From: Bradyrhizobium genomosp. I (2014)
Lineage (GTDB): Bacteria; Pseudomonadota; Alphaproteobacteria; Rhizobiales; Xanthobacteraceae
Direction of reading: 5' to 3'
NCBI RefSeq assembly: GCF_000261685.1
Contig: NZ_AJQE01000175.1
Coordinates: forward strand, 1-64,000
Length of the DNA stretch: 64,000 nucleotides
Positions 1 through 64,000 of this stretch are shown here, piece after piece (positions within the stretch are counted from its first letter, which is position 1; every line of letters begins with the position of its first letter). The position numbers and the translations under genes are program-made. The notes under the pieces are model-generated. The model worked only from the letters and a program-made list of their open reading frames with translations. It was not told the origin of the DNA and made no database searches.

Positions 1-17
1 TCAAATCCACATGCGAT

Positions 18-175
18 TCCCCTGCCCCGCAAGGGGGGAGGGAGCGCAGCCGGATGCGCCGTTACACTGTGCCTCGCTACGCCATGGCAATGATGAGAAC
101 GAGCTCGCGCCACAACAAAGGTATGTTCCCTCCCCCTTGCGGGGGAGGGTTAGGGAGAGGGGTGCCGCACGGGGA
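18..175. repeat. Inverted GC-rich repeat pair downstream of the cyclase gene
   Basis: Two related GC-rich hairpins lie here. Positions 128-136 (CCCTCCCCC) pair with 141-149 across a TTGC loop. A similar sequence in the opposite orientation is at about 20-43. The block follows the stop codon of the minus-strand cyclase gene, so it could fold at the end of that transcript, but there is no U-run typical of an intrinsic terminator. It looks like a dispersed intergenic repeat of the kind common in this group. No gene is visible in 1-215. Confidence 0.55.
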
Positions 176-215
176 CTCTCGCGATCGAAACGAACGCTAC
201 ACGCGGCCGCCCCCC

Positions 216-1775
216 TCACGCCGGCTTGAGCGAGGCGAGCGCGTTCTCCAGCAGCGAGCGCACGCGTGCGGCATCTCCTGACTTCACCACGGCGGGATCG
301 AGATAGAGCTCGAGGCCCGGCGCACGCTCGGTGATGATGCCGCTGTTCTCCGCCGCCTCGTTCAGCGCGTCCACCGAATAGGGAATGACCTCCCGGCTGA
401 TCCCCTTCATGGTGATCGCGGGCAGCGCATGGGCGCGGACGATGTCGCTGACGAGCGCGAAGGTCTCGTAGCTCAGCACGATGCCGCCGGGCTCGGCGAT
501 CGATTGCAGGCGCGCGGCAAGGTTCGCCTCCGCACCGATGATGGTGTAGTCCATGCGGTCCGTGCTGCCGAAATTGCCGACATTGCAATAGCCCGAGTTG
601 ATGCCCATGCGCGAGCGGAACGGCTGCTCGATGCCGGAGGCGCGCCATTTCCCGTTGAGCTCGGCGAGGCGCTGCTGCATGCGCCAGGCCATCCGGAGGC
701 AGGCCTGCGCATCGGCGCGGTCGCCTTTGGTCTCGGGGTCGCCGAAGAAGATCAGCATGGCATCGCCGATGAACTTGTCGATGGTGCCGCCATAGTCGTG
801 GGCGATCGCCGACATCTCGGTGAAATATTCGTTGAGGAGCTGGGTCAGTTGCTCCGGCTGCAGCCGCTCGGCGGTCGCGGTGAAGTTCTGGATGTCGGAG
901 AAGAAGATGGTGAGCTTCTTGCGCTCGGTGTGGATGGTGACGTCCTTCTGGCCGGAGAAGATGCTCTTGTAGACCTGGGGCGGGATGTAGCGCGAGATCT
1001 TCATCGAGAGCGAGGCGAGGAAGTCGTTGGCGGATTCGAGCTCCTTGTTCATGCCCTTGATGCGGCGCGCCTGACGGCGCTGGAGCGAGAGGAACGACAG
1101 GCCGCTGCCGGCGGCGATCAGGAAATAGGCCAGCAGGAACTTGAACGAGAATATGTTGGCGGCGATCGGCTGGGCGATGATCACCTCCTGGATGCCGCGG
1201 ACATCCCCCACCTTCCAGTCCGTCTTCGGGCTTTCGGGGTGGCTGTTGTGACAGCTCACGCAGGCCGGCCCCATGGTGACGGGGGCGACCAGGCGGACCT
1301 TGTCGTTGAACAGCGAGGTCTCGGTCTCCACGATCTTCTGCTCGGGGTCCTTCCGGAGCGCATCGAGCGCGTCCTTCTCGAACTTGTCGAGCTGGTGCGG
1401 GGCACGGTTCTGGAACGGGAAGTCCGAGACGAAGCGGTAGGTGATGTTCTCCTGCTGCGCGCCGATCACCCGGCCGAGCTCGAGCGAGAGGGTCGCCGGA
1501 ATCGGGATCGCGCCGGGGATGGATTCGTAATTGTGCACGACCTTCGTGGTGCCATCACGGTTGGCCAGCACGCGCCCGACCACGTTGGAGGCGTAATAGC
1601 TGCGGACGCTCGATATCACGGAGTTGAGATCGGCAGCCTGCCGGCGCAGCGCCGTCTTGCTCAGCTCGGTCAGGTCCAGCCACACCGCGAGCGGCAGGGC
1701 GAGCAGCAGGAAGGCGATCACGGCGCCCGTGAGAATGCCGCTCTTGCGCTGATCTTCGGCGATCTCTTGTTTCAC
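216..1775 (-). CDS. Membrane adenylate/guanylate cyclase with periplasmic haem-binding-type (DUF3365-like) sensor domain
   Basis: This class III nucleotide cyclase is about 519 aa. Order of parts: a first membrane segment (about residues 14-34), a periplasmic domain resembling DUF3365/Tll0287 with a CVSCH motif at about residues 172-176, a second membrane segment, and a C-terminal cyclase domain. In the cyclase domain the metal-binding stretch FFSDIQNFT and the segment GDAMLIFFGDP are visible. CxxCH is the covalent haem c attachment motif, so a redox or gas-sensing role making cAMP or cGMP is inferred. I chose the GTG start at 1775 because GGAG lies 7 nt upstream; the longer in-frame ATG at 1853 would add a tail reaching the divergent promoter region. 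It is transcribed away from the enolase-superfamily gene, with no evident partner. Confidence 0.85.
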   Translation of the reverse strand: MKQEIAEDQRKSGILTGAVIAFLLLALPLAVWLDLTELSKTALRRQAADLNSVISSVRSYYASNVVGRVLANRDGTTKVVHNYESIPGAIPIPATLSLELGRVIGAQQENITYRFVSDFPFQNRAPHQLDKFEKDALDALRKDPEQKIVETETSLFNDKVRLVAPVTMGPACVSCHNSHPESPKTDWKVGDVRGIQEVIIAQPIAANIFSFKFLLAYFLIAAGSGLSFLSLQRRQARRIKGMNKELESANDFLASLSMKISRYIPPQVYKSIFSGQKDVTIHTERKKLTIFFSDIQNFTATAERLQPEQLTQLLNEYFTEMSAIAHDYGGTIDKFIGDAMLIFFGDPETKGDRADAQACLRMAWRMQQRLAELNGKWRASGIEQPFRSRMGINSGYCNVGNFGSTDRMDYTIIGAEANLAARLQSIAEPGGIVLSYETFALVSDIVRAHALPAITMKGISREVIPYSVDALNEAAENSGIITERAPGLELYLDPAVVKSGDAARVRSLLENALASLKPA

Positions 1776-1962
1776 TCTGTGGCTCCGCTGTGTGCGATTT
1801 TGTCGCAAATCCGTCGGGATCTGTGGCAAGGAATGCGGGCACAGAGCCAACAATTGCAGGCCCGCGCAACCCCATTTTATGGTGGTCGGGCCAAACGCCT
1901 TTTCGTTTCATCACGGATGTTTAAGATCAGCCCCGTCTGCATCCGCTCCGCCGGGAGATCCC

Positions 1963-3054
1963 ATGACCGAAACCATTCGCATCAAACGCTTCCACGCGCG
2001 CCCCGTGATCGTGCCGATGAACCTGCCGCTCCAGACCTCGACCGGGGCGGTCGCCAAAGCGCCGCTGGTGCTGATCGACTGCGAGACTGACCAGGGCGCG
2101 ATGGGGCACGCCTATCTGTTCTCGATCACGCCCTCGGCCTTGAAGCCGCTGACGGCGATGGTCACGGAAATGTCAGACCTGCTCGCCGGCGACGAACTGC
2201 TGCCGTTCGAGATCGAACGAAAGCTGACCCAGCGCTTCACGCTGCTTGGCCTTGCCGGTCTGCAACGGCTGGCGCAATCCGGCATCGATATGGCGGCCTG
2301 GGACGCGCTGGCCCGCACACGCGGCCTGCCGCTGGCCCGCCTGCTCGGCGGCGCGCCGAAACCGGTCAGGGCCTACAATTCGAAGGGGCTGGGCATCATG
2401 CCGGCGGGCGCCGCGGTCGAGGAAGCCCATAAGCTGCTGGCTGAAGGATTTCAGGCCGCCAAAATCCGCGTCGGCCGGCCCGATGCGCGAGAGGATCTCG
2501 CAGTCGTGCGCGCGGTGCGCAAGGCCGTCGGCGATCAGGTCACGCTGATGTGCGACTACAACCAGGCGCTGACGGTGACAGAGGCGATCCGTCGCGGCGA
2601 GATGCTCGACGACGAGGGCCTCGTCTGGATCGAGGAGCCGATCCGCCATGACGATTATGCCGGCTGCGCCCGCATTGCCGACGCGCTGCGGACACCGGTC
2701 CAGATCGGCGAGAATTTTGACAGCGCCTTCTCGATGCAGTCCGCGCTTTCGGCCGAGGCGTGCGACTACGTGATGCCCGACGTCCAGCGCATCGGCGGCG
2801 TCACCGGCTGGCTCCGCGCCGCTTCGCTGGCGCACGCCGCCGGCATCGAGATGTCCACGCACCTGTTCTCGGAGATCAGCGCGCACCTGCTCTGCGTCAC
2901 GCCGACGGCGCATTGGCTGGAATATGTCGACTGGGCCGACGCGGTTCTGGCAACGCGGTTGCATATCAAGGACGGCTTTGCGCTGCCGAACGAGGAGCCG
3001 GGCAACGGCATCGAATGGGATGAAGCGGCGGTCGCCAAGTATCTCGTTGGCTGA
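1963..3054 (+). CDS. Mandelate racemase/muconate lactonizing enzyme family protein (enolase superfamily)
   Basis: The protein is 363 aa, normal for the family, and starts at an ATG with GGGAG 6 nt upstream. It resembles mandelate racemase over the barrel domain: metal ligands lie in DYNQ, EEP and GEN, and the MPD aspartate and STHLF histidine that form the R-specific Asp-His dyad are kept, along with the long C-terminal match around PTAHWLE. The Lys-x-Lys pair of mandelate racemase reads Lys-x-Arg here (KIRVG), so the second lysine, the S-specific base, is lost. That argues against simple racemisation; an acid-sugar dehydratase or another proton-abstraction reaction is possible. It stands alone, divergent from the cyclase, and is followed by a palindromic repeat. 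Substrate unknown. Confidence 0.85.
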   Translation: MTETIRIKRFHARPVIVPMNLPLQTSTGAVAKAPLVLIDCETDQGAMGHAYLFSITPSALKPLTAMVTEMSDLLAGDELLPFEIERKLTQRFTLLGLAGLQRLAQSGIDMAAWDALARTRGLPLARLLGGAPKPVRAYNSKGLGIMPAGAAVEEAHKLLAEGFQAAKIRVGRPDAREDLAVVRAVRKAVGDQVTLMCDYNQALTVTEAIRRGEMLDDEGLVWIEEPIRHDDYAGCARIADALRTPVQIGENFDSAFSMQSALSAEACDYVMPDVQRIGGVTGWLRAASLAHAAGIEMSTHLFSEISAHLLCVTPTAHWLEYVDWADAVLATRLHIKDGFALPNEEPGNGIEWDEAAVAKYLVG

Positions 3055-3077
3055 AAGCGCGCCCGCTACCCCGACGT

Positions 3078-3184
3078 CGTCATCGCGAGGAGTTCTTCCG
3101 ACGAAGCAATCCAGACTGCCACCGCGGAACGATCCTGGATTGCGTCGCAGAGCCCGTCATCGGCCCCTTGGTTTTGCAATGACG
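3078..3184. repeat. Degenerate palindromic REP-like element (copy 1 of 3)
   Basis: It begins CGTCATCGCGAG and ends TTGCAATGACGG, with CAATCCAGACT and CTGGATTGCGTCG inside. It is the same element as at 55443-55529 and 63486-63569 but more decayed. It can fold as a long imperfect hairpin. It lies in the 272-bp gap between the MR/MLE gene and the convergent secreted-protein gene; no gene is seen in that gap. Confidence 0.75.
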
Positions 3185-3326
3185 GAGTGAAGGCGACATA
3201 CGCGTTGCGCGGGGACGGCAAGCGGACCAACGATGCCGCCGCTTGCGCCAGCAGCCGTTCGTCCGGAAGCAGCGAGCAGCGCGACAAGCGGCTCAGATGA
3301 ACTGAAGCAGGAGGATTCAAGTCAGC

Positions 3327-3773
3327 TCACTTCAGCGAAATCGTGATCGCGCTGAGGTTGGCGGCCATCTCCAACCCGGCCTTGGGGCCTTGCAGGACCA
3401 TTACGACGCCGTTGTCGTTTCGTAGGTGGACTCCGCCCACGCCGCCGACGAGAGCGCCACCACCGCCAACCGAACTATAGGTGCCGGCGAAGTCGCGGAC
3501 GTCTCTGATCCCGGACACCCAGCCTTCCAGGCGGCCGGCAGTCGCGCCGGCCGTGATTCCGAGGCTTATTCCTGTGACGCGGAAGGGATAGCTACGGCCG
3601 CGATAGCTCAATACACCACTTCCAGCGCCGCCCCCCAACAGCAACCCCGCCTTCACGATCTTGACCCGGACATGGCCGGCAGCTTGCGCAAGCGAGGGAG
3701 CGGCCGGAACGGTGACGGCGAATAGCGCGATCGCGGCAAGCTGTCCGATCGACCGCAGCGTGGTGCCCATCAT
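3327..3773 (-). CDS. Secreted Gly-rich protein, paralogue of 12129-12554
   Basis: About 148 aa, with an N-terminal signal peptide (hydrophobic run ending near SLAQA) followed by a glycine-rich body. The motif GVLSYRGRSYPF and the C-terminal VLQGPKAG match the protein at 12129-12554 position for position (GVLHLRGKNYPF and QLSGPKVG), so the two are paralogues. The start is one of two adjacent ATGs (3773 or 3770), directly after the stop codon of the DUF2950 gene, so it is the last gene of a DUF3300-DUF2950-this operon. I do not recognise a named family. Periplasmic or outer-membrane location is inferred from the signal peptide only. Confidence 0.75.
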   Translation of the reverse strand: MMGTTLRSIGQLAAIALFAVTVPAAPSLAQAAGHVRVKIVKAGLLLGGGAGSGVLSYRGRSYPFRVTGISLGITAGATAGRLEGWVSGIRDVRDFAGTYSSVGGGGALVGGVGGVHLRNDNGVVMVLQGPKAGLEMAANLSAITISLK

Positions 3774-3774
3774 C

Positions 3775-4689
3775 TCACGGCTTCGCAGCATCGACTTTCT
3801 TCCAGGTCTGGTCGGGATCAAACAGCGTGAGGCGCCTGGCCACGAAGTCGGTGCGCTTGCCCAGGTCCTTCTGGTAGACAACCCCGGCATGGTTGACCAG
3901 GAAGGTCATCACGCCGGAATTGCCGTACTCGGCCGGCCAGGCGATCAGCGCGAAGCCGCCGATCATCTTGCCTTTCACGACATAGTTCATGGCGCCGCCC
4001 GGGGCATCGGGTCCCTGTCCCCTGAGGATCCGGAAGTAATAGCCATGATAGGGCGTCATTCCCTCACCGGCTTTGTAGCCCTCACTCGAGGCTTGCGCCG
4101 CCAGTGGGCCGAGCGGGCTCGGATCGCTGTCGTCACGCCAGAACAGCCCATCCTTCTTGCCGGGCGACGAGACGATGCGCTGCGCGTAGACGCCGACACC
4201 CTCGCCGCGGTCCTTGTCCGCATATTCGTTCTGCGCATCGACGAAAGCGAGCGCGGTCTGGATCGCGTCCAGCTCGTTGCGCCCGATGCGACGGCGAAGC
4301 ACTTCGATGCGCCCCGCGTCGGTATCGAACTCCCAGCCCGTCCTGGTGTTGACCAGCGGAATTGGGAACGGGAATTCATCCGGTCCCAGCACCAGGGTCG
4401 CGCTCTTGTTGCCCTGCGCCTTGATGCCGTGCTTGGCGTCATACATCGAGGTGAACCGCTGGCGGATATCGTTGTCTGCGATCTCGTCGCCCGAGGACAC
4501 GATATCGTCAGCGGCCCTGCCCAGCACTTTCAATATGTCGTCCGGTCCGCTCTTGACCGCGACTGCGAGCGCTGCGGCCGCGTCCTCCGGCGTCTTGTAG
4601 GATTGCTGCGCCTGAGCCGCGGAGCCAACAAGCGCCAGCGCCGTGATGCCCGGGAATACCGTAAGGCGAAACGATTTCAGCCCGATCAT
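3775..4689 (-). CDS. DUF2950 family periplasmic protein
   Basis: 304 aa with a signal peptide (cleavage near AAQAQ). The body matches DUF2950: an N-terminal helix region opening YKTPEDAAAAL, a central segment with NEYADKDRGEGVG and YAQRIVSSPGKKDGL, and YHGYYFRIL followed by a C-terminal GFALIAWPAEYGNSGV. Its ATG overlaps the stop of the upstream DUF3300 gene (ATGA), which implies translational coupling. DUF2950 and DUF3300 genes are commonly neighbours in proteobacteria; neither has a known biochemical activity. Through the operon it falls under the FixK-type site at 6420-6433. Confidence 0.9.
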   Translation of the reverse strand: MIGLKSFRLTVFPGITALALVGSAAQAQQSYKTPEDAAAALAVAVKSGPDDILKVLGRAADDIVSSGDEIADNDIRQRFTSMYDAKHGIKAQGNKSATLVLGPDEFPFPIPLVNTRTGWEFDTDAGRIEVLRRRIGRNELDAIQTALAFVDAQNEYADKDRGEGVGVYAQRIVSSPGKKDGLFWRDDSDPSPLGPLAAQASSEGYKAGEGMTPYHGYYFRILRGQGPDAPGGAMNYVVKGKMIGGFALIAWPAEYGNSGVMTFLVNHAGVVYQKDLGKRTDFVARRLTLFDPDQTWKKVDAAKP

Positions 4690-6365
4690 GGCAGCACCTC
4701 CGCAGGGAGCTTCGCGCCGTCAGCGAGCCAATCCCGGTAGGTGCGGAATGTCAGCCCGAGCTTGTGATAATAGACGCGCAGATAACCATCTCGGCCACGG
4801 GTCACAGCGCCCGGCATCACCTGCTCGACCTCCTGCGCCATCACGCCGACATAGGCCCTGTCGCTGCCGAGATAGCTGAAACGATAGTAACCGAGGCCGT
4901 TGGCGAGACGACCGAGCAGCACGATGTCGTGCTTCAGCGTGACATCCGAGCGCCGGCCGCCGCCACCTCCGCGGCCGCCTCCACCAAAGCCGCCGCCACC
5001 ACGCGCCGCCATTCCGCCACCACCACCTCGGCCGCCCATACTCGGGCCGCCGCCGCCACGCGGCATGCTCGCCATGCTTGACCTGCCGCGCGCGGATGCC
5101 GCGGCCGCCGATCGGCCGGACGAGACGTTCATCGCGCCGCCGCGATTGCCGCCACCACTGCGGTTGGCTGCACCGCCGCTGCGGCTCGCGGCCTTGGCGC
5201 GGTCGCCACCACCCTTTGCAGCGGCTTTGGCCCGATCGCCGCCGCCCTTGGCGCGATCCCCGGCACCGGCACGGTCGCCGCCGCCAGGCCGATCGCCACG
5301 ACCGCCGGCGCGGTCACCCGCGCGATCTCCGGCCCGGTCGCCAGCACGATCACCCGGACCGCCACGGTCACCAGCACGGTCGCCTGCGCGATCTCCCGCC
5401 CGGTCTCCTGCGCCCTGATTGGGACGCAGCACCTGGTTGCCGTCACGGCCACGGAAGTCCATCCGGTCCGATGCGCCCGCCTTCAGATTGTTGTTGCCGA
5501 AGCGCTGCTGAACGTTGGTGTTGCTGTATCGAACGCCCTGGCGATGCGCGGGATTGTGCTGCCAGCCATTGCCGATGTTCGTGGTCCGATGATTGACGTA
5601 GACGTTGCGATTGCCCCAGTTGCAGCCGCCGCCCCAGTAATTGCCCCAGCGCCCGATCGCCCAGGCCGTGCCGAATGCGATGCCGGCCGCAACCACTCCC
5701 GCACCGATATAGGACGGATAGCCCCAATAGTAAGGCGGATATTCCGCATAGGGCCAGCTGCCGTAGACGGTCGCCGGATCATAGTACGGAACGTACATCG
5801 CTGCGGGATCAGCCTGCTGGATCACAACGACCTGCTTGCCTTCCTGAGACTGGACGCTGACCTTCTGCTGCTTGGTGGTGACCAGCTTCTTGTTGTCATA
5901 GGCCTTGGTGCGCAGGCGCTGGATCGCATCCATCACATCGGGCTGCTGCGCGAGAAAGGCGTCGCCGAGCTTCTTGGTCCAGTCGAGCTGGTCGCTCATC
6001 ATGGTGAGGACGTCGGCGGTGCTGGCCAGCGCCTTGACGCTATCGTCCCAGCCCTGCTTGTCCACCTCCGCCTTCAGCGCATCGCCCTTGAGGCTCTTGC
6101 GCTCTTTCAGCCAGCGGTCGGCCTGCACGATCTCCAGCGGATAGGTCGAGGCAGCCAGCACGTTCGCAAGCAGTTCGTCGGGATAGAGGGCGATCGGCGC
6201 GACCAGGGCCTCCAGCTGTTCGGGCTTCAGAAGCTCGGCCGTCGGCGCAGCCGCCGGCTGCGCCTGCGGGGCGGCGACCGGCTTTTCGGTCGTCTGGGCC
6301 GACGCGCAAACGGGCGTTGCCAGCAACAGCGCAAGCACGACTAGACTTTTGCTGCGGCGGAACAT
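4686..6365 (-). CDS. DUF3300 family protein with GDRA repeats and an S74-like C-terminal tail
   Basis: About 559 aa. Parts: signal peptide (to about residue 24), a DUF3300 domain (LKPEQLEALVAPIALYPDEL onward, with YVPYYDPATVYGSWPYAEYPPYYWG), a low-complexity stretch of GDRA and GGGDRAKA repeats (nt about 5190-5412), a Gly/Ser/Arg-rich linker, and a C-terminal domain opening SDVTLKHDI with YVGVMAQEV. That tail resembles peptidase S74/intramolecular chaperone domains. I chose the ATG at 6365 rather than 6377 because GGAGG sits just upstream of it, inside the longer frame, and the FixK box is spaced to match. It is the first gene of a three-gene operon. Envelope function is inferred; the S74-like assignment is by motif only. 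Confidence 0.85.
   Translation of the reverse strand: MFRRSKSLVVLALLLATPVCASAQTTEKPVAAPQAQPAAAPTAELLKPEQLEALVAPIALYPDELLANVLAASTYPLEIVQADRWLKERKSLKGDALKAEVDKQGWDDSVKALASTADVLTMMSDQLDWTKKLGDAFLAQQPDVMDAIQRLRTKAYDNKKLVTTKQQKVSVQSQEGKQVVVIQQADPAAMYVPYYDPATVYGSWPYAEYPPYYWGYPSYIGAGVVAAGIAFGTAWAIGRWGNYWGGGCNWGNRNVYVNHRTTNIGNGWQHNPAHRQGVRYSNTNVQQRFGNNNLKAGASDRMDFRGRDGNQVLRPNQGAGDRAGDRAGDRAGDRGGPGDRAGDRAGDRAGDRAGGRGDRPGGGDRAGAGDRAKGGGDRAKAAAKGGGDRAKAASRSGGAANRSGGGNRGGAMNVSSGRSAAAASARGRSSMASMPRGGGGPSMGGRGGGGGMAARGGGGFGGGGRGGGGGRRSDVTLKHDIVLLGRLANGLGYYRFSYLGSDRAYVGVMAQEVEQVMPGAVTRGRDGYLRVYYHKLGLTFRTYRDWLADGAKLPAEVLP
5190..5412 (-). repeat. Tandem coding repeat (GDRA units) within the DUF3300 gene
   Basis: Short degenerate 12-bp units encode repeated Gly-Asp-Arg-Ala, passing into GGGDRAKA units. 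The units vary at third positions, so the repeat is maintained at protein level as well as DNA level. Copy number is likely to differ between strains. Confidence 0.8.
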
Positions 6366-6419
6366 CGCATCCTCCATCTCAGTCCTGTCGGGACCATGAG
6401 ACCGAGAGCGGTACGTTCA

Positions 6420-6433
6420 TTGACAAAAATCAA
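6420..6433 (-). promoter_or_regulatory. FixK/FNR-type box for the DUF3300 operon
   Basis: TTGACAAAAATCAA is a full match to the FNR/FixK palindrome. If it is a class II site centred near -41.5, transcription would start near 6385, leaving a leader of about 20 nt before the ATG at 6365. It lies in the gap after the convergently read end of the sensor kinase gene. Confidence 0.75.
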
Positions 6434-6468
6434 CGAAACGAGCGCGTCGCCTGCTGCAACGCGGGATG

Positions 6469-8376
6469 CTAGCCCGCGAGCGGGAGTCGAACCGTGAACA
6501 GCGCACCGCCGAACGGCTGGTTCTCCGCGGAAATCGTGCCGTGGTGCGCCTCAACGATCGTCCGGACGATCGCCAGCCCCATCCCCATGCCCTCCGGCTT
6601 GGTGGTGAAGAAGGGATCGAAGATGGTCTTGAGATCGGCGACCGCGATCCCAGGTCCCGTGTCTCCAACACGAATTTCCGCGTGATTGGCAGAGCGGCCC
6701 ATGATCACGCTGACTTCCCGTTTGCCTCTCTGAACTTCAGAAATCGCGTCCAACGCATTGAGGATGAGATTGAGCACGACCTGCTGCAGCTGGATGGGAT
6801 CGCCCTTGACGTTCAGCTCCAGATCGGGTGGCGCATGGAAGCTCAGCACAGTGTTGCGCCCCGACGCCACATCGCCAACAAAGCCGATCACCTCTCGCAC
6901 GGTTTCCTTCAGCTCGATATCCCTGATCTCGAACGGCGCCTTCTTGAGCACACTGCGCAGCCGGCGGATCACCTCGCTGGCACGCTGGTCGTCACGCCTG
7001 ATATCGGCGAGAATTTCGCGGATCTCCTGAAGATCGGGCGACGAGCCCTTCAGCATCAGCTCCGCCGTCTCCGCGTTGGTCAGAATCGAACCGAGGGGCT
7101 GGTTTAGCTCATGCGCGATCGACGCCGTCAGTTCGCCGACGGCCGAGTATCGGTTGACATGCGCGAGTTCGGCCAATCGCTGTCGGGACTCAACCTCGGC
7201 AAGGCGTCGGCCCCGGCGCTCATGAAGCAAACCGCTGATGAGTCCTGCCTGAACGAGGATCACCGCCGCGATGAGCGCCAACTGCCAGCGGTACTTTTCC
7301 CAGATGCGCGGCTCACGAAACAGAACCTCGCTGCCTTGCGGCAGGTTGCTCTCGCTGATTCCCCACCGCTGCAATTCGCGCCAGTCGTATTTTGGCACAG
7401 CATATGCGATCGGTTCGATTTTGACGTCTGCAGGCTTCTCGCCACCGAGGATTCGGAGCGCCGCATCGGCAGTCTTTTGGCCGAGTTCGGGAATGGAATG
7501 CATGGGACCACCGACGATGTCGCGCCCGAAGAAGGACTCCTCAAAGCAGAAGATGGGAGCGTTTGCGACGGCACGGAGGCGATGCAGCGCGCTTTCCCCA
7601 TCGTGAACGACGCCGGCCGCGTCGACGGACATCAAGCCCCAAAATAATGCCGTGTGCGGCGGAAGCACCGAGGCCTTTTTCAGGATCTCGTCGAAAGGTA
7701 GATCGCCATACCAGACGAACGAGACGCGCTCTTCGAGCGGTCCGATATCCTTCTTGACCTCTTCAAGCCAAAATCTTTCCAACTTGGACGCTCCGATCAC
7801 GAGGGCGATTGTTCGCGTGTCCGGGAGCACTTGAAGCACGTTGCGGAATGCCGCGACAAAATCGTGGCGGACTGAAACGACGGCATCCCTCTCGGTCAGG
7901 CTCGCCCGGTCGATCAGCCGTTCTTCCACCGTCGTGAGGACCATCGGCGCCTTCGGGAACAGCTCCGCCCGATGCCTCTGCACGAATCCTGCGGCAGGCC
8001 CTCCGATGCTCATCACGATATCAGGCGGATGGCCCTCGTAGATCGAGCGGAGATATTCGACGAAAGGCCCTTCAGGACCTGGCGCGATGAACCGCGCGGT
8101 GAGCAGGGTATGCTCCTGAATGTCGAGCGGCCACGGGGAGCGCTGCTCGAGATTGGCCTTGATGCTCCGTGCATACTCGCTCCAGGGCAGGAAGTCGCGG
8201 CCGAACGAATGCAGCAGCAACACGCGCTTCGGTTCGCGGCGGTCGACGTCGCGCTGCTCGGCAGCAGCTACCTGGCCGAGCTGAAGGTTCAACCACCAAA
8301 GGACCACTCCGAGCCACAGCAGCGTAGCCGCAACGTCTCGCGGCTTGATCGACGCAATGGAATTGCGCCCGCTCAT
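6469..8376 (-). CDS. Sensor histidine kinase with ABC substrate-binding-like periplasmic domain
   Basis: About 635 aa. It has an N-terminal membrane segment, then a periplasmic domain of the ABC substrate-binding type (opens RVLLLHSFGRDFLPW; contains IVMSIGGPAAGFVQ), a second membrane segment (LALIAAVILVQAGLISGLL), and a kinase core. The H-box is ELTASIAHELNQPLG, the N-box NLILNALDAI, the G boxes GDTGPGI and GMGMGLAIV. I chose ATG 8376, which has GGAGA 5 nt upstream, over the longer frame. HELNQPLG kinases often work with FixJ/NarL-type regulators; the nearest such regulator here is at 25716-26351, too far to pair with confidence. Ligand unknown. Confidence 0.9.
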   Translation of the reverse strand: MSGRNSIASIKPRDVAATLLWLGVVLWWLNLQLGQVAAAEQRDVDRREPKRVLLLHSFGRDFLPWSEYARSIKANLEQRSPWPLDIQEHTLLTARFIAPGPEGPFVEYLRSIYEGHPPDIVMSIGGPAAGFVQRHRAELFPKAPMVLTTVEERLIDRASLTERDAVVSVRHDFVAAFRNVLQVLPDTRTIALVIGASKLERFWLEEVKKDIGPLEERVSFVWYGDLPFDEILKKASVLPPHTALFWGLMSVDAAGVVHDGESALHRLRAVANAPIFCFEESFFGRDIVGGPMHSIPELGQKTADAALRILGGEKPADVKIEPIAYAVPKYDWRELQRWGISESNLPQGSEVLFREPRIWEKYRWQLALIAAVILVQAGLISGLLHERRGRRLAEVESRQRLAELAHVNRYSAVGELTASIAHELNQPLGSILTNAETAELMLKGSSPDLQEIREILADIRRDDQRASEVIRRLRSVLKKAPFEIRDIELKETVREVIGFVGDVASGRNTVLSFHAPPDLELNVKGDPIQLQQVVLNLILNALDAISEVQRGKREVSVIMGRSANHAEIRVGDTGPGIAVADLKTIFDPFFTTKPEGMGMGLAIVRTIVEAHHGTISAENQPFGGALFTVRLPLAG

Positions 8377-8474
8377 GCTTCTCTCCGGCGGTCTCGTCCA
8401 AACGGCCCCATCACAGCACAATCCGAGCGCGACCGCACCAGTCGCTGTGGCGCAATTCTTCTTGTTGCACGGCC

Positions 8475-8891
8475 TTATCGCATTGGGCAGCGGTTGTACC
8501 TGATCTCCATGTCCTCCATGCCTGGAAAGAGGCGGGCGATGCTGTTCGCGTCCAGGGCCTTCACACTGAACTGAACGCTGGACAGCATGATGTCGGTGGC
8601 GCAGGTCGCGATCAGATTGACGCTCGTGCCGACGTCCCTTCTGACCTTGACCTTGCAGCGCGCGGACTTGCCGATGAGCTGATCGCCATCAACAATGAAA
8701 CCGCCGCCATAGACCTCGGACATCTCGGTAAAGCCAAGTTTACCTCCTTCGCGGGTGAACACCTTGTCGCACTGATCGGCGCTCGTAGCCCAGGCACCGT
8801 TCAGGTCGACCGCACCGGCGCGCCCGTTCATTGCAAGGATCGCGCTTAACGAAAGCGCGACCGCGGCAGGCGATTTCCAACTCCCAGACAT
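8475..8891 (-). CDS. Small secreted protein of unknown function
   Basis: About 138 aa with a clear signal peptide (AAVALSLSAILAM, cleavage near AGAVD). The mature part has five cysteines (for example DQCDKVF, SARCKVKV, IATCATD and a C-terminal NRCPMR), consistent with disulphides in the periplasm. I prefer the ATG at 8891 (AGGA upstream) to the longer frame from 8927. It is the last gene of the run DUF3302-like, HlyD, this gene. Family not recognised. Confidence 0.7.
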   Translation of the reverse strand: MSGSWKSPAAVALSLSAILAMNGRAGAVDLNGAWATSADQCDKVFTREGGKLGFTEMSEVYGGGFIVDGDQLIGKSARCKVKVRRDVGTSVNLIATCATDIMLSSVQFSVKALDANSIARLFPGMEDMEIRYNRCPMR

Positions 8892-8923
8892 GCATCGTTT
8901 CCTTCCAGTCAGTTCGTTTCGGA

Positions 8924-10159
8924 TCAATGGCCACCGCTGAAGATCAGGGTCTTGAACGGCAGCAACAGCGCCTGGATGCGCAACAAGAGCGCATGGACGA
9001 ATCCGATCGCGTCGATGGCATGAAGGACGATCCGCCGGCCGGTCGACGTCTTGGGATCGATGATCGCTTCGTGGTTGCTGGTGTAGGCATTCACGATGCA
9101 GGTGCTGCCGGCCGTGACGCCGTCAAGGCCGCCTTTGTAGAGCGGCTCGAGAAACACCAGAATTGTCCCTGGCTTTGCGAGGTTCTGCGCCTCAATGAGC
9201 TGTTCGCCGGCCCGAAACTGGCCGGCCGCGATGTAGTCCTGCACAGCGGTCACGACCAGAGGAATCACAGCCCATGGCCTGGAAACGCAGGTTGCCTCGG
9301 CAACCATGCCCTCCTTCATCACGCCTGCTTCGATCTGGCCGAAGCCGGCCTGCAGCCGTTCTCGGCCGGCGCCGTCAGGAATCAGAATTCCCGCGGGCCG
9401 CATCAGCTGGTTGACGACGTCTCCGGTGCGAACGAGAAATTGCTCGACGCGTCCGTCGACGCCTGCACGCACGAAGGTCTTGTCGAGCTCGACTTGCGCC
9501 TCGGCCAGCGAGGCCTCCGCACTCGCCTTCTGCGCCGGCAGCAGCGTCGACACCTGCAAGCTCGCTGCTTCCTTCGCGGCGGTCGCGGCGTCGACGCCGG
9601 CCTGACGCTGGTCGACCAGGACCTGAAGCTTCTCGATATCACGCTGCGGCACGATCCCGGGATTGCGACGTTGCAGCTCAGTCTTGACTTCGAGTTCGTC
9701 CTTGGCCTGCTGGTAGTTGGCCCTGGCTTCCTGAATTTGCGCCTCGGCCTTGACGACATCGGCCCTCGCCGACGCCATTGACGCATCGACCTCGGCGACC
9801 TTGCGCTTGGCCGTTTCAAGCGCCGCCGTCTGTTTCGAATTGTCCAGCCGGAAGAGGATGTCGCCCTTCTTCACGGCCTGGCTGTAGCCGACATTGACCT
9901 CGGCGACACGGCCCGATCCCTCGGGCAGGATCGGGACTGTTCGAAACAGCAACGCCGCATTGGAAGTCGCCGGATGAAAGAAGAAGACGCTGGTGATCAG
10001 ACCCACGGTCAGCATCAGGCAGCCGGTGATACCCCAGCGAAGCTCGTACCACACGGAAAAGAGCGTGATCTCCTTGCCGAACCGTTTGCCCTGGGCAAAG
10101 CGCCGGTAGAGATAGTCCGGAAGGATGGTCAGCAACGAGCAGATGATGAGCTCAAGCAT
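8924..10159 (-). CDS. HlyD/EmrA-type membrane fusion protein (YibH-like)
   Basis: About 411 aa. One N-terminal membrane segment (CLMLTVGLITSVFFF) is followed by a lipoyl-like half (GRVAEVNVGYSQAVKKGDILFRLD), a long coiled coil rich in Ala, Glu and Gln, the second lipoyl half (FVRAGVDGRVEQFLVRTGDVV) and a beta-barrel region. Such proteins link an inner-membrane exporter to an outer-membrane channel; no transporter partner is encoded beside it. Its ATG at 10159 overlaps the upstream gene's stop by 8 nt. E. coli yibH/yibI is a similar pair. Possibly expressed from the divergent FixK box at 10682. Confidence 0.85.
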   Translation of the reverse strand: MLELIICSLLTILPDYLYRRFAQGKRFGKEITLFSVWYELRWGITGCLMLTVGLITSVFFFHPATSNAALLFRTVPILPEGSGRVAEVNVGYSQAVKKGDILFRLDNSKQTAALETAKRKVAEVDASMASARADVVKAEAQIQEARANYQQAKDELEVKTELQRRNPGIVPQRDIEKLQVLVDQRQAGVDAATAAKEAASLQVSTLLPAQKASAEASLAEAQVELDKTFVRAGVDGRVEQFLVRTGDVVNQLMRPAGILIPDGAGRERLQAGFGQIEAGVMKEGMVAEATCVSRPWAVIPLVVTAVQDYIAAGQFRAGEQLIEAQNLAKPGTILVFLEPLYKGGLDGVTAGSTCIVNAYTSNHEAIIDPKTSTGRRIVLHAIDAIGFVHALLLRIQALLLPFKTLIFSGGH

Positions 10160-10610
10160 GGCTACGCACCTTATGGTCGGTCTCAACCTCCGGTTCGTTC
10201 AGACTGATCGCTGCTGGAGCCGCCACCGCACCTGGTTGCGATATTTCGTTTGCAGGATTCGGTGACGTGCCGTCTGCGATCTTCTCCACCGATCCGGCAA
10301 TGCTTCGTAGCGGCGTTCCGAAGTCCGGCAGCTCGATCAGCGCAAGGACCAAGGCCGCGATCCAGTACAGATGCTCGTGTGTGAACAGAGCGAGAAGTCC
10401 CAGCACGGCCACGATCTCGAATTGCAGCTTCTGGGTCTTGTGAGCCATCCGCTCGGGCAAGCTGTGCAGATGCCAATACAATAGACCCACCGCGAAAACG
10501 GCCGCGATCAGGATGATTCCCGTCACGATCATCAGCACGTCTGTTTCGCCAGGCGCGGTGATGTAGAATGGCAAATGGTGCGGTGCCATCGGATGAAGCT
10601 GCTCGCTCAA
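10152..10610 (-). CDS. Small inner-membrane protein (DUF3302/YibI-like) paired with the HlyD protein
   Basis: 152 aa with two predicted membrane spans (VLMIVTGIILIAAVFAVGLLYW and a second around LLALFTHEHLYWIAALVLAL). The sequence between and after them resembles DUF3302 proteins such as E. coli YibI, which also sit directly before an HlyD-family gene; this is my reading, not a search result. The tail is Pro/Ala-rich and charged. It starts about 70 nt from the FixK box at 10682-10695, which could serve both directions. Confidence 0.6.
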   Translation of the reverse strand: MSEQLHPMAPHHLPFYITAPGETDVLMIVTGIILIAAVFAVGLLYWHLHSLPERMAHKTQKLQFEIVAVLGLLALFTHEHLYWIAALVLALIELPDFGTPLRSIAGSVEKIADGTSPNPANEISQPGAVAAPAAISLNEPEVETDHKVRSHA

Positions 10611-10681
10611 CGCGCCCTCCTGATCGGGGACCCAGCCGCCGTGGCTTCTATCTTACTCTGGCAACCCCGGTTCTGCTTTGC

Positions 10682-10695
10682 TTGATTTGAATCAA
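10682..10695. promoter_or_regulatory. FixK/FNR-type box between the HlyD operon and the PPK2 operon
   Basis: TTGATTTGAATCAA is a near-perfect palindrome. Rightwards, a -10-like TAGCCT follows after 21 nt (10717-10722), giving a start near 10730 and the ATG at 10759. The same TAGCCT at the same 21-nt spacing is found at the 31488 box. Leftwards, the start would fall near 10647 for the DUF3302-like gene at 10610. Confidence 0.8.
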
Positions 10696-10758
10696 CGGAA
10701 TGACGGCCGCCCGACCTAGCCTTGCCCGAGCACTGAAACATAGCAGGAGGCATCGGCA

Positions 10759-11214
10759 ATGTCCGCCAATCTCGACACCCTGATCCCCAATGCCAACCAG
10801 ATCCGCAAGGAAGCGGCCCTCAAGGAAGCCGAAAAGGCGGAGGAATATGCCCGGCTCGCCGCTGCGGCGGAGGATGAAAAGCGTGCCTTGATCGAGCGGC
10901 TGAGCAAACCGTCCGGCAAGACCGAGGAAGAGAAGATCCAGCTTGCCGCGTCCATCATTCAGCGTGCGGTGCGCAACGGGCTGACCGAGGTGCAGGTCTA
11001 TCGCTTTCCCAATACGCTGTGCACCGACAAGGGTCGCGCCATCAACCAGCAGGAAGCGGGCTGGGAGAAGACGCTGACCGGCATTCCGAAGGAAATCTTC
11101 CAGCTCTGGACCGACTATCTGAAGCCGCGCGGCTATCGCATCAGCTACCAGATCATCGATTTCCCCGGCGGCATGCCGGGCGACATCGGCGTCGCGATTT
11201 CCTGGGGTGATTGA
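10759..11214 (+). CDS. Conserved-looking cytosolic protein of unknown function upstream of PPK2
   Basis: 151 aa, no signal peptide or membrane span. The N-terminal third is a charged Ala/Glu helix (likely coiled coil, about residues 14-50); the C-terminal part is globular (QVYRFPNTLCTDKGRAINQQ, GYRISYQIIDFPGG). The ATG has AGGAGG 8 nt upstream. It lies directly downstream of a strong FixK box and 45 nt before the PPK2 start codon, so co-transcription is likely. Family not recognised. Confidence 0.75.
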   Translation: MSANLDTLIPNANQIRKEAALKEAEKAEEYARLAAAAEDEKRALIERLSKPSGKTEEEKIQLAASIIQRAVRNGLTEVQVYRFPNTLCTDKGRAINQQEAGWEKTLTGIPKEIFQLWTDYLKPRGYRISYQIIDFPGGMPGDIGVAISWGD

Positions 11215-11259
11215 GTGCTGATCCGCCCGGATCCGATCCGACAAAACGAAAGGCAGAGC

Positions 11260-12060
11260 ATGGCAAAGGGCGAGGTTGGGGCGCGGATGAAGCGCAAGAC
11301 CTACGAAAAGGAGCTGGAGAAGCTCCAGGTCCAGCTTTGCCATCTCCAGGAATGGGTGAAGGAGAAGAAGCTGCGCGTCGTGGTGTTCTTCGAAGGCCGC
11401 GATGCCGCGGGCAAGGGCGGCACCATCAAGGCGATCACCGAGAAGGTCAGCCCACGCGTGTTCCGCGTGGTCGCCCTTCCCGCGCCGTCCGACCGTGAGA
11501 AGTCGCAGCTCTTCATCCAGCGCTATATGCAGCACTTCCCGGCCGGCGGCGAAGTCGTGATCTTCGACCGGAGCTGGTACAACCGCGCCGGCGTGGAATA
11601 CGTCATGGGCTTCTGCTCTCCGGAGGACCACAAGCGGTTCCTCACGCTGTGCCCGCAGATGGAGAAGCATCTCGTCGAGAGCGGGATCATCCTGATCAAG
11701 ATCTGGCTTGAGGTCGGGATGGAGGAGCAGGAGCGGCGGTTTCGAGCCAGGATCGACGATCCATTGCGGCAGTGGAAACTGAGCCCGATGGACACGGAGT
11801 CGTATCGGCGCTGGTACGACTATTCCAAGGCCCGCGATCTGATGTTTGGAGCCACGAGTTCGGAGCATGCGCCGTGGACCATCGTTCGGTCCGACGACAA
11901 GCGGCGGGCGCGGCTCAATTGCATCGCGCATCTTCTGGATTCGATCCCGTACAAGCGCATCAAGAGGGACAAGGTCAAGCTGCCGCCGCGCTCCGGGAAA
12001 GGGCGTTACAACGACCAGGCGAGCCTGAACGGGATGAAGTTCGTGGAAGAGCGGTACTGA
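11260..12060 (+). CDS. ppk2: Polyphosphate kinase 2 (PPK2 family)
   Basis: 266 aa, close to one-domain PPK2 proteins. Walker A is GRDAAGKGG at residues 46-54; the Walker B/lid signature FDRSWYNRAGVEYVMGFC follows, then the arginine-rich lid (QERRFRARIDDPLRQWKLS). PPK2 enzymes move phosphate between polyphosphate and nucleotides, usually to make GTP/ATP from GDP/ADP or AMP. I prefer ATG 11260 (AAGG upstream) over the 15-codon longer frame. Under a FixK box it would supply nucleotide phosphorylation from stored polyphosphate when respiration is limited; that role is inferred. Confidence 0.93.
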   Translation: MAKGEVGARMKRKTYEKELEKLQVQLCHLQEWVKEKKLRVVVFFEGRDAAGKGGTIKAITEKVSPRVFRVVALPAPSDREKSQLFIQRYMQHFPAGGEVVIFDRSWYNRAGVEYVMGFCSPEDHKRFLTLCPQMEKHLVESGIILIKIWLEVGMEEQERRFRARIDDPLRQWKLSPMDTESYRRWYDYSKARDLMFGATSSEHAPWTIVRSDDKRRARLNCIAHLLDSIPYKRIKRDKVKLPPRSGKGRYNDQASLNGMKFVEERY

Positions 12061-12079
12061 ACGAGGATCCAGATCGAAC

Positions 12080-12115
12080 AGAGAACAGGCCGGGCAAATG
12101 CGCGGCCTGTTCTCT
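12080..12115. terminator. Bidirectional hairpin between PPK2 and the convergent gene
   Basis: A 13-bp perfect inverted repeat (12080-12092 with 12103-12115, arm AGAGAACAGGCCG) sits between two convergent genes. No long U-run follows on either strand, so termination strength is uncertain. Confidence 0.6.
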
Positions 12116-12128
12116 CTGGGCGTACGGC

Positions 12129-12554
12129 CTATTTCAGCCGGATCGTAACCCCGCCGACGGCTGCCGACACCTCAGCCCCAACCTTCGGCCCGCTGAGTTG
12201 CAGGATCACGCCGTTCGCGTTTTGCAACTGAACCGCTCCCGCACCTGCCGCAACAGCGCCGCCGGCCCCGCCCACCGCGTAGGAACCTTCGATCGACGCC
12301 GGGCCCCGCAAGTTCAAGGCACGCCCGACGAACTTGGTCGTCGAGGCACCCACGGTCAAACCGACGCTCATGCCGGATACGGTGAACGGATAATTCTTGC
12401 CGCGCAGGTGCAGCACGCCCTCGCCGCCTCCCACACCGACGATGAAGCCGCCTTTGGTGAAGACCACGGCGACCTGGCCGGTCTCGGCCCGCGCCGGCGC
12501 GCTGAAGCTTGCGACACCGAGGAGCAAAGCAGCAATAGCAACGAGTTTCTTCAT
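12129..12554 (-). CDS. Secreted Gly-rich protein, paralogue of 3327-3773
   Basis: 141 aa with a textbook signal peptide (MKKLVAIAALLLGVASFSA, cleavage after ARA). The mature part shares GVLHLRGKNYPF, a central Gly-rich segment and QLSGPKVG with the protein at 3327-3773. It is the third gene of the decarboxylase/exchanger operon, 23 nt after the exchanger stop. The paralogue is also the last gene of a FixK-box operon, so both seem tied to the same control. Function unknown. Confidence 0.75.
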   Translation of the reverse strand: MKKLVAIAALLLGVASFSAPARAETGQVAVVFTKGGFIVGVGGGEGVLHLRGKNYPFTVSGMSVGLTVGASTTKFVGRALNLRGPASIEGSYAVGGAGGAVAAGAGAVQLQNANGVILQLSGPKVGAEVSAAVGGVTIRLK

Positions 12555-12577
12555 GATTTTCCCCTGAATTTGGCTCC

Positions 12578-14278
12578 CTATTGAGCCAGAAGCATTGCGA
12601 AGTAGCCGAACACGGTGAGCAGGATGCCCGAAACGGCGTAGCCGACCGGAAAACCGATCCAGGGCACTGAACTCTGGATCTCCACTGCGGCCTCACGGCA
12701 AGGACCGGAGTGCGAGCGCGCACCGGCCACACCGCCCATCAATACGGCCGGATTGATCTTGAACACGTGATAGCCGATCGCCCAGACGATGAAGGGCGGG
12801 ATCGTGCAGGCGATGAAGCCGACGATGAAGATCTTCAGCGCGACCGCACCGGTGAGCTGAGCCAGTAGACCTGCGCCGGCATTGACACCGACGATGGCGA
12901 CGAACACCACGAGACCCAGATCCTCCAGCACGTTGCGCGCCGCGTTCGGCGTATTGCCGAAGAAGCGCAGCCGCGACACGATCGAGGAGACGATCACGCC
13001 CGACAGCAACAGGCCGCCGGCGTTGCCGAGACCAACCTTGGCGCCGAATGCCGGGAACTCCACCATGCCGATCAGGAAGCCGATGATCATACCGACCGAC
13101 AGGGTCAGCAGGTCGGTCGACGTGTTGGTCCGGGCAATGCGACCCCACATCTCGCCGAGCTCGTTGACGGCGGACTTCAGGCCGACCACCGAGACGATGT
13201 CCATTCGCTCCAGCTTGGTCTTCAGCCCGGCCGGAATCTGCACGCCGCCGCGCTCGACCTTGGTGACCTGCAATTGGCCGGCGATCGCCGTGTCACGGAA
13301 GGACTCGAACGTGCGTCCCACCATGTCCTTGTTGGTGACGAGAATGTCCGCCTGGTCCATGGGAACGCCGAGCGTCTTGGCGTCGGCAACCTCGGGACCG
13401 ATCAGGCCCATCTTGTCGGTGAGATGCTCGGTCGAGCCGCCAAGTGCGACGATGTCTCCCTTTTGCAGCACAAGGTCGGCATCGGCACCCTGCGGCTCGC
13501 CATTCCGTCCCACATTGATGATCCGGTACTCCGGATTCACCGTGCGGAACTTTGCGATGGTCATGCCGGCGGTTGCGGGGTTCTCCAGCCGATAGGCGCG
13601 CAGCCCGAACTGGCGATAGCCGGTGAGGCCGCCGCCTTCGAGATCCTTGACGCCGAACTCGCGCTCATACTGCTTGGCCGCCGCCTTCGCGTCGACCCCC
13701 CACCAGCGCGGCAGATATTTGCAGATCAGGATGATGCCGACGGTGCCCCAGATATAGGTGATGCCGTAGGACAGCGCGATCATGCCGGATGCGTCCTCTG
13801 GCTTCATGCCCGCAGGCAGCTTGACGACGCCGGAGGTGACGGCCTGCTCGGCCGAGCCGATGGCAGCCGACATGGTCTGTGATCCTGCCAGCATGCCGCC
13901 GGCCGCACCGGTCGGCAGCGCGAACAGCTTCGCTCCGATGACCACCAGCGCAAGGCCGAGCACGCTCGAGACGACGGCGAGAATGCAGAACTTGAGGCCG
14001 TCGCCTTTCAGGCTGTTGATGAAGGAGGGGCCGACGCGCAAGCCAACACCGTACATGAAGAGGTAGTAGAAGAGACTCTTGACGAAGTTGTTGAGCTCGA
14101 GCTTCACGCCGTAAGTTGAGGCCCACACCGACAGGCCCGCACCCACCACGATGGCACCGGCGACCATGCCGAGACCATAGCCTTTGATGCTGGCTCGGCC
14201 GATATAGACCGCGAGACCGACAACGAAGAACAGCAGCAGATAGGGGTACTGCTGAAGGAATGTGAAAAAGCCCAGCAT
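12578..14278 (-). CDS. aspT: AspT-like aspartate:alanine exchanger family transporter (copy 1)
   Basis: 566 aa. It has the AAE-family layout: about five membrane spans (YLLLFFVVGLAVYIGRA onward), a central cytosolic region with two TrkA-C/RCK-C-like domains (about residues 200-370), then a second membrane half starting near VGMIIGFLIGMVEF. The C-terminal half keeps GARSHSG and a final hydrophobic span. AspT in lactic acid bacteria swaps aspartate for alanine and, with a decarboxylase, generates proton-motive force. Here it follows a PLP decarboxylase by 12 nt. The real substrate pair is unproven; aspartate/alanine is only the family label. Confidence 0.88.
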   Translation of the reverse strand: MLGFFTFLQQYPYLLLFFVVGLAVYIGRASIKGYGLGMVAGAIVVGAGLSVWASTYGVKLELNNFVKSLFYYLFMYGVGLRVGPSFINSLKGDGLKFCILAVVSSVLGLALVVIGAKLFALPTGAAGGMLAGSQTMSAAIGSAEQAVTSGVVKLPAGMKPEDASGMIALSYGITYIWGTVGIILICKYLPRWWGVDAKAAAKQYEREFGVKDLEGGGLTGYRQFGLRAYRLENPATAGMTIAKFRTVNPEYRIINVGRNGEPQGADADLVLQKGDIVALGGSTEHLTDKMGLIGPEVADAKTLGVPMDQADILVTNKDMVGRTFESFRDTAIAGQLQVTKVERGGVQIPAGLKTKLERMDIVSVVGLKSAVNELGEMWGRIARTNTSTDLLTLSVGMIIGFLIGMVEFPAFGAKVGLGNAGGLLLSGVIVSSIVSRLRFFGNTPNAARNVLEDLGLVVFVAIVGVNAGAGLLAQLTGAVALKIFIVGFIACTIPPFIVWAIGYHVFKINPAVLMGGVAGARSHSGPCREAAVEIQSSVPWIGFPVGYAVSGILLTVFGYFAMLLAQ

Positions 14279-14290
14279 GTTCGATCCCCT

Positions 14291-17044
14291 CTAAGATGCA
14301 GCCTTGAGCTTCGGCGCCCCGGCGGGCTTGGGCCTGCCGATCTTCGCCAGGGCTTCCGCGCGCACGAGTTTCAGACCTTCCCTGGCATCGTAGCCATGGA
14401 TCTCCTTCACATCGAGCTTGCGCATGAAGTCGATGGTTTCCTGGGTGATGACCTGGCCTGGCACCATGATCGGGAAGCCCGGCGGATACGGGATCACGAA
14501 GCTAGCGGAGACGAGGTCCGGCCCCGCCTTCAGCCGGCGGTCGATCTCGGGATCGCTGAGGCGGATGAATTCGCAACCGGCCGCGTCATACGCCGTATAG
14601 AAGCCGCCGCGGATATCGCCCTCGTTGGTCTTGGTGCCGGAATCGCCCCGGAAGCTCGGGTGGAAATGCGAGAAGTTCGGCAGATCGGGTACGTCCCTCA
14701 TCAGGCTGTTGACCCGGGTCTCGAACGTCTTCTTCGCATTGGCTCCGCCCTGCACCAGACCACGATCGACCTCGCCGGCAATCTCGGCCAGTACCCGAAT
14801 GAGGTGCGCGACGTCACTTCGGGTGTTGTTGATGTTGGACTGGACCAGGACGGAGTTGCGCGAGGTCTTGTTGACCTGGATGTTGTACTCGCTCGCCAGG
14901 ATGCCCTTGAACTGGGTTCCGTCGAATCCCGCGGTGCCGCAGACCAGCGTCATGCGGGTCGGATCGAGGCAGAACTCGTCGTCGTCCAGGCTCTTCAGTG
15001 TGTTGGCCCAATTCACGCCGTTGGCGAGATAATCGGTAAAGCCGCTCTGGCGGTATTGCGCGGGCACCATGGCGTCGGCACCGAGGATGCGGAAATATTT
15101 CGAGATCAGCGGATTGTTGTTGACCGCCTGGCGGATCGCGAACGCGATCTCGATCGCATTGGCGACGAGGCCGTATCCCTCCAGCTCCATCTGCCGCCGC
15201 GAGATGTCGAGACTGGCAATCAGCTGCTGGTTCGGACTGGTCGAGGCATGGGTAAACACCGCCTCCTTGAATTGCTGCTCGACCGTGTGGAATTCGACAT
15301 CCTTGACCGTGAGCATCGAGCCCTGGCGGATCGCCGACATTGACTTGTGGGTCGAGTTGGTCTGGTAGACGCGCAGGCGGATCTGACGCGGATCCGGGAT
15401 CAGCCGGGTCTTGAGCAGCAACTCGTCGGACGGATTCTTGCCGAGCTCGGCCTGCTGCTTCTCATAGGCCGCGACCGATTTCGGATCTCGCATCCACGCC
15501 TCGATCTCGTTGGCGGCGCCAAGTCCGGTGCGGCGACGCAGGAACGGCGAGAAGCGCGCGAAGCCGAACCAGGCCTCGTCCCACAGGAAGATCAGGTCGG
15601 GCTTGATGGCGAGACATTCCTCCATCACCCGGCGGGTGTTGTAGATGTGGCCGTCGAAGGTGCAATTGGTGAGATCCAGCATTTTGACGCGGTCGAGCCG
15701 GCCGTCGGCCCTTGCGTTGAGCAGCGCCTGCTTGATCGTCCGCAGCGGCACCGCGCCGTACATCGAATATTCCGTCATCGGGAACGCTTCGACATAGAGC
15801 GGCTGCGCACCCGCCAGCACCATCCCGTAGTGATGAGACTTATGGCAGTTGCGGTCGACGATTGCGATGTCGCCGGGCGCGAGCAGCGCCTGCACCGCCA
15901 TCTTGTTCGACGTCGATGTGCCGTTGGTGACGAAGAAGACACGGTCGGCGCCGAGCGCCCGCGCCGCCTTCTCCTGCGCCTTCTTGATGTTACCGGTCGG
16001 CTCCAGCATGCTGTCGAGACCGCCGGTGGTGGCGCTGCTCTCGGCCAGGAACAGGTTCGGGCCGTAGAACTCGCCCATGTCGCGAATCCAGTCGGATTTG
16101 AAAATCGACTTGCCGCGCGCGATCGGCAGCGCGTGGAAGGTCCCGATCGGGCGCTGCGCGTATTTCTTCAGATTGTCGAAGAACGGGGTGTCGTAGCGGT
16201 CCTGGATGCCTTCGAGGATCGACAGATGCAGCTCCAGGATCTCCTCGATGGAGTAGAAGATGCGGCGGGCCACGTTGGCCTGTGGGTCGCCGGCCATCTC
16301 CTCAACATCGCGATTGGACATGAGATAGATGTCGAGCTCGGGACGGACGCGCTTGATGATATGGGCGAGCCGGAGCGCCGACGCGTCGGTCTCCTCATTG
16401 AGGTTGGCTGACGCCGTCATCGTCCGGAGCACAGGCGCGTTATGCCGCGAGCGAAGAGCGAAGCCTTCATTGATGACGACAGCCGCGATGTTGGGATTGA
16501 CCATGGTCGCGCAGAAGGCGTCTTCGAGGCTGCCGACGATGACGGGCTCGTAGACGAACGAATCGGCCGGCCGACGCAGCTTGCGCCACTCGGCGGCGAG
16601 CGTCGGCCAATTGTTGGACGACACGCCCGTGACGATCAGGGTCTCGAAATAGGGCCGGCGCGCTGTGTGCGAGCCGAAGGTCGGCGGCAACAGGTCCGGC
16701 ATCTCGCCATTGTTCTCGTCCTTGGGATTCCAGTCGCCGGCATGCTGGCGGAAGGATCGCGTCGCAAGCGCCTGTGCGATCCGGGTCACAAGGGCGAGCG
16801 AGGTTTGTCCATCACCCGCCAACGCGGCCTCCCGCAACGCCGCCATCAAGTGCAGGCCGGGATAGCCGTGGAACTCTTCCGTCACGGAAAGATCGGTCAG
16901 CAAGGCATCGTATTTCGCGCGATCTCCGGCTCGGGCCCAGACCTTCGCTGCCTCCACCAGGTCACGCCAATCGTCTGCCCGGCCGCCAGGACCAGAGAAG
17001 AATTGATCGATACGCTTCTGTGCGGGCTTGGCTTCCTTGGGCAT
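14291..17044 (-). CDS. Orn/Lys/Arg-type PLP decarboxylase
   Basis: 917 aa, longer than the usual 700-760 aa of inducible Lys/Orn/Arg decarboxylases because of an extended N-terminus. The PLP domain is clear: FFVTNGTSTSNKMA, HKSHHYGMVLAGA, the cofactor-contact segment DEAWFGFARF, and the Schiff-base lysine in STHKSMS at about residue 567. The C-terminal domain carries PYPPGFPIMVPGQ. I chose ATG 17044 because GGGAGAG lies just upstream and the FixK box (17105-17118) is inside the longer frame. The next gene is an AspT-like exchanger, so import, decarboxylation and export as a proton-consuming cycle is a reasonable inference. Substrate unknown. Confidence 0.9.
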   Translation of the reverse strand: MPKEAKPAQKRIDQFFSGPGGRADDWRDLVEAAKVWARAGDRAKYDALLTDLSVTEEFHGYPGLHLMAALREAALAGDGQTSLALVTRIAQALATRSFRQHAGDWNPKDENNGEMPDLLPPTFGSHTARRPYFETLIVTGVSSNNWPTLAAEWRKLRRPADSFVYEPVIVGSLEDAFCATMVNPNIAAVVINEGFALRSRHNAPVLRTMTASANLNEETDASALRLAHIIKRVRPELDIYLMSNRDVEEMAGDPQANVARRIFYSIEEILELHLSILEGIQDRYDTPFFDNLKKYAQRPIGTFHALPIARGKSIFKSDWIRDMGEFYGPNLFLAESSATTGGLDSMLEPTGNIKKAQEKAARALGADRVFFVTNGTSTSNKMAVQALLAPGDIAIVDRNCHKSHHYGMVLAGAQPLYVEAFPMTEYSMYGAVPLRTIKQALLNARADGRLDRVKMLDLTNCTFDGHIYNTRRVMEECLAIKPDLIFLWDEAWFGFARFSPFLRRRTGLGAANEIEAWMRDPKSVAAYEKQQAELGKNPSDELLLKTRLIPDPRQIRLRVYQTNSTHKSMSAIRQGSMLTVKDVEFHTVEQQFKEAVFTHASTSPNQQLIASLDISRRQMELEGYGLVANAIEIAFAIRQAVNNNPLISKYFRILGADAMVPAQYRQSGFTDYLANGVNWANTLKSLDDDEFCLDPTRMTLVCGTAGFDGTQFKGILASEYNIQVNKTSRNSVLVQSNINNTRSDVAHLIRVLAEIAGEVDRGLVQGGANAKKTFETRVNSLMRDVPDLPNFSHFHPSFRGDSGTKTNEGDIRGGFYTAYDAAGCEFIRLSDPEIDRRLKAGPDLVSASFVIPYPPGFPIMVPGQVITQETIDFMRKLDVKEIHGYDAREGLKLVRAEALAKIGRPKPAGAPKLKAAS

Positions 17045-17104
17045 GTCTCTCTCCCGGTCCTCGGCAAATGACGCGGGATCGTGGCCTTCCGCTCGTAGGC
17101 TTCG

Positions 17105-17118
17105 TTGATTCAAGTCAA
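17105..17118 (-). promoter_or_regulatory. FixK/FNR-type box for the decarboxylase-exchanger operon
   Basis: TTGATTCAAGTCAA (other strand TTGACTTGAATCAA). Centred 41.5 nt upstream it would set a start near 17070 and a leader of about 26 nt to the ATG at 17044. The other strand reads the 3' end of SulP at 17179, so only leftward use makes sense. Confidence 0.75.
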
Positions 17119-17178
17119 CGGTCCGAGGCTTCTGATTAGCCGTCTTCAGAGCGCGCGTACCGCAGCGCAAAAAGGACC

Positions 17179-18876
17179 TCACCGCCCTCTTTGGTCAGGG
17201 CCGCCAAGAACGCTGTCGAGCGTCCGCAACCACTGTGAGCTGTCGGTCTTTTCAGCCAGCCCTTCCGCACGCAGGAGGTCGCGCAGCTGCGCGTGCGCGC
17301 CGACGATGCAGAGTGCGATGTGACGAGAGGCGAGCTCGTCGTAGAGATCGTGCAGCATGCGCGCGCCGGCGAGATCGATATAGGGCGATGCCGAGAGATC
17401 GCAGACGACCAGCCTGATCTCAGCCGATTTCCCCAGCGCGTTCAACACTGCCTCCAGGACCGTCTCTGCGTTGATGTAGAGCAGCGAGGCTTCAGGGCGG
17501 AAAGCGATCACACCAATCAGCGGCTCGACCCCTTCATGCCTGGCGCTGTCGGAGTAGCGGCCGGTTCCCCGCAGGCGGCCGAGAAAGGCGATATTCGGCT
17601 GCGACGCCCGCGCCAGCAGCAGGAAAATCGACGCGATCGCAGCGAGCAGCACGCCTTGAAGAATTCCGAGCAGCAGCACCGCAATCAGGGCGATGGCCGC
17701 TGCATAGAAATCGATCCGGCTGACTTTCCACATGCGGATCAGCGCGGGAATGTCCACCAGCCTGTACACCGCTGCAAATACGATGGCGGCCAACACTGCT
17801 TTCGGCAGGTTGGTCAGGAGGCCGGTGAAGAACAACAGACACAGCGCCAAGGTGACGGAGCAGATCATCACCGCCAGCGGTGTCCGTGCGCCGGCATTGT
17901 CGTTCACGGCCGATTGGGACAGGCCGCCAGCGACGGGATAGCCTTGGCCGAATGCCGCGGCAAGGTTGGCGGCGCCCAGGCCAAGGAATTCCTGCCGGAC
18001 GTCGAGCGCATATCCGTGCTTGGCAGCGAAGCTGCGCGCGGCCGACACGCCTTCGATATAGGCCAGCAACAGGCAACCCGCCGCAATGGGAAACAGCTCT
18101 TCGGGCTCGACCAAGCCGAAGGTCGGAACGGCAAGGGTCGGCAGACCCTCGGGGATCTTGCCGGTGACCGGCACGCCCATGGCAGGCAACCCAAGCAGCG
18201 TGGCCACCACGATCGAGAGTGCCACGATGCTGATGCCCACCGGCAGGCCCGGCAGGTGCCGCTCGCCGAGCAGCAACAGCAGGAGCGCAACGGCACCGAC
18301 CGTCAATACGAGCAGATTTGTATCGCCAAACTGGCCTGCGATGTGGATTGCCCGATCGAAGAAATTGCGACCGCCGCCAGAAACACCGAACAGAGCTGGC
18401 AATTGGCTCATAATGATGGTGAGCCCGGCACCCGCCTTGAAGCCGACCAGGATGCTGTCGCTGACCAGGCGGACGAGACTCGAGAGCTTGAACAGCCAGG
18501 CGATCAGGCATAGCAGCGCTACTGCGCAGGCGACTAGGCTTGCAATTTGCGCATAGCGAACCGGATCGCCTGCTGCGAGCGAACCGACGGTGCCCGCGAT
18601 CATCAGCGAGATGGCCGAGGTCGGACCAATGGCAAGCTGGCGCGACGATCCGAGCAGCGCATAGCCGATGCCACCAAGAATATAGCCATAAACCCCGGTC
18701 TGCGGCGGTAAGCCAGCAAGGCCCGCATACGCGAGCGACACTGGAATCGCGTACGCGGCCAGTGTCACGCCCGCCACTGCGTCGGAGGAGAGCCAAGCGA
18801 TCCGATACCCGGAAAGCCAACTAAACGGCGAAAACAGACGCGTCCAGCCAACCCGCGGTTCAGACGGCGGCTTCAT
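17179..18876 (-). CDS. SulP family anion transporter with STAS domain
   Basis: About 565 aa. Multiple spans in the SulP order are visible, with the family stretch AYAIPVSLAYAGLAGLPPQTGVYG, then GPTSAISLMIAG and GYPVAGGLSQSAVNDNAGART. A C-terminal STAS domain starts near the segment LLYINAETVLEAVLNAL and contains CDLSASPYIDLAGARML. Substrate may be sulfate, bicarbonate or another anion. The ATG at 18876 overlaps the stop of the DUF1275 gene (ATGA), so the two are co-translated. Confidence 0.9.
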   Translation of the reverse strand: MKPPSEPRVGWTRLFSPFSWLSGYRIAWLSSDAVAGVTLAAYAIPVSLAYAGLAGLPPQTGVYGYILGGIGYALLGSSRQLAIGPTSAISLMIAGTVGSLAAGDPVRYAQIASLVACAVALLCLIAWLFKLSSLVRLVSDSILVGFKAGAGLTIIMSQLPALFGVSGGGRNFFDRAIHIAGQFGDTNLLVLTVGAVALLLLLLGERHLPGLPVGISIVALSIVVATLLGLPAMGVPVTGKIPEGLPTLAVPTFGLVEPEELFPIAAGCLLLAYIEGVSAARSFAAKHGYALDVRQEFLGLGAANLAAAFGQGYPVAGGLSQSAVNDNAGARTPLAVMICSVTLALCLLFFTGLLTNLPKAVLAAIVFAAVYRLVDIPALIRMWKVSRIDFYAAAIALIAVLLLGILQGVLLAAIASIFLLLARASQPNIAFLGRLRGTGRYSDSARHEGVEPLIGVIAFRPEASLLYINAETVLEAVLNALGKSAEIRLVVCDLSASPYIDLAGARMLHDLYDELASRHIALCIVGAHAQLRDLLRAEGLAEKTDSSQWLRTLDSVLGGPDQRGR

Positions 18877-19556
18877 GGGCTCGCCTCGGAGCGCACGACT
18901 TCGCACCGCAATAGAACGATCAGCAAGGCAACCACAGGAAGCCCTAGCGCGAGGTCCGGGGCGGCCTTGGTCATCAGAGCACCGAGGGCGGCGCCAAGGC
19001 CGAAGGCGCCGCACACGGCCGTAAAGATGCCGGACCGCCGCAACGTCCCAACCGCGGCGCCGCCGGAAGCCACTGCGAAGATGCCCTCGATCGCTTGGCG
19101 CATGTTACCGGTGATCATCACCGTGCTGTACGTCGCGCCCTCGACCCTGGTGAAGACCGCCGCCTGCATTGCGGCGACGAATGAAATTCCCAACGTGCCG
19201 GCAATCTCGGGCATCCGATTATGTAGGATCCCGACAGCGATCAGAACGAGGATCTCGATCAACGTACTGATCGCGCTGGCTCTCTCCCCCGCAGCGCGGC
19301 GCAGCCAAGCAGCGACCACAATGCCGAGCGCGAAGGCCATGATCGGAGGGACAAATTGCATCGCTCTCGCCCGCTCGCCGGCCATTCCGTAGACCCAGAG
19401 AAGGACGAGATTCGCCGTCTGAGCGTTGGCCATCACGCCGTGAACGATCCAGGTATAGGCATCGAGACAGCCACCCGCGAACGCCAGCAACAGCGCGACG
19501 GCGATCGTCTCGTCGCGACGCAGCAATGGAGCAGCGGCAATCCCCAGTGAGCTCAT
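18873..19556 (-). CDS. DUF1275 (YoaK) family membrane protein
   Basis: 227 aa, six or so hydrophobic segments. Family hallmarks: AFAGGCLDAYTWIVHGVMANAQTANLVLL near the N-terminus and TYSTVMITGNMRQA in the middle. Function of the family is not known. It overlaps SulP downstream and starts 67 nt from the FixK box at 19623, which lies between it and the divergent second AspT-like gene. Confidence 0.88.
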   Translation of the reverse strand: MSSLGIAAAPLLRRDETIAVALLLAFAGGCLDAYTWIVHGVMANAQTANLVLLWVYGMAGERARAMQFVPPIMAFALGIVVAAWLRRAAGERASAISTLIEILVLIAVGILHNRMPEIAGTLGISFVAAMQAAVFTRVEGATYSTVMITGNMRQAIEGIFAVASGGAAVGTLRRSGIFTAVCGAFGLGAALGALMTKAAPDLALGLPVVALLIVLLRCEVVRSEASP

Positions 19557-19622
19557 ATCCGATACGTCGTGTGTCGCCGATCTGGCACTGGCCTATTGAC
19601 GGCGCCCGAGCGGAGGAAAGGC

Positions 19623-19636
19623 TTGACTTGAATCAA
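19623..19636. promoter_or_regulatory. FixK/FNR-type box between DUF1275-SulP and the second AspT operon
   Basis: TTGACTTGAATCAA. Rightwards the class II position predicts a start near 19671 and a leader of about 27 nt to the ATG at 19698. Leftwards a start near 19588 would give about 32 nt to the ATG at 19556. Either or both operons may respond. Confidence 0.75.
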
Positions 19637-19697
19637 ACCTCCGAGCGGCTTTGAGGATTCAAATTCACCCGGAACCAAGCGCCGGGGAATAGCGACC

Positions 19698-21386
19698 ATG
19701 GACACCGTCAGGTGGATCATCTCCACCGCTCCGGAAATCTTTCTTTTGCTTGCTGTCGCCGTTGGCACGATCCTGGGCCGCATCAGGATCCGCGGCTTCT
19801 CGATCGGCACCACTGCCTGCACGCTCATCGCTGCCGTGCTCATCGGTCAACTCGGCAGCTTCGCGTTTCCGTCGGTGCTGCGGGTCATCCTGTTCAGCCT
19901 GTTCGTATTCACGATCGGCTACAAATCCGGACCGGAATTCTTCGCATCCTTGAGCATCCGCACTCTGGCCCAGGTCGCCATGGCGCTCGTGCTCGGCGGC
20001 ACGGGCTTGATCATCGTTCTGGCATTTGCCTTTACGGTGGGGCTCGACCCAGGCACCGCGTCTGGCCTCGCCGCGGGCGCACTGACGCAATCCTCCGTCA
20101 TCGGCACTGCCTCGGGTGCCCTGGCGCAACTTGGGCTGTCCAAGGCTTTGCTCGAGCAGCAAGAGGCGAATATCGCTGCCGGCTACGCCGTCACCTACGT
20201 TCTCGGATACATCCTGACGCTCCTCTACGTCCCGTTCGTCGCGCCCAAGCTGATGGGTGTCAACCTCAAGGACGAAGCCAAGAAGCTCGAGATCGAGCTT
20301 GCCGGGGGCGAGCCTCCCAAGACCGAGAACCTGCACTATCGCAAATTCCAGGCGCGCGCCTATCGCGTCTCGGCGGCCGCGGGCCGAACCGTGAAGGCGA
20401 TCGAGGGGGAGATCGGCAGCCGGACGGTGATCGAGCGCATCGTGCGTCACGGAGCCGACATTGAGCCGCATCTGGACACCGTGCTCGAGACCGACGACGA
20501 CATCGTGATCGCCGGGCGGACAGCGGTGATCGTGGCCGCACGGCCCGTGATCGGCACCGAGATCGACGCCGACGAGATCCTGAAGGCGATGCCGGGCAAT
20601 GTGGTCGACGTGCTGGTGGACAACCGCAAGCTCCACGGCCGTTCGGTCCAGGACGTGGCCGATCGCGTCGGCAGCAATGCGCGCGGCGTGTTCCTGCGGA
20701 CCCTGACGCGGATGGGGCGCGAGGTGCCTCTTAGTGCGGACACGCGCATCTATGTGGGCGACGTCATGACGCTGGTCGGCACCAGCCGCAACATCGAACG
20801 CGCAGCCGCGCAAGTCGGACAGATCTTGCGCGCCGGCGACCGCACCGACATCGCCTTTCTCGCGGCCGGCATTGCCGCCGGCCTGCTGGCCGGCCTGCTC
20901 AGCTTCAAGTTCGGGAGCGTCGCGCTGACGCTCGGCGGCGGAGGCGGCGCCTTGATCGCGGGCCTCGTCTGCGGCTGGTTGCGGTCACGCTGGCCGACGA
21001 TGGGTGCGATGCCGCCCGCCGCGCAGCAGACACTGAGCGACCTGGGCCTCGGCGGCTTCATTGCCGCCATCGGCCTCGGCAACGGCCATGCCGCCTGGAT
21101 CGCGATCCAGGCGCATGGCTTCTTGCTGGTCGGCATGGGTCTTGTCGTCACGCTTGTGCCGCTGATGGTGGCGACGCTGTTCGCCTATCACGTGCTGCGC
21201 ATGAATCCAGTCGTCGCCTGCGGCGCACTGGCAGGAGCCATGACAGTCGACGCCGCCGTCACGGGCGCCTGCGAAGTCGCCGAAAGCCAGACGCCGGTGC
21301 TCGGCGTCGCCGTGCCCTATGCAGTGGGGAACGTCGTTCTGACGGTGCTCGGCCCGATCATCGTAGCCGCGACTTTTGCCGGATGA
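19698..21386 (+). CDS. aspT: AspT-like aspartate:alanine exchanger family transporter (copy 2)
   Basis: 562 aa, same architecture as the protein at 12578-14278: an N-terminal membrane half (LLLAVAVGTILGRIRIRGFSIG), paired TrkA-C-like domains (about residues 205-370), and a C-terminal membrane half ending ACEVAESQTPVLGVAVPYAVG. The two copies are clearly diverged, so this is not a recent duplication. It heads an operon with a secreted hydrolase-like protein (10 nt later) and an IalB-like protein, not a decarboxylase, so its substrates may differ from copy 1. Confidence 0.88.
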   Translation: MDTVRWIISTAPEIFLLLAVAVGTILGRIRIRGFSIGTTACTLIAAVLIGQLGSFAFPSVLRVILFSLFVFTIGYKSGPEFFASLSIRTLAQVAMALVLGGTGLIIVLAFAFTVGLDPGTASGLAAGALTQSSVIGTASGALAQLGLSKALLEQQEANIAAGYAVTYVLGYILTLLYVPFVAPKLMGVNLKDEAKKLEIELAGGEPPKTENLHYRKFQARAYRVSAAAGRTVKAIEGEIGSRTVIERIVRHGADIEPHLDTVLETDDDIVIAGRTAVIVAARPVIGTEIDADEILKAMPGNVVDVLVDNRKLHGRSVQDVADRVGSNARGVFLRTLTRMGREVPLSADTRIYVGDVMTLVGTSRNIERAAAQVGQILRAGDRTDIAFLAAGIAAGLLAGLLSFKFGSVALTLGGGGGALIAGLVCGWLRSRWPTMGAMPPAAQQTLSDLGLGGFIAAIGLGNGHAAWIAIQAHGFLLVGMGLVVTLVPLMVATLFAYHVLRMNPVVACGALAGAMTVDAAVTGACEVAESQTPVLGVAVPYAVGNVVLTVLGPIIVAATFAG

Positions 21387-21396
21387 GGAGGATGGA

Positions 21397-22290
21397 ATGC
21401 CGTCGTATTCCTCAGTCAAACGAACGCTGTGGGCGGCGCTGCTGTTGCTGGCTTTCTTGATTGTGCCGGCCGGTGCCGACGATCAAGCCGCCCCACGACG
21501 CATTCACGAAGAGATCTGGGCTCTACCGTTGCCGCTCCCGATGTTCGCCTATCTGGTGCGCCCCGTGGGCGACGGCCCCTTCCCTCTGGTGATCATGAAC
21601 CACGGCGTGTCGCTCAACCCGACCGAACGCAGCTTCTTTCCGCTGGTCGAGTTTCGCGACGCCGCCAAATGGTTCGCCAGGCAAGGCTATCTCGTGGTGG
21701 CGCCGGTCGGCACCGGATACGGCGCCTCCGCCATCGACATTCCCGAGCGTGGGATGTACGGCCCGTTCTTCTCCAAGGTCGGCAAGTGCACCAATCCGAA
21801 CTTCCATGATGCGGGTCTCGCTGTCGCCCAGGTCGACCTCTGGATCATCGACTACATGGTTGCCGAGAAGCGCGTCCTGCCTGACGGCGTGATCGTGGTC
21901 GGACAATCCGCAGGAGGCTGGGCCTCCATTGCGCTGTCGAGCCTCAACCCGCCGCAGGTGAAGGCCATCATCACCTTCGCCGCGGGCCGCGGCGGCCGGG
22001 TCGGCGGCAAGCCGAACAACAACTGCGCGCCCGACAGGCTGGTCGAGACGACAGGCGAGTTCGGCCGCACCTCGCGGGTGCCGATGTTGTGGATCTACAT
22101 CGAGAACGACACGTTCTTCGGCCCGGCTCTGTCGAAGCGGATGCATCGGGCCTTCACTGCCGGCGGCGGCAAGGCCGAATACCACCTGATGCCGCCGTTC
22201 GGCAACGAGGGGCATTATTTCGTCGGCTCGCCCGATGCGATTCCAATCTGGTCACCACTTGTCACCGGATTTCTCGACGCCCTGAAGTGA
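21397..22290 (+). CDS. Secreted dienelactone-hydrolase-like alpha/beta hydrolase
   Basis: 297 aa with a signal peptide (ALLLLAFLIVPAGA). It has the alpha/beta hydrolase order: PLVIMNHGVSL (oxyanion region), nucleophile elbow GQSAGGW, an acid candidate near WIYIENDTFF, and a C-terminal GNEGHYF histidine. Start at 21397 is set by GAGGAGG 5 nt upstream. It is the second gene of the copy-2 AspT operon. Periplasmic esterase or peptidase activity is inferred; substrate unknown. Confidence 0.82.
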   Translation: MPSYSSVKRTLWAALLLLAFLIVPAGADDQAAPRRIHEEIWALPLPLPMFAYLVRPVGDGPFPLVIMNHGVSLNPTERSFFPLVEFRDAAKWFARQGYLVVAPVGTGYGASAIDIPERGMYGPFFSKVGKCTNPNFHDAGLAVAQVDLWIIDYMVAEKRVLPDGVIVVGQSAGGWASIALSSLNPPQVKAIITFAAGRGGRVGGKPNNNCAPDRLVETTGEFGRTSRVPMLWIYIENDTFFGPALSKRMHRAFTAGGGKAEYHLMPPFGNEGHYFVGSPDAIPIWSPLVTGFLDALK

Positions 22291-22319
22291 CGGCCATTGC
22301 TGGTGTCAGGAGGATAGAG

Positions 22320-22892
22320 ATGCATCTTCGCAATCGTGACTTCGCTCGCAATTGGATTGGCAGGACTTGGTTTGCGGCTCTGCTGGCGGCCATCTTCGTG
22401 ACCGCACCCGTGAGTGCGGAGATCACGCCGCGCGGGCAGCGGTCCGCGAGCGACATCAAGTACGGCGAGTGGAAGAAGCTCTGCTTCAAGGCAGCCGGGG
22501 CCCCTCTGCTATGCAGGACCTCGATCTCGGGGACTTACGAGACCGGGCAGATGGCGGTTCGGATCGATCTGATCGAACGAGAGAAAGGCGGCAATGCGCG
22601 CGTGCAGATCTTCGTCCCCGTCGGCATGTATCTGCGAATTCCCGCCAAGCTGAAGGTTGATGCAGGCGCGATCAATCCGATTCCCTACAGTTGGTGCCTC
22701 AGCAACGGCTGCATCGCAGGCGACGTGGCGAGCCCGAAGCTGATCAAAGAGATGGAAGCGGGAAAGACTCTGACGCTGGAGGTTGTCGACTCCAATCTGC
22801 TGTCGCTCACGACCTCCATGTCTCTCTCGCAATTCCGCGTCGCTCACAACGGACCGCCGGCGCAGACGCTCGAGCAAGACATCGAGGAATGA
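22320..22892 (+). CDS. Invasion-associated locus B (IalB)-like secreted protein
   Basis: 190 aa with a signal peptide (WFAALLAAIFVTAPVSA). The mature part follows the IalB pattern: YGEWKKLCF near the start, a LCRTSISG strand, RVQIFVPVGMYL, and a paired-cysteine SWCLSNGCIAGD loop. AGGAGG is 7 nt upstream of the ATG. Members are periplasmic proteins often linked to envelope stress or host interaction; here it is the last gene of the copy-2 AspT operon and converges on a FixK-type gene. Confidence 0.82.
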   Translation: MHLRNRDFARNWIGRTWFAALLAAIFVTAPVSAEITPRGQRSASDIKYGEWKKLCFKAAGAPLLCRTSISGTYETGQMAVRIDLIEREKGGNARVQIFVPVGMYLRIPAKLKVDAGAINPIPYSWCLSNGCIAGDVASPKLIKEMEAGKTLTLEVVDSNLLSLTTSMSLSQFRVAHNGPPAQTLEQDIEE

Positions 22893-22918
22893 ACCGGCTC
22901 GCCGCCTCGCAGGTGCTC

Positions 22919-23584
22919 TCAGGCGTCGTACTCGGCAAGTCCATTGCGGTCGAGCAACACGATCTGCCGCTGAGTCGCCCCTTCGAACTTCAGCATCTTC
23001 CGGTCGCGCAGCGTGGAGCAGGTGCGCGAGACCGTCTCAAGCGTCAATCCGAGATAATCGGCGATGTCGCGACGGCTCATTGGCAGCACCAAGACCTTGG
23101 GATGGCCGAGCCGCTCGTCGATTTCGAGCAGGAACGCGGCCACGCGCTCCAGTGCCGTCTTTCGTCCCAGCAGAAGCATGTGATTTTCCGCATGCTGCAG
23201 GTTCCGCGTCACGAGACCAAGAAATATCGAGGCGCCCGACTCCCGGCTTCGCATCGTCTCGAGAAGGCTCCGTCGCTTGGTGATACGCACCCTGGTTTCA
23301 ACGATCGCTTCAGCAGTGAATCGATGGGATGCGCCATTATCGAGCCCGAACATGTCGCCGGGCAGGTGGAACGAACTGATCTGGCGACGGCCGTCCGATA
23401 GCAGCTTGTAGGTGCGTACTGCGCCGGAGATGATCTGATAGACGTACTCCGTCTCCTCTCCTTCGCCGAAGACTTCCGTTCCTCTGCGGTATCGAAATTC
23501 ACTGCAGAACACGCGCTCGCCTGCGAGTGCTGCGAGATGCCCGTCAACCGGACGGATGCTGGAGGTGTTGGTCCTGAGCAGCAT
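22919..23584 (-). CDS. FixK-type Crp/Fnr family transcriptional regulator (copy 1)
   Basis: 221 aa. Cyclic-nucleotide-binding-fold N-terminus (DYVYQ-type stretch EYVYQIISGAVRTYKLL, RQISSFHLPGDMFG), a long dimerisation helix with HMLLLGRKTALERVAAFLL, and a helix-turn-helix with LPMSRRDIADYLGLTLETVSR. E-x-x-S-R is the FNR/FixK base-reading signature for TTGA half-sites. It lacks the four-cysteine Fe-S cluster of FNR; only Cys27 and Cys189 are present, and Cys189 lies right in the recognition helix. Its own upstream region carries a weaker FixK-like site (23646-23659), suggesting auto- or cross-regulation. Confidence 0.92.
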   Translation of the reverse strand: MLLRTNTSSIRPVDGHLAALAGERVFCSEFRYRRGTEVFGEGEETEYVYQIISGAVRTYKLLSDGRRQISSFHLPGDMFGLDNGASHRFTAEAIVETRVRITKRRSLLETMRSRESGASIFLGLVTRNLQHAENHMLLLGRKTALERVAAFLLEIDERLGHPKVLVLPMSRRDIADYLGLTLETVSRTCSTLRDRKMLKFEGATQRQIVLLDRNGLAEYDA

Positions 23585-23645
23585 CTGAAAAACTCCGACT
23601 GAATTAACAATGCACGAATGTTAGGCAGACGGCTGCCGAGCGAAT

Positions 23646-23659
23646 TTGATCTGCAGCAA
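23646..23659 (-). promoter_or_regulatory. Variant FixK-like box upstream of the copy-1 FixK gene
   Basis: TTGATCTGCAGCAA: one canonical TTGAT half and one GCAA half, as permitted in the TTG(A/C)-N6-(T/G)CAA form of the FixK2 motif. Centre to ATG distance (about 69 nt) fits a class II promoter with a 28-nt leader. The 305-bp gap 23585-23889 between divergent genes holds nothing else I can name. Confidence 0.5.
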
Positions 23660-23889
23660 TTTGAGTCCCCGCCTACGTATTCTCCCGGATCGGATTGCTA
23701 AAAACCGATAGGGAGCTGCAAAGGCGCGGGCTTGCGTCTGATCAACAACGCACGCCGAAACTCACTTAGCTTGCAGCAACTCTCGGGGTTGCGTCCCGCC
23801 GCGAGATCGACGCCGACAAGCGACCGGCCTGATCACATCTGGGCGCCACCTTTCTGTCGTAATTTGCGAATGCTTGAAAAGAAAACGAA

Positions 23890-24324
23890 ATGCCTGCACG
23901 CTTGCCTGCATCCCTGATCTTGACCGTGCTTCTGCTCCTCGGCATTGCCGCTCAAAGCGCTCACGCAGCCGTCACGGTGCGAGTTCAGCTTTCCACCCAG
24001 ACGATGCTGGTCGCCGTCGACGGGACCGAGTATGTGACTTGGCCAGTCTCGACGGCGCGGCGCGGATATCGCACGCCCACCGGCACGTATCGGCCTTATT
24101 CTCTCCAGCGCATGCATTACTCGAAGCTCTACGACTTCACACCGATGCCTTATTCGATCTTCTTCCACGGCGGATACGCGATTCATGGGACATTCGAGGT
24201 GCGCAATCTTGGACGTCCTGTGTCCCACGGCTGCATCCGGTTGGCGCCGGACCAAGCACAATCACTGTTCGAATTGATCCAGGCTCAGGGATCTCAGAAT
24301 ACAACGATTGAAATCTCGCCCTGA
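23890..24324 (+). CDS. L,D-transpeptidase (YkuD domain)
   Basis: 144 aa with a signal peptide (LILTVLLLLGIAAQSAHA) and essentially only the YkuD catalytic fold: TPTGTYRP, IHGTFE and the active-site SHGCIRL with Cys115. Such enzymes cross-link peptidoglycan 3-3 or attach lipoproteins. It is a minimal version without a LysM or other wall-binding domain. Divergent from the FixK gene, it may use the same regulatory gap. Confidence 0.9.
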   Translation: MPARLPASLILTVLLLLGIAAQSAHAAVTVRVQLSTQTMLVAVDGTEYVTWPVSTARRGYRTPTGTYRPYSLQRMHYSKLYDFTPMPYSIFFHGGYAIHGTFEVRNLGRPVSHGCIRLAPDQAQSLFELIQAQGSQNTTIEISP

Positions 24325-24353
24325 GGGCGCCATCTCGGCGGATGCTAACGATC

Positions 24354-24680
24354 CTAGCCGAGCCTCTGGACTGGCGTCGCCTCCGCAAAGCACCGACCCG
24401 GCACGTCGATGGGAGGCTTGCAGGCCGCTTTGCCGGATTTGAGCAGGTCTCGCGGTTGCAGACGCACCGGCACTTTGTCCAGCGCTCTCCGCTTCAATTG
24501 CACCGTCGGCAGCCTGTCGCTCTTCCCCGAGCGATTTGCGTTCTGTTCGAGGGCGGACTGAGATCCTGCCGAAAGGCCAGGCAGCGGAATGGCCTGGTGA
24601 ACGGCCATCGCGGTCGTCATGCCCGCGATGTAGATGAGTGAATGCAACGTGAGTGTCTTGAAAAGCATGATGCTGCCCAT
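24354..24680 (-). CDS. Small secreted protein of unknown function
   Basis: About 108 aa from the ATG at 24680 (alternatives at 24704 and 24668; none has a strong ribosome site). A hydrophobic N-terminus (LTLHSLIYIAGMTTAMA) looks like a signal peptide. The rest is basic with two cysteines (KAACKPP, PGRCFAE). A variant FixK-like box lies at 24751-24764. Family not recognised. Confidence 0.5.
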   Translation of the reverse strand: MGSIMLFKTLTLHSLIYIAGMTTAMAVHQAIPLPGLSAGSQSALEQNANRSGKSDRLPTVQLKRRALDKVPVRLQPRDLLKSGKAACKPPIDVPGRCFAEATPVQRLG

Positions 24681-24750
24681 TCCACTTGTGTCCGTTCTGG
24701 ACATCGCCGCACGCGTTGGCGAAGGCTAGTTCGAGGTCGGGGGAGCAAGA

Positions 24751-24764
24751 TTGATCTGACGCAA
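24751..24764 (-). promoter_or_regulatory. Variant FixK-like box upstream of the small secreted protein gene
   Basis: TTGATCTGACGCAA has one good TTGAT half and a GCAA half, closely like the 23646 site (both begin TTGATCTG). Predicted start near 24716 supports an internal ATG (24680) for the downstream gene. Weak evidence on its own. Confidence 0.4.
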
Positions 24765-24820
24765 ATTCTGGGCGGCCTCCGTAATTCTCCTCAGCGATCT
24801 CCATCGGACCGGTCAAACAA

Positions 24821-24843
24821 AACCCCGGCTCAAGGCCGGGGTT
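24821..24843 (-). terminator. Rho-independent terminator after the small gene 24873-25124
   Basis: A 9-bp GC-rich stem (24821-24829 with 24835-24843, arm AACCCCGGC) with a 5-nt loop is followed on the minus strand by TTTTGTTTG. It ends the transcript of the minus-strand gene immediately upstream. Confidence 0.75.
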
Positions 24844-24872
24844 CTGTCCTCGCGCAGGCCGGAGCGCTGAAT

Positions 24873-25124
24873 TCAGCGGCGCCCGACCCGGTTCACTGGG
24901 CCGCCGCGGTTCATCGGTGTTCCCGGCCGCACCGCTTCGCGAGCGGCTGCACGGGCGACCGGTCGCGGCCTGAGCACGACGCCCGGTCTGGCGACGCAAC
25001 TCGGCGGATAGTCGATGTACTGGCAGTACACCACTGCGGCTGCCGGGCCACTGCTGGCCGAGAGACCTAGAATGACGAGGCAGGCACTGAGGGCGACCGA
25101 GGTGAAAAATTGGGACGGCTTCAA
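24873..25124 (-). CDS. Small secreted Pro/Arg-rich protein
   Basis: About 83 aa. Signal peptide (SVALSACLVILGLSASSG) then YCQYIDYPPSCVARPG and a basic Pro/Arg/Gly tail. The likely start is a TTG at 25124 with AGGAGG 5 nt upstream; a GTG at 25130 would overlap the ribosome site. It has its own terminator. The YCxYxDYPPxC pattern is typical of small envelope proteins of this group. Function unknown. Confidence 0.6.
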   Translation of the reverse strand: MKPSQFFTSVALSACLVILGLSASSGPAAAVVYCQYIDYPPSCVARPGVVLRPRPVARAAAREAVRPGTPMNRGGPVNRVGRR

Positions 25125-25215
25125 GAGCACCTCCTATTTGGCAACTACGAACGGCACGACGTGGGGCACAGCGCACGTGTCCATCGCTGGCTATGCACGC
25201 GGCGCCCCGCGAACC

Positions 25216-25497
25216 TCAGTAACAAGGCGGATAAGGATAGTACCCGCAGGCTCTCCGATAGCGGTACGTCCCATAAGCCGCAGCTCCCGCGGCGGCAGCG
25301 CCATAATAGGCGCGGCGATGCACACGGCGATTGACGCCCGCCACGCTCATTGGCGTCAGCGGTCGCCCAACCCTGGCTTCGGCACTATCCTGGGATACGG
25401 TGAGCAGGCTTGTCGATGATGGTCGGAGTGACAGCGGAGCTGCCACAAAGATCGATGCAACCGCGATCAGTCCAAGCCGCTTGGCAATTCGAGTCAT
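25216..25497 (-). CDS. Small secreted Tyr/Arg/Ala-rich protein
   Basis: 93 aa, signal peptide (LGLIAVASIFVAAPL), then a segment with VHRRAYYGAAAAGAAAYG and a C-terminal YYPYPPCY. Start ATG 25497 has GGGAGGG upstream and fits the FixK box at 25558-25571. It resembles the short 'RRAYYG...YGYYPYPPCY' envelope proteins seen in rhizobia. Function unknown. Confidence 0.65.
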   Translation of the reverse strand: MTRIAKRLGLIAVASIFVAAPLSLRPSSTSLLTVSQDSAEARVGRPLTPMSVAGVNRRVHRRAYYGAAAAGAAAYGTYRYRRACGYYPYPPCY

Positions 25498-25557
25498 GCT
25501 CGTCCCTCCCAATTGGTGGTGATGAGAGCTAACGTGAGGTCAGCCGTCGCCAGACCG

Positions 25558-25571
25558 TTGACAAAGATCAA
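25558..25571 (-). promoter_or_regulatory. FixK/FNR-type box upstream of the small secreted protein gene
   Basis: TTGACAAAGATCAA. Class II spacing predicts a start near 25523 and a 26-nt leader to ATG 25497. The gene on the other side (FixJ-like) ends here, so the site can only serve the leftward gene. Confidence 0.75.
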
Positions 25572-25715
25572 CAGAGCTCCAATTTAAGCAGCGGGAAAAG
25601 GGAGCCGACGTTTGTTCGGCGGCGCGCCAGGGCAACAGCAGGGCCCGCTGGTCCGCGCGCCCGCATACCGCCTCGACGGAGGCGATGAACGAGTTCATGG
25701 CTACAGGCCGAATGC

Positions 25716-26351
25716 CTATTCTTTGAGCCCGTCCGGATCAACCAAGCCAAGTCGCTCCGCGATCGACACAAGTTCTGCGAGCGAATGGACCCGCATCTTC
25801 TCCATCACCTGGTGTCGATGTGCTTTTATCGTTCGCTCCGTCGTTCCGAGTTCGTGCGCAATTTGCTTGTTGATCTTGCCATGCACGACCAGATCGAAAA
25901 CCTGCCGTTCGCGGGGTGTCAGGGACGACACGAGCGCGCGAAATGCGTCGAGCCTGCTGCGCTGGCTCTGCGACACATTCTGGCGCGACATGGCGCGCTC
26001 TATCGCATCGATCAATTGCTCTGACGAGACCGGTTTCGTCAGAAAATCCTCGGCCCCGGCCTTGATCGTACGCACGGTCGTCGCGGTATCCGCATAGCCG
26101 GTAACAAAGATGATCGGCAACGTCGAACCGATCTCGATCAACCGGCTTTGTAGATCGGGACCGCTCAAGCCCGGTATCTTCACGTCGAGCAGCACGCAAG
26201 CGGGCTGCTCGACGCTCGGCAGACGCCCGAGCAATTCCTCCGCCGATGAATACGTTGCGACGTCGTAACCCGCCAGCCTCAGCCGGCGCTCTATCGCCGT
26301 CCGAAACGACGCATCGTCATCTACCACATGAACCAGGCCAGGCAATTCCAC
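25716..26351 (-). CDS. FixJ-family two-component response regulator
   Basis: 211 aa. Receiver domain with acidic pocket VVDDDASF, phospho-acceptor in LLDVKIPG, Thr/Lys at FVTGYAD and FLTKPV; then a LuxR/FixJ-type helix-turn-helix (LTPRERQVFDLVVHG, ELGTTERTIKAHRHQVMEKM). FixJ proteins activate fixK in the low-oxygen cascade when phosphorylated by FixL. No FixL-type kinase is adjacent, so its partner is encoded elsewhere; the kinase at 6469-8376 is one candidate. It is divergent from the copy-2 FixK gene, a natural target. Confidence 0.92.
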   Translation of the reverse strand: MELPGLVHVVDDDASFRTAIERRLRLAGYDVATYSSAEELLGRLPSVEQPACVLLDVKIPGLSGPDLQSRLIEIGSTLPIIFVTGYADTATTVRTIKAGAEDFLTKPVSSEQLIDAIERAMSRQNVSQSQRSRLDAFRALVSSLTPRERQVFDLVVHGKINKQIAHELGTTERTIKAHRHQVMEKMRVHSLAELVSIAERLGLVDPDGLKE

Positions 26352-26695
26352 CTCTTAGCCGCGAGACCCTTGCCGGGCGTCCCTTGTGCTAGACGCCAGC
26401 GAAGTCAGTCAAATCAGAGGCAACTCCGTCAATCTGAACGACATTGTGCACAGCAAAACGGTTCAAATCGAAACATCGCTTCAAGTCGTGCATATCACTT
26501 GTCGGTCTTCTCATTCCGCGCACGCGACTTCGCCCCTGTCCCAAGGTACAATGTCCCCAGAGACAATGGACGAGAATATCTTCTTTAGTCGTAAATCAAC
26601 CCTGGCGGGAATGGGATAGCGCGGCGCATTCCCGCATTGGAATTCCAGTCGATTCTGATCTGAGACCAATTCAACGATTCGTTGAGGAGTTGGCC
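26352..26695. promoter_or_regulatory. 344-bp divergent region between FixJ-like and FixK-like genes
   Basis: No open frame with a good start is visible. No canonical TTGAC-N4-GTCAA site is present, unlike most promoters around it, so the copy-2 FixK gene may be controlled by the adjacent FixJ-like regulator instead. A TCAACGATTCGTTGA palindrome lies about 30 nt before the ATG (26670-26684). Placement of FixJ sites cannot be called by eye. Confidence 0.4.
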
Positions 26696-27379
26696 ATGTT
26701 TGTGCGCATCACAACCGATTCCACGCACCGTCCGAATTCACTTCGCGACCTTGGAATGACCAGCGGCTCGAATGCGACAGTTAGTTTGAGCGAATTTGCT
26801 TACAGGAAAGGAACCGAAATTTACGGCGAGAAGGAGCCCGCCGATTACGTGTATCAGGTCAAGACGGGCGCGGTGCGAAGCTACAAGCTCCTCTCTGACG
26901 GGCGGCGCCAAATCGGCGCATTTCACCTCGCCGGCGATATCTTCGGACTGGAGAACGGCAATTCGCACCGCTTCACGGCGGAGGCGATCGTGGACACCAC
27001 CGTCCGGCTGATCCGCCGGCAAACCCTGGAGTTGGTGGCCGACAGCGATCCCGTCGTTGCCAACAACCTGCTCAACATGACGACGAACAACCTCCAGCAC
27101 GCCGAAGACCACATGCTGCTGCTGGGGCGCAAGACATCGCTGGAGCGCGTCGCCGCTTTCGTGCTCGAGATGGACCAGCGCCTGACCGGAGCCGGCGTGA
27201 TAGCTCTGCCGATGTCGCGCCGCGACATTGCCGACTATCTCGGCCTGACGCTGGAGACGGTCTCGCGCGCTCTATCGCGGTTGCATGAACTCGGCATCAT
27301 CGGCTTTCTGGGGAATACGCAACGCCAGATCGTGCTGTCGGACCGTCGCAGGCTCACCACGATCGATCTGCAGGGCTGA
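26696..27379 (+). CDS. FixK-type Crp/Fnr family transcriptional regulator (copy 2)
   Basis: 227 aa. Closely related to the protein at 22919-23584 across the sensor fold (DYVYQVKTGAVRSYKLLSDG), the dimer helix (HMLLLGRKTSLERVAAF) and the helix-turn-helix (LPMSRRDIADYLGLTLETVSRAL). It has no cysteine at all, so it cannot carry an Fe-S cluster or use the thiol switch described for FixK2. ATG 26696 has GAGGAG 7 nt upstream; the longer frame to 26444 runs through the promoter. Its 3' end overlaps the convergent channel gene by 26 bp. Confidence 0.93.
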   Translation: MFVRITTDSTHRPNSLRDLGMTSGSNATVSLSEFAYRKGTEIYGEKEPADYVYQVKTGAVRSYKLLSDGRRQIGAFHLAGDIFGLENGNSHRFTAEAIVDTTVRLIRRQTLELVADSDPVVANNLLNMTTNNLQHAEDHMLLLGRKTSLERVAAFVLEMDQRLTGAGVIALPMSRRDIADYLGLTLETVSRALSRLHELGIIGFLGNTQRQIVLSDRRRLTTIDLQG

Positions 27380-27815
27380 GTGCGTCAGCCTCGGCCGTCG
27401 CAAGATGCTCCAGAGTCTTGCGCAGGACCTCGAACAGCACGGCGGTCGACCAGCCGAACAGAAGGATGCCGTTCATGGCGGTCATCGGCCCGATCAGCCG
27501 CCAAGCCTGAAGCGGCGTGATATCGCCATAACCCAGCGTGGTGTAATTGACGAAGGCGAAATAGAGCAGATCGGATCCGGCGGGCGCAGCGCCGAGAACC
27601 AGGTAGGCGACCGCCCAGACCAAAACTTCCAGCGTGTGCGCGAGCATGAGCACCGCTGCCGTTGCGACCATCACGGCCATCAATTGCAGCCTCGGTCGCG
27701 CGGTGTTGCTTAGCCCGACGGCTCGGGCGATGCTGACGGCGCCCACCGTCACGATCGCGTGGATCATGATGTTGATGGCGCTGACGAGACCGCCAGCGAG
27801 GAACTGGAGTACCAT
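27354..27815 (-). CDS. Two-TM potassium channel-like protein
   Basis: 153 aa. Hydrophobic N-terminal segments, then a pore loop with the selectivity filter TTLGYGD and a final span (LIGPMTAMNGILLFGWSTAVLFEVL). This is the ion-channel 2 family (PF07885) pore. No regulatory RCK domain follows. It is the last gene of a leftward run (tandem hydrolase, hydrolase, 58-aa protein, channel) starting at the 31488 FixK box. It overlaps the fixK 3' end tail-to-tail. Confidence 0.85.
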   Translation of the reverse strand: MVLQFLAGGLVSAINIMIHAIVTVGAVSIARAVGLSNTARPRLQLMAVMVATAAVLMLAHTLEVLVWAVAYLVLGAAPAGSDLLYFAFVNYTTLGYGDITPLQAWRLIGPMTAMNGILLFGWSTAVLFEVLRKTLEHLATAEADALSPADRSW

Positions 27816-27831
27816 CCGAAGCGAACGTAGC

Positions 27832-28008
27832 TCAACTGTCCTTGCGGGAAGTCGGATCGAGGCGCCGCCTTTGCGCTCTCATACGCTTTATCTCCAATTT
27901 GAGCGCTTCGGCCTTCTCGTCACCCTGCTCCGCCTTGGTTTTCGGCGGCTCATCGCCGCGCAACTTTTCGAGCGCCTTCTCGACGGAGAGCTTGGTCGTT
28001 CCGGCCAT
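27832..28008 (-). CDS. 58-aa charged small protein
   Basis: A short frame with GAGGAG 9 nt before its ATG encodes 58 residues: an amphipathic start (TTKLSVEKALEKLRG), then Lys/Glu/Arg-rich helices ending RRRLDPTSRKDS. Spacing is 41 nt after the upstream hydrolase and 16 nt before the channel, filling the gap exactly, which supports a real gene. Function unknown; likely cytosolic. Confidence 0.65.
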   Translation of the reverse strand: MAGTTKLSVEKALEKLRGDEPPKTKAEQGDEKAEALKLEIKRMRAQRRRLDPTSRKDS

Positions 28009-28049
28009 GATGGTTTCTCCTCACGCGGTTGTTGCCGATGGCGATGCTG

Positions 28050-28913
28050 CTATCTCGCCAGTCCTCCGAACCAGGCACCGAAATAGCCGGCATAAAGGGC
28101 GGGCATCTCGAGATTCATCGAATGGCCGACGCCGGGCACGATCACCAGCCGGCAATCCGGCATCGCCGCCGCCATTGCTCGCAGATCCGCCGGCGGGATC
28201 CACCCATCCCGCTCTCCCCACAGCACCAGGTGCGGATGCCTGATCTCGGCCATCCGGCGCTCCAGCTCCTTGCCTTCCCACTCGCGGTTGAGGTTGATGG
28301 GCGTGCCGATCCAGATCCCTTCGGATACACCAAAGGTCTGATCGAGGATGCGCTCGAACAACGGCTGGATGTCTCCAAGCCCCTCTCGAAACCGCGGCAC
28401 CGCGTCTGGCGCAAGGCTCTCGGGGACGAAGAGCGAAGACGCCGCCGTCGCCATCACCGCCCGCGTCACCTCCTTGCTCGCCATCATCGCGCGAAAGACA
28501 CCGATCTGGTCGGCGTTGAAGGCCATGCCGAGCGGCGTGACGGGGTCGAGCGCGAATACCCTCCCGAACCGCTCCGGGTGCATCAGCAGCATCCGCGCAG
28601 CGATGATACCGCCGGTGGAGTGGGTGGCGAGGTGGCAGAACGCGATGCCGAGCGCATCGAGCGCGGCCAGCAGGTCCTGCGCATGTTGCTTCATCGAGTA
28701 GTTGGAATAGTCGGCAACCGGCTTCGGCCGGTCGCTGTCGCCGCAACCGCGCCAGTCGATCCCAATCACGCGCAGCCCTGAGGGAAACAGCGGTGCGGCG
28801 AGTTCGATCCAGTCCTTGCTGGCCAGATTGCCGTGGATGAAGACGACGGTGACGTCGCCTGCTCCCCACTGCCGCCAACCCAACTGGACCTCGCCCGCCT
28901 GCACCTTTGTCAT
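28050..28913 (-). CDS. Alpha/beta hydrolase
   Basis: 287 aa. FIHGNLASKDWIE gives the oxyanion HG, the nucleophile elbow is THSTGGI, and the catalytic His lies in VPGVGHSMNLE. The DWRGCGDSDRP segment is typical of haloperoxidase/esterase-like members. It begins 8 nt after the stop of the tandem hydrolase gene, so the two are one operon. Substrate unknown. Confidence 0.88.
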   Translation of the reverse strand: MTKVQAGEVQLGWRQWGAGDVTVVFIHGNLASKDWIELAAPLFPSGLRVIGIDWRGCGDSDRPKPVADYSNYSMKQHAQDLLAALDALGIAFCHLATHSTGGIIAARMLLMHPERFGRVFALDPVTPLGMAFNADQIGVFRAMMASKEVTRAVMATAASSLFVPESLAPDAVPRFREGLGDIQPLFERILDQTFGVSEGIWIGTPINLNREWEGKELERRMAEIRHPHLVLWGERDGWIPPADLRAMAAAMPDCRLVIVPGVGHSMNLEMPALYAGYFGAWFGGLAR

Positions 28914-28921
28914 GACCTATC

Positions 28922-31429
28922 CTACTTGTTCAGGCCGGCTGTGGGGGCGGCGCCGGGTGGCGTCGGCGCCACCGGCAAAGCCGAGACCACCGCGCCCTTG
29001 ATCATGCGGTCCGTGCCGAGCGGAGAAGAGGTATCCACCGTCCCCCTGGTCACGAAGTCCACCACGTCGGCCGGGAATTCCACCGGATTGTCGGTATGGA
29101 TGAAATGCCCGGTCTCGGGATAGATCTTCAGAATCGGCCGGTTGCCGGCATTGGTCATCCGCGTCATGAACGGCGTGATCACGTCCCGCCCGAGATCCGT
29201 CAGCCCGTTGAAGGCGGGCGTCGGGATGAACGGCTCCTTGTCGCCGAATGAGAGGAAGATCGGCGCCTTGATCTGGGTGAGCCGCTCGTAAAGGTTCTTC
29301 GGATCATCCTGCTGAAGCTCGGCCCCGATGGTGTAGATGTCGTAGATGAAGACGTTGCACCACTGTTCGAGCTCCTTCGGATCGCCTTTGATCAAGCCGA
29401 CGCGCTGCTCGGTGTGGAAGCGGGCATACTCGCTGTCGCTGAAGAAGTAGCCGCTCTTGGCCGCGGACACCACGTTGGTCTCGGGATCGCGCTTCTTGAA
29501 GTAGAAGAAGTCGCGGACATTCTGCTCCGAACGCTTCATCTCGGCCTCGAGGATCCCTGTCGGGCCCCAGGTCGCCTTCCACTTGTCGAAGTCGTGGTCG
29601 AAGGCCGAATCGAACAGTCTGGCCTTCTTGTCCTTGGCGATTGTGATGTCGCGCGGATATTCCTCGAGGCCCGAGGGCGCCTCGAGTGCGAGACCTTGCA
29701 CCGCATCCGGCCAGGTCAGAGCGTAACCCATCACGAATTGGCCACCAAGCGAATGACCCAGATAGAAGGCCTTCTTCACGCCCAGCTGGTTGACCACGAG
29801 GTCATGGATGACCTCGCGCATGTCCTGCATGGTGCGGGCCGGGCTCTTGTCGAGATTGCCGGGTCCCGACATGCCGTAGTGCGGCAGATCGGGCGCGATC
29901 ACACGCACACCGCTGCGCAAGGCATATTGCATCACGTTGCCGTAGTGCCCGGCAAACGCGCCCTTGCCGTGGATGATGACAAGAACCTTCGGGTCCTTGT
30001 CGGTGCCGGCATATTCGTCCATGTAGCCGATCTGCCAGGAGTTGCCGCTCCTGTCCTTCGCGTTGGCGTATTTGACCGGATAGGGGTAGGTCACGAACTC
30101 CTTCCAGAAGGACTTCCTCGGATCGATGTTTTCCGCCACACCGGGCACGCGATAGTTCTTGTCTTCGAACGTCTGCGCGCGATCCAGCGCTGCCACATCA
30201 TCCATGAAGGCGACGAACTTCGGCTCGTTCTTGCGCTGGTTGATGATCGGGAACACACCGTAATGCGCGACCGGGCTCTCCTGAGCGATGAGGTCTGCGC
30301 CTGGAACACGGTCGACGGCCTTCTCGGCCAGCTTAAAGTTCAGCCAGAGGTCGTTGGTGATGTGCATCACCAGCGTGCGCGCGCGAATGCGGCCGAGATA
30401 GGGATTGACGTTGTGGGTCTCGCCAACCCGGTTGCGCCAGACGAGATCGACGGCGTCGTAGAGCTTCGCGCGATTGATGACGTTCAGCGCCGCCTTCTCG
30501 TTCGGCGGATCCCAGTAGAAGATTTCGGGCTGCACCGCACTCCAGTTCTGAGTGGTACGGAAGGCAAAATCGTAGCCGGTCATGCCGAGAATCGACCAGC
30601 CGAACGCGAGACCCGGAACGGGGTGCTTCTCCTTGGGCAGCTTGTAATAGTCGCCCCTGGTCTGCTGCCACACCGGATCCGACTGGATTGCCGCCGTCAT
30701 CATCTGGAAGGTCCAGTTGCCGACGGGATCGTCGCCGTCCGACTGCGTCGTGCCGCCGATCGGCATCAGCCCGCCCATGAATTCCGGATGCATGACGCCC
30801 CAGACATACGTCTGAGTGCCGCCCATGGAGACGCCGGTGATCAGCGCCGCGTGCGTGATCTTCAGGCCATCACGCAGCATGCGGTAATTGGCCTGCACCA
30901 TGTCGTAATAGCTGTATTGCGGGAATTTGATCCCGAGCCCGTCCGACGGCTTACTCGCACCCCAGGTGCCGAGCGGGTCGACCATGACGACATAATAGCG
31001 ATCGGTATCGATCGGCCGGCCCGGGCCGATGATCGGCACACCGCCGGACAAGGCAGCGCCCTTGACCCATTGCTCGTACATGTCGGTGGAATCGCCGGAG
31101 TAGTAGGAGTTGATGATCACGGCGTTGGTGATCTCCCCGGCCCCGTTGCGGCGCGGCGTTCCGACCGCGATGTAGGCGGTACGCAGCTTGCCGGCCCCGA
31201 GTGATTCCAGCGTGACGCCGCCCTCACCGCCATTCTCCCATTTCGAGGGATCGGCGAGGTCGTATTTACCGCCGAGACGGAAGTTCGCAATTTCGTAGGT
31301 CTTCTTCAGCTCGTCATGCTGCATCTGCGACGAGCGGCGCGTGAATGGCTGCGCGAGCGCAAGCGAGGTGCCGACCAGCAGCAGCAGAAAACTCACGAGA
31401 AGACGACGCATGGCCTGCCTCCCATTCAT
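28922..31429 (-). CDS. Secreted tandem alpha/beta-hydrolase protein (homoserine acetyltransferase-like domain plus hydrolase domain)
   Basis: About 835 aa with a signal peptide (LLVSFLLLLVGTSLALA). The first half (about 30-430) resembles MetX/homoserine O-acetyltransferase-type hydrolases, with nucleophile elbow GVSMGGTQTY. The second half (about 440-800) is a separate hydrolase: VIIHGKGAFAGHYG, elbow LGHSLGGQF, and ETGHFIHTDNP for the histidine. Two full catalytic domains in one exported protein is unusual. Start ATG 31429 has GGAGGA 7 nt upstream; ATG 31411 is a close second. It is first in the operon below the 31488 box. Confidence 0.88.
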   Translation of the reverse strand: MNGRQAMRRLLVSFLLLLVGTSLALAQPFTRRSSQMQHDELKKTYEIANFRLGGKYDLADPSKWENGGEGGVTLESLGAGKLRTAYIAVGTPRRNGAGEITNAVIINSYYSGDSTDMYEQWVKGAALSGGVPIIGPGRPIDTDRYYVVMVDPLGTWGASKPSDGLGIKFPQYSYYDMVQANYRMLRDGLKITHAALITGVSMGGTQTYVWGVMHPEFMGGLMPIGGTTQSDGDDPVGNWTFQMMTAAIQSDPVWQQTRGDYYKLPKEKHPVPGLAFGWSILGMTGYDFAFRTTQNWSAVQPEIFYWDPPNEKAALNVINRAKLYDAVDLVWRNRVGETHNVNPYLGRIRARTLVMHITNDLWLNFKLAEKAVDRVPGADLIAQESPVAHYGVFPIINQRKNEPKFVAFMDDVAALDRAQTFEDKNYRVPGVAENIDPRKSFWKEFVTYPYPVKYANAKDRSGNSWQIGYMDEYAGTDKDPKVLVIIHGKGAFAGHYGNVMQYALRSGVRVIAPDLPHYGMSGPGNLDKSPARTMQDMREVIHDLVVNQLGVKKAFYLGHSLGGQFVMGYALTWPDAVQGLALEAPSGLEEYPRDITIAKDKKARLFDSAFDHDFDKWKATWGPTGILEAEMKRSEQNVRDFFYFKKRDPETNVVSAAKSGYFFSDSEYARFHTEQRVGLIKGDPKELEQWCNVFIYDIYTIGAELQQDDPKNLYERLTQIKAPIFLSFGDKEPFIPTPAFNGLTDLGRDVITPFMTRMTNAGNRPILKIYPETGHFIHTDNPVEFPADVVDFVTRGTVDTSSPLGTDRMIKGAVVSALPVAPTPPGAAPTAGLNK

Positions 31430-31487
31430 GGCAGATTCCTCCGGCAAATGTTCTGATCGAAGGCTAGGAGCGGCCACGCGGCATCCT

Positions 31488-31501
31488 TTGACTTAACTCA
31501 A
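31488..31501. promoter_or_regulatory. FixK/FNR-type box between divergent hydrolase operons
   Basis: TTGACTTAACTCAA. Leftwards a -10-like TAGCCT lies 21 nt beyond the box (31461-31466), the same motif and spacing as at the 10682 box, giving a start near 31453. Rightwards the class II position predicts a start near 31536 and the ATG at 31563. Confidence 0.78.
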
Positions 31502-31562
31502 CGGATTGCCAAACTTCCGATCGAGGATGCTTCGGCACCAAATTACCCGCCGGATCGCCGCA

Positions 31563-32489
31563 ATGCCCTTCCTCAGCCACGGCTCGTACCGGATTCGCTA
31601 CGAGCTTGACGGCCCTGCCGGCGCGCCGGCCTACGTGCTCGTGAACGGTCTCACGCAATATGCCGAGCTATGGATCGCCTATCGCGACGCGCTCGTCGCA
31701 CGGCGATTCCGCGTCGCAACCTTCGATCTGCTCGGTCAAGGCGAGTCCGACAAGCCCGCCCTCTTCATCAGCCAGGACGATCAGGTTGCAGCCCTGCACC
31801 TCCTGATCCAGGAGCTCGGCAGCGGGCCCGTGTTCCTGAGCGGCATCAGCTTCGGCGGTCTGATCGCGCTGCGCTATGCCATTGCACATGGCGAGCGATT
31901 GGCCGGGCTGGTGCCGATGAGCTGCTTTGCCGAGCTGCCACCGCAACTTTTCCTGCTCGGCAACGCGCTGCGCGCCGGCCTGATCCTCGGCGGGACGAGC
32001 TATCTGCAGGATCTGCTGCTGCCGATGAATGTCTCCGATCAATGGCTCGCGCCGGTGCTGGACAAGCTCGACAGCGTGAAACGGCAGGGCTGGCTCGTCA
32101 ACGACGTTTACGCCCTGCAGAATCTGATGGAGTCCTTTCTCGACTTCCAACCGCTCACGTCGCAACTGCCGTCGATCGGCGTGCCGACGATGATCCTGAA
32201 CGGTGAGTTCGACTTCCTCACCCCGCGCGCCCTGCACGAGACATTGCGCGTTCAGATTCCCGACAGCACCCTCGTCATCGTCCCGCGGGCCTATCATGCC
32301 TTCACGCTGGAGAAGCCGGCGCTGACGGCCGATCTGCTCGCCCGCTTCGCCGATGACGTGTTGGCCGGGCGCTGGCAGGGCAAAAAGGCCGTCTGGATCG
32401 CCCCGGAAGAGGCCGGTGGCGAGCTCATGCCGTTTCCAGCGGGTTACGATCATCTCCGTGCGATTCCAGTCCAGGGGACAACCGCATGA
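31563..32489 (+). CDS. Alpha/beta hydrolase
   Basis: 308 aa, no signal peptide. Core features: DLLGQGESDKP, nucleophile elbow SGISFGG, acid segment NGEFDFLTP and VPRAYHAF for the histidine. I chose ATG 31563 since translation from 31506 would start too close to the FixK box. It overlaps the next gene by 4 nt (ATGA). Substrate unknown. Confidence 0.87.
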   Translation: MPFLSHGSYRIRYELDGPAGAPAYVLVNGLTQYAELWIAYRDALVARRFRVATFDLLGQGESDKPALFISQDDQVAALHLLIQELGSGPVFLSGISFGGLIALRYAIAHGERLAGLVPMSCFAELPPQLFLLGNALRAGLILGGTSYLQDLLLPMNVSDQWLAPVLDKLDSVKRQGWLVNDVYALQNLMESFLDFQPLTSQLPSIGVPTMILNGEFDFLTPRALHETLRVQIPDSTLVIVPRAYHAFTLEKPALTADLLARFADDVLAGRWQGKKAVWIAPEEAGGELMPFPAGYDHLRAIPVQGTTA

Positions 32490-33097
32490 GCGCGTTCTTC
32501 GGCCCGATGGATGCGGAGGGCCGCGTGCCCGCCCGGCAGCAGACCCGCGTCGCGAGCTTCCTGGTCTCGGCTCACGGTGCGCTTGGGCGTCGCTTCGCTC
32601 TCGCCCTGCCTCCGAGGCTGGAATCAGCCTGGCAAGCCGAATTGAACGCGCAGTTCTACAACGAGTCCGAGATCGTTTCTCTGCTCCTGCGCTCAACCAG
32701 TTGGACGCCTGACCTCGCCTTGGCCTATCTCGCCGCGACTTGGGAGACCGCTTGGTTTCCTTCACCGGCGGAGGGGATTCCAGATCCGACCCTGGCTCTT
32801 GCCGTGGATCTTGCGACACTCGCTCACGCTGTCCACGCCGGCATCAGGCCGGCGGCGCTGCTTCCATTGGAGGCGAACGCGAACGATCCTTTCGCGATGG
32901 CGCTGCGTCGCGTCGAGTTCGAGAGTGGCCGACTGTTGCAGGCGCAAATCATGTTCCTGAAGGGCGAAAGCCTCATGCCGTTTCGCGATGCGGTGAGCAC
33001 CACGCTCGAACGGCGCCACGCCGAGGTGCGCAAGCTATGGCGCGAGATGCTGGAGAGCATCGGTATTTCGCGCAGCGAGAATGATGCGAAGCCTTGA
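32486..33097 (+). CDS. Hypothetical cytosolic protein coupled to an alpha/beta hydrolase
   Basis: 203 aa, largely helical by composition, no signal peptide or clear membrane span. No family recognised. Its ATG overlaps the hydrolase stop, so the two are translationally coupled. Its own TGA stop codon lies inside the next FixK box (33094-33107). Confidence 0.75.
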   Translation: MSAFFGPMDAEGRVPARQQTRVASFLVSAHGALGRRFALALPPRLESAWQAELNAQFYNESEIVSLLLRSTSWTPDLALAYLAATWETAWFPSPAEGIPDPTLALAVDLATLAHAVHAGIRPAALLPLEANANDPFAMALRRVEFESGRLLQAQIMFLKGESLMPFRDAVSTTLERRHAEVRKLWREMLESIGISRSENDAKP

Positions 33098-33107
33098 CCC
33101 AAATCAA
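33094..33107 (+). promoter_or_regulatory. FixK/FNR-type box for the CoA-transferase operon
   Basis: TTGACCCAAATCAA. The TGA within it (33095-33097) is the stop codon of the upstream gene. Class II spacing puts a start near 33142, with the CoA-transferase ATG at 33165. Confidence 0.75.
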
Positions 33108-33164
33108 AGGATCGAGCCCGCCGCCCGCCAACATTCGGCTGACGAACTGACCGGAGCTCCGACC

Positions 33165-33818
33165 ATGAAGGCCGTATCCGTCGAGGAAGCCGTCGCGATG
33201 ATTCCAACCGGCGCGAGCATCATGATTGGCGGCTTCATGGGGGTCGGTACACCGGAACGTTTGCTCGACGAGGTCGTTCGTCAGAAAAAGAGCAACCTCA
33301 CCATCATCAGCAACGATGCGGCCACGCCCGGTAAAGGCGTCGGCAAGCTGTTCGACGCAGCGCTGGTGTCGCGCCTGACCGCCACCCACATCGGCCTCAA
33401 TCCCAAGGCGCAGCAGCAGATGCTGACCAACCAGGTCGCGATCGATCTGATTCCGCAAGGCACCTTCGCCGAGCGTATTCGCGCCGGCGGCTGCGGGCTC
33501 GGCGGCGTGCTCACGCCGACCGGCGTCGGCACGCTGGTCGCGGAAGGCAAGCGCCAGATCGAGGTCGACGGCAAGCCGTATCTGCTCGAAACCGCGCTGC
33601 GCGCGCAGTTCGCGCTGGTGCATGCCTTCCTCGCCGACTACCTCGGCAATCTCGCCTACGCGCTGACTTCCCGCAATTTCAACCCGGTGATGGCGATGGC
33701 GGCCGATACCGTGATCGTGACTGCGGAGCACATCGTGCCCGTTGGCGTCATTGCGCCCGATCACGTGATGACGCCTGCACCGCTCGTCGACTATCTCATC
33801 ACCAATTCGAACGGGTGA
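33165..33818 (+). CDS. 3-oxoacid/acetate-type CoA-transferase, subunit A
   Basis: 217 aa, the usual length of the alpha subunit. It has the family I CoA-binding loop GGFMGVGTPE near the N-terminus. The true start is ATG 33165; the longer frame from 33081 includes the FixK box. The beta subunit follows after 4 nt. AtoD/ScoA-type enzymes move CoA between acyl-CoA and short-chain acids such as acetate or acetoacetate. Confidence 0.9.
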   Translation: MKAVSVEEAVAMIPTGASIMIGGFMGVGTPERLLDEVVRQKKSNLTIISNDAATPGKGVGKLFDAALVSRLTATHIGLNPKAQQQMLTNQVAIDLIPQGTFAERIRAGGCGLGGVLTPTGVGTLVAEGKRQIEVDGKPYLLETALRAQFALVHAFLADYLGNLAYALTSRNFNPVMAMAADTVIVTAEHIVPVGVIAPDHVMTPAPLVDYLITNSNG

Positions 33819-33822
33819 ATTC

Positions 33823-34473
33823 ATGGACGCACAGGAGATCATCGCCCGGCGCGTCGCGCAGGAACTCAGGCCCGGCAACCTCGTCAATCTCGGCATCGGC
33901 ATTCCGACGCTCGTCTCCAATTATGTCTCGCCCGACTTGAAAGTGTTTTTCCAATCCGAGAACGGATTGATCGGCACCGGCCCGATCCCCGAGCAGGGCC
34001 TGGAGCATCCTCTCCTCACCGACGCCGGCGGCCGGCCGATCAGTGCGCTGCCGGGCGCAAGCACGTTCGACAGTGCGATGTCGTTCGGCTTGATCCGCGG
34101 GGGGCACGTCGATGTCACCGTGCTCGGCGGCCTGCAGGTTGATGCGCACGGGCTTCTCGCCAATTGGATGATCCCCGGCAAGATGGTCCCGGGGATGGGC
34201 GGCGCGATGGACCTCGTCAGCGGTGCGAAGCGCGTCATCGTCGCCATGCAGCACGCGGCCAAGGGCAAATCGAAGATTGTAGAGAGATGCAACCTGCCCC
34301 TGACCTCTTCGCGGCCGGTGAGCCTGGTCGTCACCGATCTCGCCGTGATCGGCTTTCCCGATGGGAAGGCGACGCTGCTCGAGACCGCTCCAGGCATCGG
34401 CGTCGGAGAGGTCCTGGCGGTCACGGAGGCCGAACTCGTCGTTGGCGGTACCGTCCCCGAAATGAAGATTTGA
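33823..34473 (+). CDS. 3-oxoacid/acetate-type CoA-transferase, subunit B
   Basis: 216 aa. The catalytic glutamate lies in QSENGLIGTG, and GIGIPTLVSNYV at the N-terminus is typical. With subunit A it could activate acetoacetate or acetate, tying into acetate from AckA or into polyhydroxybutyrate turnover. Exact acid not deducible. Confidence 0.9.
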   Translation: MDAQEIIARRVAQELRPGNLVNLGIGIPTLVSNYVSPDLKVFFQSENGLIGTGPIPEQGLEHPLLTDAGGRPISALPGASTFDSAMSFGLIRGGHVDVTVLGGLQVDAHGLLANWMIPGKMVPGMGGAMDLVSGAKRVIVAMQHAAKGKSKIVERCNLPLTSSRPVSLVVTDLAVIGFPDGKATLLETAPGIGVGEVLAVTEAELVVGGTVPEMKI

Positions 34474-34487
34474 GCGGGCGAGGCAAC

Positions 34488-34946
34488 ATGCGGATATTCA
34501 GCGACTTCAAGGAGATCAAGGCGGCGGTCGGCACCGAAATCGGTGTCAGCGACTGGATCGAGATCAGCCAGGAGCGCATCAATCAGTTTGCGGAAGCCAC
34601 CTGCGACGAGCAGTGGATTCACGTCGATCAGGAGCGCGCCAAGGCGGAAATGCCCGGCGGCAAGACCATCGCGCACGGATTGTTGTCGCTGGCGCTCGCG
34701 CCACTGTTCATTCGATCCGTGATCGGACTGAAAGGCCTGCGCAATACGTTGAACTATGGCGCGGACCGGATCCGCTACCTGGCGCCAGTGCCAGCGGGAT
34801 CCAAGCTACGAGGGCGCGTTACCATCGCGGAAACGGAGGACGTACCACCCGACGGCCTGCGCGTGAACTATCATCTCGTAATCGAAATCGAAGGCGGCAA
34901 AAGGCCGGCCTGTGTCGCCGAGCTGATCGCACTGCACTACCGGTAG
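34488..34946 (+). CDS. MaoC-like (R)-specific enoyl-CoA hydratase
   Basis: 152 aa hot-dog fold protein. The hydratase-2 signature region reads FAEATCDEQWIHVDQERA with GKTIAHGLLSLAL, giving the Asp/His catalytic pair. GAGG is upstream of ATG 34488. It follows the CoA-transferase by 14 nt. Such enzymes produce (R)-3-hydroxyacyl-CoA, a PHA precursor, or act in beta-oxidation. Confidence 0.9.
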   Translation: MRIFSDFKEIKAAVGTEIGVSDWIEISQERINQFAEATCDEQWIHVDQERAKAEMPGGKTIAHGLLSLALAPLFIRSVIGLKGLRNTLNYGADRIRYLAPVPAGSKLRGRVTIAETEDVPPDGLRVNYHLVIEIEGGKRPACVAELIALHYR

Positions 34947-34969
34947 GTGCTGGCAGGCGCACCAACCAG

Positions 34970-35239
34970 TCAATATGGCTCGCGGTAGTCGCGGTAGCTT
35001 CCGAAGGGGCGCCTTTGCGCCTGAGCGAAGTACGGATTTATCTCGCACATGGCCGCCCGGCCCAATGCTGACGCCCGACATTGCGGGATCGACGTGTAGC
35101 TGCAATCAATCCACTCACCGCCGCCCACAGACCCCTCATAGACTTTCATGCAGACCGGATACCGTGGGTCATAGGTCTGGGCCTGTCTCGATACAGAACC
35201 GATGACCAGCAACAACGTGCTCAGCACGGCGATACGCAT
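34970..35239 (-). CDS. DUF3551-like small secreted protein
   Basis: 89 aa from the ATG at 35239, which has GGAGG upstream. Signal peptide, then YPVCMKVYEG, WIDCSYTSIPQCRASALGRAAMCEINPYF, the four-cysteine pattern of DUF3551, a family abundant in Bradyrhizobium. It follows fabI by 28 nt on the same strand and may be the last gene of that operon. Function unknown. Confidence 0.8.
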   Translation of the reverse strand: MRIAVLSTLLLVIGSVSRQAQTYDPRYPVCMKVYEGSVGGGEWIDCSYTSIPQCRASALGRAAMCEINPYFAQAQRRPFGSYRDYREPY

Positions 35240-35267
35240 GTTACCTCCAGTATCCGACCGGTCTGCC

Positions 35268-36056
35268 TCAATCGATGATATGATAGCCGCCATCGATGTA
35301 GAGCACACCACCGGTCATCAGCTTGGCCCCGTCGAGCGCCAGGAATGCGGTGGCGTTGCCGACATCGTCGATGCTCACCAGGCTGCGCGCCGGCGCCTTC
35401 GATTGGGCCTTGTCCATCAGCTCGTCGAATTCGGGAATGCCGGAGGCTGCACGGGTGGCCAGCGGTCCCGGCGAGATCGCATGCACCCGGATCCCCTTCG
35501 GGCCCAACTCGGCCGCGGCGTAACGAACGGCGGATTCCAGCGCCGCTTTCGCAACGCCCATGATGTTGTAGTTCTCGACCACCATCTGGCTGCCGTAGTA
35601 GGTCATGGTGAACATCGTGCCACCGTTCTTCATCAGCGGCTCGGCCAGATGGGCCATCCGCAGGAAGGACCAGCAGGAGACCTCCATGGTCTTGAGGAAA
35701 CCTTCGCGGCCAACGTCGACGACGCGACCGTGCAGCGCTTCCTTGGGCGAGAAGGCGATCGAGTGCAGCAGAAAATCGAGCTGCCCCCACTCCTTCGCGA
35801 TCCTTTCAAAAACCTGCTCGGTCTGGCCTTCGACCATGACGTCGAGCGGCATGAAGATCGGAGCCTCCAGCGCCTGCGCGAGCGGCTCGACATGTTTCCT
35901 GGCGCGGTCGTTCAGATAGGTGACCGCCAGCTCGGCACCCAACGCGCGGAAGGCCCTTGCGCAGCCCCAGGCGATGGATTGGTCGTTGGCGATGCCGACC
36001 ACGAGTCCCTTCTTGCCCTTCAGGGCAACCTTGGTCTCCGGGTATACGGGAATCAT
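35268..36056 (-). CDS. fabI: Enoyl-[acyl-carrier-protein] reductase, FabI type
   Basis: 262 aa SDR protein. [16 protein letters not shown] is the FabI cofactor loop; the catalytic Tyr-x6-Lys set is in [12 protein letters not shown]. It reduces enoyl-ACP with NADH in fatty-acid synthesis. A FabI gene inside an acetate-kinase operon is odd: it overlaps ackA by 4 nt (ATGA). It is probably an extra copy, not the housekeeping enzyme; that needs the rest of the genome. Confidence 0.92.
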
Positions 36057-37267
36057 GACACCCTCTCTTGTTTGGGGTTGCTCGATGGTGTGTTCATCAG
36101 CAGCGACAGCGTATGCTGCGCGATCATCAGCTCTTCGTCGGTCGGCACCACATAGACCGGAATGAGACTCTCAGGGCGCGAGATCAGCCGCGAATGGCGC
36201 GAATTTTCCGTCTGATCGAGCGTCACGCCCAGCCAGCCGAGTTGCCCAGCCACGCGCGCGCGAACGGTTGCGGAATTCTCGCCGATGCCGGCCGTGAAGA
36301 CGAAGGCGTCGAGGCCCTGCAGGGCGGCCGCGAGCATGCCTGCGCTGAGGCCGATCCGGTACACGAAATAGTCGATAGCGAGTTTCGCCTTGGGATCCTC
36401 GCTCTTCTCCAGCTCGCGCATGTCGTTGCTGATGCCGGAAAGGCCCTTCAGGCCGCAATCGCGATAGAGGAAGTCCTGCACCTTCGTGGCCGACATTCCC
36501 TTCTCGGACATGAGGTAGAGCACGACGCCGGGATCTAGCTGGCCCGGACGAGTTCCCATCGGCAGACCGTCGAGCGCGGTGAAGCCCATGGTGCTCTCGA
36601 CGCTTCGTCCGTCCATCAGTGCGCACATCGAGGCGCCGCTGCCGAGATGAGCAACGATCACCCGGCGTTTCGCGATGTCAGGCGCGGCACTCGGCAGGGT
36701 CCTCGCAATGTATTCATAGGACAGGCCGTGAAAGCCGTAGCGTCGCACGCCCTCCGCGTGAAGCTGATGCGGGATCGCATAGTGGTCGGCAAGCGCGCCG
36801 TGGGTGCGGTGAAAAGCAGTATCGAAGCAGGCGACCTGGGGCAGGCTCGGAAACTTCGTCAGGATCGAACGGATCGGCGATAGATTGTGTGGCTGATGCA
36901 ACGGCGCGAGATTGATGAAGCGCTCCAGCCGGGCTACCACGCCGTGGTCGATCAAGACAGGCTTGTCGTAATCGGGACCGCCATGCACCACGCGATGGCC
37001 GACCGCAATCGGGTGGATGCGGAGCTCCTCTCGCAGCCACTCGCCGGCCACGCCCATTGCCGTTGAAACGTCCGGCACTGCTTCGATCGGATAGGCTCGG
37101 TCGGCCAAGGGGTCGCCGCCCCCGCCGCTCGCCTTCAGCCGCGGACGACTGCCTATGCCGTCCATCTGGCCCTTGATCTGCCGCCGCAACCGGCCCTCGC
37201 TCTCGACCGAGAAGATCTGGAATTTGACGCTGGAGGAGCCGGCGTTGACGACGAGGATCGTATCCAT
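36053..37267 (-). CDS. ackA: Acetate kinase
   Basis: About 404 aa. Starts [16 protein letters not shown]; the acetokinase signatures [14 protein letters not shown] and [11 protein letters not shown] are all present. It makes ATP and acetate from acetyl phosphate. I chose ATG 37267 over the GTG at 37276 that overlaps the pta stop. Directly downstream of pta and coupled to fabI. Confidence 0.95.
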
Positions 37268-37272
37268 GGCGA

Positions 37273-38235
37273 TCACGCCGCGACTGTTGGGGCGTGCTGG
37301 CGACGCGCATTGGCGTAGAGCGAGGCCACGGCACAGGAGGCCATGCGCGCACGCGGCGTATCGGCACGCGATGTCAAGACGATCGGCACGCGGGCACCGA
37401 GCACGACGCCGGCACCATCAGCCTTCGCGAAATAAGCGAGATTCTTCGCCAGCATATTGCCGGCCTCGAGGTCCGGAACGACCAGGATCTGCGCTCGGCC
37501 GGCGACGTCGGACTTGATGCCCTTGATCCGCGCGGCCTCGATATCGATCGCATTGTCAAAGGCGAGCGGTCCGTCGAGCACACCGCCGGTGATCTGGCCG
37601 CGATCAGCCATTTTGCACAGCGCAGCGGCCTCGATCGTCGATGGAATCTTGGAAGTGACGGTCTCGACCGCGGACAGGATAGCGACCCGCGGCGCCTTGC
37701 CGAAACCTGCCTGTGTGTAGAGATCGATGGCGTTCTGGATGATGTCGCGCTTGGCGTCGAGGTCGGGAAAGATGTTGATGGCGGCGTCCGTCACGAACAA
37801 GGTCTCGGCATAAGCCGGCACGTCCATGACGAACACATGGCTGATCCGGCGGTCGGTACGCAGACCTCCCGCTTTCGCCGTGACGGCACGCATCAGCTCG
37901 TCGGTGTGCAGGCTGCCCTTCATCAGCATCTCGCCTTTCGCGGCGTGGATCAGCTCGACCGCCTTGGCAGCGGCTTCCTCGCTATGCGCGGCATCGATGA
38001 TTTCGAACCCCGAGATGTCGAGGCCGAATTTCCTTGCGGTGTCCCTGACCTTGGCTTCGGGTCCGACCAGGGTGGGCCGGATGATGCCGGCTTGTGAGCT
38101 GTCGACGGCCCCGCGCAGGGCGGTCTCGTCGCAGGGATGCACCACGACGGTCGGAACCGGAGGGACGGTCTTGGCCTTCGCGATCAACCGGTCATATTTG
38201 CCGGGAGATTGCGATTGCGCTTTATCGGCTGACAT
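37273..38235 (-). CDS. pta: Phosphate acetyl/butyryltransferase
   Basis: 320 aa, the short Pta/Ptb form without the MaoC or DRTGG domain. Features: [34 protein letters not shown] and [26 protein letters not shown]. Converts acetyl-CoA (or another acyl-CoA) and phosphate to acyl phosphate for AckA. Second gene of the DUF3141-pta-ackA-fabI operon. Confidence 0.93.
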
Positions 38236-38264
38236 GATGTTGCTCCCGATGCTTTCAACGGCCG

Positions 38265-40481
38265 CTACGATGCTTTCGCCCTGGGATCGAAAGGGGCAAC
38301 ATTGGTCGCTTCTCCCGTATCGATGCCAAGGATAGTGGCGATCCGCTGGAGGCGGATCGCGGGCTCGCCGCTGATCTCGCCGCTGGCGGAGAGCACGTCA
38401 CGCATCGACGCGAACAGGGCCCGGCGCTGATTGATGTCCTCGGGCAACAGTTTCGGGATCGCCGCGAGCGCTCCTTCCCGATCGAGCAGCAGCATGAAGA
38501 ACTGCTCGCGGACCAGCATCTTGAATTCGGAGAGCGCCAGACGCGGACCGCCGTAATCCTGGCGCACTCGGCGCAGCGCCTCGATGCTGCGTTCGTCGAC
38601 CATACCGCGCGCAGAGCCGATATAGAGCAGACTGCGAATAGCCGCCTCGCGGGCGCCGCCCTCGCCGATCCTGGACCTCAGTTCGGCGATCCGGTTCTCG
38701 AGCATCGCGCGGTGCTCGGCCGACATCTCGCGCCGGCGCGAGGGCTCCGACTTCGGATCGACCCCGAGCGCCGCCTGAACGGCAGGCGATCCATACACAT
38801 TGAGAAAGATCGTTTCGCTCAGCGCCTCCGTCGCGTCCCGCCAGCTATCCAGCGCGTGGACGATCTGCTTGGACATCTGTTCCTGGAACGCCAGGAATGG
38901 ATTGTCCTTCGACGCCGGCTTGCGATTGTCCTCGATCGCCTCCGCGGCGGACTTGACCGTCGCCATCAGCGGATTCTGGCTGCTGAATGCCTCATACTGC
39001 AGCCGCAGCGGATGCAGGTTGCGCATCGTTTCGGCCAACTGCCCGCTCACGACGTTCTTGATCCAGGGCTGGACGAACTTCCGGTAGGCGGCCAGATTGA
39101 TCTCCGAAACGCGCTTGGCGGCGGCGAAGCGCCGCTCGTCCTCCGGTGAATTGCCACCCATGGCTCGGATGTCGTCGAGCGTCCGCGCCTCGCAGCGCAT
39201 GACCCATTTGCCGACAACGAGATCCGAACTCGTCGTCTGCTCGTCCTTGGCCTCGAAAGTTGCCTCATAGAGCCCCGGCGGCAGCACATCGATCAAATCG
39301 ATGTTCTCGGAGAATTCCGCGTGCTCCTTCTTGGCGACGCCGCCGGAGACGAAGATGCCGAGATGGCCGACGCTCTGGTGAACCGTATAGACGATGGTCT
39401 GCCCGTAGGCCCTGATCTCGTCGACGTCCGCGTAGCAGTCGAGAATCCAGTCCAGCGCCTGCTGTGGCGGGGTGACGTTGTCGCCCTCGGAACAGAACAC
39501 CAGTATGGGCGATCGAATGTTGCGGAGATCGACCTTCTGGCCATCCGACATCTCGATGTTGCCAGCGGCGAGATTGTTGCCGATGAAGAGCTCATCGACG
39601 ATGAACTGGATTTCCTCCGCGTTCAGATTGACGTGCCCGCCCCACCAGCGTTCGAATTCGAGGTAGCGGCTCGCCTCGGTGTCGATCTTCGAATAGACGT
39701 TGTACTGCTTGGTCCACAGCGTGTTCGACGGATTCTGGTTCTCGAAATTCTGCACCAGCCAGGCGCCGTCGAACTTGCCCGCGCCAAGATCGCTGGCGAG
39801 CGCCGTCAGCCAGCTTCCGCCCAGCAGTCCGCCCGAGTAACGCATCGGATACTTGCCATGCACACCGGCCCAATAGGCGAGTGGCGCGCCGGCGATGATG
39901 ATCGGCCCGAACAGTTCCGGCCGCAGGGACGCCAGGATCATCACGGCCCAGCCGGCCTGGCAATTGCCGATCACGCAGGGTTTGCCGTCGGCTTTTGGAT
40001 GCAGGCTGACGACCCTCTCGATGAACAACGCCTCGGCCCGCGCGATGCGCTCTATGGTCTGTCCCGGCATCGGTTCCGGCAGAAAGCCGATGAAATAGCA
40101 GGGATGGCCCGCCTTCATCGCCACCCCGATCTCGCTGTCAGCTTTGAAGCCGCCAATGCCCGGGCCGTGTCCGGCGCGCGGATCGACCACGATAAACGGC
40201 CGCTGTTCGAGATCGATCTCGACTCCCTTGGGAGGAATGATCCGGACCAGGGCATAGTTGACCGGTTCGTCGAGCTTACGGCCGTCGACGATCAACTCGG
40301 CGGCGTATTGCAGGACATGCGGCGCCGTCTGCGCGACATGTTCACGGTATTGGTCGCCGCGCCGGCGCATGATGTCCAGGAACAGCACACTGCGCTGGCC
40401 TGCATCGATCATATATTCGACCGCCGAAGCAACGAGCCCGGACATCGGACCGTCTGGCAGATCTGGAGTTTCCATCGACAT
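38265..40481 (-). CDS. DUF3141 protein, polyhydroxyalkanoate-synthase-like
   Basis: 738 aa. The first 400 residues have an alpha/beta-hydrolase fold with a lipase-like box GNCQAGW, whose nucleophile is Cys174 as in PHA synthases, an acid segment FCSEGDNVTPP and VGHLGIF for the histidine. The rest is helical and specific to DUF3141 proteins. Polymerase activity is not established for this family. GAGG lies upstream of the ATG. First gene of the operon behind the 40538 box. Confidence 0.88.
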   Translation of the reverse strand: MSMETPDLPDGPMSGLVASAVEYMIDAGQRSVLFLDIMRRRGDQYREHVAQTAPHVLQYAAELIVDGRKLDEPVNYALVRIIPPKGVEIDLEQRPFIVVDPRAGHGPGIGGFKADSEIGVAMKAGHPCYFIGFLPEPMPGQTIERIARAEALFIERVVSLHPKADGKPCVIGNCQAGWAVMILASLRPELFGPIIIAGAPLAYWAGVHGKYPMRYSGGLLGGSWLTALASDLGAGKFDGAWLVQNFENQNPSNTLWTKQYNVYSKIDTEASRYLEFERWWGGHVNLNAEEIQFIVDELFIGNNLAAGNIEMSDGQKVDLRNIRSPILVFCSEGDNVTPPQQALDWILDCYADVDEIRAYGQTIVYTVHQSVGHLGIFVSGGVAKKEHAEFSENIDLIDVLPPGLYEATFEAKDEQTTSSDLVVGKWVMRCEARTLDDIRAMGGNSPEDERRFAAAKRVSEINLAAYRKFVQPWIKNVVSGQLAETMRNLHPLRLQYEAFSSQNPLMATVKSAAEAIEDNRKPASKDNPFLAFQEQMSKQIVHALDSWRDATEALSETIFLNVYGSPAVQAALGVDPKSEPSRRREMSAEHRAMLENRIAELRSRIGEGGAREAAIRSLLYIGSARGMVDERSIEALRRVRQDYGGPRLALSEFKMLVREQFFMLLLDREGALAAIPKLLPEDINQRRALFASMRDVLSASGEISGEPAIRLQRIATILGIDTGEATNVAPFDPRAKAS

Positions 40482-40537
40482 GTTCCGACCTCTCTCGTCC
40501 GCACATTCATAGAAAGAGCCGGTTCGAACGGGGGACG

Positions 40538-40551
40538 TTGACTTAGGTCAA
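40538..40551 (-). promoter_or_regulatory. FixK/FNR-type box for the DUF3141-pta-ackA-fabI operon
   Basis: TTGACTTAGGTCAA. Class II spacing gives a start near 40503 and a leader of 22 nt before the ATG at 40481. The stop codon of the upstream AI-2E-type gene (40548-40550) lies inside the box. Confidence 0.78.
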
Positions 40552-41630
40552 CGGTCGACGATTGCTTCCGACGCTGGCCCGGTGCGTATCCAGGCCACCG
40601 TCAGCTCCCACGCGACGGACAGAATGATCGGCCCAATGAAGAGACCCACGATTCCGTGCGCCAGCGTGCCACCGATCACACCGATTAGAATCACCAACGT
40701 CGGCGTGGTGAGCCCTCGTCCCATCACGAGCGGCTTCAAGACGTTATCGAGAATGCCGACAAGCCCGAGAAACAGGGTCAGCAAAACTGCCGTGGTAATG
40801 TCCTTGTCGGTCCAGATCCAGACGATTACGGGCAGCATGACGATCGCGGCGCCGATCTGCACGATGGACAGCAGCAGCACAATGAATGCCAGAAGGCCAG
40901 CGATCGGGACGTCTGCCAGCTTGAAACCGATGCCGGCCAGCAAGGCCTGGATGACCGCGATACCGATTACACCTTGCGATACCGCGCGGATGGTCGCGCC
41001 CGCCAGATCGAGGAAGTACTCGCTTTGCTCCGGCACGATGCGCGACAGGAAGCCCCTGCTTGCGGCCACGAGCAGGTGGCCATACGGCATCATCAATCCT
41101 GCTACTGCGACCGACAGCAGAAACTTGATCGCGCCAACGCCGGCATCGCCCGCAAGTGCGAGAAGCGGTCCGGCGAACGGCTTCAGATAGGGGGTCACTT
41201 GGCGAAGAACCGAGCGGATGTTCGATGATGCATGGTCCCAGAATTCGTAGAGCTGCGATCCAACCAGCGGCCAGCCCTTGATCGCCTCTGGCGGAGACGG
41301 GATTCTGAACTCACCGGCAGACAGCTGTCCGGCAAGATCCTTGATCCCCTCTACCGCGCCGACGCCGAGCCAGGCGGCCGGCCCGATGAGGACCGCAAGA
41401 TTGACTGCAGTGAGAAGTCCGGCCGCAAGTTTTGGCCGGCCCCCGAGGGTCTTCGCCAGCCTGATGAAAACGGGGTTGAAGGCGACCGCAAGCACGATGG
41501 CCCAGGCGAGGATCGTCCAAAACGGGCGTATCAGAACAAGCGTCCACACGATCAGCAGAGCCAGCAATCCAAGGCGGATGACGAGCCGGATCAACTCCTC
41601 TCCAGTGAGAAGCTGGCGTAGTGTCTTCAC
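40548..41630 (-). CDS. AI-2E/PerM family membrane transporter
   Basis: About 360 aa with seven or eight hydrophobic segments in the PerM order, including FNPVFIRLA near the N-terminus, FIVLLLSIVQIGAAIVMLPVIVW, and GILDNVLKPLVMGRG. Family members are permeases of mixed function, including Na+/H+ exchange. The likely start is the GTG at 41630, which forms a GTGA overlap with the upstream stop and has AGAGG 7 nt before it. Confidence 0.87.
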   Translation of the reverse strand: MKTLRQLLTGEELIRLVIRLGLLALLIVWTLVLIRPFWTILAWAIVLAVAFNPVFIRLAKTLGGRPKLAAGLLTAVNLAVLIGPAAWLGVGAVEGIKDLAGQLSAGEFRIPSPPEAIKGWPLVGSQLYEFWDHASSNIRSVLRQVTPYLKPFAGPLLALAGDAGVGAIKFLLSVAVAGLMMPYGHLLVAASRGFLSRIVPEQSEYFLDLAGATIRAVSQGVIGIAVIQALLAGIGFKLADVPIAGLLAFIVLLLSIVQIGAAIVMLPVIVWIWTDKDITTAVLLTLFLGLVGILDNVLKPLVMGRGLTTPTLVILIGVIGGTLAHGIVGLFIGPIILSVAWELTVAWIRTGPASEAIVDR

Positions 41631-42292
41631 GGGCACACCTCTCGCTCATCTCCTTTGAGCCAGATGTTGATGCTCACGAACAGCACCCAGAAGGGAAAGA
41701 CGACGAGGCTCCAGTCGATGTAGTAGCTTCCGATGAGGAGAATGGCGGCGACCGCGTATCCACCAAAGGCGAGCCAGCGCGGCGTAAGCCCCGTGTAGAG
41801 GGCGATGGTCGACGTCGTCATCATGAACACGGAGGCGGTCTTGACGAGGTAGATGTTGACCATTCCGTACGCGAGGCCGCGGCCAAAATGAAATGTCGCG
41901 GAATTGATCAGCACGTTCGGCGCAGCGTGGAAGGCAAGAATGACGGCACCGATGACGGCGGCGGCGGCAAACAACATGGCGAGCAACAGCACAGCGCTGC
42001 CGAAGAAGATCGTTGCGAAGAACTGGTCCTCGCGCGTGCCGAGCCGGTCGCGCAGAAAGCCGACGAACCACAGGAATGCCACGCCGGCAAAGGGCACGAG
42101 GTTCAATGCCAAGGCCACGTTGCTGGCCCCCCCGTGAAGCCATGCACCTGGTTCGAGCGGATCGGCCGGCACGGACCGACGCATCAACCAGAATACCGCG
42201 AGAAGCAGGATCGAAAACAGGATCCCCGCCGCCGCCGCCACGCGCGGGGCTCGCAGTTTCGCGCGCGTCAATCCGATTGCTTGCGTGATCAC
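41627..42292 (-). CDS. Hypothetical inner-membrane protein, about 221 aa
   Basis: Six hydrophobic segments (for example AAGILFSILLLAVFWL, LLLAMLFAAAAVIGAVIL and IDWSLVVFPFWVLFVSINIWL). GTG start at 42292 overlaps the DUF2254 stop (GTGA), and its own stop overlaps the AI-2E gene start, so the three genes are coupled. Family not recognised. Confidence 0.78.
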   Translation of the reverse strand: MITQAIGLTRAKLRAPRVAAAAGILFSILLLAVFWLMRRSVPADPLEPGAWLHGGASNVALALNLVPFAGVAFLWFVGFLRDRLGTREDQFFATIFFGSAVLLLAMLFAAAAVIGAVILAFHAAPNVLINSATFHFGRGLAYGMVNIYLVKTASVFMMTTSTIALYTGLTPRWLAFGGYAVAAILLIGSYYIDWSLVVFPFWVLFVSINIWLKGDEREVCP

Positions 42293-43584
42293 GAGACCGC
42301 CCGCCCCTTCTCGTCTGAGCCTGCCGGACTTGCCGCTCCCGCCCCGTGATGGTGCGGCAGGCCCAGCCCCCGCCGGTCCTCGATACGGGCCGCCGCACGG
42401 TCCTGAGGATCGAAGCTCGACCGCTCGATCCCGGAATCGAGATGATTGAGGTAGGCGCGAACGAGTTTCGCACGCTCCCCGTGAACGCACTCGGCGAGTT
42501 CAACGAGAGCAGCGCGCAGGCGGCGCATCACCTGGATGGAGGTCGATCCGAACTGCCGGATTTCGTCGAAGGCGAGCGAGAGGTAATCCTCCCAGGTCGG
42601 CATCCGATAAACTACCCTCAGAATGCCGCCCTCGTCGAAGGCCCGACGGGCCTCCAGGTCACACTTTGCCAGCCGGCGCAACAGATCCTCAATCTGGTCG
42701 ATGGCCTGCACCGCAGTCGTGGGGTCGTTAATGGCCGGAGACAATGCCTTGATTGCAACATCGACGAGAAGCCGCACTGCATATTTCGGGTCTTGCTCGA
42801 AAGTCCGCTGCTCGTCGAGATGAACGCATGCACTGAGCTCCTTCTCGGGAACGAGAGTGGTCGTACCTTGAGCGTGTAAGATCACACTATCTTCGAGCAG
42901 CGTGTCCCCGACACCGCACTCGATCACGATGAGACCGTTCAACCGGCGGGCGTGGTCGACCAGCTTGGCGATGTCTATCGATGTCACCGACTGCGGCTTC
43001 CCGACATGTTTGACGGTCAGCTCCGCCGAATAGCCGTGCTCTTGCGCTCGCGCTGCTTTGCCCGACGTCGGCCAGGGGGTGGATTGATAGGTGCTGACGA
43101 TGACCTGCCGTCCCGTATCGCCGAGCGCCTGCAGCACCCGCATGATCTGAAGATTGTTGAGACGCTGGACGAGCTGCGCAAGCATCAACACGCTGGACAC
43201 CAGCATGGCTGCCACGATCGCTGCCGACAGAAACGGCACGCCCTGAGCACCCTCACGATCGACCCAGGCCAGCGTGGAGAGACTGTACATGAAGGTCGCG
43301 ACAAACATGCCGAGCGAGTGAAACAGCAGCCGATCGCGTGCAAACCACACGACGAGACGGGGCGAATAAACCACGGCATTGAACTGCACGAGCACGAAGG
43401 CGATCGAGAACACGATGCCGGTCAGCGCCATCATGCCGGAAGCAACTGCCGAGAGGTAGGCCTGGGCGGAGGACGTCGACAGATTGAGACTGACGGCCAG
43501 GAACGTCGATTCAAGGCGCGGCACCAGAAAACCGGCAGCGACGCTCGCAATCGCGTAAAGCGTGGGTATCAGCCAGAGCTGCAT
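42289..43584 (-). CDS. DUF2254 family membrane protein
   Basis: 431 aa. Membrane-rich N-terminal half (LIPTLYAIASVAAGFLVPRLES, MALTGIVFSIAFVLVQF, LGMFVATFMYSLSTLAW) and a soluble C-terminal half with AVRLLVDVAIKALSPAINDPTTAVQAIDQ, diagnostic of DUF2254. I chose ATG 43584 with AAGGAAG upstream; the frame to 43692 covers the FixK box at 43664. Function unknown. First gene of the three-gene membrane operon. Confidence 0.9.
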   Translation of the reverse strand: MQLWLIPTLYAIASVAAGFLVPRLESTFLAVSLNLSTSSAQAYLSAVASGMMALTGIVFSIAFVLVQFNAVVYSPRLVVWFARDRLLFHSLGMFVATFMYSLSTLAWVDREGAQGVPFLSAAIVAAMLVSSVLMLAQLVQRLNNLQIMRVLQALGDTGRQVIVSTYQSTPWPTSGKAARAQEHGYSAELTVKHVGKPQSVTSIDIAKLVDHARRLNGLIVIECGVGDTLLEDSVILHAQGTTTLVPEKELSACVHLDEQRTFEQDPKYAVRLLVDVAIKALSPAINDPTTAVQAIDQIEDLLRRLAKCDLEARRAFDEGGILRVVYRMPTWEDYLSLAFDEIRQFGSTSIQVMRRLRAALVELAECVHGERAKLVRAYLNHLDSGIERSSFDPQDRAAARIEDRRGLGLPHHHGAGAASPAGSDEKGRAVS

Positions 43585-43663
43585 GCCACTTCCTTTCACA
43601 ATGCCCGGATTCCGATCAGTCCACTCGGCAGGCGACAGCATCTTCGCGATCGCGAGCGGTTTG

Positions 43664-43677
43664 TTGATCTTGATCAA
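43664..43677. promoter_or_regulatory. FixK/FNR-type box between DUF2254 operon and DUF1622 gene
   Basis: TTGATCTTGATCAA, a strong palindrome. Leftwards, a start near 43629 leads to ATG 43584. Rightwards a start near 43712 leads to ATG 43776 with a longer leader. Confidence 0.75.
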
Positions 43678-43775
43678 TGGTGCGTACAGCACCCGTGGAT
43701 CAATGATAGATCACTGGGTGGACGCGCCACACCCATCGTGACGGTGCGCTGTGCGCGCAACGAAGATTCCGAATC

Positions 43776-44186
43776 ATGAATTCCACCGCCGATCCTTCGC
43801 CCTCCTTCGAGAGCGCCACTAGCCAGTGGATTCACCTTGTCGGCGTCGGGATCGAGATCTTCGGCGTGTTCATCATCGTCGCGGGAATCATCTGGTCCGC
43901 CCGGTACATTTTTGAACGAAACGTCGCGTCCCGCTACGACAGCTACAAGATCAGCATCGGTCGATCGCTGTTGCTTGGCCTTGAGGTGCTCGTGGCGGCG
44001 GACATCGTGAAAACGATCGCCATCGAACTCACCTTCGTGAGCCTCGGCCTTCTCGCCGGACTGGTTTTGGTCCGCACCTTCCTGAGCTGGACACTGACGC
44101 TCGAAATCGAGGGCCGCTGGCCGTGGCAACCGGGGCGCGCGTCCATGGACCGAGCGCAAGTCCGAGAAGAGCACTCCTCCAGCTAG
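43776..44186 (+). CDS. DUF1622 family membrane protein
   Basis: 136 aa with two or three hydrophobic segments: GVGIEIFGVFIIVAGIIWSA, LLLGLEVLVAADIVKTI and LGLLAGLVLVRTFLSWTLTLEIEGRWPW, the DUF1622 pattern. Function unknown. Divergent from the DUF2254 operon across a shared FixK-type box. Confidence 0.85.
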   Translation: MNSTADPSPSFESATSQWIHLVGVGIEIFGVFIIVAGIIWSARYIFERNVASRYDSYKISIGRSLLLGLEVLVAADIVKTIAIELTFVSLGLLAGLVLVRTFLSWTLTLEIEGRWPWQPGRASMDRAQVREEHSSS

Positions 44187-44510
44187 GCGGTTGCCTGCTT
44201 TGGACGATCGCTGATTTGGGGGACGCGACTTGCCTCGACTAGCGAACGCCAAGCAACGAACGTCGAAACCCGCTCGCTTTTGGCTTCCTTCCGGCAAACG
44301 CAACTACCGTTGAGCCCCGACGCCGTACTGCTTCTGCCCTGCCCGGCTTTGCTTCGGTATCGCTTCCCGAGAACCAGGAAATCGAGCGCAGCATTTCGGC
44401 GGCCGTCCCAATCTGGGGGCAGCCCACGCCAAAACGGGCCTTCGGTGGAAACCTCGTGGAAACCACCCCTTCAGGCCTCGGGCGCAGGGTGCCTAAGTCA
44501 TTGAAGAAGA
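44187..44510. other. 324-bp gene-free stretch between DUF1622 and tRNA-Val
   Basis: I see no supported gene, terminator or repeat here. A 74-codon frame at 44280-44504 has no ribosome site and no recognisable sequence. Confidence 0.5.
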
Positions 44511-44585
44511 TGGTGGGCACGACAGGGATCGAACCTGTGACCCCTACCATGTCAAGGTAGTGCTCTCCCGCTGAGCTACGTGCCC
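44511..44585 (-). tRNA. tRNA-Val (GAC)
   Basis: Read on the minus strand it folds as a complete cloverleaf: acceptor stem GGGCACG/CGTGCCC, D-arm GCTC/GAGC, anticodon arm CTACC-TTGACAT-GGTAG with anticodon GAC, and T-arm ACAGG-TTCGATC-CCTGT. The discriminator A and CCA are encoded. Confidence 0.97.
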
Positions 44586-44657
44586 TAGAGGTCATTTCAT
44601 CGGTGGGGTCCCTATAACGGCTCAGCGGACCCGGCGCAAGGACGGAAGGGGGCCGAT

Positions 44658-45017
44658 TCAGGCCGCCAGCATCTTGTTCACTTCGCTGACCAACTCGCGC
44701 AGGTGCACGGGCTTGGACAACACCTTGGCGTTCTTGGGGGCGTCCGAATCCGAGTTCAGGGCGACCGCGGCAAAGCCGGTGATGAACATGATCTTGATGT
44801 CGGGATCGAGTTCCGAGGCTCGGCGGGCGAGCTCGATGCCGTCCATCTCCGGCATCACGATGTCGGTGAGCAGCATCTCGAACGGCTCTTCCCGCAGGCG
44901 CTGATAGGCGGCCATGCCGTTGTCATGGGACGAGACCTGGAAACCGGCGTTTTCCAGCGCCTTGACCAGGAAACGGCGCATGTCGTTGTCGTCTTCGGCG
45001 AGCAGGATCTTTGGCAT
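44658..45017 (-). CDS. cpdR: CpdR-type single-domain response regulator
   Basis: 119 aa, receiver domain only. Acidic pocket EDDND, phospho-acceptor Asp in LLTDIVMPEMDG, FITGFAA and LSKPVHLRELV. In alphaproteobacteria CpdR, when unphosphorylated, delivers cell-cycle regulators to ClpXP. The sequence and position beside tRNA-Val and an N-formylglutamate amidohydrolase gene support CpdR rather than another orphan receiver. Confidence 0.88.
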   Translation of the reverse strand: MPKILLAEDDNDMRRFLVKALENAGFQVSSHDNGMAAYQRLREEPFEMLLTDIVMPEMDGIELARRASELDPDIKIMFITGFAAVALNSDSDAPKNAKVLSKPVHLRELVSEVNKMLAA

Positions 45018-45349
45018 GGCAGGAAACGTCGAATCCCCAGAGGATATCAGCAGACGTCACTAAGCCCGACAGAGGGTAAATTTGGGGTGAAAATCTTTAC
45101 CTTGCGCCGGCCGCGCTGCCAGCTCCTTGTGGACTGGAATGGGCTCCGAATCAATCGAGCCGGGCTGACTGGTCCTCGCCGCGATGCCCGCACGGTTAAG
45201 ACGTGTTCCAGCGTCCATCACATCTTTTCGCTTGGCAGAATGGTTGCGATTCCGGACAATGACGACACATAAGAGCCGTTCGACCGGCCGAATCATTGGA
45301 TCCGGAGCTTGTCCGGGTCCTGCGGCACGAAGGGACGAAGCCTGAGAAG
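45018..45349. promoter_or_regulatory. 332-bp divergent region cpdR / N-formylglutamate amidohydrolase
   Basis: No gene. Four GANTC sites (45031, 45148, 45248, 45290) are present, the CcrM methylation sequence of alphaproteobacteria. An inverted repeat GGTAAA-N15-TTTACC spans 45075-45101. Confidence 0.45.
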
Positions 45350-46240
45350 ATGACCCGGTTTGACGGCGACATGTCGCCAGCCTTCGAGATCTTCGAGCCC
45401 GCTGAATGGCGCGCGCCTGTCATCTTCAATTCGCCCCATTCCGGCTCGACCTATCCGGACGAATTCCTGGCCGCTTCACGGATCGACCTGCCGACGCTGC
45501 GGCGGTCGGAAGATTCGTTCATGGACGAACTGATCGGCCATTTGAGCGATCGTGGCTTTCCGACGGTGCGGGTCAATTTCCCCCGCTCCTATGTCGACGT
45601 CAATCGCGAGCCGTATGAGCTCGACCCCCGCATGTTCAGCGGACGGCTGCCGAGCTTTGCCAATACCCGCTCGATGCGGGTCGCCGGCGGCCTCGGCACC
45701 ATTCCACGCGTGGTCGGTGACGGCCAGGAGATCTACCGCGACCGCATCCTGGTCGACGACGCGCTGGGGCGGATCGAGACGCTGTACAAGCCCTATCACC
45801 GCGCGCTGCGCCGGCTGATCAACAAGGTGCACCAGATGTTCGGCACCGTGGTGCTGGTCGACTGCCACTCGATGCCCTCGGTCGGCGTCAGCAGGGACGA
45901 GCCGCGCCGGCCCGACGTCGTGATCGGCGACCGCTACGGCACGAGCTGCACGCCGTTGCTTCCCGACAGGGTCGAGGAGACCATGACAGGCCTCGGCTAT
46001 TCGATCGGCCGCAACAAGCCCTATGCTGGCGGCTTCATCACCGAACATTACGGCAATCCCGCAAGCGGGCTGCACGCGGTGCAGCTCGAGCTCAATCGCG
46101 CGATCTACATGGACGAGCGGCGACGCGAGCGAAGTGCACGCTTTGCGCAAGTGGCCTCGGACTTCGGCATTCTCGCCGACGTGCTGGCAACCACGATTCC
46201 GTTCGCCGATCTCGGCCCATTCCAGGCCGCGGCGGAATAG
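45350..46240 (+). CDS. N-formylglutamate amidohydrolase family protein
   Basis: 296 aa. Zinc-dependent amidohydrolase features: VIFNSPHSGSTYP, SFMDELIGHL, RSYVDVNREPYELDP, and VVLVDCHSMPS with ITEHYGNP and VQLELNRAIYMDE. Acts on N-formyl-glutamate or related amides. I chose ATG 45350; the 18-codon longer frame begins with TTG. Divergent from cpdR. Confidence 0.9.
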   Translation: MTRFDGDMSPAFEIFEPAEWRAPVIFNSPHSGSTYPDEFLAASRIDLPTLRRSEDSFMDELIGHLSDRGFPTVRVNFPRSYVDVNREPYELDPRMFSGRLPSFANTRSMRVAGGLGTIPRVVGDGQEIYRDRILVDDALGRIETLYKPYHRALRRLINKVHQMFGTVVLVDCHSMPSVGVSRDEPRRPDVVIGDRYGTSCTPLLPDRVEETMTGLGYSIGRNKPYAGGFITEHYGNPASGLHAVQLELNRAIYMDERRRERSARFAQVASDFGILADVLATTIPFADLGPFQAAAE

Positions 46241-46336
46241 GCGCCGGCTTTTCTCGCACGATCACGTCGTCTGCGATTGGTGCGAACGCATCTTCGCCTC
46301 ACTGTGCACCTCGAAGCGGAAAAAAGAGGTGCAAAG

Positions 46337-46426
46337 AAAAAAGGGCCGCTTCTGATGAAGAAGCGGCCCAAGTCTAGGGAGGAAACGCCCAAGGAGGGCA
46401 GCGGTAACGCCAAGCGCTACCGCACC
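46337..46426 (-). ncRNA. Candidate mmgR/suhB (alpha-r8) small RNA
   Basis: Read leftwards: a stem GCGGTAGCGC/GCGTTACCGC (46401-46423), a single-stranded segment with CGTTTCCTCCCTAGACTTGG, then a strong terminator hairpin GGGCCGCTTCT/AGAAGCGGCCC (46343-46369) followed by TTTTTTC. The unpaired UUUCCUCCC between two hairpins is the hallmark I recall for the alpha-r8 family (Rfam suhB; MmgR in Sinorhizobium, which limits polyhydroxybutyrate granules). A sigma-70-like promoter fits: CTTGCA (46456-46461), 17-bp spacer, GCATAT (46433-46438). It lies beside an inositol-monophosphatase-family gene, as the family name suggests. The 5' end is an estimate. Confidence 0.75.
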
Positions 46427-46761
46427 GCAACAATATGCGACCGCGCCGCACAAAGTGCAAGAGCTTTTGAGCCGTTTCCCATGCAATTCACACATGGCTC
46501 ATTTGCTTCCAGAGAAACCCAGATTCAGTTCCTTTGATAAGGAAATTCAATGGGTTGATAGTCATTTGCATACGAACAAGGCAACTTCGGAACTAAGTTT
46601 TCAACTCTGTGATCGATATTTGGCCAGCAGATGACTGGGACGAGGCAAAGCGCTCGGCATCCAAAATACCAGGGTGCAAATCAAGACAGCGCTGCACGCG
46701 GGAGGCGAATTGAGCTAGGCAGGAGGCGAGCTTCATCCAAACTTTCGCTTCGAGGATTCCC

Positions 46762-47544
46762 GTGACGGTGATCGACTTTTCCGCCTTCATCGGACGGCTC
46801 GCCACCGCCTCCGGCGAAACCATCCTGCCGTTCTTCCGCACCTCGCTGTCGATCGACGACAAGAGCAAGACCAAGGATTTCGACCCCGTGACGGAGGCCG
46901 ACCGCGCAGCGGAGGCGGTGATGCGGCGGCTGATCAAGGCCAATTTCCCCCAGCACGGCATCGTCGGCGAGGAATTCGGCAACGAACGGGACGATGCCGA
47001 CTATGTCTGGGTGCTCGACCCCATCGACGGCACCAAATCCTTCATCGGCGGCTTTCCGATCTGGGGCACGCTGATCGCACTGCTGCACAAGGGCGCACCA
47101 GTCTACGGCATGATGCACCAGCCCTTCATCGGCGAGCGTTTTGCCGGCGACAACGGCTCGGCCAACTATAAGGGACCCTCCGGCGAGCGCCGACTCCAGG
47201 TCCGCCGCTGCGCTTCGCTTTCGGAAGCCACGACTTACACCACCAGCCCCCTGCTGATGAACGAGAGCGACCGCGCCATCTTCGGCCGCATCGAGCAGGG
47301 CGCGCGGCTGTCGCGCTACGGCGGCGACTGTTACTCTTATTGCATGCTGGCGGCCGGCCACGTCGACCTCGTGGTCGAGACCGAACTGAAGCCCTACGAC
47401 ATCGCGGCGCTGATCCCGATCGTGACCGGCGCCGGCGGCGTCGTCACCACGTGGGAAGGCAAGCCGGCCCAGGGCGGCGGCCGCATCATCGCGGCCGGCG
47501 ACGCGCGGGTTCACGAAGAGGCCTTGAGGCTTTTGAACCAATAG
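46762..47544 (+). CDS. hisN: Inositol monophosphatase family phosphatase, likely histidinol-phosphatase
   Basis: 260 aa. Metal and phosphate sites of the family are all present: DFDPVTEADRAAE, GIVGEEFG, VWVLDPIDGTKSF and the C-terminal KPYDIAALIPIVTGAGGVV. Alphaproteobacterial homologues of this shape are assigned to histidinol-phosphate phosphatase; SuhB-type inositol phosphatase is the alternative. GTG start at 46762. The 521-bp gap before it holds the candidate sRNA and no other gene. Confidence 0.88.
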   Translation: MTVIDFSAFIGRLATASGETILPFFRTSLSIDDKSKTKDFDPVTEADRAAEAVMRRLIKANFPQHGIVGEEFGNERDDADYVWVLDPIDGTKSFIGGFPIWGTLIALLHKGAPVYGMMHQPFIGERFAGDNGSANYKGPSGERRLQVRRCASLSEATTYTTSPLLMNESDRAIFGRIEQGARLSRYGGDCYSYCMLAAGHVDLVVETELKPYDIAALIPIVTGAGGVVTTWEGKPAQGGGRIIAAGDARVHEEALRLLNQ

Positions 47545-47590
47545 CGGGCGGGAGAGGTGCGCACCACGGATGCGGTGGCGTTGAGTTATT

Positions 47591-48481
47591 TCACACCGCC
47601 TCTGCCCTTAGATGCTCCACCAGCAGCTTCGCCGGCCGCGGCAGCGTCTTGAAGCTGCGCGCGCAGATCACGAGCCTCCGGTTGGCCCAGGCATCGCGCA
47701 GGCGGACCATGGCGAGCGGCATCAGTTTGGCACAGCGGCGGGCGGCGGCCTCCGGCACCAGCGCAACGCCGACATCGGCGGCGACCATCTGGCAGATCGC
47801 GTCGAAATCGCGCAGACGCGCGCGGAAATGCGGACGCATGCCGAGCCGCGCGGCATGCTTCGAGATGTGAACCTGGAGCGCGGTGGCGCTGGTCAGCCCG
47901 ACGAAGTCGCAAGACCCAGCCTCCTGGAAATCGATCTGACGCCGGCCGGCGAACGGGCCGCGGCGCGAGGTGACCAGCGTCAGGCGATCCTCGCTGAAGA
48001 TGAAGCGCTCGATATGGTCTGGCAGCGCGTGCTCGGCGGCGAAGCCGAGATCGGCCGCACCGGCGGTTATCGCCGCCGCGATGTCGGTGCTCTCGCGCTC
48101 CTCAATGTCGACGGCAATGTCGCGATTGGCGCGCAGGAAGCCGGCGAGCGCCCTCGGCAGATGCTCCGACAGCCCCGAGGTGTTGGCGAGGAAATGCACG
48201 CTGGCGCGCACGCCGCTGGCGAAACCGGCAAGATCGCCGCGCATGGCGTCGATCTGGTGGATGACGAGCCGCGCATGATCGAGCAGGCTCTCGCCGGCCG
48301 CGGTCAGCTCGACGCCGCGGCGCCCGCGCTTGAGTAGCGCGACGCCGAGCGCGTCCTCGAGCCCCTTGATGCGCGCGCTGGCCGAGGCCAGCGCCAGATG
48401 CGACCGCTCGGCACCGCGTGTGATGCTGCGCTGGTCGGCGACCGCGATGAAGAGCTGGAGGTCGACGAGGTCGAAGCGCAT
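47591..48481 (-). CDS. LysR family transcriptional regulator
   Basis: 296 aa. N-terminal helix-turn-helix (LQLFIAVADQRSITRGAERSHLALASASARIKGLEDALG), then a substrate-binding domain. The frame extends upstream to 49453 but that overlaps the divergent permease gene; ATG 48481 is the family-typical start. Its likely target is the TauE/SafE-type permease 90 bp away. Confidence 0.92.
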   Translation of the reverse strand: MRFDLVDLQLFIAVADQRSITRGAERSHLALASASARIKGLEDALGVALLKRGRRGVELTAAGESLLDHARLVIHQIDAMRGDLAGFASGVRASVHFLANTSGLSEHLPRALAGFLRANRDIAVDIEERESTDIAAAITAGAADLGFAAEHALPDHIERFIFSEDRLTLVTSRRGPFAGRRQIDFQEAGSCDFVGLTSATALQVHISKHAARLGMRPHFRARLRDFDAICQMVAADVGVALVPEAAARRCAKLMPLAMVRLRDAWANRRLVICARSFKTLPRPAKLLVEHLRAEAV

Positions 48482-48571
48482 GCCTTGTCCCCTTAGCCTT
48501 CGTCCTTCACGAAGGCTCTCTCCGTAACCTCCAGATTGTGCCTGATCGCGGCATCGGTCAATGTGCGCGGC

Positions 48572-49324
48572 ATGATCGACCCTTTTCTCATTCTCATCGC
48601 TGCCGTCTTTCTGATCGCCGGATTCGTCAAGGGCGTGGTCGGGCTTGGCCTGCCGACCGTCTCCATGGGCCTGCTCGCCGTCAGCATGACCCCAAGCCGC
48701 GCCATTGCCATCGTCATCGTGCCCGCCATCGTCACCAACATCTGGCAGACCTTCGTCGGCCCCTATTTGCGCGACATCCTGAGGCGACTGTGGCCGCTGA
48801 TGATCGGCACCGTGATCGGATGCTGGCTCAATGCCGGCGCGCTGACCGGTCCCCATGCGCGCTACGGCACGATCGTGCTCGGCGCTCTGCTCGTCATCTA
48901 CGCCGTGATCGGTCTGAACAGATTCCAGTTCCGCGTCGCGCCTGGGAACGAGAAGTGGGTCGGCGGCGTGGTCGGCGTCGTCACCGGCGTGATCTCGGCC
49001 TCGACCGGCGTGCAGGTGATCCCCTCGATGCCGTTCATGCAGGCGATCGGCATGGAAAAGGACGAGCTGGTGCAGGCGCTCGGCGTGTTCTTCACGACCG
49101 CAACGCTGGCGCTCGCCTTCAACTTGACCGGCGCCGGATTGCTGACACCGGCCAATGCCGTGCCGGGCACCGTGGGCCTTGCCATGGCCTTCGCCGGCAT
49201 GTTCATCGGCCAATCGGTGCGGGCGCGGATGCCCGCGGAAGCGTTTCGCCGCTGGCTCCTGATCGCGATGATTTTGCTCGGCCTTTATCTGGCGGGCAGC
49301 GCGCTGGTGAAGGAATTCGCCTGA
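48572..49324 (+). CDS. TauE/SafE family sulfite exporter-like permease
   Basis: 250 aa with about eight hydrophobic segments, opening FLILIAAVFLIAGFVKGVVGLGLPT, the conserved first repeat, and a second repeat around GGVVGVVTGVISASTGVQVIPSMPF. Members export sulfoacetate, sulfite or other organic anions. Start ATG 48572 chosen by the hydrophobic start and family length. Confidence 0.9.
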   Translation: MIDPFLILIAAVFLIAGFVKGVVGLGLPTVSMGLLAVSMTPSRAIAIVIVPAIVTNIWQTFVGPYLRDILRRLWPLMIGTVIGCWLNAGALTGPHARYGTIVLGALLVIYAVIGLNRFQFRVAPGNEKWVGGVVGVVTGVISASTGVQVIPSMPFMQAIGMEKDELVQALGVFFTTATLALAFNLTGAGLLTPANAVPGTVGLAMAFAGMFIGQSVRARMPAEAFRRWLLIAMILLGLYLAGSALVKEFA

Positions 49325-49328
49325 GAAC

Positions 49329-49739
49329 CTACGATCTCGGCTCGTAACCCGGCACCCATTTTTCGTGCTGGGGCAGGTCGTCCCTGATCGTCCACCATGG
49401 CGCGCGTGATGAGGTGAACACGTGAAGGCGCGGCCTGACTTGCGGATCGTCATCGAGCAGGCCGGCGGGGATGCTGACGGTCGGCAGGTAGCTCGCCTTG
49501 CCCGGCGTCAGGCAGCCGCAGGTCTTGCAGCGATGGCGGAAACTGCCCGGCGCGGATTCGTAAGACACCGTCATGTCCTCGCCCGCGACGAACCGAAACT
49601 TGTCGGCGTCGACATGGGCGTAGGTGGCAAAGGCCGCGCCGGTCAGCTTGCGGCAATTGGCGCAATGGCAGTGCGTCATCGCACGCACCTTGTCGATCTC
49701 GAAACGCACGGCGCCGCACAGACAGCTGCCACGAATCAT
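49329..49739 (-). CDS. GFA family (glutathione-dependent formaldehyde-activating enzyme-like) protein
   Basis: 136 aa. Zinc ligands in SCLCGAVRF, HCHCANCRK and the CKTCGC loop fit the GFA/CENP-V fold. Most members do not act on formaldehyde; function is open. It converges on the permease gene with a 4-bp gap. Confidence 0.9.
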   Translation of the reverse strand: MIRGSCLCGAVRFEIDKVRAMTHCHCANCRKLTGAAFATYAHVDADKFRFVAGEDMTVSYESAPGSFRHRCKTCGCLTPGKASYLPTVSIPAGLLDDDPQVRPRLHVFTSSRAPWWTIRDDLPQHEKWVPGYEPRS

Positions 49740-49794
49740 CGAACCCTCCCCAGCGCGGCCTCGATCGGGCCGCTCCTCATTCGTTCGAATGGGT

Positions 49795-50427
49795 TTACCG
49801 GCTTTCCAGCATGGCAACGCGGATGCCGAGATAGATGAAGAGGCCGCCAAGCGCACGATTGACCCAGGCGATGGCGCCCTCCGACTGCCGCAGCCGGTGC
49901 GCGGCCTTGGCGGCGAACGCGGCGAGCACCAGGCACCACAGCGTCCCCGTCGAGATGAAGATCAGGCCGAGCGTCAGGAGGGCGAGCGGCTTGTGCGGCG
50001 CATCGGCTGCGACGAATTGCGGCAGGAAGGCCAGGAAGAACAGCGCGACCTTGGGATTGAGCGCGTTGGTGAAAACACCCTGGAGGAAGACCCGCCGCAG
50101 GGAACTCCGCACCGGCTCGTCGATCGCCGACGCCAGCACCGGGCGCGACCACAGCATCTGAAGGCCGGTCACGACCAGATAGGCCGCGCCGACCAGCTTC
50201 AGGATCGAGAACGCGGTCGACGAGGCCATCAGCAGGGCCGAAAGCCCGATCGCCGCGCCCGCGACATGGACAAAGCAGCCGCAGCTGATGCCAAAGGCGG
50301 CCGCGGCGCCGCCCCGCCACCCCATCTGCATGCTGCGGCCGATCACATAGACCGAATCCGGACCCGGCGTGATGTTGAGCAGCACGCCCGCCAGGATGAA
50401 AAGTTCGATCTCGTGAATGCCCAGCAT
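49795..50427 (-). CDS. LysE family amino-acid exporter
   Basis: 210 aa, about six spans. Opening LFILAGVLLNITPGPDSVYVIGRS is the LysE/RhtB signature; GAAYLVVTGLQML and ALNPKVALFFLAFLPQF follow. Likely exports an amino acid such as homoserine, threonine or lysine; substrate unknown. Confidence 0.93.
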   Translation of the reverse strand: MLGIHEIELFILAGVLLNITPGPDSVYVIGRSMQMGWRGGAAAAFGISCGCFVHVAGAAIGLSALLMASSTAFSILKLVGAAYLVVTGLQMLWSRPVLASAIDEPVRSSLRRVFLQGVFTNALNPKVALFFLAFLPQFVAADAPHKPLALLTLGLIFISTGTLWCLVLAAFAAKAAHRLRQSEGAIAWVNRALGGLFIYLGIRVAMLESR

Positions 50428-50661
50428 GCAAAGTGCCCCCGCGGCCCGTCCGGGCGGTCTTGGTTCCGCTTAGACGGTTCGCCCGTCCCCGTCCACCGCC
50501 GGGATTGCGTAGGATTTACCTCGAATTTGCAATGCGGATCATGCTTCCGCTTGGCCTTATCTGCTCTATAAAGGCAGGGTTCTTGAAATCCAGGATTCGA
50601 GGCGACTGCCACGCCGTGGCCGGTCGTAGGTCCCTTACAAGTCCCTTGGAGCTTCGCGGAT

Positions 50662-52458
50662 ATGGAAAGACGTCTGGCCGCCATCGTCTGCGCCGATGTC
50701 GCCGGCTATTCGCGCATGATGGGTAGCGACGAGGCCGGCACCCATGCCGCCTTCAAGGCCCATCGCAGCGCGATCCATCCCATCATCCTCAATCACGGCG
50801 GCCGCGTCGTGAAGAACACCGGCGATGGCTTCCTGCTCGAGTTCCCCTCGATCGTCGGCGCCACCGAGGCTGCGATGGCGATGCAGACGCTGATGGCTGA
50901 GCGCAACCGGCATCTGCCGAGCGATCGCGCCATGCAGTTCCGACTCGGCATCCACATGGGCGATGTCATCGCCGATGAGGACGAGGTCTTCGGTGACGAT
51001 GTCAACATTGCCGTCCGCCTGGAATCGGTGGCGAGCCCCGGCGGCTTCGCCATCTCGGCCAAGGCCTACCGGGAGGCGAGCAAGCATCTCTCGGTGCCGC
51101 TGATCGATGCCGGCAACCATCGCTTCAAGAACATCAAGGATGCGATCGGGGTCTGGACCTGGATGCCCGACGGTGCGCCGGCGCTTGCCCCCGAGCTACG
51201 GGAGGCCTCGGCGCTGTCGCAGCAATACCGCACCGCGATCGTCGGCGTGCTGCCCTTCGCCAATCTCAGCGACGCCCAGGACGAATATTTCTCCGACGGC
51301 CTCACCGAGGACTTGATCCACGCGCTGTCGCTGCAATCCTTCTATCGGGTGCTGAGCCGCAACTCGACCTTCGCCTTCAAGGGCAAGAACGTAAGCACCC
51401 GGCTGATCGCGCGCGAGATCGACGCCACCTATCTGATCCAGGGCTCGGTGCGGCGCGCGGGCGCCAAGATTCGCGTCACCGCCGAGCTGATCGCGCCGGA
51501 GACCGGCGAGCAGCTCTGGACCGGCCGCTACGACCGCGACATCGGCGACCTGTTCGCGATGCAGGACGAGATCACCACCAACCTGTCCGCCGCCATCGCC
51601 ACCGAGATCGTCCGTGCCGAGGCCTCGGCGCCGGCGCGGCTCTCGACCGACGTGAGCGCCTGGGACCGTTTCCTCAAGGGGCTGTCGCATTACTACCGGC
51701 AGACCAAGGAGGATCTGGCCGCCGCCGTCGACCTGTTCCGGGAGGCCATCGGGCTCGATCCCAAATTGTCGATCGCACACGCCTATCTGGCAACGATCCA
51801 GATCCAGAGCATCCAGTTCGGCTGGGTCAAGGGTACGCGCGAGATGTGGGCTGAGGCGATGAACCTCGCCGAAACCAGCGTCCGGCTCGACCCGCGCTCC
51901 TCCTTTGCGTTCTCGATCCTGTCCTGGGCGCATGCAATGGAGGGGCATTACGACGCGGCGATGGATGCGGCCAAGCGCGCGGTCGCGCTCAACCCTTACG
52001 ACAATGGCGCACGCGGCGTGCTCGGCATCTGCCATTTCGTCATCGGCGAGCACCGCGAGGCGATCGAGCTGTTCTCGATGGCCGCGCAACGCGACAACAG
52101 CGACCCGCGCTACCAATGGGCCGCGCTGAACGCGTTCAGCCATTACTTGTTGCGCCAATATGACGCGACCCTGTCGTGGGCCCGCGAGCAGCTCTACATC
52201 AATCCGAATCACATGCAGGCGCTGGCGATCCGCGCCGCGGCATTGGCCCAAATGGGACGAAGCGGCGAGGCGAGCGAGGCCGTCGGCGTGCTGATGGGTA
52301 ATTATCCAACCCTGAATGTCGACAGGCACTTGCGCAACTTCCATTGGAAGCGGCCCGAGGACATCGCCCATTACCGCGACGGTCTGCTGAAGGCCGGCGT
52401 GCCGCTCGGCAAGCTGACCCTGGTGCAGAGCGACGTCAAACGCGCAGCCGAGTCCTGA
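50662..52458 (+). CDS. Class III adenylate cyclase with C-terminal TPR-like repeats
   Basis: 598 aa, no membrane span. Cyclase domain at residues 1-175 (RRLAAIVCADVAGYSRMM with metal Asp, GDGFLLEFPS, FRLGIHMGDVI, GDDVNIAVRLE). A central segment (AVLPFANLSDAQDEYFSDGLTEDLI) matches the FlgO/CadC-like signalling domain. The rest carries TPR helices. Cytosolic cyclases of this layout are numerous in Bradyrhizobium. Input signal unknown. Confidence 0.92.
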   Translation: MERRLAAIVCADVAGYSRMMGSDEAGTHAAFKAHRSAIHPIILNHGGRVVKNTGDGFLLEFPSIVGATEAAMAMQTLMAERNRHLPSDRAMQFRLGIHMGDVIADEDEVFGDDVNIAVRLESVASPGGFAISAKAYREASKHLSVPLIDAGNHRFKNIKDAIGVWTWMPDGAPALAPELREASALSQQYRTAIVGVLPFANLSDAQDEYFSDGLTEDLIHALSLQSFYRVLSRNSTFAFKGKNVSTRLIAREIDATYLIQGSVRRAGAKIRVTAELIAPETGEQLWTGRYDRDIGDLFAMQDEITTNLSAAIATEIVRAEASAPARLSTDVSAWDRFLKGLSHYYRQTKEDLAAAVDLFREAIGLDPKLSIAHAYLATIQIQSIQFGWVKGTREMWAEAMNLAETSVRLDPRSSFAFSILSWAHAMEGHYDAAMDAAKRAVALNPYDNGARGVLGICHFVIGEHREAIELFSMAAQRDNSDPRYQWAALNAFSHYLLRQYDATLSWAREQLYINPNHMQALAIRAAALAQMGRSGEASEAVGVLMGNYPTLNVDRHLRNFHWKRPEDIAHYRDGLLKAGVPLGKLTLVQSDVKRAAES

Positions 52459-52654
52459 ACGGCAGATCGCGGTTCCTCAGCAGCCTCAAGCGTGGCCTCT
52501 TGGGGCCCCGCACCGCCTTCATTGACACGACAGTGAATTCCGCCACACTTCGCCACACGCTGAAGTAGTATGGTCTGCTGTCGATTTGTTAGGACTTTTT
52601 GCGCTTGATCGGCGCCTCTGCCTTGCACGATTCGCTGTCTTCAGGATTTGGGCC

Positions 52655-55429
52655 ATGCATCACCCCGCTTCGAAGCCGCCCTTCGATCCCTCGATCCCGG
52701 TCTCGCCGAACAATCCCTGCCCGTTCCTGCGCGGCCTCGTCGGCGAAGGCTTCGTCGACGGCGGGACTGTCCCGCTCAACACGCTGTCGCAGACCATCGC
52801 GAATGCGACCGGCGAGACCGGGCTGAAGAAGGTCTCGGCCCGCATCCAGGTCCGCGGCGTTGCGCTCATCGCCAACGGCTTCCGTCACGTCCTGAAGAGC
52901 ATCTGGTCGGGCGCGCAGCTCGACGCGCTTCGCGGCGGCCCGCTCGACAAGCGCGGCGCCGGCTCGCGCATCCTCGGCGTCGACGGCAAGGTCAACGAGG
53001 ACGAGATCGCGCGGCTCGCGAGCTTCGGCCGGACCTACACCGACCCGAACACCGGCAGCAGCGAGCCCGGCCTCAACGCCGCGGAAATCAAGACTTTCAT
53101 GCGCGACAACCTCATGCGCGCCGGCAGCGCCGCACGCTGGTACTACCCGTTGCTGATGAAATTCGAATGGCCCATCCTCTTGAAGATCATCGGCAAGGGC
53201 AAGCGGGATGAGGAGCGCTATCTCAGCGTGGCCGACGTGCGCACGCTGTTCGAGCAGCGCAAATTCCCCGACCGCATCAACCAGCGAATCTTGTCGCAGC
53301 CGCTGCTGTCGGCCTGCCAGCTCCGCTTTCGCTGGGCGTTCGCGCTCACGGCGTTCGTCATCGGCCTTGGCCTGGTCGCCCTGGTGGCCGTCGCCGAATT
53401 CCCCAACCAGGTCCGCGCCATGCTGCCCCAGAAGGGCGTGCTTGTAAACCTGCTGCCGCCGCCCTTGCCTGCAGTCCCTGAAACGAAGGCAGCTTACTGG
53501 CTCGAGCAGAACTGGTCGCTGAAGGACCGGCATTGGTTCCACCATGCCAGCCAGGGCACCGCGACGTTCCCGGTGCCCTATGAGTGGTTCGTGGCGCTGG
53601 AGCAGCCACAGCTTCACCTGTTCTCGAAGCCGGGCATGGTCAAGGACAGCGCCTATCTCGAGCGCTTCGGCTTCATCCCGAGCCCGCAGACGATCCAGAC
53701 CGACACGGCGACGCTGCGCCGCTTCGGCTACGCCAATGTCTACGAGACGACACAGGTGTCGGACTGGTCGACGAGATGGACGCCGGCGGAGAACGTCGAC
53801 GGCCTGCCGGTCGGCTTCGCACGGATGACCGGTGTCGTCGATCCCGCGACGGGCCGCCGCGAAGAGGACAAGATCGGACTGACCTGCGCGGCATGTCATA
53901 CCGGCCATATCCACTATCAGGGCGTCGATGTCCGCTTCGACGGCGGCGCGGCGATGACCGACCTGAAGAAGCTCGAGCTCGCGACCGGTCTGTCGATCGC
54001 CTACACCCTGTACGTCCCATTCCGCTTCCAGCGCTTTGCCGATCGCGTGCTCGGTCCTGAGGCCAGCAAGACGGACCGCGCCGCGCTCAAGCAGAAGCTC
54101 GGCGCGATCGGCAGCTTCCTGATCGACTGGACCAAGAACTACGAGAAGACGATCGAGGGCAAGAAGACCTGGGACGGCAAGCAGCAACAGGACACCGAGG
54201 AAGGGTTCGGCCGTCTCGACGCTCTCAACCGCATCGGCAACCAGGTCTTTTCGCAGGACCTTGCTTTGAGCGGCGTCAAGGGATTCGAGAAGAACCTGCA
54301 TGCCCAGGACGCGCCGGTCAGCTACCCCGCGATCTGGACCGTGCCGTGGTTCAAGTTCGCCCAATACGATGCCTCGATCGAGCAGCCGTTGATCCGCAAC
54401 GCCGGCGAAGCCCTCGGCGTGACGGCGCTCCTCAACCTGTCCGACGCCTATCCGGAGGACAGGCTGTGGCGCTCCTCGGTGAACATCAGGACGCTCGGCT
54501 GGATCGAGGACATGCTGAGAGGTCCCGATCCGTTCAAGGCGGCCGATCCTTCCAGCGGACCGAGGTTCGGCGGCCTGCTCGCGCCGAAATGGCCCTCGCA
54601 GATCCTCGGCGACGCATGGAAGCTCAAGCCCGATCGCGTCGAGCGCGGCAGCGCCGTCTACGCCGAGATGTGCTCCGGCTGCCACCTGCCGGCCATCGAC
54701 ACCCCGGCCTTCTGGTCGTCGAAGCGCTGGGAGCCGAGCGGCGACAGCAGGGTTCTGAACGCGGTGACGATTCCTCTCGACGAGATCAAGACGGATCCAG
54801 AACAATCGCTTGTTCTCGGCAAGAGGACCGTCGATGTGCCCGGCTTCCTGAAGGTGAACACGGCCGACCTGCAGAAATGGTGGCAATGCGATGTCCCGAC
54901 CGCCAGCACCTCGCCCAACGAGATGGTCTATGCGCTCGGCCTGATGACGGTGGTCGATCTCGTCGCGCGCAAATGGATGGACGACGAGAAAATCCCGGAG
55001 GCCGAGCGGGGGAAGATATGGAATCTCGCACGCAAGAACTGCCTCAATCCCGCGCCTGATCCGCGCTATCGCGCGCGCCCGCTGAACGGCATCTGGGCGA
55101 CGGCGCCTTACCTGCACAACGGTTCGGTGCCTTCGCTGTACTGGTTGCTGAAGCCGGCGAGCGAGCGCCCGCAAAAATTCTGTATGGGCCGCCGCGACTA
55201 TGACCCTGACACCGTCGGCTTCGCAGTCATCGCCAACGACCGTTGCAAGACGGGTGAGACGGAGTTCTCCGCGACGGGATCTGACGGCAAGCCAATCCAG
55301 GGCAACAGCGTGCTCGGCCATTCCTTCGAGCTTAGGGAGGGCGAGCCGAAACGGCCGGGCGTCATCGGCCGCATGTTCAAGGACGATGCCGAGCGCTACG
55401 ATCTGATCGAGTATCTGAAGACGTTGTAG
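52655..55429 (+). CDS. Membrane-anchored di-haem cytochrome c peroxidase/RoxA-like protein
   Basis: 924 aa. Residues 1-220 are soluble, resembling a caleosin-like/EF-hand domain by eye (LGVDGKVNEDEIARLASF). One membrane span near 226-247 (FALTAFVIGLGLVALVAVAEF), then a large periplasmic part with two haem motifs, CAACH at 411-415 and CSGCH at 673-677. The layout fits the cytochrome-c-peroxidase/RoxA-RoxB family. Start ATG 52655 has AGGA 8 nt upstream. The N-terminal cytosolic domain fused to a di-haem part is unusual. Substrate unknown. Confidence 0.82.
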   Translation: MHHPASKPPFDPSIPVSPNNPCPFLRGLVGEGFVDGGTVPLNTLSQTIANATGETGLKKVSARIQVRGVALIANGFRHVLKSIWSGAQLDALRGGPLDKRGAGSRILGVDGKVNEDEIARLASFGRTYTDPNTGSSEPGLNAAEIKTFMRDNLMRAGSAARWYYPLLMKFEWPILLKIIGKGKRDEERYLSVADVRTLFEQRKFPDRINQRILSQPLLSACQLRFRWAFALTAFVIGLGLVALVAVAEFPNQVRAMLPQKGVLVNLLPPPLPAVPETKAAYWLEQNWSLKDRHWFHHASQGTATFPVPYEWFVALEQPQLHLFSKPGMVKDSAYLERFGFIPSPQTIQTDTATLRRFGYANVYETTQVSDWSTRWTPAENVDGLPVGFARMTGVVDPATGRREEDKIGLTCAACHTGHIHYQGVDVRFDGGAAMTDLKKLELATGLSIAYTLYVPFRFQRFADRVLGPEASKTDRAALKQKLGAIGSFLIDWTKNYEKTIEGKKTWDGKQQQDTEEGFGRLDALNRIGNQVFSQDLALSGVKGFEKNLHAQDAPVSYPAIWTVPWFKFAQYDASIEQPLIRNAGEALGVTALLNLSDAYPEDRLWRSSVNIRTLGWIEDMLRGPDPFKAADPSSGPRFGGLLAPKWPSQILGDAWKLKPDRVERGSAVYAEMCSGCHLPAIDTPAFWSSKRWEPSGDSRVLNAVTIPLDEIKTDPEQSLVLGKRTVDVPGFLKVNTADLQKWWQCDVPTASTSPNEMVYALGLMTVVDLVARKWMDDEKIPEAERGKIWNLARKNCLNPAPDPRYRARPLNGIWATAPYLHNGSVPSLYWLLKPASERPQKFCMGRRDYDPDTVGFAVIANDRCKTGETEFSATGSDGKPIQGNSVLGHSFELREGEPKRPGVIGRMFKDDAERYDLIEYLKTL

Positions 55430-55442
55430 CGGACTCCTGCTC

Positions 55443-55529
55443 CGTCATTGCGAGCGAGGCGAAGCAATCCAGACTCTTTCCGCGGAAGCAGCCTGGATTG
55501 TTTCGTCGCAAGAGCTCCTCGCAATGACG
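55443..55529. repeat. Palindromic REP-like element (copy 2 of 3)
   Basis: Begins CGTCATTGCGAGCGA and ends TCGCAATGACG, with CAATCCAGACT and CTGGATTG internally. The whole can fold back on itself. Between two convergent genes, where it could act as a transcript 3' structure. Confidence 0.85.
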
Positions 55530-55570
55530 ACGAATGAGGACTCTCCGCGAGCCAAACAGTCACTGCTGCC

Positions 55571-56518
55571 TCACTTGAACAGCGGCGTGCCCGGGACGAA
55601 GGCGTCGAAGGCCGCCCAGAACTGGGAGCGGTAGCGGTCCTGCTCCTGCAGGATCTCGTGCTTGGCGCCCGCGATCACAAGATGGGAGCCGGCGCGCAGA
55701 TGATAGGCGAACTCCTCGATCGCGGCGGTCGAGACCACGGTGTCGTTGGAGGCCGCCAGCATCAGGATCGGCTGGCGGATCTGGGAAGGGTAGTTCACGC
55801 GCTTGAAGGTGTGCATCGCGCGGAAGGCGGTATCGGCCCAGGCGACCGTCGGTGACGCCAGTCCGAGCGTCGGATCCTCCTCCAGGATCGCGGCATTGCG
55901 CGCATAGCGCACGGGATCGCTGGTCAGGGGATTGTTGATGAAAGGGTCGAGCCCGGTGAGACGGTCACTGCCGCCGGGGACGTAGCGGCCACCCTGCCCG
56001 AGCAGGCGCATCGTCTTCAGCATTGCACGGACGGGAAACGACGTGGTGTGGCCCGGCAGGTCGATCATCGGCGCCGACAGCACCATGCGGTCGAACCAGC
56101 GCTTGCCGGCATGGGCCACCCGCAGCATCACCGTGCCGCCCATCGAGTGGGCGAGCGCGAAGAAGGGCGGCGGGCAATCCGGCAGCACCACTTGCTGCAC
56201 GAAGGTCTCGACGTCGATCTCGAAATCGGAGAAGTCGCGCACATAGCCCTTGCGCGGATCGCGCAGGCGGCGCGAGGAATGGCCCTGCCCGCGCCAGTCG
56301 ATCATTGCCACCGCAAAGCCGCGGTCGCGCAGGTCACGCACGGTCTCGAAATATTTCTCGATCTGCTCGCTGCGTCCGGTGAAGACGCAGACGGTGCCCT
56401 TGCGGTTCGCCGGCGGCGCCCACCGCGCAAAGCGCAGCTCGGCGCCATCGGGGGTCTTGATGGTGCCGCTCACGACGTTTTCGGGAACGGGATTGGACGG
56501 GATCGAGACCAGCGTCAT
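55571..56518 (-). CDS. Alpha/beta hydrolase, lysophospholipase/monoacylglycerol-lipase type
   Basis: 315 aa, no signal peptide. Features: TVCVFTGRSEQIEKYFET, DWRGQGHSSR, nucleophile elbow ALAHSMGGT and the C-terminal ISGAKHE-like stretch VIAGAKHEILQE. GRSEQIEKYFE is typical of the PldB-type lysophospholipase L2 subfamily. Divergent from hsp20. Confidence 0.9.
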   Translation of the reverse strand: MTLVSIPSNPVPENVVSGTIKTPDGAELRFARWAPPANRKGTVCVFTGRSEQIEKYFETVRDLRDRGFAVAMIDWRGQGHSSRRLRDPRKGYVRDFSDFEIDVETFVQQVVLPDCPPPFFALAHSMGGTVMLRVAHAGKRWFDRMVLSAPMIDLPGHTTSFPVRAMLKTMRLLGQGGRYVPGGSDRLTGLDPFINNPLTSDPVRYARNAAILEEDPTLGLASPTVAWADTAFRAMHTFKRVNYPSQIRQPILMLAASNDTVVSTAAIEEFAYHLRAGSHLVIAGAKHEILQEQDRYRSQFWAAFDAFVPGTPLFK

Positions 56519-56576
56519 GTTTGGAAGTGCTAGAAATCAAGGGGCGGGAGCGCCGAAAAGGCGCTTATCCCGCCCT

Positions 56577-56604
56577 CTTGAACGCCGTCTCGTTCCACCC
56601 ATAT
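56577..56604 (+). promoter_or_regulatory. Sigma-32 (RpoH)-type promoter of hsp20
   Basis: CTTGAA (56577-56582), a 15-bp spacer, and CCCATAT (56598-56604) match the sigma-32 consensus CTTGAA-N13-17-CCCATNT. The start would be near 56611, leaving a leader of about 110 nt that contains the ROSE structure. Confidence 0.75.
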
Positions 56605-56619
56605 CATTTTCGTGCAGGC

Positions 56620-56722
56620 CGCTACCAGTGTTTCGGAACCGAAACGCCAGGCTGCACACAGACGAAAGCCCGGCCCGATGGCGGGCGGGTTAGCCAACAG
56701 TCGCTCAATGGAGGACTTGACC
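56620..56722 (+). promoter_or_regulatory. ROSE-type RNA thermometer in the hsp20 leader
   Basis: The final hairpin pairs GTCGCTC (56700-56706) with GAGGAC (56711-56716) around an AATG loop, hiding the GGAGGA ribosome site. One G is left bulged opposite it, the signature of ROSE elements (UYGCU facing AGGA) known from Bradyrhizobium small heat-shock genes. A perfect upstream hairpin GTTTCGG/CCGAAAC is at 56630-56645 and a GC-rich one at about 56668-56690. Heating would melt the last hairpin and free translation. Confidence 0.82.
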
Positions 56723-57190
56723 ATGCGTACCTACGATCTCACGCCGTTTTATCGTTCCACGGTCGGATTCGACCGCCTCTTCAACCTGCTCGATCAAGCC
56801 AGTTCGGACGGCAGCCCCGGCTACCCCCCGTACAACATCGAGCGTACCGGCGAGAACGCCTACCGCATCACCGTTGCGGTCTCCGGCTTCTCCAAGGATG
56901 AGCTCTCCATCGTCGCGAAGGAAAACACGCTGACGATCAAGGGCGAGAAAGTCGCCAACGAAAACAGCAAGAACGAAGTGCTCTACCGCGGCATCGCCGC
57001 GCGTGCGTTCGAGCGCGCCTTCCAGCTTGCCGACTTCGTGCAGGTGAAGGACGCCTCGCTCGAGAACGGGCTGCTTCACGTCGACCTCGTGCGCGAGATA
57101 CCCGAGGCCAAGAAGCCTCGCCAGATCGCGATCAACGCCGGCGCGCCGAAGGCGCCAGTGATCGAGGGCTCGGCCGCGCAAGCCGCCTAA
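56723..57190 (+). CDS. Small heat-shock protein, Hsp20/IbpA family
   Basis: 155 aa. Alpha-crystallin domain with YRITVAVSGFSKDELSIVAKENTLTIKG and the ENGLLHVDLVRE strand; opens MRTYDLTPFYRSTVGFDRLF like rhizobial class A Hsp20s. It holds unfolding proteins during heat stress. ATG 56723 follows GGAGGA, the site sequestered by the ROSE hairpin; the longer frame from 56612 is just leader. Ends in a terminator at 57216. Confidence 0.95.
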   Translation: MRTYDLTPFYRSTVGFDRLFNLLDQASSDGSPGYPPYNIERTGENAYRITVAVSGFSKDELSIVAKENTLTIKGEKVANENSKNEVLYRGIAARAFERAFQLADFVQVKDASLENGLLHVDLVREIPEAKKPRQIAINAGAPKAPVIEGSAAQAA

Positions 57191-57215
57191 GCCAAGCGAC
57201 TTCCAGGTTACGAAG

Positions 57216-57243
57216 ACGCCCCGGTGCCCCGGGGCGTTTTTTT
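57216..57243 (+). terminator. Rho-independent terminator of hsp20
   Basis: A 9-bp stem ACGCCCCGG/CCGGGGCGT (57216-57224, 57229-57237) with a 4-nt loop, running into seven T residues. Confidence 0.92.
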
Positions 57244-57246
57244 CTG

Positions 57247-57384
57247 CACGGCATCACCGAGCGCATGAACACCACCACGATCGCGCTCGATGCCGGTCAC
57301 CTCTCGCTGGTGTCGCATCCGAAGGAAGTGGCGAGTCTGATCCTGGAAGCGGCGAGGTATGGGCGGAGCCGAGCGCGATGCTGA
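57247..57384 (+). pseudogene. C-terminal remnant of an alpha/beta hydrolase gene
   Basis: The frame reads HGITERMNTTTIALDAGHLS then LVSHPKEVASLILEAA, which looks like the C-terminal end (catalytic His in GHLS) of alpha/beta hydrolases common in Bradyrhizobium. There is nothing upstream in this frame but the hsp20 terminator, so only about 40 codons of the gene survive. Confidence 0.6.
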
Positions 57385-57390
57385 AATGCA

Positions 57391-57424
57391 AAAGGCGCCT
57401 GAGGTCTCAGGTGCCTTTCGTTTT
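57391..57424. terminator. Hairpin terminator downstream of 57495-58250
   Basis: Near-perfect 13-bp inverted repeat AAAGGCGCCTGAG / CTCAGGTGCCTTT (57391-57403, 57406-57418). On the minus strand it is followed by a TTTTGCATTT-like run, on the plus strand by CGTTTT, so it can stop transcripts from both sides. Confidence 0.7.
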
Positions 57425-57494
57425 GGCCAACTCACTCCCCGATGTCGTCCTCACGATGGCGTGATGGGCACTGTCGCGTCAAACTCGCGTCGCC

Positions 57495-58250
57495 CTAATC
57501 CAGCCCCTGCGCGGCCGGCATCTCCTGCGTCGGCAGGATGGTAAGGGCAGGCTTGGCCTGGCCGACGGTTGGCGCGGCTGCATCGGCGGGCTTGGTCTGC
57601 GCGGCGGCCGCTTGCTGCGAAGGCTGCGCCCGCGGTGCCTGGGCCTGCTCCGCCACCGGTGCCGCCGGCTTCGCGGCAGCGACCGGCGTCTCGGCGCGCC
57701 GCGGGGCGGCCTTGGGCAGCGGCACGGCGCGGCTTGCCACATGCGGGATCGGAGCCGGCGGGCGCGGCGGACCGCTGCGGATCACGGTCGGCGGCGGCAG
57801 CGCGCTTTGCGGCCCGTAAGGCGCGACCGCGGGTTCGCCATAGGCGGGCGCCATGCCGTAGGCATCAGCGGCGGGCATGAAGCGTAAGATTCTTCCGTCA
57901 CGGGCGTCGATCGCCAGGCGGCCATCGTCGCCGCGGCGGTCGATCACCGCGATGGTGTAGACGCTGCCGCGCAGGCGCGGGATGCCGAGCGGCAAGAAGC
58001 CGTTTTCGCGCAGCACCGCATAGACCTCGGTGGCCGGCAAAAGCGCCGTGGCCGGGCCACGCTCTTCGTAGCCATAGCCGTAGCCGTAACGCGGCGGGGG
58101 CGGCGCGACCTCCGGCGGCGCATAGGGGCCGTCGAAATCCGACACCGCGATCACAGCCCCGCTCCGGATACCGCTCGCCGGAACCTGGGCGTGGCCCGCA
58201 CTTGCAGCCAACGCCAGCGCGGCGGCGACACATCCTGTGAAAAACTTCAT
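57495..58250 (-). CDS. Secreted Pro/Ala-rich protein of unknown function
   Basis: 251 aa with a signal peptide (GCVAAALALAASAGHAQ). A Pro/Gly/Tyr-rich region (PPPPRYGYGYGYEERG) leads into a small folded domain (VYAVLRENGFLPLGIPRLRG then VYTIAVIDRRGDDGRLAIDARDG) that resembles a PepSY-like fold by eye. The rest is a low-complexity Pro/Ala/Gln tail. ATG 58250 chosen by the signal peptide. Confidence 0.8.
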   Translation of the reverse strand: MKFFTGCVAAALALAASAGHAQVPASGIRSGAVIAVSDFDGPYAPPEVAPPPPRYGYGYGYEERGPATALLPATEVYAVLRENGFLPLGIPRLRGSVYTIAVIDRRGDDGRLAIDARDGRILRFMPAADAYGMAPAYGEPAVAPYGPQSALPPPTVIRSGPPRPPAPIPHVASRAVPLPKAAPRRAETPVAAAKPAAPVAEQAQAPRAQPSQQAAAAQTKPADAAAPTVGQAKPALTILPTQEMPAAQGLD

Positions 58251-58739
58251 GGTCGAGACGCTCCTGTCAGGCCCTCCGATGGCCCGCCCTCTTTCGCTTC
58301 TTGCGGCGTGGCGCACCTTCCGAAGGGTTGATCCGAAGCTTCGTGCGGGATTTCGGCGTCCGCGGGGCCGGATCGGGGCGCGCTTGCTTCAAAACCGCGG
58401 CCGTGAGGACGCGGAAGGCGCGATTGACAGTTCGGGAATCGGGACTTCCGCGCGCTTGTGTGCTAGACAAAAATTTGGCAAGGTGACGTTTAGGACAGGA
58501 AGACTGTCTCAATTTTGCTTGCGGCCCCGGCACAGGGATTGCAGCGAAAACCGGTGCTCTCGAGCGTCGGCAAGGTACCAGGCAAAGCCGCTCTCGGGGA
58601 CGAAGAGCGCCTAGGCCTGAATTTAAGAAAATGCGGCTCGCAGCGGACGAGCGGTGGCCCAGGAGCGGGTGCCGCGGGACGCCCAAGGTGCGCCGAAGGT
58701 GGCGGTGAGGCAGCTTGCCGCATGGAGAGGACAGGAACA
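58251..58739. other. 489-bp region upstream of gltB
   Basis: No supported gene. A TTGACA stands at 58424-58429 but no good -10 follows at the right distance. The frame open from 58515 into gltB is taken as leader because family-like sequence begins only after 58740. Confidence 0.45.
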
Positions 58740-63473
<4,734 letters not shown>

Positions 63474-63485
63474 GGCATCACACCC

Positions 63486-63569
63486 CGTCATTGCGAGCGA
63501 AGCGAAGCAATCCAGACTTTCTTCGAGGATACACTGGATTGCTTCGTCGCTTCGCTCCTCGCAATGACG
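63486..63569. repeat. Palindromic REP-like element (copy 3 of 3), between gltB and gltD
   Basis: Begins CGTCATTGCGAGCGAAGCGA and ends CTCGCAATGACG; the most symmetrical of the three copies. It fills most of the 142-bp gap between two genes of one pathway and can fold into a long hairpin in the mRNA. Confidence 0.9.
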
Positions 63570-63615
63570 GTTGAGGAAACAACAGACGAATTAGCCGGCA
63601 GGGACTTCGGGTTTA

Positions 63616-64000
63616 ATGGGCAAGATCACGGGTTTTCTGGAAATCGAACGGCACGACCGCAAGTACACCCCGGTCGCCGAGCGCGTGAAGCATTACAAGG
63701 AATTCGTCGTCCCCCTTTCCGAGAAGGAGGTGCGCGACCAGGCCGCGCGCTGCATGAACTGCGGCATTCCCTATTGCCACGGCACCGGCTCGGTCGCGCC
63801 CGGCACGCCCGGCTGCCCGGTCAACAACCAGATCCCCGACTGGAACGATCTCGTCTACCAGGGCAATTGGGAAGAGGCCTCGCGCAATCTGCACTCGACC
63901 AACAATTTCCCGGAGTTCACCGGCCGCATCTGCCCGGCGCCGTGCGAAGCGTCCTGCACGCTCAACATCGACGACAACCCCGTCACCATCAAGACCATCG
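63616..64000 (+). CDS. gltD: Glutamate synthase small subunit, N-terminal part (runs off the window)
   Basis: At least 128 aa from ATG 63616. [17 protein letters not shown] is the usual GltD start, followed by the N-terminal [4Fe-4S] cysteine set: [12 protein letters not shown], then [14 protein letters not shown], and [16 protein letters not shown]. The FAD and NADPH domains lie beyond position 64000. Confidence 0.95.

Follow-up and report, generated by a model that had tools for sequence, protein, structure and literature searches.

The window analyzed here (the whole 64-kb stretch of DNA) holds four genes, encoding a DUF3141 protein, a phosphotransacylase annotated as Pta, the kinase AckA and a FabI-family enoyl reductase, together with a convergent operon of ctfA, ctfB and a maoC-type gene (Table 1). 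The initial annotation had described the four genes as lying on one strand with short gaps or overlaps, and the coordinates and spacings agree. Specifically, DUF3141 and pta are 29 nt apart, pta and ackA are either separated by 5 nt (ackA ATG at 37267) or overlap by 4 nt (GTG at 37276), and ackA and fabI overlap at an ATGA junction. In the convergent operon, a longer ctfA open reading frame (33081–33818) scores 214 bits with TIGR02429, which is above the cut-off. A scan for sigma-70 promoters and terminators yielded no signal exceeding that of shuffled sequences.

Table 1. Features of the two convergent operons and their FixK-type boxes.
Feature	Position	Strand	Remarks
FixK-type box TTGACCCAAATCAA	33094–33107	+	71 nt before ctfA ATG at 33165
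ctfA, 3-oxoacid/acetate CoA-transferase subunit A	33165–33818	+	start set at ATG after box
ctfB, 3-oxoacid CoA-transferase subunit B	33823–34473	+	TIGR02428 301.9 bits, above cut-off
MaoC-family hydratase, candidate (R)-specific enoyl-CoA hydratase	34491–34946	+	PF01575 67.8 bits
fabI, operon-associated-clade FabI-family enoyl reductase	35268–36056	-	262 aa
ackA, acetate/propionate-family kinase	36053–37276	-	407 aa; GTG start; alternative ATG 37267
Predicted phosphotransbutyrylase-type phosphotransacylase, annotated pta	37273–38235	-	320 aa
DUF3141 (PF11339) gene	38265–40481	-	738 aa; predicted PHA-synthase-like alpha/beta hydrolase, Cys174-Asp334-His373
FixK/FNR-type box TTGACTTAGGTCAA	40538–40551	-	upstream end 70 nt before DUF3141 ATG

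The DUF3141 protein matches PF11339 with 970.9 bits against a cut-off of 29.7. Its Cys174, within the motif GNCQAGW, had been proposed as a PHA-synthase-like nucleophile, and our analysis bears this out at the level of prediction: Cys174, Asp334 and His373 form a putative triad that is invariant in all 63 DUF3141 copies, and a structure model (pLDDT 86.2) adopts a PhaC-like fold. The best structural matches of this model are seven PhaC entries (Z 22.4–24.5), followed by a lipase (21.2). The apparent likeness to class I PhaC, in both the Cys-Asp-His triad and the fold, contrasts with an identity of ~14%, with the match covering approximately residues 38–400 (493 in some rows) of 738, and the protein misses the NCBIfam PhaC cut-offs for class I (19.7 versus 622.65 bits) and class III (28.9 versus 365.3 bits). 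The putative triad and the modelled PHA-synthase fold of DUF3141 are new here. By eye, we also suspected a TerB-like domain at the C terminus.

With respect to the second gene, its reading as Pta was right in that the product belongs to the phosphotransacylases, but not in implying a classical Pta. The protein scores 516.2 bits with NF008852 (PRK11890 phosphate acetyltransferase subfamily; cut-off 413), 306.6 bits with TIGR02706 (phosphate butyryltransferase; below the cut-off of 410.5) and 66.9 bits with TIGR00651 (classical phosphate acetyltransferase; below the cut-off of 311.2), and among solved structures the nearest in sequence is a phosphate butyryltransferase (226.3 bits). These values point to a phosphotransbutyrylase-type (PTB) enzyme, an assignment that is new here. 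In other genomes the PTB is fused to a MaoC-type hydratase (MaoC::PTB). Open reading frame length alone was distrusted as a sign of fusion, and 17 N-terminal extracts were used, 11 of them with a readable motif; NCBIfam confirmed all five putative fusions submitted, and in a sixth PTB tested, that of locus L195, the hydratase part was absent. Nine of the 11 readable fusions carry GNxNPxH in place of GDxNPxH, so the fused hydratase may be altered or inactive. The partner kinase exceeds the cut-off of TIGR00016 (acetate/propionate kinase; 349.4 versus 293.4 bits) and scores 45.9 bits as a butyrate kinase (cut-off 289.1). The position that we take to correspond to Pro232 of the methanosarcinal AckA is occupied by Ala in 31 of the 39 operon kinases, and the second kinase of the genome has Pro there; as a sign of a gain in butyrate specificity this is no more than suggestive, and the reading below makes no use of it.

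The operon FabI passes NF005717 (444.7 bits; cut-off 337), and the catalytic residues Tyr156 and Lys163 are present in 31/31 operon-clade FabIs. The initial annotation had it reduce enoyl-ACP with NADH. The family assignment holds, but the substrate may well be another: the operon FabIs form a separate clade (support 100/100), and the position of E. coli Arg204, whose helix is presumably the ACP-docking helix, is Asp or Glu in 30 of the 31 clade members (Asp211 in the window) versus Arg in 34 of 39 other FabIs. The separate clade and the reversed charge at the putative docking position make enoyl-CoA a likelier substrate than enoyl-ACP. Both the clade and its Arg204 to Asp/Glu replacement are new here.

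In terms of regulation, the window contains eight FixK-type boxes (TTGAY-N4-RTCAA) versus 0.12 expected from 100 order-1 Markov simulations, and is a FixK island. The box noted earlier ahead of the operon is indeed there, and 77 of 80 Bradyrhizobium-type loci keep one no more than 200 nt ahead of DUF3141. In 71 of them its position is -61 to -79, compared with 3.8 loci expected given how densely boxes occur in this same set. Both by number in the window and by position across loci, the boxes are therefore enriched above chance. The convergent operon has a box of its own, which is new here, and every locus holding ctfA (62/62) carries one within 160 nt upstream of that gene. FixK control as a general feature of the operon was ruled out, as a perfect upstream box occurs in only 4 of 61 loci from more distant genomes; it looks like a lineage-specific addition. 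Upstream of the Sinorhizobium pSymA locus there is no more than a FixK-like box with one mismatch. No Pho box was found near the window operon with a pattern allowing up to three mismatches, a pattern that is evidently insensitive since the region upstream of the Sinorhizobium operon, which is described as induced by phosphate starvation (PMC8231600), gave no match either; the one weak match in the window lies far from the operon, a count below chance expectation. The blr3456–blr3459 genes of B. diazoefficiens are described as repressed by the PHA regulator PhaR and as 7.2-fold up without it (PMC10888616).

The neighborhood singled out in the initial annotation is real and widely conserved. 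DUF3141, PTB, ACK and FabI occur together in 72 of 80 Bradyrhizobium-type loci. Of 59 broader loci, 32 have the four genes clustered, arranged in eight different orders, and 18 have DUF3141 by itself, among them every one of the seven f174 family loci. The jicamae/lablabi group had seemed to lack ptb-ackA-fabI; for L082, L086, L090 and L091 such a loss was rejected, as ptb lies just past or at the edge of the fetched stretch. No ptb was found in the genome of L077, and one was found at the level of the whole genome for L089 and L108. Genomes with a full-length DUF3141 contain a PHA synthase in 11/11 cases (182/278 other genomes) and a PTB domain in 10/11 (46/278). A clade FabI lacks any partner gene within the 15 kb read at L306, and at L309 and L310 ptb, alone or together with ack, is found away from both DUF3141 and FabI.

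The genes of the convergent operon recur in these neighborhoods. In the Bradyrhizobium-type set, 56 of the 80 loci hold ctfA, ctfB and maoC together. Elsewhere, CtfAB lies inside the cluster at L190, L191, L193 and L213; at L308 the order is fabI-ctfA-ctfB-maoC::ptb-ack; and at L307 a stand-alone maoC immediately precedes an operon-clade FabI on the same strand. De novo clustering of neighbors singled out PPK2 (nine loci) and a short-chain dehydrogenase (SDR) cluster (11 loci), along with groups of smaller size. Four genes of the SDR cluster were checked against cut-offs: those of L191 and L213, directly after ctfAB, are 3-hydroxybutyrate dehydrogenases above cut-off, that of L193 is KduD-type, and that of L206 passes no cut-off shown. 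At L192, the SDR gene directly after DUF3141 is 72% identical to the L191 3-hydroxybutyrate dehydrogenase. The joining of FabI, MaoC, CtfAB and 3-hydroxybutyrate dehydrogenase in one cluster is new here, and the ctfAB-maoC operon probably shares the pathway of the DUF3141 operon.

Our preferred reading, held tentatively and short of probable, is that the two operons constitute a low-oxygen, PHB-linked fermentation module. It draws on gene content, boxes, conservation, protein families, the triad, the modelled fold, the FabI clade and its residue swap, and is favored further by the co-occurrence of DUF3141 with PHA synthase and PTB, by the PhaR repression described for B. diazoefficiens and by a pyruvate formate-lyase cassette found within the operon in one Bradyrhizobium subgroup; every substrate, flux direction and net product we infer from sequence. 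Under low oxygen, a FixK-type regulator would probably bind the observed boxes and activate both operons. The PTB-type enzyme would convert acyl-CoA (acetyl-CoA almost certainly, butyryl-CoA probably) to acyl-phosphate, from which the kinase would form the acid and ATP. Interconversion of (R)-3-hydroxybutyryl-CoA and crotonyl-CoA would fall to MaoC or, in other genomes, to the hydratase part of the fused phosphotransacylase, and the operon FabI would reduce crotonyl-CoA or other short enoyl-CoA, not enoyl-ACP, with NADH. CtfAB would transfer CoA between acetoacetate and short acids, and DUF3141 would act as a Cys-Asp-His acyltransferase shuttling 3-hydroxyacyl groups between CoA and polymer. 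In sum, stored 3-hydroxybutyrate would be disproportionated to acetate and butyrate, with NADH balanced and ATP gained. The earlier proposal of low-oxygen ATP from Pta-AckA, with a redox role for the operon, is plausible. The family of the kinase and its low butyrate kinase score count against a butyrate-forming module. Further points against the reading are the altered motif in most readable MaoC::PTB fusions, the loci in which DUF3141 stands alone, the dispersed genes at L306, L309 and L310, the absence of ctfAB and maoC from the listed neighbors of the Sinorhizobium operon, and the reported lack of a symbiotic phenotype in pta and ackA mutants. A more specific version appears unlikely to us: that the operon FabI represents a new ACP-independent enoyl-CoA reductase subfamily within an intracellular fermentation of PHB to acetate and butyrate, switched on by FixK in Bradyrhizobium nodules and low-oxygen soil, with DUF3141 as a PHA-synthase relative serving mainly in CoA-dependent release.

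A simpler explanation, somewhat unlikely in our view, is plain acetate overflow, in which 'Pta'-AckA would make ATP under low oxygen from acetyl-CoA or from phosphoketolase-derived acetyl phosphate, DUF3141 would tune PHB turnover and FabI would be a spare fatty-acid enzyme. No other dedicated phosphotransacetylase is apparent in the genome, so plain acetyl-CoA conversion would be a sufficient use. In one Bradyrhizobium subgroup, DUF3141 and ptb are separated by a pyruvate formate-lyase cassette, and a phosphoketolase is located downstream of the Sinorhizobium operon; pfl near L086 and phosphoketolase near L111 likewise point to acetate, and Pta and AckA of blr3456–blr3459 have been interpreted in print as an acetate pathway (PMC10888616). 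If FabI were hitch-hiking, however, its copies should not form a single clade when classes and gene orders differ, nor occur next to maoC and ctfAB at sites without DUF3141 nearby; the change at Arg204 is, in addition, nearly fixed. It is improbable that the set serves to build PHA from acetate and fatty-acid intermediates, a scheme in which DUF3141 would be an atypical PHA synthase fed with (R)-3-hydroxyacyl-CoA by MaoC. Although the predicted fold and triad would suit it and such a role has been proposed for Burkholderia clusters (PMC8231600), kinase and phosphotransacylase would presumably cost ATP when respiration is limited, FabI would divert enoyl-CoA from PHA, a class I PhaC is already present in 11/11 DUF3141 genomes, and DUF3141 itself falls far under the PhaC cut-offs. 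Remodelling of membrane acyl chains by FabI and MaoC under low-oxygen or phosphate stress, with acetyl phosphate from Pta-AckA as a signal, is very improbable: the phosphate-starvation response in Sinorhizobium (PMC8231600) and the FabI family membership of the reductase speak for it, but the partners are enzymes of CoA-based 3-hydroxybutyrate metabolism and the docking position of FabI is charge-reversed.

If the module does disproportionate PHB, rhizobia would gain a fermentative source of ATP and a sink for NADH. Bradyrhizobium makes PHB, and the role of this polymer under oxygen shortage is a long-standing question. In Sinorhizobium NGR234, AckA and Pta genes are described as 118- to 228-fold up in bacteroids (PMC3732241); these genes probably belong to this operon type, and PHB disproportionation, if true, could help explain the rise. 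A CoA-specific FabI clade, if true, would call for re-annotation of genes now labelled 'fatty-acid synthesis' and for a rereading of FabI copy number in work on FabI inhibitors.

Among known systems, the clostridial butyrate pathway pairs Ptb-Buk with reduction of crotonyl-CoA by Bcd/Etf. The likeness lies in a predicted phosphotransbutyrylase-type enzyme and a kinase yielding acid and ATP, whereas the window combines an acetate/propionate-family kinase with a FabI-like reductase. The four-gene association, initially thought undescribed, is in fact known from Sinorhizobium, Burkholderia and Bradyrhizobium. Summers et al. in 1999 reportedly described, in Sinorhizobium meliloti, an orfA-pta-ackA-fabI operon controlled by PhoB and by phosphate starvation, with pta and ackA mutants said to lack a symbiotic phenotype. 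It shares with the window the four genes, their order, the single strand and the short spacings; ctfAB and maoC are not among the genes listed near it. The pSymA copy, which we infer to be that operon, is 69% (DUF3141), 71% (PTB), 62% (ACK) and 78% (FabI) identical to the window, and the reported PhoB control differs from the conserved FixK box of Bradyrhizobium. The blr3456–blr3459 genes, covered in a study at 0.5% oxygen as pta, ackA and a preceding hypothetical protein in a predicted single operon (PMC10888616), are very probably the orthologue of the window operon, judged by gene order and genus; the parts of that study dealing with them concern PhaR repression and leave the hypothetical protein and FabI undiscussed. 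For Burkholderia group D1, the relevant sections of PMC8231600 interpret phaC / phaJ-pta / ackA / fabI clusters as PHA synthesis, propose no FabI clade or CoA specificity, and do not state whether phaC, alike by gene set, is DUF3141. These clusters have the same gene set as the window operon, with a hydratase-phosphotransacetylase fusion, and their authors liken them to the Sinorhizobium operon (PMC8231600).

All four minus-strand genes, with the spacings of the initial annotation, were recovered when their coordinates were re-read in the window (table), and the FixK box placed ahead of them is likewise well supported. Eight boxes of the form TTGAY-N4-RTCAA fall within these 64 kb (0.12 expected), a density that makes the entire window resemble a low-oxygen regulon island. 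The best 80 of 344 DUF3141 relatives from named genomes are nearly all labelled Bradyrhizobium, the closest being 93% identical, so the 7.9 Mb genome that holds the window probably comes from a Bradyrhizobium as well. The DUF3141 box in particular is not due to chance. Of these 80 loci, 77 contain a box ≤200 nt upstream of DUF3141, the exceptions being L107, L108 and L110, and in 71 it lies at −61 to −79, with 3.8 expected from the box density of the same loci. Among 61 loci from more distant genomes, only 4 have a perfect box ahead of one or another of the four genes, and in the Sinorhizobium pSymA copy a box with one mismatch precedes the annotated start by 88 nt, so control by FixK is probably lineage-specific. 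A short second DUF3141 coding sequence, probably a remnant, lies upstream of the pSymA operon.

The island also contains two permeases of the Asp-Ala exchanger family, the first of them adjoining an Orn/Lys/Arg-type decarboxylase. FixK boxes lie ~74–75 nt before the likely decarboxylase start (17044, placed by eye) and before the second permease, and these genes possibly form a decarboxylation-driven proton-motive system. A small uncharacterised ORF and polyphosphate kinase 2 (PPK2) follow another box (at −77), and nine DUF3141 loci of the broader set also contain PPK2. Three regulators are encoded inside the island.

Features of the window and of related loci
Feature	Coordinates	Remark
DUF3141 gene	38265-40481	minus strand
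pta (phosphotransbutyrylase type)	37273-38235	minus strand
ackA	36053-37276	minus strand
fabI	35268-36056	minus strand
FixK-type box TTGACTTAGGTCAA	40538-40551	upstream end 70 nt before DUF3141 start
FixK-type boxes in window	6420, 10682, 17105, 19623, 25558, 33094, 40538, 43664	
ctfA, ctfB, maoC	33165-33818, 33823-34473, 34491-34946	plus strand
203-aa ORF	32486-33097	precedes ctfA
Decarboxylase and adjoining permease	12578-14278, 14291-17182	
Second permease	19698-21386	
Small ORF and PPK2	10759-12060	
Two CRP/FNR-family regulators and one LuxR-type response regulator (FixJ-like)	22919-23584, 25716-26351, 26444-27379	
Formate/nitrite-type transporter, Asp-Ala exchanger-type permease, radical SAM protein, pyruvate formate-lyase-like protein	L086:8246-13944	Bradyrhizobium subgroup
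Short second DUF3141 coding sequence	L111:7424-7720	Sinorhizobium pSymA
GNxNPxH fused hydratases		L205, L206, L207, L209, L210, L191, L193, L213, L219

With respect to conservation, DUF3141 is accompanied by the phosphotransbutyrylase-type enzyme (PTB), the kinase (ACK) and FabI in 72 of the 80 loci and by two of the three in one. Seven loci lack all three inside the stored flank; in four of these (L082, L086, L090, L091) ptb lies just outside the stored flank or on its boundary, the genomes of L089 and L108 contain ptb, and none was found in the genome of L077. In L086, the one of the four that we read, the genes between DUF3141 and ptb (table) lie on the opposite strand, and their radical SAM protein is, judged by place, a putative pyruvate formate-lyase activase. 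The neighbourhood also persists in 59 further loci from 53 genomes sampled at the level of class, order and phylum, where all three partners lie ≤6 kb from DUF3141 in 32, although some of these stretches stop at contig ends. Eight orders of the four genes were seen, and this retention of neighbours despite rearrangement argues for a shared function.

Contrary to what had been claimed, the association is not new, since such clusters are already in print for Burkholderia, Sinorhizobium and B. diazoefficiens. Burkholderia group D1 clusters combine phaC, ackA and fabI with a phaJ-pta fusion and are likened to a Sinorhizobium ORF-pta-ack-fabI operon that is co-transcribed and induced by phosphate starvation via PhoB (PMC8231600). 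In B. diazoefficiens at 0.5% oxygen, phaR mutation raises expression of the predicted operon blr3456-blr3459, in which blr3457 is named pta and blr3458 ackA, 7.2-fold (PMC10888616); AckA is up 118- and 182-fold and Pta 166- and 228-fold in NGR234 bacteroids (PMC3732241); and root exudates induce four such genes in two rhizobia (PMC5789663). No demonstrated role for DUF3141 or the operon FabI was found in literature that lay mostly outside subscription journals.

The proposed Cys174 nucleophile of DUF3141 is borne out by a Cys174-Asp334-His373 triad present in 63 of 63 copies. The structure model (pLDDT 86.2) best matches seven PhaC entries (Z 22.4–24.5, 291–316 residues, 2.9–3.9 Å), followed by lipases (Z 21.2 and lower), and a Foldseek search has PhaC in its first 12 rows; the protein falls far short of curated PhaC profile cut-offs. 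Among 289 genomes of the class, PHA synthase is present in 11/11 with full-length DUF3141 versus 182/278 others (p = 0.018) and a PTB domain in 10/11 versus 46/278 (p = 3e-7), p-values that treat as independent genomes that are not; PTB was counted by hand from the list, without 26 genomes whose match is confined to the hydratase part.

For the gene annotated pta, the profile scores are 516.2 bits (PRK11890), 306.6 (phosphate butyryltransferase) and just 66.9 (classical Pta); among solved structures, its top sequence match is a phosphate butyryltransferase. A PTA_PTB domain search of the genome returned this gene and a 775-codon frame, probably malic enzyme given its length and the malic enzymes among the solved structures matched by the operon gene, and nothing else. 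A second kinase elsewhere in the genome is 45% identical to the operon copy.

In terms of FabI, 72 FabI-like places were listed in 26 DUF3141-carrying genomes, and a tree of 70 (without G567:C25 and G735:C1:711712) is split by a 100/100 branch into 31 and 39 rows. The smaller side comprises 27 from DUF3141 clusters or beside ptb, two ~8–9 kb from DUF3141 and two elsewhere. Of the last two, L307 lies next to a stand-alone maoC, whereas L306 has no partner genes within 15 kb. This clade retains the catalytic Tyr156 and Lys163. In it the position of E. coli Arg204 is Asp/Glu in 30/31 versus Arg in 34/39 others, that of Leu195 is Arg in 31/31 versus Leu in 39/39, and mean net charge over residues 207–218 is −2.1 versus +0.6, a difference whose computed p-value is overstated because the rows are related; at Lys201 the two groups differ less clearly. 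Arg204 and its neighbours are what we take to be the ACP-docking site, and we therefore infer that the operon FabI probably does not use ACP. A literature search found no passage on ACP docking by FabI Arg204.

Facing the operon, the plus-strand set encodes a CoA-transferase (CtfAB) and a hydratase (MaoC), with a FixK box 71 nt before ctfA. Both ctfA and ctfB occur in 62 of the 80 loci, 56 of them with maoC, and a box lies ≤160 nt upstream of ctfA in 62/62 loci holding it, at offsets that vary with the reach of each alignment. A 203-aa ORF before ctfA, present in 48/80 loci, had no match in Pfam or in NCBIfam at E 0.001. In more distant genomes, these functions are built into the DUF3141 cluster, and a MaoC::PTB fusion was confirmed in 5/5 putative cases tested. 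CtfAB adjoins the kinase or DUF3141 in L190, L191, L193 and L213, with 3-hydroxybutyrate dehydrogenase directly after it in L191 and L213; in L192 the gene directly after DUF3141 is 72% identical to that dehydrogenase, and L308, on the same contig, reads fabI-ctfA-ctfB-maoC::ptb-ack. At a distance from DUF3141, ptb occurs with ack in L309 and alone in L310, neither with FabI, MaoC or CtfAB beside it. In the main, these partners serve CoA-based steps of 3-hydroxybutyrate metabolism.

Taken together, these genes may form a low-oxygen, PHB-linked fermentation module, a reading we hold tentatively, as somewhat short of probable; that FabI founds a new subfamily of ACP-independent enoyl-CoA reductases within intracellular PHB fermentation we consider unlikely. 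This caution has four grounds. The operon kinase belongs to the acetate/propionate family, Asn replaces the usual motif Asp in 9 of 11 readable fused hydratases, and DUF3141 is solitary in 18 of the 59 broader loci (some stretches stopping at contig ends), including all seven of family f174. Finally, plain acetate formation explains the pyruvate formate-lyase and phosphoketolase neighbours equally well.

In the proposed PHB-linked module, with substrates assigned to each enzyme by inference, both operons would be switched on under low oxygen and DUF3141 would link the polymer pool with the CoA pool. (R)-3-hydroxybutyryl-CoA drawn from PHB would be dehydrated by MaoC and the product reduced by FabI with NADH to butyryl-CoA, while the oxidised half would pass through acetoacetate and then CtfAB to acetyl-CoA. 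Acetyl-CoA, and probably butyryl-CoA, would then yield acid and ATP via the acyl-phosphate. The net conversion would be of two 3-hydroxybutyrate to two acetate and one butyrate, an outcome that matches a known type, crotonate-type disproportionation.
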